A DNA stretch of 64,000 nt from Bifidobacterium scardovii JCM 12489 = DSM 13734 (GTDB lineage: Bacteria; Actinomycetota; Actinomycetes; Actinomycetales; Bifidobacteriaceae): positions 248,001 through 312,000 of the forward strand of contig NZ_AP012331.1 in assembly GCF_001042635.1 (NCBI RefSeq). Direction: 5' to 3'. A model generated the notes under the pieces. It was not told the origin of the DNA and ran no database searches. It saw nothing but the letters and a program-made list of their open reading frames with translations. Made by a program: the position numbers and the translations under genes. Positions 1 through 64,000 of the stretch are shown here, piece by piece; the stretch's first letter is position 1, and each line of letters opens with the position of its first letter.

Positions 1-2
1 CC

Positions 3-68
3 AGCTGGACTTCCGATGCGTTCAACGCGGCGCTGGAAGTGGCCCGCCAGGAGGCCTCGATCCAGTAG
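3..68 (+). CDS. C-terminal end of an unidentified protein (partial)
   Basis: An open frame enters from the left edge of the window and ends with TAG at 66-68, giving the last 21 residues (SWTSDAFNAALEVARQEASIQ is what can be read; the final residues are ASIQ). It is too short to identify a family. The codon choice (GC-rich third positions) is the same as in the neighbouring genes, and the next gene starts 52 bp downstream on the same strand. Confidence 0.5.
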   Translation, partial: SWTSDAFNAALEVARQEASIQ

Positions 69-119
69 AGCGTCGCCGCCCCGTTGGGTTTTTCCCGCAT
101 TCGCTGATAGCGTGGGACC

Positions 120-1406
120 ATGACCGAAGAGACCGAAGAGACACGCAAGCCGATCGACACGGCTGAACATAAGTCGGCCGCCTCCGCCGAGCCTGCCTCC
201 GCCGAGCCCGTTCCCGGCGACACCAACGGCGACGGCGTCGTCGACATCGACGACAAGCGCCTGCCGCTCGTCACCCGTATCTACGGCATCATCCTGCTGG
301 TTCAGGGGCTGCTCACCATCCCCATGATCGTCATCGCCTTCACCTACGCGATCCGCGCCCTGATCGTCGGCGATGCGGCGCTCGACAAGGCCGGTCTGAC
401 CACCATCATCAGCTGGACCTCCGCGATGCTCAGCTCCGTCACGACCGTCGTTCTCATGGTGTTCGGCGGGCTGCTGAGCTTCAACCGCCGCAAGCACGCC
501 GCGCGCTGGACCTACGTGCTCATCCCCATGACCATCGCCGAAGGGCTGTTCGTGGTGATGCTCGACGGCATCGGCCTCAACCTGCTCGCCCCGATCGTCC
601 AGATCGTGATCCTGATCACCCTGTCGGTCACCGTCGACCCGGCGCTGCGCGAGGAGCGCCGGCTCAAAACCGCGCTCTGGCACATGGACAACCGCACCGC
701 CTATGAGAAGGCGCTCGCCAAGGGCATGCCCGGCCGTGACTTGAGCGGCAAGGGCTACATCTCGCTGGACTTCTTCAACATCTTCTGGCTGTTCGTGGTC
801 GGTTGTGTGTTCGGACTGGTGATCGAAACCATCTACCACCTTGCGATGTACGGCGAATGGCAGGACCGCGCCGGGCTGCTGTGGGGGCCGTTCTCGCCGA
901 TCTACGGGTTCGGCGCGGTGCTGCTGACCGTGCTGCTCAACCGTCTGTGGCGGGCCAACTGGCTGCTGATCTTCTGCTCGAGCGCGGTGATCGGCGGCAC
1001 GTTCGAATACCTGACCAGCTGGTTCATGGAGGTGGCGTTCAGCATCAAGGCGTGGGACTACACCGGCCAGTGGCTGTCGATCGACGGGCGCACCTCGGGC
1101 AAGTTCATGTTCTTCTGGGGCATTCTCGGCCTGGCATGGATCAAACTGATCCTGCCGCATCTGCTGGCGTTGATCCAGCGGATCCCATGGAGGGTGCGCT
1201 ACTCGCTGACCCTGGTGTGCCTCGTGTTCATGGTGGTCGACGCGACGATGACGCTGATGGCGATAGACGCGTGGTATTCGCGATTGGCCGGCATCGCGCA
1301 GGACTCGCCGGTCGACAATTTCTTCGCCACCCACTACAACGACGATTTCATGGCCAACCGTTTCCAGACCATGAACATCGACCCCTCGCGCGCCGGCCGC
1401 ATGTGA
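120..1406 (+). CDS. Integral membrane protein, putative ABC-transporter type IV (CmpB-like) family
   Basis: 428 residues. The N-terminal ~50 residues are polar, rich in Glu, Ala and Pro, and hold a 12-residue loop (residues 34-45, DTNGDGVVDIDD) with the Asp/Asn/Asp/Asp spacing of an EF-hand calcium loop. Residues ~52-170 contain four hydrophobic segments. Residues ~215-375 carry further membrane segments with the pattern typical of the Pfam family called putative ABC-transporter type IV (a glycine/tryptophan-rich stretch LLWGPFSPIYGFGA and a following FEYLTSWFME). The family's substrate is unknown, and no ATPase gene is adjacent except the ECF ATPase further downstream. The EF-hand-like loop in front of a membrane domain is unusual. 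The start is the ATG at 120; no strong ribosome-binding site is visible, so the exact start is less certain than the frame. Confidence 0.7.
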   Translation: MTEETEETRKPIDTAEHKSAASAEPASAEPVPGDTNGDGVVDIDDKRLPLVTRIYGIILLVQGLLTIPMIVIAFTYAIRALIVGDAALDKAGLTTIISWTSAMLSSVTTVVLMVFGGLLSFNRRKHAARWTYVLIPMTIAEGLFVVMLDGIGLNLLAPIVQIVILITLSVTVDPALREERRLKTALWHMDNRTAYEKALAKGMPGRDLSGKGYISLDFFNIFWLFVVGCVFGLVIETIYHLAMYGEWQDRAGLLWGPFSPIYGFGAVLLTVLLNRLWRANWLLIFCSSAVIGGTFEYLTSWFMEVAFSIKAWDYTGQWLSIDGRTSGKFMFFWGILGLAWIKLILPHLLALIQRIPWRVRYSLTLVCLVFMVVDATMTLMAIDAWYSRLAGIAQDSPVDNFFATHYNDDFMANRFQTMNIDPSRAGRM

Positions 1407-1597
1407 GCCGTGCGAATGGCCCGTCAGGCTCCCGGACGGTGCTTGCAGATCATCCAATCCATGCCGGGGATCGACGGTGTGCCGCAATTGTCAGATTCGC
1501 CACTTTTCTGTTAGGGGGGTATTGCATTGCGGCGCGATCGCCGATACATTGAAGGCTGATTACCCTTGCCCTGCAAGCACTATTTGATGGAGATCGC

Positions 1598-2275
1598 ATG
1601 AGCCAGCAGCAGCCCGTATCGAACCAGCCGACCGCCGATCCGACGAATCAGCCGGCTACTCAGACCGTCCAAACGCAGCCCGTGACAAGTACCCGCCTGA
1701 CGGTTCCTGACCTGATCTCGATCGGCATCTTCACTGCGCTGTATTTCGTATGCGTGTGCGTCGCCACGCTGATCAGCACGCTGGTCGCCGGCGCCGGCAC
1801 GATTTTCCTGCCGGCCGTCGCGGCGCTGATCTGCGGCCCGGTGTTCATGCTGTCGGTCGCCCGCGTCGGCAAGTTCGGCGGCATCACCGTCATGGGCGTG
1901 GTGATCGGGCTGTTCCTGTTCGTGTCAGGCCATTTCGCGCTGTCGTTCGCGGCCAGCGTGGTGTTCCCGGTTGCGGCCGATCTGATCGCGCGCGCCGGCC
2001 GCTACAAGAACAAGGTCGGCATCCTTATCAGCTATGTGGTGTTCTGCTATGGACTGACCGGCCCGATCCTGCCGCTGTGGTTCATGAAGGACGCGTATGT
2101 CGCGTCGCTGCAGGCGCGAGGCAAGGACGCCGCCTACATCGATGCGCTGTTCTCGCAGATCAGCGTCGGCTCGTTCTTCCTTGCGATGGGCGCGATTCTG
2201 GTGTTCGGCCTGATCGGCGGCTGGTTCGGCCAGCGCCTGCTGGAGAAGCATTTCGTCAAGGCCGGTATCGTCTGA
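1598..2275 (+). CDS. ECF transporter substrate-binding (S) component, MptD/trep_strep family
   Basis: 225 residues: a polar Gln/Thr/Pro-rich tail of ~35 residues, then five to six hydrophobic segments from residue ~36 to the end (for example SIGIFTALYFVCVCVATLIS and VFMLSVARVGKFGGITVMGV). The Pro-Leu-Trp motif in a membrane loop (GPILPLWFM) and the overall pattern match the MptD family of S components, which bind a small molecule for energy-coupling factor transport; the substrate of this family is not established. It is the first gene of a tight operon: its TGA overlaps the next ATG by one base (2273-2277), and EcfT and the ATPase follow. GGAG at 1589-1592 sits in front of the ATG. Confidence 0.85.
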   Translation: MSQQQPVSNQPTADPTNQPATQTVQTQPVTSTRLTVPDLISIGIFTALYFVCVCVATLISTLVAGAGTIFLPAVAALICGPVFMLSVARVGKFGGITVMGVVIGLFLFVSGHFALSFAASVVFPVAADLIARAGRYKNKVGILISYVVFCYGLTGPILPLWFMKDAYVASLQARGKDAAYIDALFSQISVGSFFLAMGAILVFGLIGGWFGQRLLEKHFVKAGIV

Positions 2276-3048
2276 TGCATCCTGCGCCGCTGCGTCTCGA
2301 TCCGCGGGCGAAGCTGTACCTGCTGCTGCTCGCCAATCTGCTGCTGTTCTTCCATGTGGATACGCGCGGCGAGGCGGTGATGGTCACGCTGTTCGTGCTG
2401 CCGATCTTCGCCGCCGGCAAGTGGAGGGTCGGCCTGCGGCTTGTCGTTCTGTACGCGGTGCTGCTCGCCCTCGGATTGTGGTCGGACGCGGCCACCTTGG
2501 ACGGCTCCGGCTCGGCCGGCGCGACGGGCGCCGTCGCGGGCGCTTCGTCCGGGGCCGCAGCGGCCGGAGGCGGTGTGTGGATGCATGCGATCGGCTTGTT
2601 CTGCGTCGGCATCCGCATGATGATGCCATGTTTCATCACCGGCGCGTATGCGTTCACCACGACGGGCATCAGCGAGTTCGTGTGCGCGATGCGGCGCATG
2701 CGTGTGCCGGAGGCGGTGGTGATCCCGTGCATGGTGGTGATCCGGTTCTTCCCGACGATCACGCACGACTACCGCCAGATCCGCAACGCGATGGCGCTGC
2801 GCGGGATTGCGACCGGCCGATTCGCGCTGGTCAGGCACCCGATGCAGTCATTGGAGTTCATTCTTGTGCCGCTGTTGATGAACGCGACGTTCGTGTCGCG
2901 CGACCTGTCCGTCGCGGCGCTCGCCAAGGGGCTTGGCGTGCGCGGCGAGCACACCTGCATGACGACGATCCGCATGCGCTGGTTCGACTGGTCGTTCATG
3001 CTCGTCTGCACGGTTCCCCTCGCCCTGAGCATTGGAGGCGTGCTATGA
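2275..3048 (+). CDS. ecfT: ECF transporter transmembrane scaffold EcfT
   Basis: 257 residues. It starts with a short basic segment (LDPRAKLYLLL, typical of EcfT N-termini) and has membrane segments at about residues 12-30, 37-48, 53-66, 101-125 and near the C-terminus. The coupling helices with the conserved Ala-Arg-Gly-type motif are represented by ALRGIATGRFALVRHP (about residues 175-190) and by LAKGLGVRG near residue 223. It should link the S component to the two ATPase domains encoded next. The start overlaps the upstream stop by 1 bp and the stop overlaps the ATPase start by 4 bp (ATGA at 3045-3048), so the three are translationally coupled. The loop at residues 80-100 is an Ala/Gly/Ser-rich low-complexity insertion. 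Confidence 0.85.
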   Translation: MHPAPLRLDPRAKLYLLLLANLLLFFHVDTRGEAVMVTLFVLPIFAAGKWRVGLRLVVLYAVLLALGLWSDAATLDGSGSAGATGAVAGASSGAAAAGGGVWMHAIGLFCVGIRMMMPCFITGAYAFTTTGISEFVCAMRRMRVPEAVVIPCMVVIRFFPTITHDYRQIRNAMALRGIATGRFALVRHPMQSLEFILVPLLMNATFVSRDLSVAALAKGLGVRGEHTCMTTIRMRWFDWSFMLVCTVPLALSIGGVL

Positions 3049-4775
3049 CCGATGCAATGTCGCCGGCCGCCGGACCGGGCACTCGGAGCGGAGCGAGTGG
3101 GGCGAGCGATAATCCCGCTCAGGCCGATACCGCTGTTCAGCCGGTCATCCGGCTCACCGGCACCTCGTTCCGCTATTCCCGGGACGACTCCGGTACTGCC
3201 GCGGCTCCTCTCCCGCCCACTGCGCCCGCCCTGTCCAACATCGATCTGACCGTCCGCCCCGGCGAGACCGTGATGCTCTGCGGCCAGAGCGGCTGCGGCA
3301 AGACCACGGTCACCCGGTTGCTCAATGGCCTGATTCCGGGCTTCTTCCACGGCGAACTGGCCGGCAGTCAGACCGTATGCGGCCTTCCCGGCGGCACGCC
3401 TGTCGAAGCGTACGTGCCGCTGGTCGGCAGCGTGTTCCAGAATCCGAAAACCCAGTATTTCAACGCGGACACGACCTCCGAGCTCGCGTTCCCGTGCGAG
3501 AATCTCGGATGGCCATCCCAGAGGATCCGCGAGCGGGTCGACGAGGTCGCCGAACGCTTCGGCATCGAGCCGCTGCTGGATCGCAGCGTATTCAAACTGT
3601 CCGGCGGGCAGAAGCAGCGGCTGGCCGTCGCCGCGGCCACCATGCTGCATCCGCGGCTGGTGGTCATGGACGAGCCGACCAGCAATCTCGACGCCAGCGC
3701 CATGCGCGACCTGCATGACATGGTCGTCGACCTGAAGGCTTCCGGCGTGACCGTGGTGATCGCCGAGCATCGTCTCGCATGGTGCGCCGATCTCGTCGAC
3801 CGCTACATACTGTTCGACGGCGGTGCGATCGCCGGCGAATACTCGGCCGCCGAATTCAACGCCATGCCGTCCGCCCGGATCGAATCATTCGGCCTGCGCG
3901 CCCTCGACCTGGCTCCGTACCGTGCCAAGCTGCTGGCCAAGAGCGGCGAACGCGGCCAGAGCCATATGGATCATTCCGATCATTCCGCTTCGGTGGAAGG
4001 CCCCGCACCCGATTCGGCGCGAAACAACGCAGGCGCACGCACGATAAGCGCCGCCGGAAAGAATGAAGGGACGCCGTGCTGCATCGCCACTCGGCGGTTG
4101 ACGGTTGGATACCGCCGGGCGTTTTCGCGCGATATCGACGACTTCGAAGTGCGCGGCGGCGAGATCACCGGGCTGATGGGGCATAACGGCGCCGGGAAAA
4201 GCACGCTGGTACGTACGCTGTGCGGGTTGATCAGGCCGATCTCGGGCAGCGTGCTGCTGCACGGGGAAGCGGCCAGGCCGGCGGCGCTCACCCGTGCCGG
4301 ATTCCTGGTCATGCAGGACGTGAACTACCAGCTGTTCGCCGACAGCGTCCGCGAAGAACTGCTGCTTGGCCTGGGCGAGGCGGACGAGGCGATCCGCGAT
4401 GGCGCCGGTTCGGCCGGATCCGGCACGACCTGGTCTGACGCTCCGACGAGGTTCCCGGGGCCCACGACGTTCGGGAAGAAAGCCGATGCGGTGTTGCGCA
4501 GCCTGGATTTGCTGCAGTTCGCGGATCGGCATCCGATGAGCCTGTCCGGCGGGCAGAAGCAGCGGTTGGCGATCGCGTCCGCGTTGATGTGCGGCAAGGA
4601 GCTGATCGTGCTCGACGAGCCGACCAGCGGACTCGACCGAGCGCATATGATGCAGGTCGGCACGCTGCTGCGCCAGCTCGCCGACAGCGGCAAGGCCGTG
4701 CTGGTCGTCACCCACGATGAGGAGCTTGCCGCGCTGTGGTGCGATCGCATTCTTGATCTGGACCGTGCCGATTGA
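3045..4775 (+). CDS. ECF transporter ATPase, two ATP-binding domains fused in one chain
   Basis: 576 residues. Domain 1 (about 34-300) has Walker A GQSGCGKTT, signature LSGGQKQR and Walker B LVVMDEPTS. Domain 2 (about 345-576) has Walker A GHNGAGKST, signature LSGGQKQR and Walker B LIVLDEPTS. A polar, low-complexity linker (about residues 300-345) joins them, and a second Gly/Ser/Thr-rich insert lies in domain 2 between the Q-loop and the signature. A single chain replaces the separate EcfA1 and EcfA2 of many bacteria. The start ATG at 3045 overlaps the EcfT stop; an open frame extends further upstream but lies inside ecfT. It powers uptake of the unknown ligand of the S component encoded at 1598. 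Confidence 0.92.
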   Translation: MTDAMSPAAGPGTRSGASGASDNPAQADTAVQPVIRLTGTSFRYSRDDSGTAAAPLPPTAPALSNIDLTVRPGETVMLCGQSGCGKTTVTRLLNGLIPGFFHGELAGSQTVCGLPGGTPVEAYVPLVGSVFQNPKTQYFNADTTSELAFPCENLGWPSQRIRERVDEVAERFGIEPLLDRSVFKLSGGQKQRLAVAAATMLHPRLVVMDEPTSNLDASAMRDLHDMVVDLKASGVTVVIAEHRLAWCADLVDRYILFDGGAIAGEYSAAEFNAMPSARIESFGLRALDLAPYRAKLLAKSGERGQSHMDHSDHSASVEGPAPDSARNNAGARTISAAGKNEGTPCCIATRRLTVGYRRAFSRDIDDFEVRGGEITGLMGHNGAGKSTLVRTLCGLIRPISGSVLLHGEAARPAALTRAGFLVMQDVNYQLFADSVREELLLGLGEADEAIRDGAGSAGSGTTWSDAPTRFPGPTTFGKKADAVLRSLDLLQFADRHPMSLSGGQKQRLAIASALMCGKELIVLDEPTSGLDRAHMMQVGTLLRQLADSGKAVLVVTHDEELAALWCDRILDLDRAD

Positions 4776-4797
4776 TTTATATGAGAAAGGACCGACC

Positions 4798-5463
4798 ATG
4801 ACCTTCACCGTGACCGAATGGGCCGGGGATTGGATCAGCTTCGAGCGGCTGATCGACAGCGACGACCCATATCTGGAACGTGCGTGGCGGGAGGCCGATG
4901 CGGCGATGCGTGCGAATCGTTCGGCGTTCTCGATCATGCTGCCGTTCTTCGGGTTCAGCATCCGCCGGTTCTGGCGTTGGGCGTGCCGGACCCGTAGCCG
5001 CGACAACCGCGTGCCGATCGCCGGCTGGCACATCGAGCCGCTGGTGTTCGGCGACCAGGACGGCTTCGCGCTGTCGTGGCTCAGCACCGATGCCACGGTC
5101 ATCGCCACGTTCGCCTATCACTTGGACCATATGCTGGCCAAGGGGCTTGAGGGCAAGCCGTGCTATGTGTTCCGCGCCGATGCCGCGCCGGCTGACAGCC
5201 CGTTCCGCGTGCTCGTCTCCATGGACCCGATGCCGGAGCGCGCCGCTCTGGCGGATGGCGGCCTGGCCAGCCACCTGCATTTCCAGTACGCGAGCAGCGA
5301 GGACAAGCTGCTCAAGGGCACGGGGGAACAGGCCAAGCTCCGCAACCGCATGTGGTATCCCACGATGTGCTCGGCCGAAGGCGATCTGCTCGCCCAGTGC
5401 AACATCGTGCGCGCCCTGCACAAGCTGCCGGCGTGGCCAAGCCTGCCCGATCTCGCTTCTTAG
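4798..5463 (+). CDS. Hypothetical protein, possible ZinT/YodA-like lipocalin domain
   Basis: 221 residues, no signal peptide and no membrane segment. The start is the ATG at 4798 with GAGAAAGGA just upstream, 22 bp after the ATPase stop, so it is probably the last gene of the ECF operon. Two stretches recall the ZinT/YodA metal-binding lipocalins: the N-terminal WAGDWISFERLIDSDDPYLE (compare a Trp-x-Gly-x-Trp start) and HLHFQYASSEDKLL followed by RMWYPTMCS near the C-terminus. The His-rich metal site of true ZinT is not clearly preserved, so the resemblance is weak and function is unknown. If it binds a metal or cofactor it might relate to the ECF ligand. The stop codon lies inside the left arm of a 32-bp inverted repeat. 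Confidence 0.6.
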   Translation: MTFTVTEWAGDWISFERLIDSDDPYLERAWREADAAMRANRSAFSIMLPFFGFSIRRFWRWACRTRSRDNRVPIAGWHIEPLVFGDQDGFALSWLSTDATVIATFAYHLDHMLAKGLEGKPCYVFRADAAPADSPFRVLVSMDPMPERAALADGGLASHLHFQYASSEDKLLKGTGEQAKLRNRMWYPTMCSAEGDLLAQCNIVRALHKLPAWPSLPDLAS

Positions 5464-5587
5464 GCACATTGTGCGTTTCGTAGGCAGGTATCCGGCGAGA
5501 CGCACAATCTGAACCGCAGCATTCCGGCCGTTTCTGGAACGCGCCCGCGCGGAGGCCTGCCTACGAAACGCACAATGTGCCTAAGAA
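5457..5587. repeat. 32-bp perfect inverted repeat with 67-bp spacer between convergent genes
   Basis: The 32 bases at 5457-5488 are exactly the reverse complement of 5556-5587. Each arm contains the smaller palindrome GCACATTGTGC. The left arm includes the TAG stop of the gene ending at 5463; nrdF ends on the other strand at 5656. There is no T-tract directly after either arm. It may act as a two-way transcription barrier or be a miniature insertion; size and position resemble the elements at 20542 and 55597. Confidence 0.85.
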
Positions 5588-5655
5588 ATGCAAAGGCGGA
5601 CGCAATCGGGGCGTTATGAGCCGCGATCGCGTCCGCCATGTCCGTCCAGGACCCG

Positions 5656-6739
<1,084 letters not shown>

Positions 6740-6758
6740 TACGTCGAATCCCGGCCTT

Positions 6759-8909
6759 CTACAGCATGCAGCTCACGCAGCCCTGCACTTCGGTGCCTTC
6801 GAGCGCCTGCTGGCGGATGCGGATGTAGTACAGGGTCTTGATGCCCTTGCGCCAAGCGTAGATCTGCGCCTTGTTGACGTCGCGGGTGGTGGTCGTGTCC
6901 GGGAAGAACAGCGTGAGCGACAGGCCCTGATCGACGTGCTGCGTCGCCTCGGCGTACGTGTCGACGATCGCCTTCCATCCGATTTCGTAGGCGTCCTTGA
7001 AATACTCGAGATTGTCGTTGGTCATGTACGGGGCGGGGTAGTACATGCGGCCGATCTTGCCTTCCTTGCGGATCTCGATCTTCGAGGCGATCGGATGGAT
7101 CGACGAGGTGCTGTGGTTGATGTACGAGATCGAGCCGGTCGGCGGCACGGCCTGCAGGTTCTGGTTGTAGATGCCGTCCGCGAGGATCGCGTCGCGCAGC
7201 CGCTCCCAGTCGGAGACGCTCGGGATCGTGATGCCGTACCGGTCGAACAGCGCGCGCACGCGCTCGGTGCGCGGCTCGAGCGAGCGGCGGCCGTCCGTGT
7301 ATTTGTCGAAGTAGTTGCCCTTGCCGGCCGGCTTCGCGTAGGCGGAACGCTCGAAGCCGACGAATGAGCGACCGCGCTCGACCGCCAGCTCGTGCGAGGC
7401 GTGGTAGGCGTGGAAAGCGACGGTCATGAAGTAGATGTCGGTGAAGTCCAGCGCCTCCTCGCTGCCGTACTGGATGCCCTCGCGCGCGAGGAATCCGTGC
7501 AGGTTCATCTGCCCGAGACCGATCGCGTGGCCCTCCTCGTTGGCGCGGCGGATCGACGGCACGGCGTTGATGCTCGTGTGCTCGGCCACCGCGGTGAGCG
7601 CGCGGATCGCCGTCTCGACGGTGCCGGCGAGCCCGCCGTCCATCGCCTTGGCGATGTTGAGCGAGCCGAGGTTGCAGGAGATGTCGCGGCCGACATGCGC
7701 GTAGGTCAGATCCTCGTTGTAGGCGCTCGGCTCCTGCACCTGCAGGATCTCCGAGCACAGGTTCGACATGGTGATCCGTCCGTCGATCGGGTTCGCGCGG
7801 TTGACCGTGTCCTCGAACAGGATGTACGGATAGCCGGATTCGAACTGCAGCTCGGCGAGCGTGGTGAAGAACTTGCGCGCGTCGATGTACGTCTTCTTGA
7901 TGCGGCTGTCGGCGACCATCTCGTCGTAGTGCTCGGTGATCGGGATGTCGGCGAACGGCTTGCCGTACACGCGCTCCACGTCGTAGGGGCTGAACAGCGC
8001 CATCTGCTCCTTGCGCTTGGCGAGTTCGAAGGTGATGTCGGGTACGACCACGCCAAGGGCCAGCGACTTGATGCGGATCTTCTCGTCGGCGTTCTCGCGC
8101 TTGGTGTCGAGGAAACGCATGATGTCGGGGTGATGGGCGCTCAGATACACCGCGCCGGCGCCTTGGCGCGCGCCGAGCTGGTTCGCGTACGAGAAGCTGT
8201 CTTCCAGCAGCTTCATGACCGGGACGATGCCGCTGGACTGGTTTTCGATGTGCTTGATCGGCGCGCCAGCCTCGCGCAGGTTGCTCAGCAGCAGCGCCAC
8301 GCCGCCGCCGCGCTTGGACAGCTGCAGGGCCGCGTTGATGCCGCGGGAGATCGACTCCATGTTGTCTTCGATGCGCACGAGGAAGCAGCTGACCGGTTCG
8401 CCGCGCTGGGCCTTGCCAAGGTTCAGGAAGGTCGGGGTCGCGGGCTGGAAGCGGCCGGCGATCATCTCGTCGAGGTAGCGGATCGCGGCCTGCTCGTCGC
8501 CCGCGGCCAGGTCGAGCGCGACCGCCGCGCAGCGCTGCGGGAAGTCCTCGAGGTACTGCTTGCCGTCGAAGGTCTTCAGTGCGTAGGAGCGGAAGAACTT
8601 GAACGCGCCGAGGAAGGTCTCGAACTCGAAGCCGGAGGACTCGGCGTGCGCGTACAGCTTGTCGAGGAACTCGGCGGAATACTTCGAGAATACGGAGCCG
8701 TCGTAGTACTGGTTGTCGATCAGGTAGGCGAGGCGCTCGGCGGTGGAGGCGAAGCGCATCGTATGCTCGGCGACCTCGGTGGTCGAGAACGCGCGCTCGG
8801 CTTCCTTGTCCTTGCCGAACTGGATCCTGCCGTTCTCGTCGTACAGGTTGAGCATCGCGTTGAGCGCGTGGTAATCCGTCGACGGGTCGTAAGCGGTGGT
8901 GTTGGTCAT
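6759..8909 (-). CDS. nrdE: Class Ib ribonucleoside-diphosphate reductase large subunit NrdE
   Basis: 716 residues from the ATG at 8909 ([20 protein letters not shown]). It is the catalytic alpha subunit that makes dNDPs. Visible hallmarks are the substrate-binding stretch [16 protein letters not shown], the finger-loop region NLCSEI with its catalytic Cys, the phosphate-binding [17 protein letters not shown], and the C-terminal redox pair in [10 protein letters not shown], which NrdH re-reduces. Starts further upstream would add a Pro/Arg-rich tail made of the intergenic hairpins and are rejected; GAAAGA precedes 8909. It is separated from nrdI by 315 bp that hold two strong hairpins, and nrdF follows on the same strand. 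Confidence 0.95.
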
Positions 8910-9224
8910 GCTGCGATCTTTCATGGTGCTGTGTTGCCGGCGCTGCGGGAAACCCGTGGGCGCGCCGGGATGGTCGGTGGGGTGGGGTGACGCATGCGGA
9001 ACCGAACCCCCTCCCGGTTCCGCATGCCCCGTTCCCGTCGCCGGCCGCCCTGACCATGAGGCGGCAGGGCGGCCTGTGCGGGTGCGCGCAGTGCATGCAC
9101 GCACCCGGGCGGCGGGACGATCTGGGTTGGGCTGGCATATCCGAGGGGCCTGTCGGGCACGTCTATTCGGTGGGCTGCCAGCCAAGTGTTCTGTTATGGC
9201 GCTGATGTCGGTGCGGCGCCGGTG
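8910..9224 (-). promoter_or_regulatory. 315-bp nrdI-nrdE spacer with two strong hairpins
   Basis: The spacer holds a 13-bp perfect stem (arms 8992-9004 and 9015-9027, loop 10) and a 10-bp perfect stem (arms 9043-9052 and 9065-9074, loop 12). Neither is followed by a clear T-tract on the minus strand, so they look more like processing or attenuation structures than simple terminators. I see no gene in the spacer. Confidence 0.6.
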
Positions 9225-9713
9225 TCAGCGGCGGTCGTTCGCGAAGAACCGGGCGAGGCCGTCGCGCGTCTTGCGCACGTCCTCCGGGGTGCCCATGAGC
9301 TCGAACACGAACAGCAGCGGCACCTTGCATTTCGCGGAGATGATATGCCCCGCCGCGCCGTACGCCTCGCCGAAGTTCGTGTTGCCGGAGGCGATCACCC
9401 CGCGGATCCATTGCCGATTGTCGGGATCGTTGAGGAACCGCTTGACCTGGATGGGCACGGCCTTGCGTACGTTGCCGCCGCCGTACGTCGGCACAATCAG
9501 CACATAGGGCTCGCGTACATGGAGCGGCGGATCGTTCGGCCGAAGCGGGATGCGGTAGGGCGTGATGCCGAGGCCGGGCAGGTCGCAGCTGTCGATGAAC
9601 CGTGCCGTGTTCTCCGATACCGAGGAGAAGTACACGACCGCACCGGTGTGCGTTCCGCCGGATTGGCCTGAGTCCGGGATCGCCGTCTGCAGATTGCCGT
9701 CCGGTCCGCTCAT
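9225..9713 (-). CDS. nrdI: NrdI flavodoxin-like protein for class Ib ribonucleotide reductase
   Basis: 162 residues. NrdI is the flavoprotein that supplies oxidant for assembling the manganese cofactor of NrdF. The FMN-binding phosphate loop is [12 protein letters not shown] (about residues 29-40), followed by [14 protein letters not shown] and the [15 protein letters not shown] loop typical of the family. The N-terminal ~20 residues ([20 protein letters not shown]) are a polar extension. Its ATG overlaps the nrdH stop by 4 bp (9710-9713), so the two are translationally coupled. The gene ends 315 bp before nrdE. Confidence 0.93.
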
Positions 9714-9976
9714 GCGCGGGCCATCGCGTGCTGCGCGGCGTCGGCGGTGATGCTGGCCGCCAGCTCGCGGATGAGATCGGGGCGGTAGCCGGTCCAGGAG
9801 TTGTCGGGCGTGATGACGACGGGAGCCTGGCGGAATCCGGCCTGATGCAGCTGCTCGAGCGTGGACGGGTTCTCGGTGAGATCCACAGTCTCAAAGGGTA
9901 TGTCGAGCTTGGTGAGCTGACGCTTGGTGGCTTCACACTGAGGGCAACGCGGTTTGGTGAACACAGTGATGGTCAT
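9710..9976 (-). CDS. nrdH: NrdH glutaredoxin-like electron donor
   Basis: 88 residues with a glutaredoxin fold and thioredoxin-like partner use. The active-site CPQC motif is at residues 11-14 ([12 protein letters not shown]), and the cis-proline region is QAPVV. It ends with a short Ala-rich tail overlapping nrdI. It delivers electrons from thioredoxin reductase to the C-terminal cysteines of NrdE. It is the first gene of the operon, preceded by a GAGGAGG ribosome-binding site at about 9981-9987 and by two NrdR boxes roughly 100-150 bp upstream. Confidence 0.95.
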
Positions 9977-10075
9977 GATGCCTCCTCGGTCGATTCCTGT
10001 TGGTTCTGTCGTGGTCGCGCGATCGCTTGAACGCGATCTGAGAGTACAGACTACATCCTTGTGATTTGCCTCGCG

Positions 10076-10123
10076 CCACTAGGTATTGTGGCGTGTTGGG
10101 CGTGTTGACACTAGATGTAGTGT
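10076..10123 (-). promoter_or_regulatory. Pair of NrdR boxes upstream of nrdHIEF
   Basis: Two 16-bp imperfect palindromes, CCACTAGGTATTGTGG (10076-10091) and ACACTAGATGTAGTGT (10108-10123), match the NrdR box pattern (ACACTATATATAGTGT-like). Their start-to-start distance is 32 bp, about three helical turns, which is the usual arrangement for tandem NrdR sites. A TAGTCT hexamer on the minus strand downstream (about 10051) could serve as the -10 element. This predicts NrdR repression of the operon. Confidence 0.85.
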
Positions 10124-10270
10124 TTGAAACCGTGGTGGCAGTAGGGATTGCCGCTTCTGGGCCGGGCCGCGGAACGGGGTTTGGGAAAAATGTCAGATTA
10201 ATCACATTGACGGGAATGCGATACCGAGATCCGCGGCGCTGCCCGGTCAGCGTTGCTTGGCCGGTGCCGC

Positions 10271-11926
10271 TCAGTCGTCGTCCGGTTCGTCGGCCGGCGC
10301 GACGATGCGCGCGTGCAGATCCGGCGTGAAATCGCTCGGATCGTACGGTACCATCGGCCGCTGGATGCGGTGGTGCCCGAGCCGGATCGGGTCCTGGTCC
10401 ACGCCGCCGGGGGTGAGCGCCATCATCCAGTCGGCCGCCATGTCGAATAATTCGGGCTCCAGATAGCCGATCTTCACGACGACGATATCGGCGGAGCGCG
10501 GCTTGAGCTGCAGATCCGTGAAATCATGCTCGTGATGGTAGGGCTTGCGCAGCGCCGTGAGGATGACGTACAGCCCGCTCGACCGGTCGGCGGGGGTGCC
10601 GCCGACGTGCAGCACGACTTCGGTTTCGGCGTCGCGGTCGCCATGCCGTATCGCATGCACGACGCCGGTCATGGTGACGGGTCCCTCGTGCAGGTTATCG
10701 ACTGCGGCCCCGCCGGTCACGGTGACGGTCGAGCCGACCCCGGCATCGACGGCTTCCGCCACCGCTTCCGGTGCCGGAAGGGACGCGTAGATCACGGTTT
10801 TCCCGCCGTTGGTGATGCGCGGATCGTCCAGCAGCCGGCGCAGCGTCCAGGTCACGTCGCCCGCGCCGCCGGCGGTCGGATTGTCTCCCGAATCGCTGAT
10901 GAAATACGGCGTGACGGGGCTCCGCAGCGCGGCGTCGACGCACTCGTCCAAGGTGCCGGTCGGCGCGACGAACTCGAAGTCGTCGCGTGCCGCCCACAGG
11001 TCGGCGGCGAGCTCCTCGGCCCCCTGCGCGACGGCGTCCCGGTCGTCGCCGGTCACCACGACCGCAGCTTGATTGCGCGGCTCGTCGGCCCACGCGTAGC
11101 CGACCCAGATCGCCGCATCGAGCACGCCGTCGCGCGCCTCGACCTGCGGCACCTTCGCATAGATCGAACGCGCCGGTTCGACGCGCGTCGAGGTCTTTTC
11201 GCCGGGCAGCAGGATCGGCACGGGAATCCACGCCTTGATCGGCTTGCGGGGCGCTTGTCCGGCCGGATGGGAGACCAGACGGTCGACCAGATTGCGCACG
11301 GCGCGCTCCTTGGTGTCCAGCTCGTCCTCGTGCGGCGCCATACGGTAGCAGGTGATCAGATCGGTCAGATGCGCGAACTCGCGCGAGACGTTGCCGTGCA
11401 GATCCATCGACGACGACACGAGCACGTCGGGGCCGATCACGTCGCGGATGCGCTGCAGCAGCACGGTTTCCGAATCGTCCATGCCTTCGACGGTCATCGC
11501 GCCGTGGATGTCGAACCACAGGCCGTCCAAGTGGGGCGTCTCGCGTACGACGGCCTGCAGCCGCTCAATGGTTTCCTCGGTCAGGCTCTCGAACGCCTCC
11601 GCGGTGACGATGCCGCCGGGCAGGGAGCGCCCGACCAGGGTCGGGTACCAGTTGGCGGCTTCGCGCAGCGGCTGGCCGGGGGCCATGAACGGGTACGCGT
11701 CGAAGACTTCGGCGCCGCGGCGCGGATGGAATGCGGTCGCGCCGGTGCGGGCGGGGGAGAAGGTGCTCGCCTCGATCGCCAAACCGGCGATGGCGATATT
11801 GGGCTTGCGCGGGGATGCCTTGGCGGCGGGCGATTGCGCTTCCGTGGCTGGGGTTTTCGGGTCTGTCCGGCTGGTCTGTGCCTGATACAGTCCCTGGTGC
11901 TGCTGTGCTGCTGCGGTCGTGCTCAC
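10271..11926 (-). CDS. M81 family metallopeptidase-like protein (MlrC/DUF1485)
   Basis: 551 residues. The first ~42 are a polar, Ala/Gln/Thr-rich tail; the MlrC-type domain starts at NIAIAGLAIEASTFSP. The family name comes from microcystinase C, a zinc-dependent hydrolase of small peptides. Candidate metal ligands are in WFDIHGAMTVEG and SMDLHGNVSREF (Asp-x-His-Gly and Asp-Leu-His) and in a His-rich loop RMAPHEDELDTKE. A C-terminal half with SDSGDNPTAGGAGD is also typical. The biological substrate in this organism is unknown. The start is GTG at 11926, chosen because GAGGAG lies a suitable distance upstream. It is a single-gene unit. Confidence 0.82.
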   Translation of the reverse strand: MSTTAAAQQHQGLYQAQTSRTDPKTPATEAQSPAAKASPRKPNIAIAGLAIEASTFSPARTGATAFHPRRGAEVFDAYPFMAPGQPLREAANWYPTLVGRSLPGGIVTAEAFESLTEETIERLQAVVRETPHLDGLWFDIHGAMTVEGMDDSETVLLQRIRDVIGPDVLVSSSMDLHGNVSREFAHLTDLITCYRMAPHEDELDTKERAVRNLVDRLVSHPAGQAPRKPIKAWIPVPILLPGEKTSTRVEPARSIYAKVPQVEARDGVLDAAIWVGYAWADEPRNQAAVVVTGDDRDAVAQGAEELAADLWAARDDFEFVAPTGTLDECVDAALRSPVTPYFISDSGDNPTAGGAGDVTWTLRRLLDDPRITNGGKTVIYASLPAPEAVAEAVDAGVGSTVTVTGGAAVDNLHEGPVTMTGVVHAIRHGDRDAETEVVLHVGGTPADRSSGLYVILTALRKPYHHEHDFTDLQLKPRSADIVVVKIGYLEPELFDMAADWMMALTPGGVDQDPIRLGHHRIQRPMVPYDPSDFTPDLHARIVAPADEPDDD

Positions 11927-12079
11927 GGTGCGCGCTCCTCTTCCTCGACGACTCGATCGACTCTACGATACAACGCGGCAATCCGATCCGAGCCGGGATT
12001 CACATGCAATTCCCAGCCAATCCACACACGGTGCCGAGACTGGCGTTGTTATATGTAACCACGGCCGCAAGGTCGCAGA

Positions 12080-12145
12080 TAATTGAACCCCTTTCTTCTT
12101 CTCTTCCTTCTCTCAAAGCCCGGCCGCCCGCCGGGTTTTTCTTTT
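12080..12145 (+). ncRNA. Candidate small RNA: 27-nt pyrimidine tract plus intrinsic terminator
   Basis: A run of 27 consecutive pyrimidines (12088-12114) is followed by a hairpin (arms CCCGGC 12119-12124 and GCCGGG 12130-12135) and TTTTTC. No gene on the + strand lies upstream within reach, so this terminator is not explained by a CDS. An equivalent arrangement (short AAC-CCY leader, pyrimidine tract, AAGCCCGG hairpin, U-rich tail) exists on the minus strand at 18262-18320. The tract could pair with purine-rich Shine-Dalgarno sequences. The rest of 11927-12309 shows nothing else convincing; a weak TATATG at 12050 might be a -10. Confidence 0.4.
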
Positions 12146-12309
12146 CGGGGAAAGGCTGGCGGGCCTATGGGTGCATGGCGTCATTCAAGCCTTTGGGGCT
12201 TAATGGGTGTTTGGGGCGGTTTTTATTTCAGCTGGTAGACTATTGGAAGCTCTCTTCGTTGAGAAACGTTGATTTTTCAAGGTTTCTTTATTTAAAGCGG
12301 TAGACTCGG

Positions 12310-12627
12310 ATGACTGTTCCCGGTATTGATGGGCTTCGGCAGTTCCTTTCTGGCAGCGAGTCTCGTCGTCTGGAGTTCAAAACGGCATCGAAGCAGTTCG
12401 ATTCCGACAAACTCATGAAGTACTGCTGCGCGTTGAGCTGCGAGGGCGGCGGTGAGATGGTGTTCGGCGTCACCGACGATAAGAAGATCGTGGGGACGCA
12501 GGCGTTTCCCGATACAGCCAGAACAGAGCGCGACATCTACAACCGGCTTGGTGTCCGTTGCACTTTCGAGACACCGGATTTGGTTTGTCCGGTAGCCGCG
12601 TGTATTTTAGTAATGTTGCCCCTTTAG
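12310..12627 (+). pseudogene. Truncated Schlafen/AlbA_2 domain gene ending against tRNA-Lys
   Basis: The frame gives MTVPGIDGLRQFLSGSESRR followed by LEFKTASKQFDSDKLMKYCCALSCEGGG-type sequence: the start of an AlbA_2 (Schlafen-like) DNA/RNA-binding domain, with the typical GlxFK...ALANS/CEGGG...FGV pattern. Similarity stops at about residue 90; the last residues of the frame are read through the 5' end of tRNA-Lys (12618). The helicase/ATPase-like and winged-helix parts present in full-length relatives (for example the gene at 40126) are missing. It is therefore a 5' remnant, probably left by an integration or deletion at the tRNA locus. It is unlikely to make a functional product. Confidence 0.65.
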
Positions 12628-12690
12628 CTCAACGGTTAGAGCAGCGTCCTTTTAAGTCGTGGGTTGTGGGTTCGAATCCCACAGGGGGCA
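12618..12690 (+). tRNA. tRNA-Lys (anticodon TTT)
   Basis: 73 nt fold into a complete cloverleaf: acceptor GCCCCTT/AGGGGGC, D stem GCTC/GAGC, anticodon loop CTTTTAA (TTT, Lys), T arm GTGGG-TTCGAAT-CCCAC, discriminator A. The anticodon stem has a G-T pair and one T-T opposition (positions 30-40), slightly weaker than usual. The CCA end is not encoded. A terminator follows at 12699. Confidence 0.95.
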
Positions 12691-12698
12691 CGGTCCAG

Positions 12699-12729
12699 CC
12701 CTTGGAAACCAAGTTTCCAAGGGTTTTTC
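12699..12729 (+). terminator. Intrinsic terminator of tRNA-Lys(TTT)
   Basis: A 10-bp stem (CCCTTGGAAA / TTTCCAAGGG) with a short loop is followed by TTTTTC, starting 9 nt after the tRNA. Confidence 0.9.
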
Positions 12730-12747
12730 TGTTCTACTGGCGAGCTC

Positions 12748-12880
12748 CTAGTGGGAAGTAGTGAGAACCTAGTGGGAAGTCCGCTGGATCGTTGAAAGTC
12801 CGTTTTGCGCGTGTTAGGGCGCCGTCGAACTGGGCCTCGGAATGATTCTAATGGGAAGTAGTGGGAACCTAGTGGGAAGT
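12748..12880. repeat. Two 33-bp direct repeats made of GTGGGAAGT units
   Basis: 12748-12780 and 12848-12880 are 33-nt copies with two mismatches, exactly 100 bp apart. Each holds two RTGGGAAGT units 21 bp apart (starting near 12750, 12771, 12850 and 12871), and an inverted GCTTCCCAC follows the last one. The 21-bp period puts the units on one face of the helix, like protein-binding iterons. The region 12691-13009 has no gene. Confidence 0.75.
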
Positions 12881-13009
12881 GCTTCCCACCATTGAATTAT
12901 TGCCCGTCCTGTTTGAGCGAGTAGTACTCTAATCGGTAGGTGCTTTTCTCTACTCACTTCAACCACTTAGTAGCAAATCCCTCCGCGGAAACGGTAGTCG
13001 CTGCTATTG

Positions 13010-14744
13010 TTATGATGCGCGCTTGTATTGACGGTTTTTGCTGGACGGAGGTGCGGTGGCAATCACCATGCCGGCACCGACAAGGCGACGCAGGAGTTTG
13101 CGTACTGACGGCAGGCTCCTGTCGGTCATCTCGCTGATTTTTCTGGCGCTCATGGCTTCCGAGGGAGATAGCGTCTTCAGCAATTGGCGTTCCGCCACGG
13201 TCAGAGTGTCGCTGCGAGTAAGTGTGAGCGGCTCGACCCCGGCCGAGGTCGTATTGTCGTTCGTCAGTGTGTATGCACCGTTGTCGCTGTTTCGCACCAG
13301 CCCTTTGGCGATTAGGGTCGTCAGTATCTTGCGGATATCGTCGGAATCGATACGCAATGACGTGTGGAGTTGTTTCACATTCATCGTTCCCTGACGTCGG
13401 AGCATCAGCAGGATGGTCTGCTCGTGCCGATCCAGTCCGGTTTGCAGATGCTCCAGCCACTGGTGGTTCTGCTGATATTCGACCCCATAGCGGGCCAATG
13501 TCACCGTGAAGCGATCAGGGCTGGCCACGAATTTCGGTTCGCCCAGCGCCCGCGACGCCATCTCCCTGATGATTAGGGGGATTCCCGTGCCGCCGCCCTC
13601 CACGGTCACGGCGTCCTCACGGGAATACGGTATCTTGTGCATAAGTTGGACAAGCGTGGTGTTTCGGCATCGTGATATGCCGTTCGCGATGTTCTCCAGT
13701 GTCACGCCGCCCCACAGGCCGCCGGGGTTCGACACCTCCACGCGGTCGGGATACACGTCGACCGCGACGGCTTCGCCTGTGAACCGGGAATCGTACTCGC
13801 GGTGGATCACCGCGTTCGCGATGACCTCGCGCAGCACCTCTTTGGGGATTTCCGTGTCCGTCCTGGCGCCGGCGCCGACCACGAACGTGGGCGTACGCAG
13901 GTTCTTGGCTACGGTCTCGACGGCCTGGTCTATGGCCTCGGGCATGTTGCCGTCGCATAGCACACGGTCAAGGAAACGGGGCCCGTCCGGATCCGATTTC
14001 TCGACGTCGGGATGCACCGACACGTCGATGAGCAGTTTGGGATAGTACTGCTGCGGGTATTGGCCCGCAGCCAGCAGGCCCGCGAGACGAACCCGGCCGC
14101 TGTTGTCGGTCATGTTCAACCGCGCCATCTGATCGGTGCGGGTAATGGTCCCGCGCAGCGCTTTGGACCCTTGGTGGATCATGATGATGCGCTCTACGAC
14201 TTCGTCGTTCAGATCGTTCAATGTGGATTCAGGAACGATGCCGCGATCCGCCGGGCTTGGGAGCGCGGCGTTCTCGAACTCGAATACCTCCGTGGCGGAC
14301 AAGCGGATGTCCTTGTCGTCCATACGCCGGTATCCCGCCCGACTTTGGGCCCTTCGCCGTCACGTAGCAGGGTTTGTCCTCGATCGGATTCTCGTGGATA
14401 TCGATCGCGAGGAATGGTTTATCCGCGTATTCGCAACGTGAGATTTCGTATTGCGGCGGATTCGTCAGCCGGACTCCCTGCGGGTTCCCGTCCCCCATAC
14501 CCTCCATGAACTTTGCGGCAATGCGATTTTGATCGAACCCGTTGACGGGTCGGAATCCGTCCTCCTCGCTTATGCCCAGCAACAAGGTGCCGTCTGACGT
14601 GTTCGCGAACGCGCTGACGCTCTCCCATACGCTGCTGCCGATATCCGTCGCGCAGGATTTCGCTTCGAAACGCCCGTCATCATTGCCCTGACGACGCAGA
14701 CGCTCCAGCACTCGCCTGATCTCGTCATCGGTCCACATCGTCAT
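13010..14744 (-). pseudogene. Schlafen-type AlbA_2/HATPase_c_4 transcriptional regulator, frameshifted
   Basis: Two overlapping frames on the minus strand make up one protein. Frame 1 from ATG 14744 (MTMWTDDEIRRVLERLRRQG) carries the AlbA_2 domain (RFEAKSCATD, FANTSDGTLLLGISEEDG). Frame 2, readable from 14323 to 13010, continues with the middle domain (NAVIHREYDSRFTGEAV, SNPGGLWGG), the GGGTGIPLI loop and two winged-helix segments at the C-terminus. The switch lies around 14325-14335: one extra G in GGCGGGATACC would restore Lys-Ser-Gly-Gly-Tyr-Arg-Arg-Met. The family (COG2865) comprises HTH-containing regulators sharing a domain with mammalian Schlafen. Either it is a pseudogene, a sequencing error in a G-run, or a slippery site. 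An operator-like array lies upstream. Confidence 0.8.
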
Positions 14745-14801
14745 CCCAACTTCTTGTCATAGCGGGTCATTTGCCATCATCACTCTTCAGTATATCTTTC
14801 T

Positions 14802-14872
14802 TCACTCGCTATCACTTACCCTGTCACTTACCCTTGAATATAAGTGACAAGGTGAGTGATAGGGTAAGTGAT
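14802..14872 (-). promoter_or_regulatory. Palindromic TCACTTACCC array upstream of the 13010-14744 gene
   Basis: ATCACTTACCC (14811-14821) and GTCACTTACCC (14823-14833) are repeated in inverted form as TAAGTGAC (14841-14848) and GGGTAAGTGAT (14862-14872). Together they form a dyad about 60 bp long with an AT-rich centre. It lies 60-130 bp upstream of the regulator's start and is most simply an autoregulatory operator. Confidence 0.7.
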
Positions 14873-14972
14873 GGTGGGTGAAAATAATGGAACGGCAGGT
14901 GGCGTCGACCCTCGTGGCAGACATCCCTTGACCCTAATGAAGTCAACGGAATGAAATCAACCAAGGTGCGAT

Positions 14973-15007
14973 AAAGTCCTTGGAATCGCAATGATTCCAA
15001 GGACTTT
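14973..15007 (-). terminator. Bidirectional-looking terminator after the ABC exporter operon
   Basis: A 15-bp perfect stem (14973-14987 with 14993-15007) with a 5-nt loop has T-runs on both sides (AAAGTCC... and ...GGACTTTT). On the minus strand it lies about 40 bp past the stop of the last ABC gene (15047). Confidence 0.9.
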
Positions 15008-15046
15008 TGCGTTATCGCGCGGTGCGGGGCCCGCTTCCCGTAAGCC

Positions 15047-15928
15047 TCACATGCCCAGTCCGGTCACGGTGCCGCGCCTGCGGCTCAGCGCCATGCACAT
15101 GCGCCAGCACACCAGCGCCGAGACGGCCCAACCCAAACCGACCGCCAACCCCGCGCCCATACAGGCGAAGGCCGTGGCGGGATGCCCGGCGGTTAGGGCG
15201 CGCGCGGCGTCGGTCATCCACGTGATCGGTAGCGCGTGGACCGTACGGGCCACCGGCGCGGGGAACACGCTCGCCGGAGCCACCACGCCGCCGACCAGAG
15301 GCAGTACATAGCCGATTAGGTTGGTGAGCAGCAAGGCGTCGTCGAACATCAGACTCAATACGGCCGTCAGCAGACCGACACCCAGCGATGCGACCAGCGA
15401 CACCGCCATCATCAGCAGCATGGACGGCCAGAGTCCCGCAGCGGGCAGTGCTCCGGTGGCCAGCAGCGAGACGAGCATCGCGCAGCAGGAACTCGCCATC
15501 GACACTCCGAGCCCGGCGCACAGCCGGCCAGCCCATGGGGCGATCCGCGATCCGGAACCGAGCATCATGTACGGCAGCACGCCCGTGAACCGGTCCTCCG
15601 CCAACAGCGAGGCCATGGCCACGCTCGCCTGCGCCGAACAGGCCCCGATAGCCGGGACCAAAGCCGTTGCCATGGCCGTCGAGGCCGCGGCGGCGCCGGC
15701 GGCGGCACCGACACGCGGAGCCGCTTCGGTCAGCATCAGGTAGAACAGGGCAGTGAACGCCGGAGCCGCCGCCATCTGCACCAGCAGCGCCGGCAGCGAG
15801 CCGCAGTCAGGCATCGACCTGAAAGCGATCATGAACGCGGTGCGGAACGCCGATGGCCCAGGCCTCTTGACCGTCTTATCCGTCTTGGCTGACTTATCCG
15901 TCGTATCCATATTCCTCATATCGTTCAT
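15047..15928 (-). CDS. ABC-2 type exporter permease (second subunit)
   Basis: 293 residues from ATG 15928 (MNDMRNMDTTDKSAKTDK). After a ~25-residue charged tail there are six hydrophobic segments, at about residues 40-60, 75-110, 145-170, 175-200, 205-230 and 260-285. This is the ABC-2 permease pattern; there is no signal peptide or catalytic motif. The start overlaps the stop of the previous permease by 4 bp (ATGA, 15925-15928). With the ATPase at 16674 and the permease at 15925 it forms a two-permease exporter for an unknown drug, lipid or peptide. Terminator at 14973. Confidence 0.85.
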   Translation of the reverse strand: MNDMRNMDTTDKSAKTDKTVKRPGPSAFRTAFMIAFRSMPDCGSLPALLVQMAAAPAFTALFYLMLTEAAPRVGAAAGAAAASTAMATALVPAIGACSAQASVAMASLLAEDRFTGVLPYMMLGSGSRIAPWAGRLCAGLGVSMASSCCAMLVSLLATGALPAAGLWPSMLLMMAVSLVASLGVGLLTAVLSLMFDDALLLTNLIGYVLPLVGGVVAPASVFPAPVARTVHALPITWMTDAARALTAGHPATAFACMGAGLAVGLGWAVSALVCWRMCMALSRRRGTVTGLGM

Positions 15929-16677
15929 GCCAGGTCCAGCGTTCCTTCCACGCAAGCGCGCGTCAGCGCATGCCGCAAGCCGATCGCCGCCGCGCCCAGC
16001 AGCAGCGCCGACAGCGCGATGCAGCCGGCTCCGGCCAGCCACACCGCGCCGTCGAATGAGGCGCGTCCGGCCACCCAGACCGCAGACGTCAGCGGATGCG
16101 CGAACGCCAGCACCCGCAGAGGCAGCGGAAAACGGTCGACCGGCATCACGATGCCGCTCAGCAGCCACACCGGAATCAGCACCAGCGGCTCGAACGCGAT
16201 CGCCCCGCGCGACAGCACGAAGAACGCGGACAGGCCGGCCGCGCTGGACACGCAGGCGAGCAGCGCAAGCGCCAGTCCGGCGACCTGCTCAGGCGTCACC
16301 GTTACCGGACGGCCGGCGAACAATGAGGCCAGCGCAAACGCGATCGGCATGCCGATGATGCCGATCAACGCTGATGCGGCGACGGGCGGCAGGAACACCG
16401 CGCCCGCCGGATGCACGCTCATCACCTGATACTGCAGAACCCCTTGGAACCGCTGATATCCGATGATGCCGACCGCAGTGGTAGTGGTGGCCCACAGCCC
16501 GCTCACCGACGCGGCGAACCACAGGTCCGGCGTCACCTGCCAATGCGCGGCGATCAGCCGGAGCAGCGCGAAGCTGATCGGCGTGACGACGGCGGTGCCG
16601 AGGAAGAATGACGTGGCCCACAAAGCGCGCATATGGAACCAGATAGCGGCGCAACTCTCACGCAGCATGCCGCTCAC
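15925..16677 (-). CDS. ABC-2 type exporter permease (first subunit)
   Basis: 250 residues when started at GTG 16677, whose GTGA overlaps the ATPase stop (16674-16677); ATG 16668 is an alternative three codons later. The upstream extension of the frame runs inside the ATPase gene and is Arg-rich shadow sequence. Six hydrophobic segments are visible (for example ATSFFLGTAVVTPISFALLR and LVLIPVWLLSGIVMPVDRFP, the latter being the conserved region near the fifth segment of ABC-2 permeases). The second permease gene overlaps its end by 4 bp. Confidence 0.85.
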   Translation of the reverse strand: MSGMLRESCAAIWFHMRALWATSFFLGTAVVTPISFALLRLIAAHWQVTPDLWFAASVSGLWATTTTAVGIIGYQRFQGVLQYQVMSVHPAGAVFLPPVAASALIGIIGMPIAFALASLFAGRPVTVTPEQVAGLALALLACVSSAAGLSAFFVLSRGAIAFEPLVLIPVWLLSGIVMPVDRFPLPLRVLAFAHPLTSAVWVAGRASFDGAVWLAGAGCIALSALLLGAAAIGLRHALTRACVEGTLDLA

Positions 16678-17849
16678 CGTGCCTTTCCGTCGCCGATGTC
16701 GCCGTCGAATCCGCCGGCTGCGGATTCGCGTTCGTGCCGCGCCTCCAGCAGCGCCAGATACGTTTCCTCCAACGTCGCCGCCCGGATGCCGAGCCTCGCC
16801 ACGCCGGCGCCCGGCAGCTCCGGCTCCCGATGCGACCACGCGACGTTCACCGTCCACAGGCCGTTGCGTTCGTTGGCGTCCACGTATCGCACGCCATCCA
16901 GACGGTTCAGCCGTTCGCGGTCGCGCTCGCCGAACGATTCGGCCGTCCACATGGTCACGCCGTCGATGTCCATCGCCTCCGACAGGTCCGCCGTGGTGCC
17001 CGAGGCGATGATGCGGCCCCCGTCGATGATGTCGGTGCGGTCGGCCAGAGCCTCGGCCTCGGCCAGCGCATGGGTGGTCAGCAGGATGCCTGTTCCCTGA
17101 CCGCGCAGCCGCGATACCAAGGTCCGGACCGCATGCGCGTTTTCCGGGTCGAGCCCGTTGGTCGGCTCGTCCAACAGCAGCAGCGGCGCATGGTTGAGCA
17201 TCGTCCGGGCGATGTGCAGCCGTTGCGTCATGCCGCGGGAGAACGTCTCCACGCGGTTGTTCGCGACATCCGCCAGCCCGACCCAGTCCAGGGCCTCGGC
17301 GATGCGCGTCTCGCGCACGCTGCTCGGCACGCCGGCGAGCTGCGCGAAATATCGCAGATTCTCGATGGCGCTGACCCGCAGATAGAACCCGCGGTCGCCG
17401 CCCAGCAGCAGCGACAGATGGCGACGGGCGTCACGCGGCCGCCGTACCGCGTCCACGCCGCAGACGCTGATCGACCCGCCATCCGGCGTGAGCAGCGTGG
17501 CGATCATCTTCATCGTGGTGGTTTTGCCGGCGCCGTTCGGCCCCAGCAGACAGACGATGCGCCCGGCGTCGACGGTCAGTGAGATGCCGCGCACGGCTTG
17601 GTGCCGCCCGTTGCCCCGGCCGAAGGAGCGGGAGACATGGTCGAGCCGCAACACGGGATCGCCGACTGCGGGCTGGTCCGTATGCCGTCCGCTCGGTGTC
17701 GCGCCGGATTCGGCGCGGGAACCCGAGCCGGTTCCGACCCCGTCGCCGCTGGATACGATGGCGCTGATGGCATTGATGGAACCGCAACCGCCGAGGGTGC
17801 GGAAGCGGGCTATGGTATTGCGGATATTGAGAGTATTGGCGCTATGCAC
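16674..17849 (-). CDS. ABC exporter ATP-binding protein
   Basis: 391 residues from GTG 17849. I chose this start because GAAAGG lies 9 nt upstream; other possible starts (ATG 17897, TTG 17927) lack a ribosome-binding site. Residues ~1-60 are a polar tail. The ATPase domain has Walker A GPNGAGKTTT, Q-loop region SLLLGGDRGFYLRVSAIEN, signature FSRGMTQRL (a degenerate LSGGQ as in many drug exporters) and Walker B LLLLDEPTNGLDPE, with the switch His in LLTTHALAEAEAL. It heads the three-gene exporter operon on the minus strand. Confidence 0.9.
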   Translation of the reverse strand: MHSANTLNIRNTIARFRTLGGCGSINAISAIVSSGDGVGTGSGSRAESGATPSGRHTDQPAVGDPVLRLDHVSRSFGRGNGRHQAVRGISLTVDAGRIVCLLGPNGAGKTTTMKMIATLLTPDGGSISVCGVDAVRRPRDARRHLSLLLGGDRGFYLRVSAIENLRYFAQLAGVPSSVRETRIAEALDWVGLADVANNRVETFSRGMTQRLHIARTMLNHAPLLLLDEPTNGLDPENAHAVRTLVSRLRGQGTGILLTTHALAEAEALADRTDIIDGGRIIASGTTADLSEAMDIDGVTMWTAESFGERDRERLNRLDGVRYVDANERNGLWTVNVAWSHREPELPGAGVARLGIRAATLEETYLALLEARHERESAAGGFDGDIGDGKAR

Positions 17850-18267
17850 CGTAACAAACCTTTCATTAAGGCATGCCCGGCCGCCTTGACCGATCATGCC
17901 GCCGAAAGGACCATTAACCGCACGCAAGACACGCTCACGCCATCATCCTGGGCCGTGCGGCCACGCGGATGACCATCCATGCGTTGAGTCTGATGAATAC
18001 TTCAGCCGCTTGACAGCGGTTAGCGATCCTCACCTTCCATATACGAAGCAGTCTGTGATGCGGTCATTGTTACGCCTCCGATAGTGCGGTCTGTTGCTTC
18101 AGATTCTAGCATCCCGAGTCGTTAATTCGTTGAGTAGTTCTGGCTCAGCCTCCAAGAGGGGAGCCAGACACAAAGCGGCCTGAGGGGAGGAGCCCCCGCG
18201 AACGCCATGGTGCCGGGTGTATCGCATCGTGCCTGGCGCGGCGACAATGACGTGGCGAAAACGAAGA
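17850..18267. other. Gene-free stretch upstream of the ABC exporter operon
   Basis: No convincing gene on either strand. It includes the 5' region of the exporter operon and a weak stem (CTGGCTC / GAGCCAG around 18140-18167). Confidence 0.5.
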
Positions 18268-18320
18268 AAGCCCGGCGTGAACCGGGCTTGAGAAGAAGAG
18301 AGAGGAAGGGTTAAGTTATA
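18268..18320 (-). terminator. Terminator with 21-nt pyrimidine leader (possible 3'-derived small RNA)
   Basis: On the minus strand a 21-nt all-pyrimidine run (18310-18290) leads into an 8-bp AAGCCCGG/CCGGGCTT hairpin (18268-18289) followed by TTCTTCGTTTTC. It lies about 180-230 bp past the mycoredoxin stop at 18499 and shares its plan with 12080-12145. Confidence 0.7.
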
Positions 18321-18498
18321 TCGGCTTTGCGGCCTGAAACAACGATAACGCCGCTTCCTTCGGGATATCGTGTGTGTTATCTGGGAAATCAGTGGGAATC
18401 GCGGGCATCCGTGGCATCCCCTGTGCCTTTGCGGATCCGTCGCCAGCCACACGGCGGCTCCGTGCGATCTCGGGACTCGCGCTCCGGCCCCTGGTGCG

Positions 18499-18774
18499 TC
18501 AGTCGATGACGCCCAGTTCCTTGAGCTTCTGCTCGATGTCGGTGGCGGACGGCTCGACCTGGAACGCGCCATCGCCGTACAGCACCACCGGAATATGCTT
18601 CTGGCCGCTGATCTCGACGGCCCGGTCGGCCGCGCCGTCCTCGGTTTCGATGTTGTGCCAGGTGTACGCCGCCCCAAGACGGGTGAGCGCGGCCTTCGCG
18701 CGCTTGCAGTCGCCGCACCAGTCGGCCCCGTACACGTCGATGCTGCTGGATGCGCTGTTGGTGGTATCGGTCAT
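18499..18774 (-). CDS. Mycoredoxin-like glutaredoxin
   Basis: 91 residues. The active site WCGDC (residues 19-23, in YGADWCGDCKRAK) and the cis-proline region HIPVVLY are those of actinobacterial glutaredoxin/mycoredoxin proteins, which reduce mixed disulfides with low-molecular-weight thiols. The N-terminal eleven residues are polar. It is transcribed alone; the start ATG 18774 is preceded by GAAAGGAG. The 3' untranslated stretch to the terminator at 18268 is about 200 nt, longer than needed, and may carry a small RNA. It is not part of the nrd operon despite the glutaredoxin fold. Confidence 0.88.
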   Translation of the reverse strand: MTDTTNSASSSIDVYGADWCGDCKRAKAALTRLGAAYTWHNIETEDGAADRAVEISGQKHIPVVLYGDGAFQVEPSATDIEQKLKELGVID

Positions 18775-18911
18775 TTTCGGCTCCTTTCATTCGCCTTACC
18801 CTACTGTCTCACGATCGGCCGCATTATCCGGCATAAACTCGCCCTTCGCGAAAATGCCGACGGCCCATGCGCGCCCCTCGAAAGTCACCCCTGCTTCTAG
18901 AGTTGGGCAGC

Positions 18912-20483
18912 ATGTCATGCACCACCATACTTGTCGGAAAGGCCGCCAGCTACGACGGCTCCACCATCATCGCCCGCAATGACGATTCGGGTTCGGGGCG
19001 CTACGATCCCAAGCGGTTCGTGGCAGTGGACCCGGCCGATCAGCCGCGGCGCTACCGCAGCACGCTCAGCCACGTCGATATCGATCTGCCGGACGATCCC
19101 TGTCGGTATTCGATCGTGCCGAACGTGCTGCCCAATCGCGGGGTGCTCGCCGAGGCCGGCGTCAACGAGCATAACGTGGCGATGAGCGCCACCGAGACCA
19201 TAGCCGTCAACGAGCGCGTGCTGGCCGCCGATCCGCTCGTGGCGCTGCGGCCGTCCTCGGGCGAGGCCGGCGAGGCCGGGTACCGCGCCGAGCAGCCGGG
19301 CGGCATCGGCGAGGAGGACATCATCACCCTCGTGCTGCCGTACGTGCGCACCGCGCGCGAAGGCGTGCGGCGGCTCGGCGAGCTGCTCGAGCAATACGGC
19401 ACATACGAATCGAACGGCGTGATCATCTCCGACGTGGACGAGATCTGGTACGTCGAAACGATCGGCGGCCACCATTGGATCGCCCGCCGCGTGCCCGACG
19501 ACTGCTATGCGACGATTCCCAACCAGCTCGGCATCGACGACTTCGATCTGGCCGACGCCTTCGGCGCCCAACGCGAGTATCTGTGCAGCGCCGATCTGCG
19601 CGGGTTCATGGCGGACAACCACCTCTCCCGCACGGTGCGCCCCGCCGCTGTGGGGGCCGCCGGGTTCGCCGCCGGCTCCTCCGCCGCTTCCGGCGACCGG
19701 TTCAACCCGCGCATGGCCTTCGGCACGAGCACGCCCAAGGACCGCATCTACAACACGCCGCGCGCTTGGTACATGCAGCGCCATCTGAACCCGAGCGAGG
19801 ACTGGGATTCGCCTTCCGCGCGCTATACGCCGGTATCCGGTGACATCCCGTGGTGCCGCGTGCCCGAAAACGCCGTGACCATCGAGGACGTGGATTTCCT
19901 GATGTCGTCCCACTTCGAGGACACGCCGTACGACCCGTACGGCACATTGGGCACGCCCGAATCGCGGCACCGCTATCGCCCGATCGGCATCAACCGCACC
20001 GGGCATATGGTCGCCATGCAGCTGCGCCCGTATGCGCCGGAATCCAGCCGCGCGGTGATGTGGATCGCCTACGGCTCGGGCCCGTTCACCGCCGTTGCGC
20101 CGTTCTACGCGAACGTCGCGGATACGCCGGCCTACCTGCGCGACACCACTCCGGAAGTGTCCACCGACAACCTGTACTGGACGAATCGGCTGATCGCCGC
20201 GCTGGCGGACGCGCATTGGTTCGACACCAACAACGCGATCGAAGGGTATGCGGAGCAGGTGCGCGTGTTCGGCCATCGTCTGGTCGCCGATACGGATGCG
20301 TCTCTCGCCGGCGGCGGCGAAGACGCCGGCGATATCGATTCGGTTCGTGCGCGCCTTGAAGCGGCGAATGGGACCATGGCGGATTATCTGCGCACGCATA
20401 CGACCAAGCTGCTCGGCGACGTGCTCTATACGGCCAGCAACCTGATGCGCAATTCCTTTGCCATGTCCGACCGATGGGTGTGA
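18912..20483 (+). CDS. pepD: Peptidase family C69 dipeptidase (PepD-like Ntn hydrolase)
   Basis: 523 residues from ATG 18912; the frame is open further upstream but the conserved family start is SCTTILVGKAASYDGSTIIA. Cys3 becomes the N-terminal nucleophile after processing, as in other Ntn hydrolases. Further family segments are RNDDSGSGRYDPKRF, AGVNEHNVAMSATET, VSDVDEIWYVETIGGHHWIA and TFSTPKDRIYN-type sequence (GTSTPKDRIYNTPRAW). It cleaves dipeptides in the cytoplasm, aiding peptide nitrogen use. It is a single gene; the downstream intergenic region carries two palindromic structures. Confidence 0.92.
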   Translation: MSCTTILVGKAASYDGSTIIARNDDSGSGRYDPKRFVAVDPADQPRRYRSTLSHVDIDLPDDPCRYSIVPNVLPNRGVLAEAGVNEHNVAMSATETIAVNERVLAADPLVALRPSSGEAGEAGYRAEQPGGIGEEDIITLVLPYVRTAREGVRRLGELLEQYGTYESNGVIISDVDEIWYVETIGGHHWIARRVPDDCYATIPNQLGIDDFDLADAFGAQREYLCSADLRGFMADNHLSRTVRPAAVGAAGFAAGSSAASGDRFNPRMAFGTSTPKDRIYNTPRAWYMQRHLNPSEDWDSPSARYTPVSGDIPWCRVPENAVTIEDVDFLMSSHFEDTPYDPYGTLGTPESRHRYRPIGINRTGHMVAMQLRPYAPESSRAVMWIAYGSGPFTAVAPFYANVADTPAYLRDTTPEVSTDNLYWTNRLIAALADAHWFDTNNAIEGYAEQVRVFGHRLVADTDASLAGGGEDAGDIDSVRARLEAANGTMADYLRTHTTKLLGDVLYTASNLMRNSFAMSDRWV

Positions 20484-20541
20484 GACGCCCGTCGGATTCG
20501 CCTGTCGCGGCCGTTGCAGGCCGGCGATTGTTGCGTGGACG

Positions 20542-20649
20542 CGAGTTGTCGGTGCGTGGGGTCGGAGACGCCGACGGTATGAAGCCATTTTGAGGGCATA
20601 ATACCGGATGGCAACCGGTTTCACTACAGACCCATGCACCGACAACTCG
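20542..20649. repeat. Inverted-repeat element (19-bp arms, 70-bp spacer) between convergent genes
   Basis: CGAGTTGTCGGTGCGTGGG (20542-20560) is inverted at 20631-20649 with one mismatch. The bases 20543-20567 are repeated with one mismatch as the reverse complement of 55681-55705, so this is a dispersed repeat. It lies between the C69 gene (+) and the GH129 gene (-). Confidence 0.8.
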
Positions 20650-20696
20650 ACAGTAGCGCGCATTGGCCGGGTGCATGGCCGCATGCAAACGATCGC

Positions 20697-20766
20697 AAAC
20701 GCGGATATGACGACATGTGCCGAGGGGCCGGACCTTCGTGGCCCGGCCCCTCGGCACATCCGCGTT
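20697..20766. terminator. Long hairpin between convergent pepD and GH129 genes
   Basis: Arms of about 20 bp (20714-20733 with 20739-20758) enclose a TTCG-type loop with one mismatch, and an alternative outer pair AAACGCGGAT/ATCCGCGTTT (20697-20706, 20757-20766) extends it. There is no long T-tract; it probably works as a two-way terminator. Confidence 0.65.
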
Positions 20767-20792
20767 TGCCCGCTTCTCGGCGCCGCCGCCGG

Positions 20793-22676
20793 CTACTGCT
20801 CGATGCGGTACTCCTGCGTGTGGAAGTCGCAGGTCACGCTCGTGCCGTCGGCGAAGGTCGAACGCTGCACGAGCGGATCGCCGTCGACGAACTCGTGGCG
20901 CACCAGCTCGCTCATGCCGACGCGCTCATGCAGCGCGGCCACGATCTGGCAGCGCTCGATGTCGTTCTCGGCCTGGGCGCGCTGCGCGTCGTCCATATCG
21001 CCGTCCACGCCGACATACGCGGCGTCGCGGATCAGGTACGGCGCGCCGCCGTTGAGCAGCGCGTAGAGCATGTAGTCGTCGCCGTTGACCACGCGCTCCA
21101 TCATCCACGGCTGGATCACGCAGTCGTGGTAGACGAGGTTGTACAGCGGCACCGGAATGCCGTGGCGCGGCGCCTCGGGCGAGCGCATCTGGAAGTCGTA
21201 GGGTGCGTAGTGGCAGAACACCAGGCTCGGCACGGCCCAGTCGGACACCTCCTCGGACGAGGACAGGATGCCGTGCGACAGCAGGTACTCGAAACATTCG
21301 GCGCGGCGGTCGTAGCACTCGCGGCGGGTCATGCGGTGGTCGGGGTTCGAGCATTCGTCGCCCTCATTGCAGGTGAACACGTCCAGATACGCGCAGTCCA
21401 GCGTGATGCCGTGCGCGGCGATCTCGGCGAAGTTGCGGCGCACGTAATCCGGCGCGAGCTCGGCGCACAGGTAGGTCTGGTGGCCGCCGGCCCAGCGCGA
21501 GTGCTCGGGCATGGTGCCGTCCGCCAGACGGACCGCATTGCGCTTGTCGAAGGTGCGCGCGGTGAAGTAGTAGTCGCGGTACTGGTCGTGCGTGCCGAAC
21601 AGGTCGCCGTAGCCATGGCAGGTGTCGACCAGCGACTTCATGCCCTCCCAGCCTCCGGCCTCGCGGCATGCGGGCAGGTAGTCCGGGTGCTCGTTGTCGT
21701 AGCCGGGCTGCGCCCAACCGTCCAGATGCATGTAGATGCGGCCGGCGCCCAGCTCGTGCAGCGTGCGCAGCTGGCGCTCGCGCGCCGCGAAGGTGACCAG
21801 CGAGTTGTTGTTCTCGGGGTGCTCGTGGTCATAGAACGACGATTCGGGCTGCACCACGGTCTTGATGCCGACGTGCATCCACGAGCAGCCGATCAGCCGG
21901 TGGATCGAGGGGTTGCGCGCCGCCTTTTCGGCCAGCGTGCGCAGGCGCCCGCGCTCGTTGACGTACGCGCGGTACGTCTTGCAGATGGCGGTGTGATCGG
22001 CGTCCTTGAGGAAGCGATAGCGCGCCACGCGGCGGTACGCCATCGTGCCGAGGCTCGGGTCGAACCACATGCCGACGTGCGTGTAGGGGCCGTTGGCGGG
22101 GTGGTCGATCGCGTAGCCGGCGTTCCACGGCGTCTCGCAGATCGCGATGTAGGCGTGCGCGTCGCCGCGCAGCTGCGCGAACCACGGCATGTAGCTGCCC
22201 GCGGTGTCGAAGCGCCCCTCGAAGGTGACGTCGGCGGTGGTCACCGGCGCCGGCCAGGTGTTGGGGATCATGACGCCCTGTTCGTCGTTGATGAGCGTGG
22301 CGCAGTGCCCGTCGGCGTCGTCGAACGCCATTTCGCCGGGCCAGTTCAGCATGGTGGCGCTGAGCCCGTCCTCGTTGAGCGGGATCCATTCGAAGAGCAC
22401 GTCGCCGGACGAGCGCTCGATCCAGATGTAGGTCGCGAAGGTGTACGGCGTGCCGCCGAAGCCCGCGAAGGTGCTGTACACGCCGACTCCGGTGCCGGTC
22501 TCGCGGCTCTCGTGCGTGATCTTCGCCGCCTGGGTGAACGGGAAGGTGCCCTGTTCGCAGACCAGTGTCGGCTCGAAGCCGTCGCGCCAGCCCCATGTCG
22601 CCTCGTCGCGGCGGAACGTGAGCTTCAGCGTATCCTCGTCGAACAGCACCGTGGTGCCGGAACATTCGAACTGCAT
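20793..22676 (-). CDS. GH129 alpha-N-acetylgalactosaminidase (NagBb-like)
   Basis: 627 residues from ATG 22676, preceded by AGGGAGAG; no signal peptide, so it acts in the cytoplasm. Length and sequence fit GH129, the bifidobacterial family that removes alpha-linked GalNAc from mucin-type core sugars. From what is known of NagBb (nucleophile Asp435, acid/base Glu478, substrate-binding Asp330), the matching residues here with a constant offset of three are Asp432 (in CAYLDVFTC), Glu475 (SSSEEVSDW) and Asp327 (GYDNEH). The N-terminal ~250 residues are a beta-rich domain; the catalytic barrel follows from about residue 260 (LIGCSWMHVGIK). A LacI-type palindrome lies about 155 bp upstream. I rely on remembered residue numbers, so family membership should be confirmed. 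Confidence 0.78.
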   Translation of the reverse strand: MQFECSGTTVLFDEDTLKLTFRRDEATWGWRDGFEPTLVCEQGTFPFTQAAKITHESRETGTGVGVYSTFAGFGGTPYTFATYIWIERSSGDVLFEWIPLNEDGLSATMLNWPGEMAFDDADGHCATLINDEQGVMIPNTWPAPVTTADVTFEGRFDTAGSYMPWFAQLRGDAHAYIAICETPWNAGYAIDHPANGPYTHVGMWFDPSLGTMAYRRVARYRFLKDADHTAICKTYRAYVNERGRLRTLAEKAARNPSIHRLIGCSWMHVGIKTVVQPESSFYDHEHPENNNSLVTFAARERQLRTLHELGAGRIYMHLDGWAQPGYDNEHPDYLPACREAGGWEGMKSLVDTCHGYGDLFGTHDQYRDYYFTARTFDKRNAVRLADGTMPEHSRWAGGHQTYLCAELAPDYVRRNFAEIAAHGITLDCAYLDVFTCNEGDECSNPDHRMTRRECYDRRAECFEYLLSHGILSSSEEVSDWAVPSLVFCHYAPYDFQMRSPEAPRHGIPVPLYNLVYHDCVIQPWMMERVVNGDDYMLYALLNGGAPYLIRDAAYVGVDGDMDDAQRAQAENDIERCQIVAALHERVGMSELVRHEFVDGDPLVQRSTFADGTSVTCDFHTQEYRIEQ

Positions 22677-22830
22677 ATCTCTCCCTTGCTGTTGTGCCCT
22701 GCATACCGGGGCCGTTGCGCCATATCGCGCATCGTGCTGCACTGCCGGCATCATTGTATCGGTTCGGCCTTATGGATCGGGGATCGCATAGGTGTCGCAC
22801 CGTCTGCAAGGAGTGAAGCATACGCTCTAT

Positions 22831-22840
22831 TTGTTAACAA
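22831..22840 (-). promoter_or_regulatory. TTGTTAACAA palindrome upstream of the GH129 gene
   Basis: A perfect 10-bp palindrome in an AT-rich stretch (22828-22853) within otherwise GC-rich DNA, about 155 bp upstream of the GH129 start. It resembles the core of LacI/GalR-type operators, fitting sugar control of the gene. No regulator gene of that family is adjacent. Confidence 0.4.
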
Positions 22841-22926
22841 CATATGCATTAACAGCGCGTGCACGTACTTACGCACTCATACGCTCGCGCGCTCATACGC
22901 TGCAGAAGCGCATGAGTACATGCTGG

Positions 22927-23003
22927 CATACGGCCGATTTGGGATGTCGGGAAGGCTGTATGCCAGCAGGCTGCTGACATACGGTCGGTTTGGGATGCCG
23001 GGA
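22927..23003. repeat. 26-bp direct repeats next to the glycosyltransferase stop
   Basis: 22927-22952 and 22978-23003 are 26-nt copies with three mismatches (core TTTGGGATG), 51 bp apart. Just upstream CTCATACGCT occurs twice (22876 and 22892). They fill the 336-bp gap 22677-23012, which has no gene. Confidence 0.7.
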
Positions 23004-23012
23004 GAGCCGCGG

Positions 23013-24047
23013 CTAGTTGAAGCCGACGATGCCTTCCGCGATGCGGTAGCCCTGGCGGATGATCCAGCGGCCGACGGAACCGGGGAGATTGATCGCACGC
23101 GCGATCAGCTTCTTGCGCACGTCATGGCTGATCGCGGGGGACGCGGCGTCGAGGTCGGCCCACAGCTGGTCCTTGAGCTTGTAGTTCTCCGGATCGCGCG
23201 ACAGGATCAGGAACACGCTGGTGACCGAGCTCTCGATCGCGAGGAAATGGATCATGTAGCGGTACAGCCCGTCGGGCACGGTGCCCGGTTCCGGCGTCGC
23301 CTCCACCATGCGGCGGTTCACGAGCCGCAGCTGGTTGACGCGGCGGATCATCACGTCGGTCTGCACGCTCTGGCCCTCGCGGCCGATGAAGTAGTGGTAG
23401 AACGGCATATCCAGGTACAGTATCGTCCGCACCTGGGTGAACGGCTGATAGGCGTAGATGAAATCCACGTAGAAGGTGTGCTCCGGCAGCCGCATGCCCG
23501 AAGCGCGCACCACCTCGGTGCGGAAGATGAGCGCGTGCATGAGGATGTACTCGGCGATGCCGAACCGGCCCAGATCGTCCCATCCCTGGATTTCGCCGGG
23601 CGTCATGGCGCGGCGGAAATTGACGACGTGCTTGCGGCGCTTGCTCACCTTGTCATACACGTAGTTGGTGACGACCATATCGACCGGGTCGCCGGACGCG
23701 CGCTGCTCGCGCAGCGTGGCCATCATCGTGTCGATCGACTGCGGGTCGACCCAGTCGTCGGCGTCCACGACCTTGATGTACGTGCCGCGCGCGTTGGCGA
23801 TGCCGGTGTTCACCGCGCCGCCGTGCCCCTTGTTCTGCTGATGGATCGCGCGCACGCTCGGCCAGCGCTTCTCGTACGTGTCGGCCAGCTGGGGAGTGGA
23901 GTCGGAGGAACCGTCGTCGACGATCAGCACCTCGATGTCGCTGGTGTCGCTCGCCGACAGCAGCGAGGAAATGCAGCGCTCAAGATAGGTCTCCATATTG
24001 TATGCGGGCACCACGAACGTCAGTGTTGCCGGGGTGTTCTGCTTCAT
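23013..24047 (-). CDS. Family 2 glycosyltransferase
   Basis: 344 residues. A GT-A fold is clear: nucleotide-sugar binding start TFVVPAYNMETYLERCISSL (residues ~9-28), VLIVDDGSSDST, the GGAVNTGIANARG loop and the DxD-type ADDWVDP (about residue 97). The C-terminal ~130 residues are longer than the core and contain a predicted amphipathic region, as in enzymes that build cell-wall or exopolysaccharide chains. No membrane helices are obvious. It is a single gene on the minus strand; there is no polysaccharide cluster around it, so donor and acceptor are unknown. Confidence 0.88.
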   Translation of the reverse strand: MKQNTPATLTFVVPAYNMETYLERCISSLLSASDTSDIEVLIVDDGSSDSTPQLADTYEKRWPSVRAIHQQNKGHGGAVNTGIANARGTYIKVVDADDWVDPQSIDTMMATLREQRASGDPVDMVVTNYVYDKVSKRRKHVVNFRRAMTPGEIQGWDDLGRFGIAEYILMHALIFRTEVVRASGMRLPEHTFYVDFIYAYQPFTQVRTILYLDMPFYHYFIGREGQSVQTDVMIRRVNQLRLVNRRMVEATPEPGTVPDGLYRYMIHFLAIESSVTSVFLILSRDPENYKLKDQLWADLDAASPAISHDVRKKLIARAINLPGSVGRWIIRQGYRIAEGIVGFN

Positions 24048-24447
24048 ACGCTCCTCGTTAACCTACCGGTACCGCCCAGGGCGGGTCATCTGTTTTCCTT
24101 CCCCAAACCTAGCACCTAGCGGGCATCGATAGGTGGTTTGTACACGTTCTGCATCCCTGAACGCATGATCGGAGTCCCTGATATTCCCCTGATCGCCGTG
24201 GGATCGGTGCCGTTCGGGGGCATCTCCTTGCCGTATGCGGATCGCCGATGCCGATTTTGCTCGCCGACGACGCACGGCATGATTCGGGGGAATGTCGGCT
24301 GATATGTGCCACGACCCGTGTCCGGACTGTGGGCGACGCGACGTGGCGTGCGGCGCTGCGACCGATGTGACGCAGCGTGCGATGTGACGCAGCGTGTGAT
24401 ACGCCGCATCCGATGCGCGGCTTACCGACGGTCCGCGGCCTGCGGGA
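24048..24447. other. 400-bp gene-free stretch
   Basis: No supported gene. It holds a small tandem duplication (a 17-nt unit starting GATGTGACGCAGCG repeated at about 24364 and 24381). Apart from that I see nothing. Confidence 0.5.
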
Positions 24448-25257
24448 CTATGCCGCGTCAGGCCTCGAGTCGTCGCCTGCTTCCGCTTCCGGCGCCCCGT
24501 CCCGTGCCGTGTCCTCGCGCGATGCGGCGGCCGAGTCTTGCGAGGCCGTGTCTTGCGAGGCCGTCTCGCCCCCTTGCGCCTCCCGGCGCCGTGCGTCGTC
24601 GTCGGGAGCCCCGCGCTTCGCGGACTGTCGGGCCTTGCGGCCCTCGAACCGCAGTTCCGGCTTGGCATCCAGCCGGGACAGCCCGTGCCATGCCAGATCG
24701 ACGATGTACGCGGCGAGCTGCTCCTTGCTGACCTTCGGGCGGTCCGCCCAGTACTGGCCGGTGAACACGGTCATGCCAACCAGCATCTGCGCGTAGTACG
24801 GCACCCCCTTCACCGGCAGCTTCTGCCGCTTGAACGCCTCCATGAGCAGATTCTCGACCTTCAGGCTCACGTCGCCCAGCAGCGAACTGAACGAGCCGGC
24901 CGGATCGGTGCTCGGCGAATCGCGCACCAGCACCTGGAACCCGTCCGCGTTCTGCTCGATGTAGCTCAGCAGCGCCAGCGCCGTCCGCTCCACGATCTGG
25001 CGGGGGTGCGCGGTCGAATCGTTGAGCGCGCTCGTCAGCACCGTGGTCAGCGCGCGCATCTCGCGATCCACGATCACCGCGTACAGGCCTTCCTTGCCGC
25101 CGAAATGCTCGTACACGATCGGCTTGCTGACCTTCGCGCTGGCCGCGATCTCCTCCACGCTCACCGCTTCGAACCCCTTGGACGCGAACAGCGCGCGACC
25201 AACCTGAATCAGTTGTTCGCGGCGTTGCAGTGATGTCATTCGTGAAGCATTGGCCAT
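24448..25257 (-). CDS. TetR family transcriptional regulator
   Basis: 269 residues. The TetR helix-turn-helix occupies residues ~12-58 (RREQLIQVGRALFASKGFEA, then ASAKVSKPIVYEHFGGKEGLY). The ligand domain follows to about residue 205. The last ~60 residues are a highly charged Arg/Asp/Glu/Gln tail with repeats of the type ETASQDTASQDSAAASRED, unusual for the family. The gene is divergent from ftsY (start 25434), but regulating ftsY is not implied; the target is unknown. Confidence 0.88.
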   Translation of the reverse strand: MANASRMTSLQRREQLIQVGRALFASKGFEAVSVEEIAASAKVSKPIVYEHFGGKEGLYAVIVDREMRALTTVLTSALNDSTAHPRQIVERTALALLSYIEQNADGFQVLVRDSPSTDPAGSFSSLLGDVSLKVENLLMEAFKRQKLPVKGVPYYAQMLVGMTVFTGQYWADRPKVSKEQLAAYIVDLAWHGLSRLDAKPELRFEGRKARQSAKRGAPDDDARRREAQGGETASQDTASQDSAAASREDTARDGAPEAEAGDDSRPDAA

Positions 25258-25433
25258 GGCACCAGTTTGGCACCGCCGCCGGATGTTCGGCGGCGTATGG
25301 GGCCGATTGCGCCATGGCCGGAACGCGTGGCGGCGCGTATCCGGTCAGTCGGGGGCGGATTGCCTAATGGCCGGCCCGGCGCCCGGCCGCGCCATGAGGC
25401 GGCGCTGTCCGTTGCGGTTTTTAGGCTGAAGAT

Positions 25434-26690
25434 ATGGATACCAATGTGATGATCGGCATTGTGGCCGTTGTAGTTATCGCCGTCGTATTGATCGTGATCG
25501 GCTCGCTGTTCGACCGCTCGCGCAAGCGCGCGCTCGTCAAGGCCGAGGAGGAGGCCAAGGCCAGGGCCGATGCGCGCATCGCGCAGGAACGGGCCGCCGC
25601 CCAGGCCGGTGCCGCCGAAGAGGTGCCCGCCCCGTCAGCTGCGGCGGCTGAAGCGGCTAAAGCGGAAGCGGATAAAGCAGCCGGAGCTCCCGAAGCCCCC
25701 AAGACCCCCGAGGCGCCGAAGCAGCCCGCGACCCCCACTCCCGCTCCGACCCGAGAGAAGCCGGAATCCTCCGCATCGCGCATCACCCGCCTCAAGGCGA
25801 AGCTCGCCAACAGCTCCAACCCGTTCGGCAAGGCGCTGTTCAACATCCTCACCAAGGACAACCTCACCGAAGCCGATTGGGAGGACGTCGAGGACACGCT
25901 GCTGCTCGCCGACGTCGGCGCCGAGGCCAGCGAGCGGCTCGTCGAGGAACTGCGCAAGGACGCCCGCATCACCGGCAAGGCCGACCCGGCCGAGGTGCGC
26001 GCCAGCCTCAAGGAGAAGCTGCTCGATCTGGTCGGCCGCGACACCGACCGCCGGCTCAACGCCAGCAAGGAGGGCGCCGGCAAGCCTTCCGTCATCATCA
26101 TGGTCGGCGTCAACGGCACCGGCAAGACCACGACCGCGGGCAAGCTCGCGCGCCTGTTCGTCTCCGAGGACAAGCGGGTCATCATGGGCGCCGCCGACAC
26201 CTTCCGCGCGGCGGCGGCCGATCAGCTCGAAACGTGGGGCGCGAAGGTGAACGTGCCGGTTGTCCGTTCCGACAAGGGTGGCGCCGACCCGGCGTCCGTC
26301 GCGTTCGAGGCCGCCTCCCGGGCCAAGGAGGAGAACGCCGACGTGCTCATCATCGACACGGCCGGCCGCCTGCAGAACAAGGCGAATCTGATGGACGAGC
26401 TGGGCAAGATCCGCCGCGTCACCGAAAAGAACCTGCCCGTCGACGAGGTGCTGCTCGTGCTCGACGCCACCACCGGCCAGAACGGCATGACCCAGGCCAA
26501 GGTGTTCGCCGAGGCGATCGGCATCACCGGCGTGGTGCTCTCCAAGCTCGACGGCTCCGCCAAGGGCGGCATCGTGATCTCCGTGCAGCAGGCGCTCGGG
26601 GTGCCGGTCAAGCTCGTCGGCCTCGGCGAAGGTCCCGACGACTTGGCCCCCTTCGACCCGGAGGGCTTCGTCGACGGCATTCTTGCCTGA
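25434..26690 (+). CDS. ftsY: Signal recognition particle receptor FtsY
   Basis: 418 residues: an N-terminal membrane anchor (residues ~5-25, MIGIVAVVVIAVVLIVIGSL), an Ala/Pro/Glu-rich A domain up to ~115, then the NG GTPase. G-domain motifs are GVNGTGKTTTAGKLA (P-loop), DTFRAAAADQL, DTAGRLQNK and SKLDGSAKGG. It docks ribosome-SRP complexes at the membrane. The start ATG 25434 has no clear ribosome-binding site; a TAGGCT at 25423-25428 would place transcription right at the start codon, so the mRNA may be leaderless. A strong terminator follows at 26754. Confidence 0.96.
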   Translation: MDTNVMIGIVAVVVIAVVLIVIGSLFDRSRKRALVKAEEEAKARADARIAQERAAAQAGAAEEVPAPSAAAAEAAKAEADKAAGAPEAPKTPEAPKQPATPTPAPTREKPESSASRITRLKAKLANSSNPFGKALFNILTKDNLTEADWEDVEDTLLLADVGAEASERLVEELRKDARITGKADPAEVRASLKEKLLDLVGRDTDRRLNASKEGAGKPSVIIMVGVNGTGKTTTAGKLARLFVSEDKRVIMGAADTFRAAAADQLETWGAKVNVPVVRSDKGGADPASVAFEAASRAKEENADVLIIDTAGRLQNKANLMDELGKIRRVTEKNLPVDEVLLVLDATTGQNGMTQAKVFAEAIGITGVVLSKLDGSAKGGIVISVQQALGVPVKLVGLGEGPDDLAPFDPEGFVDGILA

Positions 26691-26753
26691 CGCCGGGCCG
26701 GCCCGCCGCGGCATGATGGCATACGCGCGCCGACGGGAACTGACCGCATCGTG

Positions 26754-26789
26754 AAACGCCCGCCCCGATCCTCATCGGGGCGGGCGTTT
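26754..26789 (+). terminator. ftsY terminator
   Basis: A 16-bp perfect stem (26754-26769 with 26774-26789) with loop CCTC, flanked by A- and T-runs. Confidence 0.9.
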
Positions 26790-26896
26790 GCCGTGGAATA
26801 GGGGGTGCATATCGGGAAATGCCGGCGAATTGGCGTACAATCGGTGCTTCGCCGGATGGTATGCGGTCCTCGCGCCCCGCCGGGTTTTACATGCGC

Positions 26897-26965
26897 GTAA
26901 CCTCGCGTAACTTGTTGAAAACGCGGTGGGCGTTCCATACCATGGTGTTAGCCCCTGTACAGGGG
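26897..26965 (+). promoter_or_regulatory. Candidate GlnR-type nitrogen box and 14-bp palindrome upstream of amtB
   Basis: GTAAC-N6-AAAAC at 26907-26922, preceded by another GTAAC at 26897-26901, resembles the actinobacterial GlnR half-site pattern (GTnAC-N6-GaAAC). A perfect palindrome CCCCTGTACAGGGG follows at 26952-26965. Both lie 75-145 bp before the amtB start, where a nitrogen-responsive regulator would be expected. The 349-bp gap 26691-27039 has no gene. Confidence 0.5.
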
Positions 26966-27039
26966 ACGGCGCAAGAGTCATTCAGTCGCTCGGTTCGTAT
27001 AACGGGCTGGCGTGAAACATACAAGAGAGGGAGGTAGAC

Positions 27040-28663
<1,624 letters not shown>

Positions 28664-28809
28664 CAATAAAGCGGCCCGAAGCGTTCCGGCGTGTTCGGGT
28701 TATCGATAAGACAGATCCCCGCATGTGCCTCGCGCCGTGCGGGGATTATCGTATGCGGCGCGGCGCTCGCATTTTCCCAAGTTCCTCTCAAGCAAAGGCA
28801 AGGATCCCG

Positions 28810-30642
28810 ATGACTTCGGCGGTGGACAACCTCAAGCGGCGTTTCATGGACATGAGCCGGCCGGATGCGGACGGCATCTACCGCAACGGCGCGGCCAAGC
28901 GCCGGGCGCGCACCGAACTGGCGATGGAATGCCTGCAGGCGCTGTGGGCCGAGGCGTGCGACGCCGTGCCGTTCGCCGTGCCCGGCACGGGTATCGGGCT
29001 CGCCTCGGTCGGCTCGCTCGCCCGCGGCCAGATCGGCCCGTCCTCCGACCTCGACCTGGTGCTGATCTACGACGCCCATGCGCTGAATGACCGGCAGCTC
29101 AACGAATTGGCCAACAAGCTGTGGTATCCGCTGTGGGATTCCGGTCTCGACCTCGACCATTCGGTGCGCACCCGGCAGCAGTGCGAGTCGGTGACCGACC
29201 ACGACCTGCCCGCGGCGATGGGCTGGCTCGACGTGCGCCCGATCGCCGGTGACCGGGCGCTGATCGAGGCGACGGCCACCTCCATCCTCGAACGGTGGCG
29301 CAAGGCCGCGCGCAAGCGGCTGCCCGAGCTGCTGCAATCGGCGGAGAGCCGGCTCAACGAGTTTGGCCGCCTGCCGTATATCAACCAGCCGGACATCAAG
29401 GAGACGCGCGGCGGGCTGCGCGATTCGGTGCTCGTCTCCGCGCTCGCCGCGTCATGGCTGGCCGACCGCCCCCACGGCGTGTACGACGACGCCGTCGACG
29501 CGCTGCTCGACGTGCGCGACTGCATCCACTTGGTCGCCGGCAAGGACACGAACCTGCTGCTCGCACCCTATCAGGCGAAGGTCGCCGCGATGCTCGGCCT
29601 CGCCGATCCGACGCTTCCCGAAGGCGAGCGCGAGGCGGAGTCCATCGACGATCTGCAGACGAGGCTGGCGCGCATCGGGCGGCAGATCGCCTTCGCCCTC
29701 GACTCCACGGCCTCGCGCGCCGAGCATTCGCTCACGCACGAGAAGCCCCGGTTCTCGTTCTTCCAGATGATGAATCCGCGCGCCGGCGGCAGGCGCGAGG
29801 CGCCGACCTTCGAGACGCTCGCCCCCGGCGTCGTCGCGCACGAGCACGAGATCGTGCTCGCTCCCGGCGTGGATCCGGCCGCCGATGCGGTGCTGCCGCT
29901 GCGGGTGGCCGTAGCCTCGGCCGAGTCCGGGTTGCCGATCAATCCCTCGACGCTGGGCAATCTCAAGCGCAGCCCGATCAGGGATTCGGTGTGGAACGAC
30001 GAATCGCGCGATCTGTTCGTGCGGCTGCTGGACAGCGGCTCCGAGCTGATGCGCGTGTGGGACGAGATCGATTTCGTGGACATCCCCGGCCGCTGGATGC
30101 CCGAGTGGCTGGGCATCCGCAACCGCCCGAGCGCGTCGGCGGCCCACCGGTACACCATCGACCGGCACAGCGTCGAGGTCGTCTCCCGGCTCACCCGCAC
30201 GTCGGCCGCCAGCGGAAGGCGGTACGACGGCGAGCGCTATACGGCGCTGCTGCTGGCCGGTCTGCTGCACGATATCGGCAAGCGCCCGTTCATCGCCGAC
30301 CACGCGGCCGAGGGCGCCCGGCATGTGCCGGTGATCCTGAATCGCATGGGATTCGACCGCGACATCGTGCGCTGGGCCACGCTGCTGGTGCGCGAGCATC
30401 TGACGCTGTCCGAATTCGCGATGGGCCGCAATCCCAGCGATCCCGCGGTCGGTTCCGATCTGGCCGGCCGGCTCGACCACGACCCGGTCCTGCTCGACAT
30501 GCTGTTCGATCTGACCCGCGCCGACGGGTCCTCGCTCGGCGCCACGGCCGGCGAGACCATCACCAAGCAATACGGCTGGAGCAAATGGCGCGAATCCCTG
30601 GTCCGGGCCATCTACACCGCCACCCGTTACCACATGAAATAA
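28810..30642 (+). CDS. glnD: PII nucleotidyltransferase GlnD-like, lacking the C-terminal ACT domains
   Basis: 610 residues from ATG 28810. The nucleotidyltransferase motif is GSLARGQIGPSSDLDLVLIYD (Gly68-Ser69 and Asp80/Asp82). A linker helical domain with IKETRGGLRD follows. The HD phosphohydrolase motif LLHDIGK is near residue 487. The chain ends about 120 residues later; the two ACT domains found at the C-terminus of the ~850-residue enteric enzyme, which sense glutamine, are absent. In other actinobacteria the enzyme adenylylates PII (inference here). It is in operon with amtB and glnB, 146 bp after the latter. Confidence 0.9.
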   Translation: MTSAVDNLKRRFMDMSRPDADGIYRNGAAKRRARTELAMECLQALWAEACDAVPFAVPGTGIGLASVGSLARGQIGPSSDLDLVLIYDAHALNDRQLNELANKLWYPLWDSGLDLDHSVRTRQQCESVTDHDLPAAMGWLDVRPIAGDRALIEATATSILERWRKAARKRLPELLQSAESRLNEFGRLPYINQPDIKETRGGLRDSVLVSALAASWLADRPHGVYDDAVDALLDVRDCIHLVAGKDTNLLLAPYQAKVAAMLGLADPTLPEGEREAESIDDLQTRLARIGRQIAFALDSTASRAEHSLTHEKPRFSFFQMMNPRAGGRREAPTFETLAPGVVAHEHEIVLAPGVDPAADAVLPLRVAVASAESGLPINPSTLGNLKRSPIRDSVWNDESRDLFVRLLDSGSELMRVWDEIDFVDIPGRWMPEWLGIRNRPSASAAHRYTIDRHSVEVVSRLTRTSAASGRRYDGERYTALLLAGLLHDIGKRPFIADHAAEGARHVPVILNRMGFDRDIVRWATLLVREHLTLSEFAMGRNPSDPAVGSDLAGRLDHDPVLLDMLFDLTRADGSSLGATAGETITKQYGWSKWRESLVRAIYTATRYHMK

Positions 30643-30658
30643 CGCTTCGCGGCATATT

Positions 30659-30699
30659 CCCTTGTCGGGCTCCCCTCCATGAGGGGAGCCCGACAAGGG
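30659..30699. terminator. 19-bp perfect hairpin between convergent glnD and MATE genes
   Basis: 30659-30677 is the exact reverse complement of 30681-30699, leaving a 3-nt CAT loop (in practice a slightly larger one). There is no T-tract on either side. It probably ends transcription from both sides. Confidence 0.7.
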
Positions 30700-30741
30700 A
30701 AACTCAACCGGTCGGGCGCGTAGCCCGCTGGGAGCGCGGGG

Positions 30742-32184
30742 TCAATCGGCCCGGACGGTCATCCATCGGTCGCCGCGGATGCGCAGGCCGTTGCAGATGC
30801 CTCGCCCGCCCATGAGCACGACGTTGAACGCCATCCAGACCATGGCCGTGCGGGCCATGTCGCCGGGCAGCGCCGGCGCCACCGCGCGCGAGAGGACCGC
30901 GAGCAGCGCGATATAGACCACCGCGGTCAGGGTGCAGGTGGCGGCGAGATACCGGTAGTCGCGTGCGCCGATCAGAATGCCGTCGATCGACATCATCCAT
31001 CCCTGCAGCGGGAAGAACACACCCATCGTCACCATGCCGGCGGCCACCAGCATCTGGATGTGCGGGCTCGGCGAGAAGAAGTGCCCGGCGAAAAGGCCCG
31101 CCAGAGCGAACGCCGTGCCGATGACCGCTCCCGTGGCCAGCCCGGCCCGGCCGGTGGCCGTGGTCAGGCGGCGGGCCCGGTGCACGCTGGTGGCGCCCAA
31201 GGCGGCCGCCACCAGCGTCTGCCCGGCGATCCCCACGGAATCGAGCATGTTCATGGCGAAATTCCACGACGAGTTGACGGCCTGGAACCCGGCCAGCACG
31301 GAGGTGCCCATGCGAGCCGCGCTGGCGACCGTCGCCACCATCGCCGCGCGGATCGCCAGCGTGCGGATGAACAGCGGCAGCCCGTCACCGCCCGCGGCGG
31401 CGATGCCGCTGAGCCGCGGCCTGAGATCGGCGCCGTCGGCCTTGGCCCACAGCACCGCCGGGACGACCAGAAACAGCCCCATGAACCATTGCGCGATCAG
31501 CGTGGCGATGCCGGAGCCGGCGATGCCCCAATGCAGCACGATCACGAACAGCACGTCCAGCACCGTGTTGATGATGGCGCCGCCGACCGCCGCGATCAGC
31601 GTGATGCGCACCTTCTGCAACCCGCGGAAGATGCCGTTCGCCGCGTACACCAGCAGCATGCCGGGTGCGCCGAGCACGATCGTGCGCGTGTAGATGACCG
31701 CTTGCGTCAGGACCTCACCCTGCGCTCCGAGCGCGCGGCACAGCGGCTCCGAGCCGATGAACAGGCCGATGCCCAGCAGCAGGCCGATGCCCAGCGCCAG
31801 CCACAGGCCGTCGACGCCGGCCTGCATCCCCTCTCGCCGGCGTCCGGCGCCCAGCAGGTGCGCGACCTGCGCGGTGGTCGAGTAGGCCAGGAAGATGCAC
31901 AGCCCGACGGCCGTGAGGATGATCGTGGACCCGACCGACAGCCCGGCCAGCGCCGCGTCGTTGATGTGCCCGACGATGGCCGTGTCGATGAGGACGAAGG
32001 TCGGTTCGGCGATGAGCTGTCCGAAGGTGGGGAGCGCCAGCGTGAGGATCTGCCGATTGACCGCCTTGCGTTCGAGCGGGGCGTCGGTGGTGGTGTCGGT
32101 GGTGTCGGTGGTGGTGCGATGGCCGTCCTCGCCGGATGCGCCGCCCGGCATGGCGGCCGTATGTGTGGATTCCCCTTGAGACAT
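30742..32184 (-). CDS. MATE family efflux transporter (DinF-like)
   Basis: 480 residues from ATG 32184 (MSQGESTHTAAMPGGA), preceded by GAGGGG; a start 15 codons earlier is possible. After a polar tail of ~40 residues with Thr/Asp repeats there are twelve hydrophobic segments. Family markers are LPTFGQLIAEPTFVLIDTAI with GHIND and the second-half counterpart GTSVLAGFQAVNSSWNFAM. MATE proteins export cationic drugs or metabolites in exchange for Na+ or H+. It is a single gene divergent from dnaB; the substrate is unknown. Confidence 0.9.
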   Translation of the reverse strand: MSQGESTHTAAMPGGASGEDGHRTTTDTTDTTTDAPLERKAVNRQILTLALPTFGQLIAEPTFVLIDTAIVGHINDAALAGLSVGSTIILTAVGLCIFLAYSTTAQVAHLLGAGRRREGMQAGVDGLWLALGIGLLLGIGLFIGSEPLCRALGAQGEVLTQAVIYTRTIVLGAPGMLLVYAANGIFRGLQKVRITLIAAVGGAIINTVLDVLFVIVLHWGIAGSGIATLIAQWFMGLFLVVPAVLWAKADGADLRPRLSGIAAAGGDGLPLFIRTLAIRAAMVATVASAARMGTSVLAGFQAVNSSWNFAMNMLDSVGIAGQTLVAAALGATSVHRARRLTTATGRAGLATGAVIGTAFALAGLFAGHFFSPSPHIQMLVAAGMVTMGVFFPLQGWMMSIDGILIGARDYRYLAATCTLTAVVYIALLAVLSRAVAPALPGDMARTAMVWMAFNVVLMGGRGICNGLRIRGDRWMTVRAD

Positions 32185-32344
32185 ACCCCTCAACTTAGCA
32201 GCATCGCATCGCCGGGGCGTACCGGTCATTCTCCCGGCTGAGCCGTGCCGGCGGCCGCACGCGGGCGAGCCGCGAAGCCGACCCCGATATAGGGGGAATA
32301 CGTGAGGGGCGGGGGTCCGGGCGGCGCGCGGCCGAAGTTCCCGG

Positions 32345-32498
32345 TGTGGACAAAAACGGGAATTCAGCTGGATCGCGATGAGTTATCCAGAGGTTATCCC
32401 CAAGTTGTGCACAGAGTTATCCCCATCATGTGGATAACTTGGTGGATTGTGCACGGTGTAATCCCCAGAATGTGGATAACTCATTTTTCTTATCCACA
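32345..32498. promoter_or_regulatory. Dense DnaA-box cluster upstream of dnaB
   Basis: Within 154 bp there are three perfect TTATCCACA boxes (32429-32437 and 32471-32479 in reverse, 32490-32498 forward), two TTATCCCCA (32394, 32417), one TTATCCAGA (32383), one reverse TTGTCCACA (32345) and two TTGTGCAC[A/G] (32405, 32447). An AT-rich run (ACTCATTTTTCTTATCC) lies inside. The 519-bp gap 32185-32703 holds no gene. This density is like that of an origin or a DnaA-titration site; dnaA and dnaN are not in the window. Confidence 0.9.
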
Positions 32499-32703
32499 TT
32501 GCAGCAGTCCGAGCGTGTCGCGCAAACAGCCGCGAGGTTAACGGCACGTAACCGACGGGAGCGGGACCGCATTCCCCCTATTGTCGGTGCATGCGCCGCC
32601 GTAATGCCTCGATCTTCCCTGTTGCGCCCGGCAAAGACCGTCCTCGGGGCCGGTAGGCGACGATATCTGCCGCCTTCCGGCCGTGAACCTATACTCGATA
32701 ACT

Positions 32704-34140
32704 ATGGCAGACGGAAATTCATGGGACGGTGCGCGCCCGCAGGAGGGCCGCGGTTCGGGGTCGTCGTATGCGCGCAATGACGGCGAGGCGCAGATCCGCG
32801 ACGCGCTGTTCGACCGCGTGCCCCCGCATGACGACGATGCGGAGATGGCCGTGCTCGGCGGCATGCTGATGAGCAAGGACGCGATCGGCGAGGTCTCGCA
32901 GATGATCGATGTCACCGATTTCTACCAGCCGAAGCACCAGACGATCTATGAGGCGATCATCGGCCTGTTCTCCGCGTCGCAGCCGGTCGACGTGGTGCTC
33001 GTCGCCAACCAGCTGCTCTCCGACGGCGATCTCGACAAGGTCGGCGGCACCGACTACCTGCACAGCCTCGTCGCCTCCGTGCCGACCGCCGCGAACGCCA
33101 CGTACTACGCGGATATCGTGCATCAGCGCGCCGTGCTGCGCAACGTGATCGCCGCCGGCACCAAGATCGCGCAGCTCGGTTATTCGGCCGAGGGCTCGCA
33201 GGCCGAAGACGTGGTCAACCTGGCGCAGGCCGAGGTCTACGAGATGAGCGTCGGCAAGGTGCGCCAGGACTACACGGCGATCGGCCCCGTGGTGCACGAT
33301 GCGCTCGACCAGCTCGACAAACTGCAGAACGGCCAGCTGGAAAAGGGCGTGCCGACCGGGTTCCGCGACATCGACGACGTGACGCAGGGCCTGCAGCCCG
33401 GCCAGATGATCGTCGTGGCGGGCCGACCGGCCATGGGCAAGTCCACGTTCGGCATCGACTTCGCGCGCGCCGCGGCCCTGCACCACAACATGACGTCGAT
33501 CGTGTTCAGCCTGGAGATGAGCAAGGTGGAGCTCGCGCAGCGCATCATCTCCGCCGAGACGAACATCCCGCTCGCGGCGATGCGCCGCGCCGACGACATC
33601 ACGCCGGAGCGCTGGAACACGCTCAACAGCTTCTGGGACAAACTGCACGACGCCCCGCTGTTCATCGACGACAGCCCGAACATGTCCCTGATGGAGATTC
33701 GCGCGAAATGCCGACGGCTCAAGCAGACCAACGATCTCAAGCTCGTGGTCATCGACTACCTGCAGCTCATGAGCTCGGGCACGCGCGTGGAGAGCCGCCA
33801 GCAGGAGGTCTCCGAATTCTCCCGCGCGCTCAAGCTGCTCGCCAAGGAGCTGGAGGTGCCGGTTGTGGCGCTTTCGCAGCTCAACCGCGGCCCGGAGATG
33901 CGCAACGACAAGAAGCCGCAGCTGTCCGACCTGCGTGAATCGGGTTCGATCGAGCAGGACGCCGACGTGGTGTTCCTGGTGCACCGCCCCGATTTCTACG
34001 ACAAGGAGGACCGCCCCGGCGAGGCCGACATCATCATGGCGAAGCACCGTAACGGCCCGACCGAAACATTCCATCTCGCGTTCCTCGGCGCGACCTCCAA
34101 ATTCAAGGACATGCCGCAGGACTACAACCAGGGGGTGTAA
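32704..34140 (+). CDS. dnaB: Replicative DNA helicase DnaB
   Basis: 478 residues, no intein. The N-terminal DnaB domain (about 38-140, PHDDDAEMAVLGGMLMSKDA) binds primase and loader; the RecA-like helicase domain has Walker A GRPAMGKST (about 239-247), Walker B LVVIDYLQLM and the DnaB motif LSQLNRGPE. The start ATG 32704 has no ribosome-binding site; TATACT at 32690-32695 lies 8 nt before it, suggesting a leaderless transcript. The DnaA-box cluster 200-350 bp upstream may tie its expression to replication. Confidence 0.97.
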   Translation: MADGNSWDGARPQEGRGSGSSYARNDGEAQIRDALFDRVPPHDDDAEMAVLGGMLMSKDAIGEVSQMIDVTDFYQPKHQTIYEAIIGLFSASQPVDVVLVANQLLSDGDLDKVGGTDYLHSLVASVPTAANATYYADIVHQRAVLRNVIAAGTKIAQLGYSAEGSQAEDVVNLAQAEVYEMSVGKVRQDYTAIGPVVHDALDQLDKLQNGQLEKGVPTGFRDIDDVTQGLQPGQMIVVAGRPAMGKSTFGIDFARAAALHHNMTSIVFSLEMSKVELAQRIISAETNIPLAAMRRADDITPERWNTLNSFWDKLHDAPLFIDDSPNMSLMEIRAKCRRLKQTNDLKLVVIDYLQLMSSGTRVESRQQEVSEFSRALKLLAKELEVPVVALSQLNRGPEMRNDKKPQLSDLRESGSIEQDADVVFLVHRPDFYDKEDRPGEADIIMAKHRNGPTETFHLAFLGATSKFKDMPQDYNQGV

Positions 34141-34143
34141 GCC

Positions 34144-35538
34144 ATGGCTTGGAACTCATTCGCGACGCCGCTGATCGGCAAGGCGGTGCGCGGGGCCTCG
34201 CGGCTGCTGCGCCACGGCGGTTCCGCGTTCCCCGGCAAGGTCGTCGAGCGGATCGACCCGGCGTTCCTCGCCCGCACGCTCGGCCGGCTGCCGCTCGGCG
34301 TGGTGCTCGTCTCCGGCACGAACGGCAAGACCACCACCACGCGCATGGTCGCCTCGATGCTGCGCGATCTCGGGCTGAAGGTGTTCACCAACCCGACCGG
34401 ATCGAACTTCACGCGCGGCGTCGTGTCCGCGCTGCTCACCGAGGTCACGCTCGGCGGGCGTCTCGACGCGGACATCGCCGTGCTCGAGCTCGACGAGGCG
34501 TACGCCGTGCATTTCGTGAAGCAGGTCCGCCCCCGGTACGCGCTGCTGCTCAACGTGATGCGCGACCAGCTCGACCGTTTCGGCGAGATCGACAACACCG
34601 CACGGCTGCTCGGCCATGTCGCCGAGGCGACGACCGGCACCGTCGTGCTCAACCGCGAGGACCCGCGCATCGTGCGGCTCGCCGAGCTCGTCCAGCCCGG
34701 CGCGCAGGTGCGCTATTTCGGCCTTTCCGACGATCTGCGCTCCTTCTTCCCGTCCGACGACGACATGGCGACGACCGTTGCGGCGGAGGGGGAGACGTGC
34801 ACTTTGGGTGCGCCGCGCACGGAGGGCGGCGACGGGCGCGGCGACGCGGATGGCGCCGCTCAGGCCCGGCACGCGCTGCCGGCCGACGTGACGCTCACCC
34901 GGGTCGGCGACCATGAAGCCGATTTCCTGATGGACGGCAAGGCGGCCACCACGCGTGTCCGGCTCGAAGGCGTGTACAACCTGTACAACGCGGCTGCGGC
35001 GCTCGCCGTCGTGCGCACGGTGCAGCGCGACGCGCGCGACGGCAGCGCCCTGCGGTCCTGCGGCGGCGATGCGCTGCTCGCCGCCGTCTCCCGCGTCACC
35101 CCGGCGTTCGGCCGCGGCGAGGTCATCGACGTGAACGGCAGCCCGGTCGAGCTGCTGCTGGTCAAGAATCCGATGGGCTTCCGCCTGTCGCTCGCTTCGT
35201 TCCCGCCGCAGGGCGCCGATACGATGATCGCGATCAACGACGAATACGCGGACGGCCGCGACATGAGCTGGCTGTGGGACGTGGACTTCACCAGCCTGCG
35301 TGAAACGGGCGTGAAACAGGTCTCCGGCGTGCGGGCGTGGGATATGGCGCTGCGCCTCGAGTACGACCAGGTGCCGGTCGGCACGGTCGACACGGATCTC
35401 GAGTCCTCGGTGATCGCCTTCGCGAGCGCGAATCCCGGGCGTGCGAAGCACATCTACTGCACGTACACCGCGATGCTCAAGGCGCGTGCCGCCCTCGGGC
35501 GGATCGCCGCCGTATCCGACGCCGGCGTGGGCAAGTGA
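34144..35538 (+). CDS. murT: Lipid II isoglutaminyl synthase, Mur ligase-like subunit MurT
   Basis: 464 residues, a Mur ligase central domain with P-loop VSGTNGKTTTTRM (about residues 57-69), followed by the C-terminal DUF1727 domain (VKNPMGFRLSL, NDEYADGRDMSWLWDVDF). With GatD, encoded next, it amidates the D-Glu of lipid II. The zinc ribbon with four Cys seen in the staphylococcal and pneumococcal enzymes appears to be missing: between YFGLSDDLRSFF and the next Mur motif there is only one Cys and a Gly/Asp/Ala-rich insert (residues ~215-245). It begins 3 bp after dnaB. Confidence 0.92.
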   Translation: MAWNSFATPLIGKAVRGASRLLRHGGSAFPGKVVERIDPAFLARTLGRLPLGVVLVSGTNGKTTTTRMVASMLRDLGLKVFTNPTGSNFTRGVVSALLTEVTLGGRLDADIAVLELDEAYAVHFVKQVRPRYALLLNVMRDQLDRFGEIDNTARLLGHVAEATTGTVVLNREDPRIVRLAELVQPGAQVRYFGLSDDLRSFFPSDDDMATTVAAEGETCTLGAPRTEGGDGRGDADGAAQARHALPADVTLTRVGDHEADFLMDGKAATTRVRLEGVYNLYNAAAALAVVRTVQRDARDGSALRSCGGDALLAAVSRVTPAFGRGEVIDVNGSPVELLLVKNPMGFRLSLASFPPQGADTMIAINDEYADGRDMSWLWDVDFTSLRETGVKQVSGVRAWDMALRLEYDQVPVGTVDTDLESSVIAFASANPGRAKHIYCTYTAMLKARAALGRIAAVSDAGVGK

Positions 35539-35558
35539 AGGGGAGCGAGGAGGCCGAT

Positions 35559-36314
35559 ATGAGCAACCTGATCGACATCATGTCCCTGTACCCGAAGGAC
35601 ATGAACATCTACGGCGATTCCGGCAACGTGCTGACCGTGACCCGCAGGCTGGCCCTCTACGGGTACAAGCCGCGCGTGACCGCCTACAATCAGGGCGATC
35701 CGTGGCCCGACCACGTCGACATGATCCTCGGCGGCGGCGGGCAGGACACCGGCCAGAAGAAGATCATCGACGACTTCTTCGCCCGCGCCGACACGCTGCG
35801 AGGCCTCGCCGCGGACGGCACGCCGATGCTCATGATCTGCGGCCTGTACCAGCTGTTCGGGGAGTACTTCGAAACGGTCGACGGCGCGCGGCTCGACGGC
35901 ATCGGCGTGATCGGCGCGTACACGGTCGGCCGGGACGTGCGCATGATCGGCAATCTGGTCGAGCATTGCGACGGGTTCGGCGACGTGATCGGCTATGAAA
36001 ACCATTCCGGGCAGACCTTCCTGCACGACGGCGTGCGCCCGTTCGGGCATGTCGACGCGGAAGGCTGCGGCAACAACGGTCAGGACCATACCGAAGGGGC
36101 TCGCGTGCGCAACGTGATCGGCACCTACATGCACGGCTCGCTGCTGCCCAAGAACCCCGCGGTGGCGGACTTCCTGATCCGCACGGCCGTCGAACGGCGC
36201 TACGGGGCCTTCGATCCCGAGCGGTACCAGACCCCCGAGCTGGCGGCGGAACTCGACCGGCTCAACCGGACCGCCGAGCGGGCCCGTGCCGTCGCCGCGT
36301 CCCGGCCGCGATAG
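35559..36314 (+). CDS. gatD: Lipid II isoglutaminyl synthase, glutamine amidotransferase subunit GatD
   Basis: 251 residues. Class I glutamine amidotransferase-like (CobB/CobQ type): the nucleophile is Cys94 in MLMICGLYQLFGEYF, the same position as in staphylococcal GatD, with GYENHSGQT and the His in GTYMHGSLLPKNP completing the site. It supplies ammonia to MurT for lipid II amidation. GGAGCGAGGAGG precedes the ATG at 35559, 20 bp after murT. The final ~30 residues are Ala/Arg-rich. Confidence 0.94.
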   Translation: MSNLIDIMSLYPKDMNIYGDSGNVLTVTRRLALYGYKPRVTAYNQGDPWPDHVDMILGGGGQDTGQKKIIDDFFARADTLRGLAADGTPMLMICGLYQLFGEYFETVDGARLDGIGVIGAYTVGRDVRMIGNLVEHCDGFGDVIGYENHSGQTFLHDGVRPFGHVDAEGCGNNGQDHTEGARVRNVIGTYMHGSLLPKNPAVADFLIRTAVERRYGAFDPERYQTPELAAELDRLNRTAERARAVAASRPR

Positions 36315-36445
36315 GCTGGGGCCGATCGGCGGGGATTGGCGCGAATATCGCGGAAACGTCGGCATAATCACCCTTGCGGCCGAGTGTTTTTCTTCCGACC
36401 GTAGAGTAGGCTGGAAAGCGACCATCCAAGCAAAGGAGGCGTATC

Positions 36446-36670
36446 ATGGCTGATTTCGATTTTGGTGACGGCCTGCGCAAGGTGTTTCTGGCGGGCGTCG
36501 GCGCTCTTGCCACGACCGTGGAGAAGAGCCAGGAGATCGTCGACGATCTCGTCAAGAAGGGTGAGCTGACCGTCGAGCAGGGCAAGGCGCTGAACACCGA
36601 GCTCAAGCGCAAGGCTGCCGAGGTCAAGGAACAGTCCAAGAAGGACGATTCCGAGAAGACCGAGGACTGA
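36446..36670 (+). CDS. Small phasin-like helical protein
   Basis: 74 residues: FDFGDGLRKVFLAGVGALAT, then a long amphipathic, Lys/Glu-rich helix (KSQEIVDDLVKKGELTVEQG...) ending in a charged tail SKKDDSEKTED. This is the pattern of the phasin-family / PhaF-like regulator domain proteins; a polyester role is not implied. AAAGGAGG precedes the ATG. It stands between gatD and the UbiB-like gene on the same strand. In other bacteria similar small proteins sit next to ABC1/UbiB kinases, which fits this location. Confidence 0.75.
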   Translation: MADFDFGDGLRKVFLAGVGALATTVEKSQEIVDDLVKKGELTVEQGKALNTELKRKAAEVKEQSKKDDSEKTED

Positions 36671-36731
36671 GCGCGGCCCGCTTGAACACGGATTCTCGAA
36701 CGCTGATTAGGGACGGAAAGAAACCATCGTT

Positions 36732-38426
36732 GTGACCGATCGTACCGACGTGAACGCAGGAGCCGAACAATCGAGGGAAACCCTCGAATTGTTCGGCTCC
36801 CGTCGTGATACGTTCGCCGAACGCTATCACCTGACGCGCCGCGGCAAGATCAAGCGGCTGGCGCAGATCACCAGCATCGCCCGGCAATTCGACGTCGTGC
36901 ACGGGCTGACCCCGGTCAAGATGCGCCTGATGCTGGAGGCGTTGGGTCCGACTTTCGTCAAGGTCGGTCAGATCCTGTCGATGCGCTCGGAGATCCTGCC
37001 GCAGTCCTTCTGCGACGAGCTGGCGAAGCTGCGCGCCGACGCCGATCCGATGCCGTACCAGACCGTGCTCGATACGCTCACGCATGAATACGGCCGCCCC
37101 GTCGAGGAGATTTTCCTGCACATCGACGCGGTGCCGCTGGGGTCCGCGTCACTGGCGCAGGTGCACCGGGCCAAACTGCTGACCGGCGAGGACGTGGCGG
37201 TGAAGGTGCAGCGCCCCGGCGTGCGCGAGATCATGGCGCAGGACGTGTCCATCATGCGCACTATCGCCAAGGCCGCGGCCAAAATGGTGCCCAGCGCGCA
37301 GGTGGTGGATCTGCGCGGCGTGGTCGAGGAGCTGTGGGACACCTTCGAATCTGAGACCGACTTCCTGGTCGAGGCGCGCAACCTCAGCGAATTCAAACGC
37401 TTCTGCGAGCCGTACCGGTACGTGGACTGCCCGAAGCCCTACATGGAGCTGTGCACCGAGCACGTGGTCGTCATGGACTACGTTGACGGCATCTCCGTAT
37501 CCCACCCGGAGCAGCTGGTCGAGGCGGGCTACGACCTCAAGGAGATCGGCACCAAGCTCGTCGACAACTACGCCACGCAGGTGCTGGACGCCGGTTTCTT
37601 CCACGCCGACCCGCACCCAGGCAACATCATCATCGCCGGCGGGCAGATCGTGCTCATCGACCTGGGCATGACCGGCCGGCTCAACCTCACCACGCGATCG
37701 GTGCTCAAGCAGATGATCTTCGCGGTGGCCAAGCAGGATTCGCCGGCGCTCGCCGACGGTCTGCTGCGTTTCGCCGGAGCCGAGGCCGAGCCGGAGGACT
37801 ATCCGGCGCTGCTGGCCGATCTGGATGTGATCGTCGCCGAATACGGCACCGTGGACCTGTCGGAACTCGACATCGCCGCGTTCGTGACGGCGTTGACGCA
37901 GCTTGCGCAGCGGCACGGCATCGAGGTGCCGAGCACGGTGACGACGGTGGCGCGCGCGCTGGTCACGCTTGAGGGGCTGCTCGACGAGTTCATTCCCGAC
38001 GTCAATATGATCGAGATCATCTCGAAGCACATCGCCACCAGCAAGAGCGTCGATCAGGCCGCGAAGGACGAACTCAAGTCGCTTGGGGTCGAGGGTCATC
38101 AGGCGCTGCACGGCCTGCTGTCGGCGCTGACCGAGTCGAAGGTGGCCGCGCGCATGCTCACCCGCGGGCAGCTTCGTGTCAATATGGAGCTTGTCGGCTC
38201 GCAGGAGCCGATGAAGCTGCTGAGCGACATGCTGAACCGACTGACGATGGCGTTGATCGTCGTCGGACTGTTCGTCGGCTCGTCGATCGTGTATTTCGCC
38301 GGCATGAAGCCGATCATCTTCGGTATCCCCGTGGTCGGGTTCATGGGCTACGTGGTCGCGTTCATCCTATCCGCGTGGATCGTGTTCGACATCTACTTCA
38401 AGAGCCGCAAACCCAAAAAACGCTGA
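36732..38426 (+). CDS. AarF/ABC1/UbiB family atypical kinase
   Basis: 564 residues from GTG 36732 (GGAAAG upstream). The UbiB signature is intact: KxGQ-type TFVKVGQILSMRSEILPQ, the Ala-rich loop PLGSASLAQVHRA that replaces the kinase P-loop, KVQRPGV, and the DPHPGN motif in GFFHADPHPGNIII. Two hydrophobic segments at the C-terminus (about 505-525 and 533-552) anchor it in the membrane. Family members act as ATPases in isoprenoid lipid or quinone handling. Codons 10-23 form a 19-bp hairpin at the DNA/RNA level. Confidence 0.9.
   Translation: MTDRTDVNAGAEQSRETLELFGSRRDTFAERYHLTRRGKIKRLAQITSIARQFDVVHGLTPVKMRLMLEALGPTFVKVGQILSMRSEILPQSFCDELAKLRADADPMPYQTVLDTLTHEYGRPVEEIFLHIDAVPLGSASLAQVHRAKLLTGEDVAVKVQRPGVREIMAQDVSIMRTIAKAAAKMVPSAQVVDLRGVVEELWDTFESETDFLVEARNLSEFKRFCEPYRYVDCPKPYMELCTEHVVVMDYVDGISVSHPEQLVEAGYDLKEIGTKLVDNYATQVLDAGFFHADPHPGNIIIAGGQIVLIDLGMTGRLNLTTRSVLKQMIFAVAKQDSPALADGLLRFAGAEAEPEDYPALLADLDVIVAEYGTVDLSELDIAAFVTALTQLAQRHGIEVPSTVTTVARALVTLEGLLDEFIPDVNMIEIISKHIATSKSVDQAAKDELKSLGVEGHQALHGLLSALTESKVAARMLTRGQLRVNMELVGSQEPMKLLSDMLNRLTMALIVVGLFVGSSIVYFAGMKPIIFGIPVVGFMGYVVAFILSAWIVFDIYFKSRKPKKR
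36759..36800 (+). promoter_or_regulatory. Strong hairpin inside the first codons of the UbiB-like gene
   Basis: 36759-36777 pairs with 36781-36800 with a single bulged base and an AAA loop. It starts 27 nt after the start codon and encodes GAEQSRETLELFGS. It could modulate translation or mark an upstream transcription stop. Confidence 0.6.
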
Positions 38427-38527
38427 GCCTGGCGCGAGGCGCGGGCCCGCGGGTGCGGTGCATCCTACGAGACGGAGGCCTCGGAAGGGCTGTCGTTCGC
38501 CGTGCGCGTGCCGGGCGCCGCGGCCGG

Positions 38528-38953
38528 TCACGAGGTCGTCAGCAGGTTGCTGCGGTAGGGGGTGCGCCCGGCGAGCACGTCGTCGTAGAGACGCTGTTTG
38601 TTGTCGATGTAGGCGATGGACTCGTTGACCTCCTGCAGCTTGGCCAGCAGGGCGTCCCGCTTTTCGTCGAGCATCCGCTTGCGTTCGGGGATGGACGACT
38701 CGCCGATCACGCACAGCTCCACGTACCGCTTCATCTCCGCGATGCCCAGCCCGCAACGGCGCAGGCAACCGAGGCCCGTGATCCATGCGATGTCGTGTTC
38801 GGCGAAGACGCGGTGGTTGTGCTCGTCCCGTTGCATACCGGGGACGAGTCCCTCGTTGCAGTAGAACTTCAGCGCCTCGTAGTTCATACCGGTGCGTTCG
38901 CAGGCCTGTTTCATCGTGAACAGGTGATCGTGGTCGTTCGTTGCTGCTGGCAT
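38528..38953 (-). CDS. MerR family transcriptional regulator
   Basis: 141 residues. MerR helix-turn-helix at residues ~10-55 (LFTMKQACERTGMNYEALKF, then YCNEGLVPGMQRDEHNHRVF), then a helical dimerisation region with the conserved CLRRCGLGIAEMKRYVELC, and a coiled coil from ~95 to 125. There is no metal-binding Cys pattern at the C-terminus, so it more likely responds to an organic or redox signal. It is divergent from the aldo/keto reductase gene, and a MerR-type promoter with a 19-bp spacer lies between them. Confidence 0.9.
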   Translation of the reverse strand: MPAATNDHDHLFTMKQACERTGMNYEALKFYCNEGLVPGMQRDEHNHRVFAEHDIAWITGLGCLRRCGLGIAEMKRYVELCVIGESSIPERKRMLDEKRDALLAKLQEVNESIAYIDNKQRLYDDVLAGRTPYRSNLLTTS

Positions 38954-39058
38954 ACCGGTCCTTCCGTTCTGTGCGGTCGGGTGTCCGCCCGATATCGCTT
39001 ATCGTTGCACGACTGTATCGGTTGTTTCTACCGGTGGTATCTACCGGCATGTCGCAAT

Positions 39059-39089
39059 TTGACCGGTAGCAGCTACCGGCAAATAGTTT
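39059..39089 (+). promoter_or_regulatory. MerR-type promoter of the aldo/keto reductase gene
   Basis: -35 TTGACC (39059-39064), 19-bp spacer holding the palindrome CCGGTAGCAGCTACCGG (39063-39079), -10 TAGTTT (39084-39089). The over-long spacer with a centred palindrome is the hallmark of MerR-activated promoters. A second CTACCGG pair lies at 39028-39047, in front of the merR-type gene. Confidence 0.85.
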
Positions 39090-39135
39090 GTGGAACTACG
39101 GATTACACAACATCGAACATACGAAAGGACTCATC

Positions 39136-39996
39136 ATGGAATCCATCACCCTGCGCAACGGCGTCGAGATGCCGAAGATCGGCTACGGCGTCTTCCAGAT
39201 CAGCAAGGACGACTGCGCCCGGTGCGTGCGGGAGGCCATCGAGACCGGATACCGCCACATCGACACCGCGCAGTCGTACTTCAACGAATCCGAAGTCGGC
39301 GACGGCATCGCTCAGTCCGGCATCGACCGTGCGGACCTGTTCGTCACCACCAAGATCTGGATCAGCAATTACGGCTACGAGAACACGCTCAAGTCGGTCG
39401 AAGTCTCGCTGCGCAAGCTCAAGACCGACTATCTCGATCTTGTGCTGCTGCACCAGCCGTTTTCCGATTACTACGGCGCATGGCACGCCTTGGAAAAGCT
39501 GCATCGGGAGGGTGTCGTGCGCGCGATCGGCGTGAGCAACTTCTCCCCGGACCGACTTGCCGACATAGCCGCGTTCAATGAGATCGCCCCCATGGTCGGT
39601 CAGGTCGAGACCAATCCGTTCAACCAGCAGATCGACGCACATGAGAACATGGTTCGGCGCGGCGTGGTCCAGGAGGCGTGGGCGCCGTTCGGCGAGGGCA
39701 AATCAGGCATGTTCTCCAATCCGACGCTGACGGCCATCGGCGAGCGGTATGGCAAATCGGCGGCACAGGTCATCCTGCGCTGGCTCATGCAGCGCGATAT
39801 CGTGGCCCTGCCGAAATCCACGCACAAGGATCGCATGGAGCAGAACATCGACATCTTCGATTTCCGGCTGACCGATGACGATATGACGGCCATCACCGGC
39901 CTCGACACCGGCACCAGCCTATTCTTCGACCACAACACTCCCGAAGCCGTGGACATGATGGTGCGGCTTGTCAAGGAACGCGCCGGCCGGGAGTGA
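39136..39996 (+). CDS. Aldo/keto reductase (2,5-diketo-D-gluconate reductase type)
   Basis: 286 residues from ATG 39136, preceded by GAAAGGA. Catalytic tetrad: Asp and Tyr in YRHIDTAQSYFNE, Lys in FVTTKIW, His in LVLLHQPF; the NADPH-binding end is LPKSTHKDRMEQNIDIFDF. It reduces aldehydes or ketones with NADPH. It is controlled by the divergent MerR regulator, so it probably answers to electrophile or aldehyde stress (inference). Confidence 0.93.
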   Translation: MESITLRNGVEMPKIGYGVFQISKDDCARCVREAIETGYRHIDTAQSYFNESEVGDGIAQSGIDRADLFVTTKIWISNYGYENTLKSVEVSLRKLKTDYLDLVLLHQPFSDYYGAWHALEKLHREGVVRAIGVSNFSPDRLADIAAFNEIAPMVGQVETNPFNQQIDAHENMVRRGVVQEAWAPFGEGKSGMFSNPTLTAIGERYGKSAAQVILRWLMQRDIVALPKSTHKDRMEQNIDIFDFRLTDDDMTAITGLDTGTSLFFDHNTPEAVDMMVRLVKERAGRE

Positions 39997-40060
39997 CCTG
40001 CGTTCGGCTCGCATAGGCGGGGCCCATCACGGCGTTGCTGCACTGCTTTCATTGAATTTT

Positions 40061-40115
40061 CACTGAATACACTGAATTCAGTTATCAAACACTGAATTCA
40101 GTGTAAAATTCAGTG
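40061..40115 (+). promoter_or_regulatory. CACTGAATTCAGTG operator array before the AlbA_2 regulator
   Basis: A half site CACTGAAT (40061-40068), a 12-bp palindrome within 40070-40083, a 14-bp perfect palindrome CACTGAATTCAGTG (40090-40103) and a half site ATTCAGTG (40108-40115) are arranged symmetrically. The last half site ends 10 nt before the ATG at 40126, so binding would block expression: autoregulation is likely. Confidence 0.85.
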
Positions 40116-40125
40116 TATCGAGAAA

Positions 40126-41796
40126 ATGCGACGGATTGGGGCCTATATGGCGCATGAATACGGCAAAGAGACGTTATCATTGGAATTCAAGAGCGACCTG
40201 AAGCGCTTGCCCGATGATGACCTGCTTGACGCAGTTGTGGCATTGGCGAACTCAGATGGCGGCACGGTGTATTTGGGTGTGGAGGATGATGGTACTCCGA
40301 CCGGTCTCGATAAAGTGCATCAGGATGCAGTCGGTCTATCGGCGATGATCGCCAATCGTACGGTTCCACCGGTCTCTGCGCGTGCGCAGATAGTTGGGAC
40401 TCCGGAAGTACCGGTGATGCAGATTGATGTGCCGAAATCGCGCAGTGTTGTCTCCACCAAATCGGGGAAGGTGCTGCGGCGCCGTATGAAGGTGGATGGT
40501 ACTCCGGAGAGCGTGCCGATGTATCCGTATGAGATTGTCACACGCCTGTCCGATTTGGGGCGCTTGGACTTTTCAGCGCAGCCGGTGCCGGACGCAACCC
40601 GTGATGATTTCGATCCCCTTGAGCGCGAGCGTCTGCGCCGAATTATCGGTACCTATCAGTCCAGTGACCGCAATTTGTTGGAACTTACCGACGAGGAGCT
40701 GGAGCAGTCCCTGCAATTGACGATGACCGTCGACGGTAAGATCGTGCCGACGCTGACTGGTCTACTGCTGTTGGGTAAAGAGGAATCGCTGAAACGTTTC
40801 GTTCCTACCCATCGGGCATCCTTTCAAGTCATGTCCGGTACGGACATCAAGGTTAATCAAGATTGCAGTGGGCCGTTGCTGAAGTCCATCGAGCAGATCA
40901 ATGATATGTTTTCCCCATGGAATCCGAGCGTCGAACTGTTCGTTGGGCTGTTCTCTACGATGGTGCCGGAGTTTGACCATAGGGCATTCCGTGAGGCGTT
41001 GGTGAACGCGTTCGGCCATCGCGACTACACCCTACTCGGACGTGTGCGTGTGCAATTGGACGATGCTGGACTGACTATCGCCAATCCTGGCGGTTTCGTG
41101 GAGGGTATCAATATTCATAACCTACTCACTGCCGAGCCACACGGGCGCAACCCCTGCTTGATGGATGCGCTCAAGCGCACCGGATTGGCCGAGCGTACGG
41201 GCCGTGGCATTGACCGCATCTACGAAGGTTCGTTGCATTACGGTCGACCGTTGCCTGATTATACGGCGTCGAACGAACGCAACGTGTCCGTATATCTGCA
41301 GCGTAGTGCGCCCGACGTTGAATTCGTGAGGATGCTTGCCGAGGAACAGGAGCGTACCGGCAAGACGATGCCGGTCAATGGTTTGCTGATTCTGAACATG
41401 CTCAAGAATGAGCGGCGTTGCACTTTCGAGACCCTGGACAAAGAACTCGATATGAGCGAGCAGCGTCTGCGTGCCATGCTCGGCCAGCTTACGGAATCCG
41501 GTCTGATCGAAGGTTCCGGCAATGGCTCCCGTCGCGCCTACACTTTGGGGTCCAAGGTGTATAGGCGAAGTGGCAAGACCATTGAATATGTGCGTCAGAC
41601 GGACATCGATCGTGTGCGCTGGCCGGAGCTCATCATGAAGTTGGTTGCAGAGCAGGGAGGCGCCACGCGGGCAGACGTCATAGAATTGCTGCATATCGAT
41701 GCTAACCAAGCGTACTACCAGTTGTCCAAGCTTGTTAAGGCGGGGAGGCTGAGAAGCGTTGGTCGTGGCAAGGGGGCACGCTATACGATCCTATAG
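40126..41796 (+). CDS. Schlafen-type AlbA_2/HATPase_c_4 transcriptional regulator
   Basis: 556 residues (549 if started at ATG 40147). The AlbA_2 domain spans ~10-120 (LEFKSDLKRLPDDDLLDAVV, ALANSDGGTVYLGVEDDG). The middle domain has REALVNAFGHRDYTLLG and NPGGFVEGI, followed by GLAERTGRGIDRIYEG, the GHKL-like C-terminal motif. Three winged-helix segments fill residues ~395-556. It is the intact relative of the broken genes at 12310 and 13010. The gene is more AT-rich and uses more AT-ending codons than the core genes nearby, so it was probably acquired. It lies just outside the island's left attachment site. A symmetric operator overlaps its translation start region. Confidence 0.88.
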   Translation: MRRIGAYMAHEYGKETLSLEFKSDLKRLPDDDLLDAVVALANSDGGTVYLGVEDDGTPTGLDKVHQDAVGLSAMIANRTVPPVSARAQIVGTPEVPVMQIDVPKSRSVVSTKSGKVLRRRMKVDGTPESVPMYPYEIVTRLSDLGRLDFSAQPVPDATRDDFDPLERERLRRIIGTYQSSDRNLLELTDEELEQSLQLTMTVDGKIVPTLTGLLLLGKEESLKRFVPTHRASFQVMSGTDIKVNQDCSGPLLKSIEQINDMFSPWNPSVELFVGLFSTMVPEFDHRAFREALVNAFGHRDYTLLGRVRVQLDDAGLTIANPGGFVEGINIHNLLTAEPHGRNPCLMDALKRTGLAERTGRGIDRIYEGSLHYGRPLPDYTASNERNVSVYLQRSAPDVEFVRMLAEEQERTGKTMPVNGLLILNMLKNERRCTFETLDKELDMSEQRLRAMLGQLTESGLIEGSGNGSRRAYTLGSKVYRRSGKTIEYVRQTDIDRVRWPELIMKLVAEQGGATRADVIELLHIDANQAYYQLSKLVKAGRLRSVGRGKGARYTIL

Positions 41797-42049
41797 TCGT
41801 GCGTCGAATGACGTTCATCGTTCTTTTGGGTGAATCCGGGGTCATCCGTTTAGGCCTGTTTAACGTGCGAGTCGAGGCCGTAAACGACAGGATTATGCGC
41901 GATCAAGATAGGCTGTGGGCACAGGGACTGACCGGCCATGCTGATGAATCTATGGCCTATAGGCCCGGAGTGGGGGAGCGATGGCACCGGAGTGCAGGAA
42001 ACCGGAACACTAAAGGAACCAGAGGGGAAAACGAAGGGAAACAAAAAGG
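41797..42049. other. Gene-free stretch between the AlbA_2 gene and the island
   Basis: No supported gene; an 87-codon open frame here has no coding character. Its right end (42041-42049) already shows similarity to the sequence left of the right attachment repeat. Confidence 0.5.
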
Positions 42050-42107
42050 CCGGAAGCCCTAGAAAAACAAGGCCTCCGGCGAGGGCGGAGGATACGAGAT
42101 TCGAACT
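42050..42107. repeat. attL: 58-bp direct repeat, left end of the island
   Basis: 57 of 58 bases match 53368-53425. It includes the fragment GGATACGAGATTCGAACT corresponding to the tRNA-Ser 3' end and then diverges (left AGCAAG..., right CGTGAG...). Confidence 0.92.
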
Positions 42108-42230
42108 AGCAAGAGGGCGAAACCACGCGAATGCTGACACGCCGGGCTTGACGGCTGGATTTAAGCCTTTCTTGGGGAGTCGTGAAAAAGTCAGTAAGGG
42201 ACATTTCCGACGGTTTGGGTCAGACTAATA

Positions 42231-42246
42231 ACAAAATAATAACAAC
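42231..42246 (+). repeat. Left copy of a 16-bp subterminal repeat (candidate integrase arm site)
   Basis: ACAAAATAATAACAAC occurs here and at 53324-53339, near both ends of the island and in the same orientation. Position and AT-rich character suit an integrase or excisionase arm-type binding site. Confidence 0.55.
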
Positions 42247-42316
42247 GAGAGTATGCTTGGCTTACCCGAACCTCGCAGGCAAAGTGGTGCGGCGGGTTCC
42301 GGTTAAGGAAGTCAAC

Positions 42317-43609
42317 ATGGCCAAGACGAAAGGTGCCAGCGGTTTCGGCTGGCTGAGGAAAGCACAGGTCAAAGATCGAATAAACGGCGGCAAGCGGTGG
42401 GTATACTACGCCTCATATCTCAACCCCTTTGATAAAGAGGAGCGGATAAAGGCACCGCATGCGTTCGACTACAAGATGGACGCCCGGCAGTGGCTGGACG
42501 CTGAGCACAAGCTCATCAGCTCGGGGCAGTGGACTCATCCCAACGTGAGGGCGAAGGCCGCCCTTGAGGAGAGGGAGGTGGAGCGCTCCCGCAAGATGAC
42601 GTTTGGCGATTACGCGGAGCGATGGTTCGAGCGGAACGTCAATCGGTGGAAGCCTAGGACGGAGCAGACCTACAGGCAGCTGCTCGACACTTACATATTG
42701 CCGACGTTCTGCGAGACACCTTTGAATGAGGTTAGCGTGGATGATGTGGGCGAGTGGTACGACGACATGGGGAATACCCCGAGTGCCCGAGGCAACGCCT
42801 ACGGTCTGCTCAAGCAGATACTTGATGTGGCCTGTACTCCACCGAATCCGGTTCTTACCTATAACCCTTGCCAGATTAAAGGTGGGGCGAAGCATGCCGG
42901 TGGGGAGCGTCCGGTGGCGACGCCGGAACAGGTGGCAAAGCTGGCGGACGCTATGCCCGGCAAATACCGGCTTGCCGTCCTGCTGGCGGCTTGGCTGTCA
43001 CTGAGATCGGGAGAGGTCAGGGCGTTGCGGAAGAGCGACTTCGGCCTGAAGAAGCGGACTGTGCATATCCAACACAACGTGACATACACCAAACAGCATG
43101 GTTTCGTGGAATCCACGCCCAAGACCGCCGCCGGCAACCGTGTGGTAGCCATCCCATCGGCGTTAATACCCGAAATCCAAGAACATATGAAGAGGCATGT
43201 CGGCAAGGACAAGGACGCACTGCTGTTCTGCACCAGCACTGGGAATTATCTCCACCAGAGTGAGATTGAAAAGCCATTCATTGAGGCTAGGAAACAGGCC
43301 GGTTGCCCGGAGTTGCGGTTCCATGACCTTAGGCATACGGGCAACACGTTCGCCATCCAGACCGGTGTCGCCACGGTTGCCGATTTGCAGAAGCGTGGTG
43401 GCTGGACTACGCCGACCATGGCCTTGCATTACGCTCATTCGACGTTGGACAGGCAGCAGCAGATCGCGGATGCGCTCGACAAGGTCATGCGTGGCGAGAA
43501 CCCGAAGCAGGATGGCGAAGACCTTACTTCCATGGTGAAGCAACTGTTGGAAGAGAACAGGCGGCTGTCCGAACAACTGGCTGAGCTTGGCGCTGAGAAG
43601 AAGGAGTGA
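42317..43609 (+). CDS. int: Tyrosine recombinase (phage-type integrase)
   Basis: 430 residues from ATG 42317, with AAGGAAG 7 nt upstream; the frame is open from 42182 but that part is leader. N-terminal arm-binding region (WVYYASYLNPFDKEERIKAP), SAM-like core-binding domain (KMTFGDYAERWFERNVNRWK), catalytic domain from about 200. Active-site residues: Arg in WLSLRSGEVRAL, His-x-x-Arg in FHDLRHTG, Trp in GGWTTPTM and Tyr in LHYAHST. A C-terminal coiled coil (LLEENRRLSEQLAELG) is extra. It lies next to attL, as expected for an element that integrates into tRNA-Ser. Terminator at 43636. Confidence 0.95.
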   Translation: MAKTKGASGFGWLRKAQVKDRINGGKRWVYYASYLNPFDKEERIKAPHAFDYKMDARQWLDAEHKLISSGQWTHPNVRAKAALEEREVERSRKMTFGDYAERWFERNVNRWKPRTEQTYRQLLDTYILPTFCETPLNEVSVDDVGEWYDDMGNTPSARGNAYGLLKQILDVACTPPNPVLTYNPCQIKGGAKHAGGERPVATPEQVAKLADAMPGKYRLAVLLAAWLSLRSGEVRALRKSDFGLKKRTVHIQHNVTYTKQHGFVESTPKTAAGNRVVAIPSALIPEIQEHMKRHVGKDKDALLFCTSTGNYLHQSEIEKPFIEARKQAGCPELRFHDLRHTGNTFAIQTGVATVADLQKRGGWTTPTMALHYAHSTLDRQQQIADALDKVMRGENPKQDGEDLTSMVKQLLEENRRLSEQLAELGAEKKE

Positions 43610-43635
43610 CGGAATACCCTCTTCGTGCCTGACGT

Positions 43636-43669
43636 GACCCCACTGGGATTATCCCGGTGGGGTCTTTTC
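43636..43669 (+). terminator. Integrase terminator
   Basis: GACCCCAC (43636-43643) pairs with GTGGGGTC (43657-43664), with GGGAT/ATCCC inside, followed by TTTTC. Confidence 0.9.
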
Positions 43670-43699
43670 TATTGGTTGCCGTTTCGGAGCGTGTGGGGT

Positions 43700-43737
43700 C
43701 ATAAATCTGATTTATGCGGTCATAAAAGGGATTTATG
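43700..43737 (+). promoter_or_regulatory. Twin 17-bp palindromes upstream of the 43928 gene
   Basis: CATAAATCTGATTTATG (43700-43716) and CATAAAAGGGATTTATG (43721-43737) are near-identical dyads 21 bp apart, i.e. on the same helical face. They look like a double operator for a dimeric regulator of the island. The 318-bp gap 43610-43927 has no gene. Confidence 0.75.
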
Positions 43738-43927
43738 GCCACGGGTTTTCGAAAGTATGCGGGCGGTTTGAAATGTGTGCGCGGTGTGAAGATTCTTGTG
43801 CGCGGGTCTGTTTCAGAGTGCGGGAGCACGGTTTCTATGCGGACAACTCGTTGCGGGTGGGTTAGCCCCTGAGCCCGCAACGAGTCACACAGGGTGGCCG
43901 TGAGCAGCTCAGGAATGAGTTCCGACC

Positions 43928-44665
43928 ATGCTGTTGGATTGCTTTAAGGATAGGAAGAATTACAGAACCTCATACCGTAAATTGGCTAGGTACATCGGCC
44001 TGAACATGGAGACCGTTCGTCGTCTCTTCCAAGACGAGCAGAAACTGCGAGCGATGATCATTGATAATTTCCACGATACCGAGCGTGAACGCTTCATGGA
44101 AGAAAATCCTGAAACGATCAAAAAGCTCGATGATTATAGTCAGATTGACGAAATGGTTGATGAAGCCATCAACGCCTTTCTGGATTCGTGCCTGCCGCAT
44201 CCGAGACCGCGCACTATAGTGGACGCGCGGCTGTTTTTCTGGGCATACCTTCCTTGCGTCATAGAAGACATCTATGACTTCAACATGTCCGCGGAAATCG
44301 GTCATGCCATTGATGGATACCCGATATGGGCGAAGGCGGCTGACCTTGCCCGGTTCTACAAGGTCTCAGCGAAAACCCTCTACCGCTATCACAGGCACCC
44401 CTATTCGACTAATGTCGGGTTCACCTCAGTGAAGCTGGGTGGCTCCCGACTTTACCTTATCGATGAGGTGGAGCTGGTCTACCCAGAGCGGCCGGACTCC
44501 AAGCGGAGAGCGGATAAATACCCCGGCAGGCTAGACGTGCTCAAGGAAAAGAAGTGGAAATCCCGCCGACCGGCGAAGCCCGGTTCCAAGAGAGCAAGGG
44601 AAGAGGAAAGCTCTTTCCGTTTAGCGCTTGCGATTTTTGGAAAAGACAAAACTGAAAACTGGTAG
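43928..44665 (+). CDS. Island protein of unknown function, probable DNA-binding
   Basis: 245 residues. I do not recognise a family. The N-terminal ~40 residues (RTSYRKLARYIGLNMETVRR) look like a helix-turn-helix, and residues ~140-160 (DLARFYKVSAKTLYRYHRHP) look like a second HTH of the excisionase/MerR-like kind. The C-terminal ~60 residues are very basic (Lys/Arg-rich, KEKKWKSRRPAKPGSKRARE). Acidic helical sequence lies between. Its place between a double operator and an iteron array suggests a regulator, excision factor or replication/partition protein of the element; none is proven. A terminator follows at 44676. Confidence 0.7.
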   Translation: MLLDCFKDRKNYRTSYRKLARYIGLNMETVRRLFQDEQKLRAMIIDNFHDTERERFMEENPETIKKLDDYSQIDEMVDEAINAFLDSCLPHPRPRTIVDARLFFWAYLPCVIEDIYDFNMSAEIGHAIDGYPIWAKAADLARFYKVSAKTLYRYHRHPYSTNVGFTSVKLGGSRLYLIDEVELVYPERPDSKRRADKYPGRLDVLKEKKWKSRRPAKPGSKRAREEESSFRLALAIFGKDKTENW

Positions 44666-44675
44666 GCGTTCTTCG

Positions 44676-44701
44676 GGAGGCGTGGAAGCGCCTCCTTTTT
44701 T
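44676..44701 (+). terminator. Terminator after the 43928 gene
   Basis: GGAGGCG/CGCCTCC stem followed by six T. Confidence 0.9.
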
Positions 44702-44787
44702 ATGCCTGAAATCGGCACTGGCGACCCTTCTGGTCGTTTTTGTCCCCTTCCTATGTCCCGAATAGGATTTCTGTGTCCATGTGCTCG

Positions 44788-44841
44788 CCCAAATAAACTT
44801 CCCAAATAGACTTTTCCCAAATAAACTTCCCTGATTGACTT
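44788..44841. repeat. Four tandem CCCAAATARACTT units
   Basis: Units start at 44788, 44801, 44816 and 44829 (13, 15, 13 and 13 nt). The last, CCCTGATTGACTT, is degenerate. A short CCCC-TTCG-GGGG hairpin follows at 44858-44876. Confidence 0.75.
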
Positions 44842-44887
44842 CCCCAACTGTCGTAAATACCCCTTCGGAGGGGTTTCAACCGCACAT

Positions 44888-44948
44888 AAAAAGCATCAGA
44901 AACGCGCAAAAAAGCATCAGGAATGCATGAGAAAAGCATCACGAACGC
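44888..44948. repeat. Three iterons AAAAGCATCA-NNAA-YGC
   Basis: AGCATCA occurs at 44892, 44913 and 44935 in very similar 18-nt contexts, with a period of 21-22 bp (two helical turns). Iterons of this spacing are typical of plasmid-type origins or of cooperative repressor sites. Confidence 0.75.
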
Positions 44949-45842
44949 ACACAAAGCGACTCCGTTGAGAAAGCGGTTATTTTAGGAGCGGTGTGGGCGA
45001 CGCGAGGTCTTCATCGGAACGGGCTGTGAATCGTGGAAGGATTCGTGGAACGGGTCATCGGGTTCACCGTTTCCTCCCGCTGATGAGGCAGGAATAAGGG
45101 GGCATTCGCGGGAGACGGTGAGGGGGGGGTTGGTTCAGGCGTTTCGACCGGGTATGACGGGGGATTGCGGTTGGATTGGGGGGTCGGGTTCCGTGTTCGG
45201 GTTTTCGACCGGTTTATGGGAATCACGGTTTTTCGGCGGTGGGGAAAGCGGGAAACCGGTCGGGAATCGTTTTTGTCGTGAGAAAAAACCGGTGAACCGG
45301 TGAGGAAAAATCGGTGAGCGGACTGCGGTTGGCCGGTGGGTTTCCGGTTGGCGTCTCGTCTTGCGGACGCGGCGGACAAGGGCGGGCGGAATACCCGAGA
45401 ACCTACCCAACCAAAACACCCAAAGCAGTTCGGAGCGAAACGCACGCCCTAGGCGGCACAAGGCATAAAAGGCCGCGCAGGAGGGCGAGGACAGAAAATA
45501 AGGGTAAGCGGCCTACCCAAGAAAAGCGCCATAGCCTACCCAAAATCTTGAGGGGAAACCGGCGCGAAACGGCATGCGGAACGCCGGAAAAGCGTGATCG
45601 ACAGGCCGGATGAAGCGTCGTCCACTTGAGGCGGTGGAATACTTCGGAACCAGTTTCAAGACGGTGGGAAAACGGAGGCGTGCTGAAGGTCGGCGGTGGA
45701 AACCCGTGGCGGGGAATACCCTTGGTGGGTTTGGCGTGGGGAAGCCGGTCGAGGATGGCGGTGCCGTTGGTGGGGACGGGAGAGTCCTCATCGGCAGGTG
45801 ACGGACGGCTTGCTGGGTGGCCTGCCCGCGGTGGAAGCGGCG

Positions 45843-46193
45843 GGTGAATACTTCCGATGTAAAAAGTGATTGTTCGGAACCAGTTAATGATTCTTCCTAT
45901 GTAAAGTTGAATACTTCCGAACTAAAATTCTCGGCATCGGCATCGGACGGGCGGTGGGGGAATACCCGCTGTCTGGTGGGGTCGGGCACGGAATCGAATC
46001 ATGTCGGACGGCAGGTTGATCGGCGGGAACATATACGACTGGAACGAATCGTTTCCGGTGGAATTATGGGAGTTTAGGTGGGAACAGCCTTGGGCTGGGT
46101 GAGGGAAACCGGTGGATACTTCCGATGTAAAAAGTGATTGTTCGGAACCAGTTAATGATTCTTCCTATGTAAAGTTGAATACTTCCGAACTAA
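45843..46193. repeat. 83-bp direct repeat pair carrying CTTCCGA iterons
   Basis: 45843-45925 and 46111-46193 match at 82 of 83 bases. Each copy has CTTCCGATGTAA, an inverted TTCGGAAC, CTTCCTATGTAA and CTTCCGAACTAA in the same order. Confidence 0.9.
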
Positions 46194-46837
46194 TTATTGG
46201 AGGCTCAATACAGGCCGCAGGCAGGGTTCGGGCGTCATGACGGGTCGGGGTGAATACCCAGCCTGCTGGATGGGATCGTATACAAGTCGCACGCTTCGAG
46301 GCTCGGCAATGGACTGGGCGGAAACAGGCTAACTGCACTTGTGCAATCGTCTTGCGTTGGGGCTTGTGGGTGGGGAGCGCCAATACTTCCGATCTAAAAA
46401 CAATACTTCCGATCCAGTCAGAACGCCATGAATACCCTAGGAGCCTCAGGCAGTGGAGGAAGAGGCCACGGCATCCGGTGGCGGGGTCATGGCTTGGACG
46501 GTACGGGGGAACGTCCCTTCACTGGGAAAGCCGTCCTCATGGGCTGGTGACAGTGGCTTTCGGCTGGAAGTGTGGGTGCTTGTTGCATGGCCTGTGGACG
46601 GGATGCGCCAATACTTCCGAACCAATGCGAACAGGCTGGCAGAGGGAGGGCCGAATACCCCGCTGGGTATGAGAAACCCCGCCAGCTATGCGGGACTGGC
46701 GGGGCAGTGTAATCAATTAATCAATACTAGGAGATGAAAGCTGTTGCGGGCGATTCAAGACCACAACGGCTTCCACCCACCAACAACCTTGTTGATGACG
46801 GGGACTGGCGGAACGGACGCCATCAGGGGAATAGAAA

Positions 46838-46886
46838 AGACCGCATCCCTCTCCCCGTGAGGGGAGTGGTGTCAGGGATGCGGTCT
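46838..46886 (-). terminator. Nested hairpin, probable terminator of the surface-protein gene
   Basis: Outer 13-bp arms (46838-46850 with 46874-46886) and an inner CTCCCC-GTGA-GGGGAG hairpin; TTTTC follows on the minus strand. It is about 130 bp past the stop at 47015. A further stem (GGAAGCC/GGCTTCC around 46932-46966) lies between. Confidence 0.7.
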
Positions 46887-47014
46887 GTAGCAACTACCAG
46901 GTTAGGAGAACCCCGATTGCAGAGGGAGTAAGGAAGCCCCTCCGACAATAAAGAAGAGGCTTCCCGACCAGCGCTGCGCGGGCAGACGTTCTGCGCCGCA
47001 GGGGTTCCACTAGG

Positions 47015-49246
47015 CTAGCCCTTCATGCCCAGTCTGCGGGCGATGATCGAGCCGATACCGCAGACAGCCGCCCAGATAGCCGCCAGCACCATATCGAACG
47101 TGTTGACGCCGGTGACGGGCAGATTGCCGATACGCTGCTTGACGGTGACGGTCTCCTCGGGAATACCCACATCGTGGGTGGCCAGAACGTTGTTGTCCTT
47201 GTCTTTGAGGGTGGCTTGCCAGTACACGTTCCCCGCTGTCGTGGTGGAGGTGCTGTTGCTGTTTACCTGAATACCCTTGGACTGGGAGGCGGCAGTTATT
47301 TGTTCTGCGGTGAGAGGAATCTTCTGCGGGAAACCGGACAGGGGCTTGGCCGTGGACTTATCGAACTTGCCGGACTGGGGCTGGTATGCGACAAACTCTA
47401 GGTAGCTGCCCTCCGGGATGGTGCCTGTGAGCGTAGCCGTGTCATGGAATACCCCGCCTTGGTAGACCGTGGAGGAAGATACCTTCGTGGTGAGGGTCGG
47501 CGGAATCTCCTTGACTTCCACTGTCTCGGCCTTGTCGTTGGGGGAAGTCCAGAGAATCTTCTTGTTGTCGGAGTTCACCCACCTAATCCTCGGCGTGCCG
47601 ATGTAGTCGTAGTCCATGAGCGCCACGAACACGTAATACCCGGCCTTGGATGCCTTGACGGTGGGATGTTCCCCGTTGACGGTGGCTATGCCATCCTTGC
47701 CGTAGACCTGAAAATCAAGGGAGCCGTCGAAGTTCTTCTTGTCCTTGATTAACGGGAGCAGGTCATACTCGTTGGATGCCACCTTCTTGTGGTGGTCGTC
47801 CTCCTGCATGACGGGGATGACGCCGTTCTCGATCACGACGCCGTTATACTTCTCATCGAATGGCTGATCGTACCACCACACGCTCACCTTGAACTTGGTG
47901 GCGTCGGCAAGCATGTCTGGGTTGCTTGGAATACCCTTGAACTGCCCGAAGTCGGTGGGCAGGCCCTTGATGTGGAGCGTGTCATGGATTTCGGAGCCAA
48001 TGGTGACCGTGGGCTTGGAGGCGTTGCTTGTGATGGTGACCGGGGTCTGCTCCTTGGGTAATTCGCTGGTTTGCTCGGGCAACCCGAACGGCTCGGCGAA
48101 ATCCCTTCTCAAAATCACCATGTGGTACGTCTTGCCGTCAACCTGATATGTGGGCTGGTCAGCCTGCGTTACCGTCCACACCCAGTTCACGTATGTTCCA
48201 TCGGCGGGCGACTGAATACCCGAGCTGACTGTATAGGACTTGCCGAATCCGGCGGTGAACAGGCTCACCGTGGCGATGGGTTCTCCTGCCACCTTCTTCA
48301 GACGGTTGATGTAATCGGCCACGGGCTCCTTGGCGTCAGGGGAAATCTGCTCCTTGAACGTGTCCTTAGTGCCCTTGAACAGGTAGCCCGTTACTTTTAT
48401 TGGCTGAGGGGTCTCGACGTAGGTGGTTTGCTGCTGCGTGCCGATACCCGGGTTGTCCGCGTCCGGCACGCACTTGCTTCCGTTGGAGTAGGTCGCGTTC
48501 ACGGACTGAAGGTCGTCGTCCGAATACCCGTAGCTTTTCCAGTCGTCCTGCTCCAACTTGATGGGGTTCCAGTCAATGCTGCCGGAGTTCTCGGGCTTGA
48601 ACGTCGTGATGGTGTCGGTGATCTCCTCGCCTTTCTTGAAGGACTTAGGGGCTGTGGACTTAATACCCACCTCGTAGGGCACTACGGCTGCGCCTCCTGG
48701 ATGGCAGCATGGGTCGCTTATTCGCTGGGAGGCCATTTTGGACATTATGAGCGAATCCGAACCGTCGGCCTTGCGCTCGTGGAGTTCGGCCTTGAAGAAT
48801 ACCCTGCCTTGCTTCATGTCTGCGGACAGATAGTATGTGGGTGTCTCCAATACCGGATGGCTCGTTGGGTCGTTCCCCCAGCTTTCCATCTGCTCCTTCG
48901 TGGGCTCCAGCCTTACCGGTGTGGTATCCGGTTCCTGCCATGAGTATGAGTGCGACAATGGCTGGGCTGTGTCAGGGTTGAAATCGTCCTCAATACCCTT
49001 GGTGGTGGAGGTGGTGGAAGCAGTATTGGGCTGCCAGTAGGCCGTAATCATGAAATACATGGTGTTTGACCAGCCGCTTAGCGTGATGTCCGCTTGGACT
49101 GACGGGCTTTCACAGATGAAGTCGGGCTTGATGTTCAGATCGTAATCGTAGCCCATGCCACCGGCGTTGGCTGTCGGGGTGAATACCCCGAGGGTGGCGA
49201 AAGCCAGTATGAGGGTCAATGCCGCTCGTATTCTCTTTATGAGCAT
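47015..49246 (-). CDS. LPXTG-anchored surface protein of the island
   Basis: 743 residues from ATG 49246 (GGAGAA 5-7 nt upstream). Signal peptide: MLIKRIRAALTLILAFATLG followed by an Ala-x-Ala site before GGMGYDYD. C-terminal sorting signal: LPVTG at 709-713, hydrophobic stretch, RRLGMKG tail, for sortase attachment. The ectodomain has repeated Ig-like modules that each begin with a phrase such as KGEEITDTITTF, IGSEIHDTLHIKG and QGGVFHDTATLTG. This pattern is common in pilin-like or adhesin surface proteins; a binding partner is unknown. It contains 12 AATACCC heptamers (as GGGTATT in the coding strand), using GGT-ATT codons that are otherwise rare here. It is a plausible fitness gene carried by the island. 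Confidence 0.88.
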   Translation of the reverse strand: MLIKRIRAALTLILAFATLGVFTPTANAGGMGYDYDLNIKPDFICESPSVQADITLSGWSNTMYFMITAYWQPNTASTTSTTKGIEDDFNPDTAQPLSHSYSWQEPDTTPVRLEPTKEQMESWGNDPTSHPVLETPTYYLSADMKQGRVFFKAELHERKADGSDSLIMSKMASQRISDPCCHPGGAAVVPYEVGIKSTAPKSFKKGEEITDTITTFKPENSGSIDWNPIKLEQDDWKSYGYSDDDLQSVNATYSNGSKCVPDADNPGIGTQQQTTYVETPQPIKVTGYLFKGTKDTFKEQISPDAKEPVADYINRLKKVAGEPIATVSLFTAGFGKSYTVSSGIQSPADGTYVNWVWTVTQADQPTYQVDGKTYHMVILRRDFAEPFGLPEQTSELPKEQTPVTITSNASKPTVTIGSEIHDTLHIKGLPTDFGQFKGIPSNPDMLADATKFKVSVWWYDQPFDEKYNGVVIENGVIPVMQEDDHHKKVASNEYDLLPLIKDKKNFDGSLDFQVYGKDGIATVNGEHPTVKASKAGYYVFVALMDYDYIGTPRIRWVNSDNKKILWTSPNDKAETVEVKEIPPTLTTKVSSSTVYQGGVFHDTATLTGTIPEGSYLEFVAYQPQSGKFDKSTAKPLSGFPQKIPLTAEQITAASQSKGIQVNSNSTSTTTAGNVYWQATLKDKDNNVLATHDVGIPEETVTVKQRIGNLPVTGVNTFDMVLAAIWAAVCGIGSIIARRLGMKG

Positions 49247-49916
49247 TAGTTCTCCTAAATAAATCAAGGTGAATACCCCGGATGGGGCTGATGGGAAACA
49301 CAGGAGTCAAGGACGCAGGCTGGAAAGATGGGAGAAAACTCGATTAGGCATTAGGGGATATTGGACGGGTTGCAGAAAACTTGTCGGGGTTAATCAAGGG
49401 GGCGTTGACGTCGATTAAAAGGGGTGAAGTGGGGGTGTGGTTGAATACCCTGAGGGGTTACAGGGTGTGGAGACGTGGGCAATAAAAAACCCGCCGGTGG
49501 GCGGGTTCTTAACTTGGTGGTTGTTCGTTGTGACACACAGCCGTGGGATTGAATACCCACGGAGGGTGAAGGCGGAAATTTGATTACGGAAATTGACAGA
49601 GTCCCATGGACACGTATCAAACCGTACTTGAAAAATCATTTATTATCACATAGCTTCGTTATTAACTTTGAGATGAAAAAAACCTAAAAATGACAAAAGT
49701 AGAAAATTTATTATTATGGCGCGAAGCGGATGGGCGCAGGAGCGGCACCGATGAGGGCGTTTGTGGAAGCCGTGCGTCTTATAGGCAAATCCAAAAAATT
49801 TACATACTCGTAACAATTGGAAACGGCTGAAACAAGATACAGGTTTCCCTTCCGGTAATACCCACGTTCGGTTCCATATAGAGGAGTCGTATGAAAGGGA
49901 ATCCGTGGGTCATCCG
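49247..49916. other. 670-bp gene-poor stretch with terminator and AT-rich DNA
   Basis: It contains a terminator for the minus strand (AACCCGCC/GGCGGGTT, 49483-49510, T-run on the minus strand). A very AT-rich block (about 49620-49720) unlike the rest of the window could be promoter DNA for the surface-protein gene. It also has several AATACCC copies. I see no convincing gene. Confidence 0.5.
49483..49510 (-). terminator. Terminator in the minus strand of the island
   Basis: 8-bp GC stem with GGTG loop followed on the minus strand by TTTTTTATT. It would end transcription of the small gene pair at 49917-50563. Confidence 0.85.
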
Positions 49917-50279
49917 TCAGTAGAACGGGTAGCTCACCAGCCCATACGTCTCCGGCTTGTCCTCGTCCGGCTGGGGTTCCCTCACCTTGTCCGACTCCTC
50001 GAGGAAGCGGGGGTAGCGAGTCACTATGCCACCCAGTTCCGGTACGTAGAACAGCACGGATGGGGTGGGCTGCATGGCGGTGAAGATGAAGAGCTCGGCG
50101 TCGTAGGAGTCGGATGACAGCCAGTAGTCCGGGCTCTTCCCGTGGATGATGTCGGTGATGTATGCGGGAACGTCCTCGTTCCCTTTGAGGGCGGAGAGGA
50201 TGTACCCTTGGGCGTACCTGTACTTCACGTCGCTGTCCCATGTCCTCATCGCCAGTTGCTTCTTGGTGAGCTGTGTCAT
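49917..50279 (-). CDS. Hypothetical island protein (120 residues)
   Basis: 120 residues, MTQLTKKQLAMRTWDSDVKY at the start, no signal peptide and no membrane segment. It is acidic and aromatic-rich (GYILSALKGNEDVPAYITDI, SPDYWLSSDSYDAELFIFTA). I do not recognise it. Its start overlaps the stop of the gene at 50276 by 4 bp, so the two are translated together. Codon use is mixed but coding-like, with no competing frame of better quality. Confidence 0.65.
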   Translation of the reverse strand: MTQLTKKQLAMRTWDSDVKYRYAQGYILSALKGNEDVPAYITDIIHGKSPDYWLSSDSYDAELFIFTAMQPTPSVLFYVPELGGIVTRYPRFLEESDKVREPQPDEDKPETYGLVSYPFY

Positions 50280-50563
50280 TTCGTGTCCTCCTGAATACCC
50301 TGAGGCTTAAGAAAGCTGCAATCATCGTTGATCGAGGCGTTATCCCCGCCGAAATAGTATCCGTACCATACGGTGATGCGACCCACTGCGGCGTCATACA
50401 GCGCATCCGTCGGGTCGGGCACCGCCCTCCCTCGAATGAAAGCCCTTCCATGCCTCCTGCGGGGTGCTGGCTTATGTCCATCATCTTCGGAGGATTCTCG
50501 GCTTGGCTGGTCTACCAGTTCGCGGAGACTCATGGCTCGGTTCCTGCTGGCCTGATTCAACAT
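50276..50563 (-). CDS. Hypothetical island protein (95 residues)
   Basis: 95 residues from ATG 50563, with a strong AAGGAGGAC ribosome-binding site 8 nt upstream. The first 45 residues are Arg/Ser-rich and basic (SLRELVDQPSRESSEDDGHK), the rest contains VPDPTDALYDAAVGRITVWY and GYYFGGDNASINDD. Family unknown. It is translationally coupled to the 49917 gene. Confidence 0.6.
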   Translation of the reverse strand: MLNQASRNRAMSLRELVDQPSRESSEDDGHKPAPRRRHGRAFIRGRAVPDPTDALYDAAVGRITVWYGYYFGGDNASINDDCSFLKPQGIQEDTK

Positions 50564-50879
50564 GACCTGTCCTCCTTACCGGTGGTGATATGGAAGAAGA
50601 AACAAGTCATCGAAACAACATGAGAAACTACGGCTTTCGTGAGGGGAATCATCCCTGACATGCCGTCGTATGAGCTTGTGGTTGAAGGAGAAAGCCGCTG
50701 CAATCCACGCCCTGACAGGCATGTATCCGGCAGGTTGTCGGTGAGGGGAAACGGCCGAATCGCGGTGGGTTGGAATACCCGTGGAGGGTGTTCCTGCTGC
50801 AACCATTCATGGCGCTGGAATAAAAAAGCAATCTCCCTTGAATCAAGGGAGATTGCTTGTGAAGAATACCCTAGGTGGG
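50564..50879. other. Gene-free stretch with terminator
   Basis: No frame here has coding character. A perfect 16-bp inverted repeat (50827-50859) is followed on the minus strand by TTTTTT, the terminator of the small gene at 50880. Confidence 0.6.
50827..50859 (-). terminator. Terminator of the small acidic-tail gene
   Basis: 16-bp arms (AAGCAATCTCCCTTGA and its complement) around a single base, with a run of T on the minus strand. Confidence 0.9.
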
Positions 50880-51017
50880 TCAGTCCTCGTCGTCCTCGTC
50901 ATCGTCATCGGAAGCGCCGAACGGCACCGGGCAGGCGAATCCGAACGGAGGCCTCGGCTGCTCGACGCTGTGCGACAGGTTCTTCCTGATGCGCTTGATT
51001 GTGGCGCTGTACAGCAT
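50880..51017 (-). CDS. 45-residue protein with acidic tail
   Basis: ATG at 51017 (GGAGA 6 nt upstream) to TGA at 50880. The product reads MLYSATIKRIRKNLSHSVEQ, then a Pro/Phe-rich middle (PRPPFGFACPVPFG) and ends in Asp/Glu only (ASDDDDEDDED). A basic head with a strongly acidic tail suggests a small DNA-mimic or protein-binding factor, but nothing is known. It has its own ribosome-binding site and terminator. Confidence 0.55.
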   Translation of the reverse strand: MLYSATIKRIRKNLSHSVEQPRPPFGFACPVPFGASDDDDEDDED

Positions 51018-51086
51018 AGCGGTCTCCGGGAGAGACGCATTACTTGCCAGTAGACAAAAGAAGGGATTTAAAGAAAGCGCACTTCA

Positions 51087-52307
51087 CTATTTAGTTGCCG
51101 TCACTGCATATTCGTAAAGCTGCTTGTTGCTGTTGCGTTTACGTATAGCTGTGGCCTTAACATCATGGTACCCGAGTGCTTTCATCATCTCCGCATACCA
51201 TGTATGCGCTGGCACCTCAATACCGGAGAATGTAGAATTGCCTACGATATAGCACAATTTTCCACCCTCTTTAACTGCTGGCGTAATAGCCTTGAAATGT
51301 GACCACATATCGTCAAAATACTTATATACATACGGAGATAGGATTTCTCCACTCTTTCCCTGAAGTATCTTTTCGCACACATCACTGAGTGTGGCATCAA
51401 TAGGCGATTCATGCGGAGAGACACGAGCACGTAGTTTGGTGCCAACCGAGCCCCATGTGCCGCCTATGGTTCTCCAATCCATCTCTCCGGCCTGTTCCCC
51501 AGAGGTAAGATAGCGCATCCAATACATGTAAGGACGAAGCTCGCGGATATACGACATGCGGTTTGCATACGGCGGTGACGTGATTACTAGATCAGCCGGC
51601 TCATATCCAGTAAATGGTAGCGTAGAATCACCATGCTCCACGGAGGCTTCCCCTACAGGGATATCGTTCATTGCCTTCGCTACGACATCCTTCACTTCAG
51701 TTGCATAGCTTCTGACGTTATGGAGAAAATCCTCTCGTGAATACCCAAAGAGGGTTTCTTGGTCTTTAAAAGACATGCTCTGGTGATTGAAGGCAGCTGC
51801 GCTAAGTCCTATAAGCAGACGGCAGAAAGCTACATCCAGAAGGGTTCTCACCTTGCCGCTTCGCTTATCTATCTCATGTCGAAGCGCGGCCAGAGCCTCC
51901 AATGAAGCCTGATCCCACCACCTAGTGATGTTGTGCATGGGAGGAACCCATAGGTCGTCCAGCCCCTCAAATTTAGAAGCCTCGGATATGACCGAATGTG
52001 CTGCTTCTATAGTGGCTTCGTCTTCTTCCTTGCTATAGGAATCCAGTTTGGCATTGCCCAACCATACGAGGAACGGGTTAATCTCCCGTGCATTGCAGGA
52101 CAACCCCAGTTCGGATGCAGCTAACGGAGTTGTGCCACTACCTGAGAAAGGCTCTATAACCTTGCTGCCTTCGGGCAACTTGGAAAGTTCCCCATAAACA
52201 AGGTTAATGCCATACGCGGGGGTAAGGCGGAGCCATCCGTGACGGCCCGCCTTAATGTTCGCCTTGTATGTGTAATCAGATCGCTGTCGTAAGGCAGTTT
52301 GCTTCAC
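51087..52307 (-). CDS. Type II DNA methyltransferase (SPPY motif, N4-cytosine or N6-adenine)
   Basis: 406 residues. SAM-binding motif I is FSGSGTT (about residues 54-60), motif IV is TSPPYANRMSY (about 240), with a target-recognition region around TWGSVGTKLRARVSPHES. SPPY is most common in N4-cytosine enzymes. The N-terminus is short and basic. It overlaps the upstream endonuclease gene by 4 bp (52304-52307). The pair protects the island's host against foreign DNA and may help keep the island in place. It is lower in GC than the core genome. Confidence 0.9.
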   Translation of the reverse strand: MKQTALRQRSDYTYKANIKAGRHGWLRLTPAYGINLVYGELSKLPEGSKVIEPFSGSGTTPLAASELGLSCNAREINPFLVWLGNAKLDSYSKEEDEATIEAAHSVISEASKFEGLDDLWVPPMHNITRWWDQASLEALAALRHEIDKRSGKVRTLLDVAFCRLLIGLSAAAFNHQSMSFKDQETLFGYSREDFLHNVRSYATEVKDVVAKAMNDIPVGEASVEHGDSTLPFTGYEPADLVITSPPYANRMSYIRELRPYMYWMRYLTSGEQAGEMDWRTIGGTWGSVGTKLRARVSPHESPIDATLSDVCEKILQGKSGEILSPYVYKYFDDMWSHFKAITPAVKEGGKLCYIVGNSTFSGIEVPAHTWYAEMMKALGYHDVKATAIRKRNSNKQLYEYAVTATK

Positions 52308-53164
52308 TGGGTCTCCAGAATAGATGTGAGAATGGCGTGGGTCTGATCACGGAACACCTGCGAGTTCCTCTCGAAGAACCCCGCTAGGTCGTAGCCGACC
52401 ACCTGTCTGAAGAAAGCATAGGTACTGGTTAGGGGGTTATCATCTTGTAGATTACCCGTCATTACGCAGATATTCGACCGTTCATAGCGGTTACGTATAG
52501 CGTTGGGTATCTGCATACTCATCACCATGACGAACATCTGATAGGCCGAATTAAGAGCATGAGAGCCATTAACTATATCACCCTTGGCACGCTTACTGTC
52601 TTGGCTCTTGTAGCCTTGGCGAATCTCGAATACCGCCCCTTGCAGATCAAACTGGGTACCCTGTGCCTCTTTCACGGAGTTCAGCCAATCGGCCAAGACC
52701 TCTCCTTTTTCAGTAGGTCCAACCATGCCTAGGTCAAGACGGCCATCCAGTGTCCTATGCGTCTGAGTACCGTTGTCCTCAGTAATGACATAACCCCAGT
52801 TCGCTTCTTCTTCCGTAAGGCAGTACTCGTCTATAAAGATTTGCCGCACTAGACGCTCCATGCCGTCACCAAGGTGCCTATAGATAGAAGTCTGGCCGCC
52901 GCCTGCCTTCGCAGCGAGGTACATTAACTCATTATCGAGTCCCATCCAGTGATACAAAGGGTCAGTCGAGTACAAGTCGATGAAGTCAGGAAGCGAGACG
53001 GCACTACCCGTCCCCATCTTAGGCTGATACTCCATCGCAGTACGAAGAGGGGCAAGCACTATCTCTCTATACTGTGCATCTCTAACGCCCCAAGACCTTA
53101 GTGCTTCCACTCCTTTGACCGTGTCGGCCTCGGTAAGGTGTGTTCTAAGTCCACCTGCGCACAT
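52304..53164 (-). CDS. Type II restriction endonuclease (PD-(D/E)XK type)
   Basis: 286 residues. The putative active site is LDGRLDLGMVG (Asp) followed by VFEIRQGYKSQDSKRAKGD, where Glu and Lys complete a PD-(D/E)xK-like core; similar RQGYKSxDSKR segments occur in type II enzymes. The remaining ~150 N-terminal residues are helical with a basic/aromatic content. Recognition sequence cannot be read. It precedes the methyltransferase in the same operon. The start ATG 53164 is preceded by GAAAGG. Confidence 0.8.
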   Translation of the reverse strand: MCAGGLRTHLTEADTVKGVEALRSWGVRDAQYREIVLAPLRTAMEYQPKMGTGSAVSLPDFIDLYSTDPLYHWMGLDNELMYLAAKAGGGQTSIYRHLGDGMERLVRQIFIDEYCLTEEEANWGYVITEDNGTQTHRTLDGRLDLGMVGPTEKGEVLADWLNSVKEAQGTQFDLQGAVFEIRQGYKSQDSKRAKGDIVNGSHALNSAYQMFVMVMSMQIPNAIRNRYERSNICVMTGNLQDDNPLTSTYAFFRQVVGYDLAGFFERNSQVFRDQTHAILTSILETQ

Positions 53165-53323
53165 ATCCCATGCCCTTTCGTTGGCTCATTCGATAACCCC
53201 AAGTGTACGTGCCACACATCACCGACTATTTGCTGAGCGCCGAAAACCCCTCTCCCGACTGGAGAACGAGGCACCGCGACACGCCCGAGAATACCCAGAG
53301 CGGGGGCGAAGTACGGAACGACG

Positions 53324-53339
53324 ACAAAATAATAACAAC
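53324..53339 (+). repeat. Right copy of the 16-bp subterminal repeat
   Basis: Identical to 42231-42246 and 29 bp inside the right attachment repeat. Confidence 0.55.
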
Positions 53340-53367
53340 AAACGGAAAAACGGAGAGAACAAAAAAG

Positions 53368-53425
53368 CCGGAAGCCCTAGAAAAATAAGGCCTCCGGCGA
53401 GGGCGGAGGATACGAGATTCGAACT
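53368..53425. repeat. attR: 58-bp direct repeat overlapping tRNA-Ser
   Basis: Matches 42050-42107 at 57 of 58 bases. Its right 22 bp are the 3' end of the tRNA-Ser gene, so integration leaves the tRNA intact. Confidence 0.92.
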
Positions 53426-53488
53426 CGTGAGGCTGTTACACCAACACGCTTTCCAAGCGTGCGCCATAGACCACTAGGCGAATCCTCC
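53404..53488 (-). tRNA. tRNA-Ser (anticodon GGA), integration site of the island
   Basis: 85 nt including a long variable arm. Acceptor GGAGGAT/ATCCTCC, discriminator G, anticodon stem CACGC/GCGTG with loop TTGGAAA (GGA, Ser), T arm ACGAG-TTCGAAT-CTCGT. Its 3' end is duplicated at 42086-42107. Confidence 0.95.
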
Positions 53489-53883
53489 ATGGTGCCTGTT
53501 GATGCGTAAAGCATCAGCACACAATTTGTAGAGAATAGCACATCAATGGGATAAACAAAATTCGCCCGCGTGGCGTGTCGCGTACCGCCGTTTCACGGAG
53601 AGTTTCACGGTGTTTTTCGACTGGTGGCGAAAGGAACGGTTGCATATGCGCGCGAGAAGGGGTGGATGGTCTGTTTCGGCCGAGCGGGGCCGTCAATGAC
53701 TGGAAGAATGGGTCCACGCCGAACGCCGTTGTTCAACGCGGACTCGCTTGTGGTTGCCTGTCGCCCGAAGGCGGGGCGGGTGGGGGTCGTCTGACTCTGA
53801 TCGAGGTTCGTGCGGTTCGGCGTGTTTCGGCGCGGTTCGGCGCGAACCGATGCGGGGCGCCGTTCGTCGCCGAACGGTGCCGA
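53489..53883. other. 395-bp gene-free stretch
   Basis: Nothing supported beyond the tRNA-Ser upstream region; a 74-codon open frame here lacks coding character. Confidence 0.5.
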
Positions 53884-54300
53884 TCAGTAGTTGTTCGATC
53901 CCGGTCCCTCGAAGTGGACGTTGAACCCGCGCTCGTAGTGCAGGTACATGTTGGCGCCGTAGCGGTCCACGTCGCGGTGCGTGAACAGCATGCGGATCGC
54001 AAAGGCGGTCTGCACGTCGATCGGCAGGTTCTTGAACGCCTTGTGCGCATCCCAGCTCGGTGGGGCGATGGCCTGATCGGGCACATAGGCGTACCCGTAT
54101 CCCTCCTCGTTCACGTAACCCATGAACGGCAAGTCCCAAGCGTTGTGGTAGGTCAGCTGGCTTTTGAAATCCTCGACGGCGGCAAGCGCCTCGTCGCTGA
54201 TGCCGAATTCCTTGGCCACCTTGTTCGCGGCTGCGGTTTTCGCGTCGGCGTCCTGTCCGAACATCGCGGTGTTGACGGTGATGGTCTTTGCTTCTGCCAT
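53884..54300 (-). CDS. Hypothetical protein (138 residues)
   Basis: 138 residues from ATG 54300, with AAGGAC upstream; the frame is open to 54393 but the extra part is leader. Sequence: MAEAKTITVNTAMFGQDADA at the start, a middle with YHNAWDLPFMGYVNEEGYGY and PPSWDAHKAFKNLPIDVQ, and HRDVDRYGANMYLHYERGFN at the end. No signal peptide or membrane helix. Rich in aromatic residues, soluble. I do not recognise a family. Confidence 0.7.
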   Translation of the reverse strand: MAEAKTITVNTAMFGQDADAKTAAANKVAKEFGISDEALAAVEDFKSQLTYHNAWDLPFMGYVNEEGYGYAYVPDQAIAPPSWDAHKAFKNLPIDVQTAFAIRMLFTHRDVDRYGANMYLHYERGFNVHFEGPGSNNY

Positions 54301-54831
54301 AAGAGTGTCCTTACGTCGGTTCCCGGTCCGCGCTGCCGCAGACATGGTTGAAATGAACATTTGCATGTTATTTCTAACAGGTAAATGAATCATATATTGT
54401 GGGAGTTATTGGTGGTGCTTATTGCGCCACGACTAAAGCTAGCATGGATTGTATGTGCGAAAAACACTGAGAATGTTCGGTTTGTGGCAAGCGGTAGAGT
54501 GCTTGGGTGTTCGGAAAGCGTTGTGAAATATGCATGCGATGACCATGTTTGCATATGACAAAAACGAACATAAAGCATGTTCGTTTTTATGTATTGTCGG
54601 CGTGTCGTGTGGCAAGTCGGCGGACATATTCGATCCTCATGCCGATGCACAGCATGCACAGCATGTGGCGATGTGTGGCATTAGCGGTCCGCGAGCATGC
54701 CAATTTTGAGGGAAGAGTGGAGCTCCGGTGGTGAAGTTGCGCATAAAAGGACATAATTTGCCTGCTTGACGTATCGACGCATTACGCTCAATACCAGTTG
54801 TGTGACGTATACGTGCGGACCGGGAGACGGC
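54301..54831. other. 530-bp gene-free stretch with hairpin
   Basis: AT-rich compared with its surroundings. It holds the hairpin at 54560-54588 (AAAAACGAACAT/ATGTTCGTTTTT, 5-nt loop), which resembles a two-way terminator, and scattered TGTTCGG/TGTTCGT words. No gene is supported. Confidence 0.5.
54560..54588. terminator. Symmetric hairpin with A- and T-runs
   Basis: 12-bp stem (54560-54571 with 54577-54588), loop AAAGC. It can terminate on either strand, but no gene ends close by. Confidence 0.55.
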
Positions 54832-55530
54832 ATGTCAGAGTTAGACGGGTGTGCGGGGCATGGCGGTGTCGTCGCGGATGAATCGATGCCGACCCGGTTG
54901 ATTCCCCGTCCCGAGATGGATCCTCCTGTGGATGGTGCCATCAGCGGTGCGGACAGCACGCATACCGAAGCATTCGCCCGCGCGCGGGCCCGGACTCGCG
55001 GTTGCGATGGTTTGGCCGCGGGCCGTCATGGATCCGGCGGAACCGGCGAAGCGGCAAGTCCCGGCGGCCTCGAAAACGCCGGCGGCGAGGCGGACCATGA
55101 CGGGTACCTCCCCGATCCTGGTGCTTGGCGCGACAGCGATTACACCGTTATGACGGCTCCGACGCCTCGTCCGCTGCCGGTGCCCGATGGCGAATACGCC
55201 GATCCTGATGGGGCAGGGGCCGGTGTCTCCTCCCCGGAGCATGACACGCATCCTGATGATTCCAAGCCTCTGCCGCCCAGTTTCTTCCCCGCCAGCACGG
55301 GGCGCATGCGTCCTGTCGTTACCGCGGCCGTCAGAGTATGCGGCAGCACCTATGCCTCCGTTCCCGCTTCGGGAACAAGGACCGTCGTCGTGCCGCCAGA
55401 AGCGAATGGAAATGACCCGGGTGCCGGCGTTGCGGCGCCGATCCCCGCCGAAGGGGATGATTCCATGCCGCAGCGGGGCCGAACGCCGCGGATGCGGTAC
55501 TCCTCGCAATATCACGCATTGCACGGGTGA
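54832..55530 (+). CDS. Hypothetical Pro/Gly/Ala-rich protein (232 residues)
   Basis: 232 residues from ATG 54832 (GGGAG upstream). The sequence is low-complexity and polar (EASPGGLENAGGEADHDGYL, DPDGAGAGVSSPEHDTHPDD) with a possible weak hydrophobic patch MRPVVTAAVRVCGS. No domain is recognised. A competing antisense frame of 227 codons exists; the sense frame is preferred because of the ribosome-binding site and acidic character. It could be a decaying gene. Confidence 0.4.
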   Translation: MSELDGCAGHGGVVADESMPTRLIPRPEMDPPVDGAISGADSTHTEAFARARARTRGCDGLAAGRHGSGGTGEAASPGGLENAGGEADHDGYLPDPGAWRDSDYTVMTAPTPRPLPVPDGEYADPDGAGAGVSSPEHDTHPDDSKPLPPSFFPASTGRMRPVVTAAVRVCGSTYASVPASGTRTVVVPPEANGNDPGAGVAAPIPAEGDDSMPQRGRTPRMRYSSQYHALHG

Positions 55531-55596
55531 ATGTGCGGGCGGAAATCGATGAACAGCGGGCGGAACCGGTTCGAATTTCGCCTTCTGGTATGGAAA

Positions 55597-55709
55597 CCTC
55601 GAGTTGTCGGTGCGCGGGCTGCGAGAGAAGCGTATTTGGAACGATAAAAAGCGAGGAAAAACGGAGTTGTCGGTCCATTGCTCCGACCCCGCGCACCGAC
55701 AACTCGAGG
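55597..55709. repeat. Inverted-repeat element (22-bp arms, 69-bp spacer) between convergent genes
   Basis: CCTCGAGTTGTCGGTGCGCGGG (positions 55597-55618; 22 bp) is inverted at 55688-55709. A third GAGTTGTCGGT lies inside at 55664. The reverse complement of 55681-55705 matches 20543-20567 with one mismatch. Confidence 0.85.
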
Positions 55710-55824
55710 GTAAACGTCATCGAGGCGCTAGTGGCCTGTTTTGTACATGGCTGATCGGTCGATCTTCTCGCTGTCCGGATGGTCCGGCGGCGCTCGAAAC
55801 CCGATGCTCCGAATGGCCCGCTGC

Positions 55825-56304
55825 CTACTTGTGGTACGGCTCGTGCGCGTTGATCTTGTATGCGCGATAGATCTGCTCGAGCAGGATCACCCGCATCAAC
55901 TGGTGGGGAAAAGTCATCTTCGAAAAGCTCAGCCGATAATCCGCACGGCGCAGAATCGCGTCATCCAGTCCGATCGACCCACCGATCACCAGCTGGATAT
56001 GGCTCACGCCGCGCAATCCCAGCTGGTTGATCTTGTCGGCCAGCCCCTCCGAGGTGAGCATCGTGCCGTCGATCGCCAGCGCGATCACAAACGCCCCGTC
56101 GCGCAGATGCTTGGCGATGCGTTCGCCCTCTTTGCCGCGGATCTGCCGTTCGACGGCCTCGCTGGCATGGTCGGGCGTCTTCTCGTCGGCGACCTCGATG
56201 ATGTCGAGCTTGCAGTAGCGGCTCAGTCTCTTGCTGTATTCGTCGATGGCGTCGCGCAGGTACCGTTCCTTGACCTTGCCGACGGCGACGATGTCGATTT
56301 GCAT
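55825..56304 (-). CDS. rlmH: 23S rRNA pseudouridine1915 N3-methyltransferase RlmH
   Basis: 159 residues, the standard length of this SPOUT methyltransferase. Family segments: MQIDIVAVGKVKERYLRDAI, the AIDGTMLTSEG loop, LVIGGSIGLDD (SAM-binding knot) and the C-terminal FPHQLMRVILLEQIYRAYKI. It modifies pseudouridine 1915 in helix 69 of 23S rRNA. It is a single gene on the minus strand; the repeat element at 55597 lies past its stop. Confidence 0.96.
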   Translation of the reverse strand: MQIDIVAVGKVKERYLRDAIDEYSKRLSRYCKLDIIEVADEKTPDHASEAVERQIRGKEGERIAKHLRDGAFVIALAIDGTMLTSEGLADKINQLGLRGVSHIQLVIGGSIGLDDAILRRADYRLSFSKMTFPHQLMRVILLEQIYRAYKINAHEPYHK

Positions 56305-56505
56305 AATGCCTTTCGTGGTCGATCCGTATCGCGTGCGTGGATCCGCTCCGTGTGCGCCGATCCGCGCCGCATGCCTTGATGCGCAATCGGCCGGTGCCGG
56401 ACGTAACCGCCCCGCACCGGCCGATCAGTCGGTCATCCGACCGGACTTTACCAAGGCGCCCAAGCCGCCAGCCCCCGCTGCCGGCTTCAACACCCCGGAA
56501 CGCGC

Positions 56506-57684
56506 CTACTTCGCGATCAGCGGCAGCACCTGCTCGTCGAAGGCGGTGAGCGCCGTATCGATCACGTTGTGCATGTCGTAGTACTTGTACGTGCCCAGAC
56601 GCCCGCCGAACACGACCTTCGGCTCGGCGGCCGCCTTGGCGGCATACTGCGCGTACAGCGCCTTGTCGGCGTCCGTGTTGACCGGGTAGTACGGCTCGTC
56701 GCTGCGCTCGGCGAAGCGCGAGTACTCCTCCCACACCACGGTCTGCTCGTGGTTCTGGGAGTCGTAGCGCTCCGGGTTGAAGTTCTTGAACTCGATCGCG
56801 CGGGTGTAGGGCACGTCGGCGTCCGAGTAGTTCATCACCGGGCAGCCGAAGTGGTCGTCCTCCGCGTAGCGCACTTCCTTGAAGTCCACGGTGCGCCACT
56901 TGAGATCGCCCAGCTCGTAATCGAAGTAGCGGTCGACCGGGCCCGTGTACACGACCGGCACGCCGGCCGCCTGCAGCGCCTTCTTGTTGAAAGGCTGCGA
57001 CTCGTCGAAGAAGTCCACGCCAAGCGACACCTCGATGCGCGGATCGTCGATCATGCGCTCCATCCACTTGGTGTAGCCGTCGGTCGGCAGGCCCTCCCAG
57101 GTGTCCTTGAAGTAGCGGTTGTCGTAGTTGAACCGCACCGGCAGGCGCTTGATGATGTCGGCCGGCAGCTCGGCCGGGTCGGTCTGCCACTGCTTGCCCG
57201 TGTAGTTCTTGATGAACGCCTCGTACAGCGGGCGCCCGATCAGCTGGATGCCCTTGTCGTTGAGGTTCGCCGGGTCCGTTCCGGCCAGCTCGCCGGCCTG
57301 CTCCTCAATGAGCTTCTTCGCTTCGGCCGGCGTGTAGGACGCGCGGAAGAACTGGTTGATCGTGCCCAGATTGATCGGCAGCGGGTAGACTTCGCCGTCA
57401 TGCGTGGCGTACACGCGGTGCACGTAGTCGGTGAAGCTGGTGAACCGATTGACATACTCCCACACGCGCTTGTTGCTCGTATGGAACAGGTGGGCGCCGT
57501 ACTTGTGGATCTCCGCGCCGGTGGCCTCGTCCATGTACGAGTAGGCATTGCCGCCGATGTGGTCGCGCACGTCGATGATCCGTACGCTTGCCCCGGTGCG
57601 CTCCACCGCCTGCTGCGCGACCGTCAGGCCGAACAGGCCGGCGCCGACGATCACCAGATCCGGATACTGCGAATTTTCCGCCAT
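56506..57684 (-). CDS. glf: UDP-galactopyranose mutase
   Basis: 392 residues from ATG 57684, with GGAAGG 8 nt upstream. FAD-binding start VIVGAGLFGLTVAQQAVERT (Rossmann GxGxxG), then RDHIGGNAYSYMDEATGAEI, the active-site HKYGAHLFHTS, and NYTGKQWQTDP. It converts UDP-galactopyranose to UDP-galactofuranose for cell-wall or exopolysaccharide galactofuran. It stands between rlmH and prs on the same strand; no galactofuranosyltransferase is adjacent. Confidence 0.96.
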   Translation of the reverse strand: MAENSQYPDLVIVGAGLFGLTVAQQAVERTGASVRIIDVRDHIGGNAYSYMDEATGAEIHKYGAHLFHTSNKRVWEYVNRFTSFTDYVHRVYATHDGEVYPLPINLGTINQFFRASYTPAEAKKLIEEQAGELAGTDPANLNDKGIQLIGRPLYEAFIKNYTGKQWQTDPAELPADIIKRLPVRFNYDNRYFKDTWEGLPTDGYTKWMERMIDDPRIEVSLGVDFFDESQPFNKKALQAAGVPVVYTGPVDRYFDYELGDLKWRTVDFKEVRYAEDDHFGCPVMNYSDADVPYTRAIEFKNFNPERYDSQNHEQTVVWEEYSRFAERSDEPYYPVNTDADKALYAQYAAKAAAEPKVVFGGRLGTYKYYDMHNVIDTALTAFDEQVLPLIAK

Positions 57685-57801
57685 GGGTAAACCTTCCACG
57701 ATTCGTGTGCTGTTTCAGCGCCAGCTTACCGCAGAGGGTCTATAGCAAACCGCCGCGGCCTCTCGCGCATGGCGCGGGACCGCGGCGGATCGGCCGGCGC
57801 A

Positions 57802-58815
57802 TCACGCGTAGATATTGCGCGGGCGCATGTCGGAGGGCAGCCCCTCCAGCAGGTGCGTGACCGAGCGGGATTCGAACACGGAACGGATGCCGGCCGCCAG
57901 CAGCGGCGCCACCGACAGCACGGTCATGTTCTGCAGACGCTTCTCGTCGGGCACCGGCACGGTGTTCGTCACGATGATCTCGCGCGCGCCGCAGCCGGAC
58001 AGCCGCTCGATCGCGGGGCCGGACAGCAGGCCGTGCGTGGCCACCAGCGTCACCGACGCGGCGCCCGCGTTGCGCAGCGTGCGCACCGCCTCGCAGATCG
58101 TGCCGGCCGTGTCGATCATGTCGTCGACGACCACGCAGTCGCGCCCCTCGACCTCGCCGATGATGCCGTGCGCGGTGGCATGGTTCGGGCGGGTCGTGTC
58201 GCGGGTCTTGTGGATGAACGCGAGCGGCAGGTTGCCCAGCTTGGCGGCCCACTGCTCGGAGACCTTGATGCGCCCGGCGTCGGGGGAGACGATCGTGGCG
58301 TGCTCCATCGGCACGTTGGTGCGCACGTAGTCGAGCAGCACCGGCAGCGCGGTCAGGTGATCGACCGGACCGTCGAAGAAGCCCTGCTCCTGCGCGGCGT
58401 GCAGGTCGATCGTCATCATGCGGTCGGCGCCGGCGGTGCGGAAGAGATCGAACACGAGGCGTGCGGTGATGGGCTCGCGGCCCAGGTGCTTCTTGTCCTG
58501 GCGCGAATAGCCGAGGAACGGGGCGACCACGGTGATCGACCGCGCGGAGGCGCGCTTGAGCGCGTCGATCATGAGCAGCTGCTCCATGATCCACTTGTTG
58601 ATCGGGTCGGTGTGGCACTGCAGCACGAACACGTCCGCGCCGCGCACCGGCTCGGTGTAGCGCACGTACATCTCGCCGTTGGCGAAGTCGTAGGCGGTGG
58701 TCTCCAGCACTTGCGTGCCCAGGCATTCGGCGACCTCCGCCGCCAGCTCCGGGTATGCGCGGCCTGTCACCAGCGCAAGTCGCTTATCCGGGGTGCCTTC
58801 GAGAATCGCCGACAT
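57802..58815 (-). CDS. prs: Ribose-phosphate pyrophosphokinase
   Basis: 337 residues from ATG 58815 (GGAAGG upstream). Motifs: ATP-binding FANGEMYVRY, the flexible loop YSRQDKKHLGREPITA, the metal/ribose-5-phosphate loop DLHAAQEQGFFDGPVDHL, and the PRPP loop VVVDDMIDTAGTI. It makes PRPP for nucleotide, His and Trp synthesis. It is divergent from the rpsF operon. Confidence 0.97.
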   Translation of the reverse strand: MSAILEGTPDKRLALVTGRAYPELAAEVAECLGTQVLETTAYDFANGEMYVRYTEPVRGADVFVLQCHTDPINKWIMEQLLMIDALKRASARSITVVAPFLGYSRQDKKHLGREPITARLVFDLFRTAGADRMMTIDLHAAQEQGFFDGPVDHLTALPVLLDYVRTNVPMEHATIVSPDAGRIKVSEQWAAKLGNLPLAFIHKTRDTTRPNHATAHGIIGEVEGRDCVVVDDMIDTAGTICEAVRTLRNAGAASVTLVATHGLLSGPAIERLSGCGAREIIVTNTVPVPDEKRLQNMTVLSVAPLLAAGIRSVFESRSVTHLLEGLPSDMRPRNIYA

Positions 58816-58964
58816 AGTTCGCCTTCCCAAGTCTGGTTGTACGAGAAAAAAGAGCCGTATTCAAATATAACAACGACGGTGTATGAACACGCATGCCGCT
58901 CCTGTCGGCCTGTTGGGATAGCCTGTACAGGTTGCCCGCGCGCATGCGGGCAGCGCGTATACAC

Positions 58965-59008
58965 ACTCCTGCCACGGAACGTCCGTGGCCGAATAGTCCG
59001 AAGGAGGT
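58965..59008 (+). promoter_or_regulatory. Probable S6:S18-binding leader of the rpsF operon
   Basis: CTCCT (58966-58970) can pair with AGGAG (59002-59006), which is the ribosome-binding site of rpsF. Inside is a stem GCCACGG/CCGTGGC (58971-58977 with 58983-58989) followed by single-stranded CGAATAGTCCGA. Known S6:S18 mRNA motifs have a hairpin with an adjacent CCG bulge, so autorepression by S6-S18 is likely. Confidence 0.55.
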
Positions 59009-59013
59009 GGGTG

Positions 59014-59310
59014 ATGTCTGCGCATAAGTACGAACTGATGTTCATTGCCGATCCCGAGCTGGATGAGCGCGGTCTGAAGAAGTTGACCGAGCAGTATCTG
59101 GAACTCGTCACCAAGGAAGGTGGTTCCGTCGAGAACACCGATATTTGGGGACGCCGCAAGCTCGCTTACGAGATCGCCGGCAAGACCGAAGGCAACTACG
59201 TCGTGGTGAACTACACCTGCGAGTCCGCTGTCAGCGATGAGCTCGACCGTGTGCTGAACCTCAACGAATCCGTGATCCGTACGAAGATCCTTCGTAAGGA
59301 CGCCAAGTAA
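59014..59310 (+). CDS. rpsF: 30S ribosomal protein S6
   Basis: 98 residues from ATG 59014, preceded by AAGGAGGTGG. Conserved segments: MSAHKYELMFIADPELDERG, WGRRKLAYEIAGKTEGNYVV and LNESVIRTKILR. First gene of rpsF-ssb-rpsR-rplI; it forms a complex with S18. Confidence 0.97.
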   Translation: MSAHKYELMFIADPELDERGLKKLTEQYLELVTKEGGSVENTDIWGRRKLAYEIAGKTEGNYVVVNYTCESAVSDELDRVLNLNESVIRTKILRKDAK

Positions 59311-59357
59311 AGCTTCCCTCAGCGTCACGCTGAATACGTAAGTAAGAAGGTAACGTC

Positions 59358-59990
59358 ATGGCAGGCGAAACGATAATCACCGTGATCGGCAACCTCACGT
59401 CCGATCCCGAGCTGCGTACCATCGGCTCCGGCGCAACCGTCGCGAGCTTCACCATCGCCTCGACCCCGCGCACATTCAACCGCAACACCAACCAGTTCGA
59501 GGATGGCAATGCGTTGTTCCTGCGCTGTTCCGCCTGGCGCGATCTGGCCGATCACTGCGCGCAGTCCCTGTCCAAGGGCATGCGCGTGATCGCCCAGGGC
59601 CGTCTTCAGCAGCGCAGCTACCAGGCTCAGGACGGTTCGAACCGTACCGTCGTGGAGCTGCAGGTCGATGAGATCGGCCCGTCGCTGCGTTACGCCACCG
59701 CCCAGGTGACTCGCCAGTCGAGCGGCCAGGGTGGATTCGCCGGCCGCAATGCCGGTGGATTCTCCGGCAACCAGAACGCTGGCAACTCGGGCTTCGGCGG
59801 CAACGGCGGCTACTCCGGCGGCGGATACCAGGGTGGCGCAGGCTACGCCGGCGGCGCCCCCGCCCAGCAGGCCCCGGCCGCGCCCCAGGCGCCGGCCGCC
59901 GACCCGTGGAGCGCGCCCTCGTCGAATGACGGGTTCACCACCTTCGGTGGCAGCTCCGATTTCGGCGGTTCCGACGAGCCCGAGTTCTGA
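59358..59990 (+). CDS. ssb: Single-stranded DNA-binding protein
   Basis: 210 residues. OB fold at ~1-115 ([58 protein letters not shown]). A Gly/Asn/Ala-rich linker of about 75 residues follows, then the acidic tip FGGSDEPEF that recruits replication and repair proteins. It sits between rpsF and rpsR, as in many bacteria, and is 47 bp after rpsF. The ribosome-binding site is AAGGTAACG. Confidence 0.97.
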
Positions 59991-60076
59991 TCCGGGCCGT
60001 TGCGCCCAGCCGGGCACGCCAGTGCGTGCCGCACTTATTTACGAAGCGTCATTTCATAGTTTGTAAGGAGAACATC

Positions 60077-60325
60077 ATGTCCCGCAAGAGGCCGCAACCG
60101 CCGGTCAAGCCGTTCAAGAAGAAGCCGAATCCGCTGAAGGCCGCCAAGGTCACCGAGATCGATTACAAGGACGTTGCGCTGCTGCGCAAGTTCATCTCCG
60201 ATCGCGGCAAGATCCGTTCCCGCCGTATCACCGGCGTGACCGTGCAGGAGCAGCGCGAGATCTCGAAGGCGATCAAGAACGCCCGCGAGATGGCTTTGCT
60301 GCCGTACGCCACTTCCGGTCGCTGA
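60077..60325 (+). CDS. rpsR: 30S ribosomal protein S18
   Basis: 82 residues from ATG 60077 (AAGGAG upstream). [20 protein letters not shown] head, core [20 protein letters not shown] and [20 protein letters not shown]. No zinc-binding Cys are present (the Cys-minus form). Partner of S6. Confidence 0.97.
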
Positions 60326-60345
60326 GTTGAGGAGTAAAGACAATC

Positions 60346-60792
60346 ATGGCTGATACCAAGGTTATTCTCACCGCCACCGTCGCCAACCTCGGTCACTCCG
60401 GTGACGTCGTCGAGGTCAAGGCCGGCTACGCCCGCAACTACCTGATCCCGCAGGGCCTCGCCTTCGCGTGGTCCAAGGGTGCCGCCGCTCAGATCGAGTC
60501 GATGAAGCGCGCCCGTCTGGCCAAGGCCGTCGCCACCCGCGAAGAGGCCGTCGCCGCCAAGCAGCTCATCGAGGGCACCACCATCGAGATCGCCGCCAAG
60601 GTTTCCGAGTCCGGCAAGCTCTTCGGCGGCATCTCCGCCGAGAAGATCGCGATCGCCCTGTCCAGCAAGGCCGCCGTCAACCCGAAGAACATCGAGGTCG
60701 AGACCATCAAGACCACCGGTGACTTCCCGGCCAAGGTCGCCCTGCACCCGGAGATCACCGCGTCCTTCTTCGTGAAGGTCGTCGCCGAGTGA
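60346..60792 (+). CDS. rplI: 50S ribosomal protein L9
   Basis: 148 residues. [20 protein letters not shown] and the conserved [20 protein letters not shown] of the N-terminal domain, a long linker helix ([20 protein letters not shown]), then the C-terminal domain ([17 protein letters not shown]). GAGGAG lies upstream. Last gene of the operon; terminator at 60866. Confidence 0.97.
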
Positions 60793-60822
60793 CCCACCGG
60801 TTCCGGCTCGCCGGAATCATCC

Positions 60823-60905
60823 AGACTGCGGCCGCCATGGCCGCGATAGTCTGAGCTTAAGCATTGCCCTTCGTGCGTGTTTCGACACGCCGAAGGGCTT
60901 TTTTT
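60823..60905 (+). terminator. rplI downstream hairpin and intrinsic terminator
   Basis: A first stem (CAGACT...AGTCTG, 60823-60854, with GCGGCC/GGCCGC inside) is followed by GCCCTTCG/CGAAGGGC with GCGTGT/ACACGC inside (60866-60898) and TTTTTTT. Confidence 0.92.
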
Positions 60906-61011
60906 ATCATCTTTTTTCGGGTATCGACGGTCCGGTATGGGCCACTTCGGGTTGTTCGGTGGTCGGGGTGCTGAAACGAAACCCTTGGAATCATTGGCGA
61001 CACGCCGTGGC

Positions 61012-61039
61012 TTGAGTTCGAAGAGAATCCGAGTATAGT
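61012..61039 (+). promoter_or_regulatory. Promoter of tRNA-Lys(CTT)
   Basis: -35 TTGAGT (61012-61017), 16-bp spacer, -10 TATAGT (61034-61039), 27 bp before the tRNA. Confidence 0.75.
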
Positions 61040-61066
61040 ACTTACTCGGCTCAAGAAATGACCAAC

Positions 61067-61140
61067 GCCCCTTTAGCTCAGTTGGTTAGAGCAGCTGACT
61101 CTTAATCAGCGTGTCCAGGGTTCGAATCCCTGAGGGGGCA
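61067..61140 (+). tRNA. tRNA-Lys (anticodon CTT)
   Basis: 74 nt: acceptor GCCCCTT/AGGGGGC, D stem GCTC/GAGC, anticodon stem GCTGA/TCAGC with loop CTCTTAA (CTT, Lys), T arm CAGGG-TTCGAAT-CCCTG, discriminator A. Confidence 0.96.
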
Positions 61141-61145
61141 CCTTC

Positions 61146-61175
61146 AAGGCACTGTCGAAAGACAGTGCCTTTTTT
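61146..61175 (+). terminator. Terminator of tRNA-Lys(CTT)
   Basis: 11-bp perfect stem (AAGGCACTGTC and its complement) with a GAAA loop followed by TTTT. Confidence 0.95.
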
Positions 61176-61176
61176 C

Positions 61177-61688
61177 GTATCCCAGCGGTTTTTGCATTCG
61201 CATGGCCTATGTCCCCTGATTCCTGTCTCGCGGATTGAGCACCCATCCCCGGTCGTAGCCGCATAACCCTGCGTGACATCGCATAACGCGGCGTAACACA
61301 TCGGCGGGTTCTTCAAGAAATGTTGCGCTCAGCTGAATTGTGGCGCGGCGACACGTCGTACGTCGACGAAGTTGGGGTGAGTTGTTGACAAAGGACGAGC
61401 TTTTGACAACGTGCGATGCGCGGCGTACCGCGACATATAGGGGTGCTCAAATGAAGGGTGTAGCCGTTCTCGGGGGTTGAAGCGGATTCGGGAAGCGGCT
61501 TGAATCATGCTTGGGTAAGTTGCATAGGCTGCTGCCGCATGGAGAGGAACGCCGTTCGCCTTCGCGTGCAAGCCGCATGTTGTTGCGGTGCATCGAAGGA
61601 GACGGCCGTTATCGCGCATGATCGTCTGAGGGGATTCGACGAATCGCGAATGCTGCGGTGCGGATGCCGTTGTGGGGAAGGACACGGA
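61177..61688. other. 512-bp gene-free stretch
   Basis: No gene is supported on either strand. It leads into the surface-protein gene; the open frame upstream of 61689 has no coding features. Confidence 0.5.
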
Positions 61689-64000
61689 ATGATTCGTGGA
61701 AATATGACGCGCAGGCTGGTCATGGGGATCATGGCCGTCGCCGTGTGCCTGGGGACCGGGATAGCCATGGCCGGTTCGACCGCCGCCGCGCCGGTCGCGT
61801 CCGCCGCGCCGGGTTCGGTGCACCGTACCCGCCCCGCCAGCAACACCGATGGCTGTGAGGGCAAGTTTTCCGCATTGACCCGCGGCGGCGATGTGTATTC
61901 GTACAAGTCCGTCAACGACAATCGTGGCCAGATGACCGGCGCCGCCGAGAACTTTACCCAGAAGGGCGAAGCCGACAAGAATTACTGGTTCAGCTTCAGC
62001 AAGCAGTTCGGCAGCGGTTCCTACGAGGCGCTCGGCGTCAATGGCGGCTCCAACGGCAGTGCGGGGGCGGCCTATGCGGTGAAGCCCAAGATCGGCTTGG
62101 ATCAGATCGCTCGGCTCAAGCGGGGCCAGCGTCCTACATTCACCAATGAGGACTTGGCGGAGTATACGATCGTCAAGCGCTCTGCGGACGGGAGCTTCAC
62201 GCAATCCGGCCCCCTGGATCTTCGCCGGGCGAATGCGCGTGTGTTCAGTGGCAATATTCCCGATAAGAAGAACTACCACATCTCCGCGTACCGAATTCGC
62301 GGCGGCGCCGTCAATCCAAAGGACGGCAAGTATTATTTCGCCGCTCTGGTGGTCAAGGCCCAATACATTCCCGCGGGGCGCAGCCCGCAGGTGCTCAACA
62401 ACATGGGTGCGTATCTCTATCGACTGGACGAATCCAATGGCTGGAACGTCGATTTCGTCGGCTGGTATACGATCGGTCGGCGTGAAACCCTCCAGGATTC
62501 CGGGTCCCGGACCGGCGACATCGCATTCAACGACAATGGCGATCTGTATTTTCTGTATCAGAAAGCCGATATCGGTACGGAGGAGAACAAGCTGGATTTC
62601 TTGCCGGCAGCCGAACTGAACCGGGCTGCGGCGCTCAGTGTCGCCGCGGACGCGCCTATCAACGCGCAGATCGACTCGTTCCGGCAAAAGGAGATGGCGG
62701 TTGGGGGCGGTTATGCCAACGTTGCCAGGAATAGCGATCAGGCGGTTCGCCCCGGCGGGAAGAGCCTGAACTATAACTCGGCAAGGCCGGGATCTGGCTG
62801 GATGGGGCAATTTGGCGCCAATGGCAGGTCCACGATAGTGACCAAGGGTACCTCGGGCTTCCGTCTCGATGGTCTGGCCGATGTCGGCAGCGGCCATCTC
62901 TATATCTCTATATCGGCGGCGCATTTAACGGTAACGGCACCAACAGTGCCCACCGCAACGTCGTGGGCGATTTCATGCCAGGCAAGTCGCAATGGTACAC
63001 GGGGAACACCCGCGTGCATGATGTGCAGTCGTCGCCAGAAGAGATCGTCGACCTTGCCGGATGCGGCAAGCCCGACCCCAAGCCGGTCACGCTTGTGCTG
63101 CAGAAGGACTATCCGGACGGTCGCTATTCCCCGAGGGACAACGTCTCGTTGGGAATCCTCGAGAACAGGATGGGCTCCTGGGAGACGTTGAACGCCGTCA
63201 AGACGAATGGTCCGGATGTCGGCTTGCAGGACCGCAAGGCGCAGGCCACCATTACCAAGGGCGTGACCTACCTGGTCACGGAGGGCAATGCCGTCACCCC
63301 GTCCACCGGCAACGTAGGCGATCGGCGGCATTACGCCAAGCCCGAGCTCCGTTGCGTCGGCGCGGATGGAACCACCTCATGCCCGGCTGGCGTCGTCACG
63401 GAACCGCAATGGGTGGATACCGGAGGCGCCACTCGCTGGCAGGCCCGGGTCACGATCCCCGAGAGCGCGAAGAGCGACATCGTGTATCTGACCTTCGTCA
63501 ACCGTCCCACGAGCACGGTCAAAATCGATCTGACCGTGACCAAGAAGCTGGTCACGGTGCGCGGGAACTCCTCGGTGGGTAATGCCGCCGATCCTCGCGC
63601 CAGCGTTCAGTCCGCCTCGCGCTGGGGTGACGAACAGTTCATGCTGCAGGCGGGAAGCGCCGATGATAACGGAACCTTTGCGGACCAGCAGCTGGCTACG
63701 ACGACCACAACCGGCACGGGGTCGACCGTGGGTAATAGTACCGTCACCCGCCAAAACTTGTCTTTCGGGACTCAGGCGTCCGTAGGCGAGCGGCTTATGG
63801 AGAACGGTAACGACGTGACCGTGGATCCAGACAACCAGATTCCGGGTTATGAGCCGTTCTATTACTGCGCTTTGGATCCCGAATCAAACAGCGCGCTGGT
63901 GAGAAGCGCTCCTCCCTTCACCGCCACCATGCGGTCGGGAATCATGACCATGCGGCTTCCCGCTTACGGCAGCTTCCAGCACTCGTATCTGGACAGATTG
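61689..64000 (+). pseudogene. Large secreted surface protein, frame broken by an 8-bp tandem duplication; runs off the window
   Basis: ATG 61689 with GGAAGG 8 nt upstream. Signal peptide MIRGNMTRRLVMGIMAVAVC followed by a hydrophobic run and Ala-rich cleavage region (VASAAPGS). The first part (to residue ~402) has repeated beta-rich segments (AAYAVKPKIGLDQIARLKRG, FNDNGDLYFLYQKADIG). At 62897-62912 the unit TCTCTATA is present twice; with one copy the frame would read Gly-His-Leu-Tyr-Ile-Gly-Gly-Ala-Phe and continue open to the window end (for example KPDPKPVTLVLQKDYPDGRY, VTYLVTEGNAVTPSTGNVGD, Ig/prealbumin-like modules). As sequenced, translation would stop at 63189-63191. It resembles large cell-wall-anchored proteins of bifidobacteria; the anchor would lie beyond the window. 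Confidence 0.8.

Follow-up and report, generated by a model that had tools for sequence, protein, structure and literature searches.

Results

Organization of the island

The window, a stretch of 64,000 nucleotides from the genome of Bifidobacterium scardovii, contains an island of about 11.4 kb at a tRNA-Ser gene. It lies between a left attachment repeat of 68 bp (42040-42107) and a 97% identical right attachment repeat (53358-53425) that overlaps the tRNA-Ser(GGA) gene (53401-53489, minus strand). A tyrosine integrase (42314-43609, plus strand; Pfam Phage_integrase, 8e-16), whose start was set by alignment (the longest open reading frame begins at 42182), has relatives of 47-60% identity in five other genomes of the genus. 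It is followed on the same strand by the gene for an HTH/excisionase-like protein (43928-44665), which weakly matches phrog_66 (excisionase and transcriptional regulator; 2.2e-5), is a candidate reader of the motif described below, and has relatives in six of 112 genus genomes, its own included. The main cargo is a surface-protein gene (47015-49267, minus strand) with the sequence LPVTG, which we take to be a motif of the LPXTG type; a Pfam search assigned no family to it, and distant relatives of the protein occur in 71 of the 112 genomes. At the far end lie a DNA methyltransferase-like gene (51087-52307, minus strand; Pfam N6_N4_Mtase, 3.5e-5, below the Pfam cut-off) and its partner gene (52304-53164, minus strand; no Pfam match), for which a preliminary description of this DNA had proposed a putative restriction role.

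An Rfam scan of the island returned only tRNA. Replication initiators were searched for with three Reps in the window and with seven Reps in its two long non-coding stretches, with no match, and closely related plasmid DNA was found neither for the island nor for the Rep of the related island L007. The search for an FtsK/TraB-type motor that had been suggested earlier gave three PF01580 matches in the own genome, none of them in the window, which leaves the island without a motor of the FtsK type.

A strand-locked heptamer

Between 42773 and 53290, AATACCC occurs 31 times on the plus strand of the island and not once on the minus strand, exactly as the preliminary description had it, and an order-2 Markov model predicts 1.08 copies on the plus strand and 1.46 on both. 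In 24 of the 31 cases the longer word GAATACCC is present. The remainder of the window has no forward and two reverse copies (1517 and 14055), also as described. Four copies lie within or between the integrase and HTH genes (42773-44523; starts at 42773, 43165, 43613 and 44517), seven in a non-coding stretch (44856-46660; 44856, 45390, 45715, 45961, 46253, 46431 and 46654), eleven in the surface-protein gene, antisense to it (47162-49188; 47162, 47270, 47448, 47635, 47930, 48215, 48523, 48662, 48798, 48992 and 49182), and seven upstream of that gene (49272-50871; 49272, 49444, 49552, 49857, 50294, 50774 and 50865). One further copy is found in the methyltransferase-like gene (51740), and the last one (53290-53296) adjoins the right attachment repeat. 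The reported thinning toward the restriction-modification end is thus borne out, with 29 of 31 copies beginning at or before 50865.

It had been argued that selection acts on the nucleic acid and not on the protein, and the data agree: the eleven copies in the surface-protein gene are spread over all three frames (2, 3 and 6), synonymous shuffling of this gene yields 0.4-0.5 copies, and 16 of the 31 copies are non-coding, 15 lying within genes. The proteins tested gave no sign, at E 0.05, of relic genes beneath the non-coding copies. In the non-coding block at 44.9-46.65 kb every copy is on the plus strand, and this block seems to lie between convergent terminators (one listed on the plus strand, and a minus-strand hairpin read by eye).

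The 26 sites at 44.5-50.9 kb, a sub-range picked post hoc with the data already seen, are spaced more evenly than random (CV 0.50, P 0.0002), and none of 20,000 random placements had a minimum gap as large as the observed 90 bp. Helical phasing was not significant at any of the periods tested. At seven of the 31 copies, GGG follows at offset +5 and creates a short ACCC-N5-GGGT inverted repeat, which was not seen at the same offset in other islands.

Distribution outside the island

The B. scardovii genome has 62 forward and 36 reverse copies of GAATACCC; because the island supplies 24 of the forward copies, 38 forward and 36 reverse copies are left, and elsewhere there is neither an excess of polarity nor another such cluster in the list. 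These counts, which had been proposed as a check, come out in favour of the preliminary description and lend no support to Chi or KOPS in a host-wide sense. A general trait of LPXTG genes was rejected (19 other LPXTG loci, 78 kb in total, have two copies), as was a general trait of tyrosine-integrase elements (0-3 copies at each of nine other integrase loci of the genus, L048-L056, with 33-38% identity, from eight genomes). AATACCC is present 0-2 times in each of 11 viral-contig relatives and 0-4 times per 18-kb stretch at further coiled-coil loci (L116-L130). The 25 comparison loci had 26 copies versus 18.5 expected; included among them are four flanks of motif islands and that end of the G070 island which carries the integrase. 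In the open-licence literature no link of Bifidobacterium with GAATACCC was found, and the motif words, searched as whole words, appeared there solely in an unrelated context.

Related elements

Related islands had been named as a second check, and they are indeed rich in the word: among all 7-mers, AATACCC ranks first in each of the six islands of the integrase/HTH family of the window, which represent four lineages, and it is also carried by less closely related elements whose cargo includes surface-protein genes. The strict strand lock is a trait of the window island, whereas its relatives have AATACCC both ways (6 and 5 copies in the two orientations in L007, 9 and 13 in L010, and 10 of 11 copies one way in L011, versus 31 of 31 in the window). 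A paired-site search with two spacings, each in the 112 genomes, gave matches in 24 and 35 genomes, mostly isolated or within one conserved gene; it yielded L088, L090 and L113, and as these three loci were found via the word itself, their P values are biased.

FtsK-like motors are encoded in the sister elements L084, L085, L088, L113 and L114, and another FtsK-like protein, 609-688 aa long, is found in five of the six hosts of the main family. L085 encodes a motor and an HTH relative and has no copy of AATACCC; a single copy is present on the free plasmid p4M, whose motor and Rep are related ones. In L007, RepSA is matched weakly and below the cut-off. The word co-occurs with differing Rep and HTH types in differing hosts, and the reader may therefore be host-encoded. 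The HTH protein is doubtful as sole determinant of the arrays, given the HTH relative without sites in L085; L088 and L090 have sites, and tblastn found no HTH match in them. Profile searches weakly matched two regions of the protein. Against solved structures, the best match of its profile was the lac repressor (E 0.45, weak), and no sequence match to solved phage repressors was among 13 weak hits; its structure model (mean pLDDT 54, from seven sequences) was too poor for use.

In an alignment of L007-L009, with poorly aligned columns left out, one of 56 motif columns was variable versus 8.4% of other columns (P 0.07), which is no more than suggestive of site conservation; one site is missing in L009 and one is altered in L008. 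In the coiled-coil gene, new sites occur at differing codons in different lineages, and purely inherited positions were therefore rejected.

Concentration in cargo genes and orientation

In the cargo genes (surface, secreted and coiled-coil) of 11 loci, with L008 and L009 omitted as near-duplicates of L007, 51 antisense copies of AATACCC were counted versus 5.8 expected from 1000 synonymous shuffles (maximum 14) that preserve protein and codon usage. The excess persists without the three word-found loci (42 versus 4.75) and also without the window (31 versus 4.2). Sense copies number 11, nine of them in one gene, versus 3.0 expected, and none of the 1000 shuffles reached a count of 11. Core genes, under the same omission, have two antisense and six sense copies in 33 kb; small other genes (5.7 kb; four antisense, no sense) are outside both the cargo and the core totals. 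Antisense copies predominate in nine of the ten loci that have cargo copies, the exception being the surface gene of L010 (nine sense, five antisense), whose sense copies are all in an Asn-Thr frame. Some copies are located in the recurring peptides GYS, KGI and NTPG.

The bias relative to transcription is confounded with the direction from the integrase: in a hand tally of listed positions in ten islands, L008 and L009 excluded, 86 of 108 copies face from the integrase to the far end. The data are described about as well by the rule 'antisense to the cargo gene' as by the rule 'pointing away from the integrase'. A single cargo block, inverted in L007 relative to L115, has its sites antisense to the genes in both islands and favours the former rule.

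Discussion

The analysis establishes that AATACCC is in excess, that among the loci examined it is confined to these elements, that it is concentrated in cargo, that it occupies all three frames as well as non-coding DNA, that its sites turn over and that their orientation is strongly biased. Cargo genes with no similarity in nucleotide sequence share the word in several host species, and it points to a so far undescribed signal, for control or for guidance, in bifidobacterial islands. Whether it is an asymmetric 7-bp code, lineage-wide over the surface cargo of integrative elements, selected at synonymous and non-coding positions, aligned with genes, placed anew in each lineage and controlling the cargo via a reader factor, is in our judgement evenly balanced.

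The reading that we tentatively favour, with a probability of roughly one in three, is that of transcription-polar regulatory sites in the cargo that act like phage stoperators. AATACCC, which reads GGGTATT on the coding strand of most cargo genes, would be a cis-acting signal of a group of integrative elements found in Bifidobacterium and in one or more further genera of the same family. These elements comprise an integrase, an HTH/excisionase-like protein and cargo for surface or secreted proteins; most also have a Rep, and some a motor of the FtsK type. The asymmetric sites would be the targets of a DNA-binding protein, for which the HTH protein is one possibility; once bound, it would impede RNA polymerase one way only, and the surface genes would be kept quiet during the integrated state; the silencer considered in the preliminary description is in line with this. 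The antisense excess in cargo and its lead in nine of ten loci, the few core copies, the inversion between L007 and L115, the even spacing, the appearance of new sites in differing lineages and the stoperator precedent favour such sites. Against them stand the sense copies of L010 and the overall sense excess in cargo, the comparable fit of the integrase-direction rule, the sense orientation of six of eight core copies, and the plus-strand copies in the block that seems to lie between convergent terminators. In addition, roughly every second window copy lies within a gene, unlike stoperators, the HTH protein is an inconsistent partner, and p4M has just one copy.

The single direction in the window and in L011 would also be explained if the sites guided or loaded a TraB/FtsK-type double-stranded DNA translocase that moves the excised element one way, the helper motor possibly acting in trans. 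The tally of copies facing away from the integrase, the even spacing, the motors of five sister elements and the additional FtsK-like proteins of the hosts agree with this proposal, and so does TraB, which reads 8-bp repeats (PMC5365140). The guide for a tracking enzyme suggested in the preliminary description keeps its directional argument, but it is at odds with the mixed orientations in L007-L009 and L010, the paucity of copies in core genes, the lack of a motor in the window island, the motors of L085 and p4M with no and one copy, respectively, and the inverted cargo block, whose sites face with the genes; we consider it unlikely. Another role at the DNA level, in partition, in nucleoid attachment or for a host factor that treats the elements as foreign, would fit the variety of Rep and HTH types that accompany the word, but seems rather unlikely in view of the lack of a genome-wide excess in the own host and the near absence of the word from other LPXTG loci.

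The bias toward the coding strand of cargo could, in turn, be due to a signal in the mRNA, with GGGUAUU in cargo transcripts recognized by an RNA-binding protein or cleaved by a nuclease. The inverted repeat at seven window copies would suit this explanation, but its absence at the +5 offset in other islands, the 16 non-coding window copies and the Rfam result make it improbable. That the word has no function and is a by-product of codon usage, protein repeats or composition could account for the copies in recurring peptides and for the Asn-Thr frame of L010; it is, however, very hard to reconcile with the shuffling result, the use of three frames together with non-coding copies, and the first rank among 7-mers in six islands, and we regard it as highly improbable.

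Densely packed, oriented sites that lie within coding regions of mobile cargo would give an integrated element a new way to control or move that cargo. AATACCC is also a tag for locating a little-known element family in gut bacteria.

Comparison with known systems

The KOPS sites of FtsK and Chi are polar 8-mers that are read by tracking enzymes and dispersed over the host chromosome, whereas GAATACCC has only the 38 and 36 copies mentioned above outside the island. The TraB recognition repeats of Streptomyces plasmids and of pSAM2-type integrative elements (clt) are direct repeats as well, 8 bp in length, on integrative or plasmid elements of actinobacteria (PMC5365140; PMC3218068); they are linked to a TraB gene and a clt locus, whereas AATACCC is spread over about 8 kb of an island that has no motor, and faces both ways in relatives. 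The window island shares with pSAM2-type elements (AICEs) a tyrosine integrase and an attachment repeat in a tRNA gene; it differs in having no match to the replication initiators searched and no Tra motor. SpdA2/sps of pIJ101, as PMC4170104 presents it, also combines a conserved short site in a plasmid gene with an element-encoded DNA-binding protein, but the site is palindromic and serves segregational stability, unlike the tens of asymmetric copies described here.

The stoperators of cluster A mycobacteriophages such as L5 and TipsytheTRex are 13 bp long versus 7-8 bp for the bifidobacterial word, sit in promoters and short intergenic spaces and not, as 15 of the 31 window copies do, in genes, and are bound by an element-encoded repressor with two DNA-binding domains, to which the two weakly matched regions of the HTH protein may be compared. 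Repression by the bifidobacterial sites is putative. According to PMC9283540, stoperators are many asymmetric copies dispersed on one mobile genome, their orientation is tied to transcription, reversed sites fail, and they are proposed to stop elongation. The window island and its relatives share the many dispersed asymmetric copies, and the antisense bias in cargo genes, although confounded with the direction from the integrase and with L010 as an exception, may correspond to the link with transcription.

Results

AATACCC (reverse complement GGGTATT) is the top-ranked 7-mer of the tRNA-Ser-integrated island at 42040-53425, with 31 copies against 1.46 expected on both strands. All 31 lie on the + strand, where 1.08 would be expected, and none on the - strand, and the rest of the window holds none on the + strand and two on the - strand. 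Genome-wide (3,158,347 bases), GAATACCC occurs 62 times forward, 24 of these inside the island, and 36 times in reverse. A 68-bp direct repeat at tRNA-Ser(GGA) marks the island boundaries. The 26 sites of 44.5-50.9 kb have a minimum spacing of 90 bp. GGG follows at offset +5 after seven of the 31 copies (P 9e-6), six of the seven being among the 16 non-coding copies (P 1.6e-5), both values uncorrected for offsets tried; a first GGG at that offset was not found in any other island compared.

Several further repeats were noted. A second word, AATACTT, occurs seven times at 45638-46620, on the + strand only and mostly as AATACTTCCGA, in a region that includes an 83-bp direct repeat (45843-45925 and 46111-46193); these might represent iterons or the relic of an origin. 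CGGTGG is polar in the island (21 forward, 2 reverse), and a perfect 16-bp inverted repeat with a T-run, terminator-like for the - strand, lies at 50826-50858. Elsewhere in the genome, at C1:1885234-1885324 (about 17235-17324 of locus L086 of G000), four AATACCC alternate in orientation within about 90 bp.

Matches to the HTH protein were found in 6 of 112 genus genomes, including its own, and the same six carry integrases at 47-60% identity. The named relatives are B. goeldii, B. ruminantium, B. pongonis and B. erythrocebi, and one protein of genome G089 carries a name from B. sp. ESL0769. All five related islands adjoin tRNA-Ser(GGA), and the one in G070 is spread across two contigs. The word ranks first among 7-mers in all six family islands, with 11 copies in L007 (0.59 expected), 10 in L008 (0.63), 10 in L009 (0.56), 22 in L010 (0.89) and 11 in L011 (1.08). 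L007, L008 and L009, 91-94% identical across most of the cargo (surface, secreted and coiled-coil genes), were taken together as one lineage. At the DNA level L010 and L011 match the window in no more than the tRNA region, the integrase or some short segments, and a single match, weak and 132 bp long, links L007 and L011 within the coiled-coil gene, in whose alignment the sites fall at differing codons between lineages.

Among more distant elements, those located through proteins were L084, from another genus of the same family (6 copies, P 3e-4), L114 (4, P 6e-4) and the remnant L115 (8, P 1e-9); L113 (8, P 7e-6), L088 (4, P 0.02) and L090 (3, P 0.01) were found via the word itself, and their P values are therefore biased. 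L085 contains no AATACCC. Its region 13670-18141 (genome G052) has a palindromic repeat around GAATCGGACA, with AATCGGACA occurring 11 times forward and 8 times in reverse across 20 kb, apparently an unrelated family of intergenic repeats. Coiled-coil membrane proteins resembling that of the cargo give profile matches in 157 of 189 Bifidobacteriaceae genomes, and no comparable AATACCC cluster was present at 15 further coiled-coil loci examined (L116-L130).

The strand lock emphasized in the preliminary description is no general rule across islands, both orientations occurring in L007 (6 and 5) and L010 (9 and 13). When synonymous codons were shuffled 1000 times in a cargo set of 24.4 kb from 11 loci, there were 51 copies in antisense, the coding strand reading GGGTATT, against 5.8 expected and a shuffle maximum of 14. 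Leaving out the loci found via the word gave 42 against 4.75; leaving out the window as well gave 31 against 4.2. The 11 sense copies (3.0 expected) were reached in none of the 1000 shuffles; the L010 surface gene accounts for nine of them, each in the Asn-Thr frame. The core genes tested (33.2 kb) had two antisense copies (0.67 expected) and six sense copies (2.6 expected); 15 of the 1000 shuffles gave at least six sense copies.

Discussion

Selection on this word is selection on nucleic acid, within one mobile-element class and mostly on surface cargo. A translocase guide, as suggested in the preliminary description, is given a low probability. Of 108 copies tallied by hand in ten islands, 86 face away from the integrase, towards the far end (window 31/31, L007 5/11, L010 13/22, L011 10/11, L084 4/6, L088 4/4, L090 2/3, L113 6/8, L114 3/4, L115 8/8); it should be noted that this rule and a gene rule are largely confounded, because cargo usually faces the integrase. 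Small FtsK-like motors are present in L084, L088, L113 and L114, and also in L085. Proteins of this kind, about 260-280 aa long, lie beside a Rep gene in these five and in the free plasmid p4M (L131), where motor and Rep follow that same order and AATACCC occurs once.

The rule of direction along the element was compared with one that relates the sites to the genes. The coiled-coil and secreted genes of L007 are directed away from the integrase and their relatives in L115 towards it, and in both the coiled-coil gene sites are solely antisense (five and four, three common and the remaining ones private); therefore the sites follow the gene in this comparison. What speaks against this is a non-coding block in the window: every copy there is on the + strand despite apparent convergent terminators on either side. 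A signal in the mRNA and other roles at the DNA level are, like the translocase guide, given a low probability.

The integrative elements covered by PMC3218068 resemble those described above, and one additional putative element, of Rep2 type, is mentioned there for B. longum. The L007 Rep is weakly RepSA-like, those of L011 and L084 match Viral_Rep/RNA_helicase, and that of L010 matched no Pfam family; of the features of an integrative element, the window island has only the integrase and the tRNA. In manner of working, the nearest device is the stoperator, as described in PMC9283540. The location of the copies differs here and the reader protein is still a candidate, so membership is not claimed; by analogy, and with a probability of about one in three, the word may work as stoperators do.
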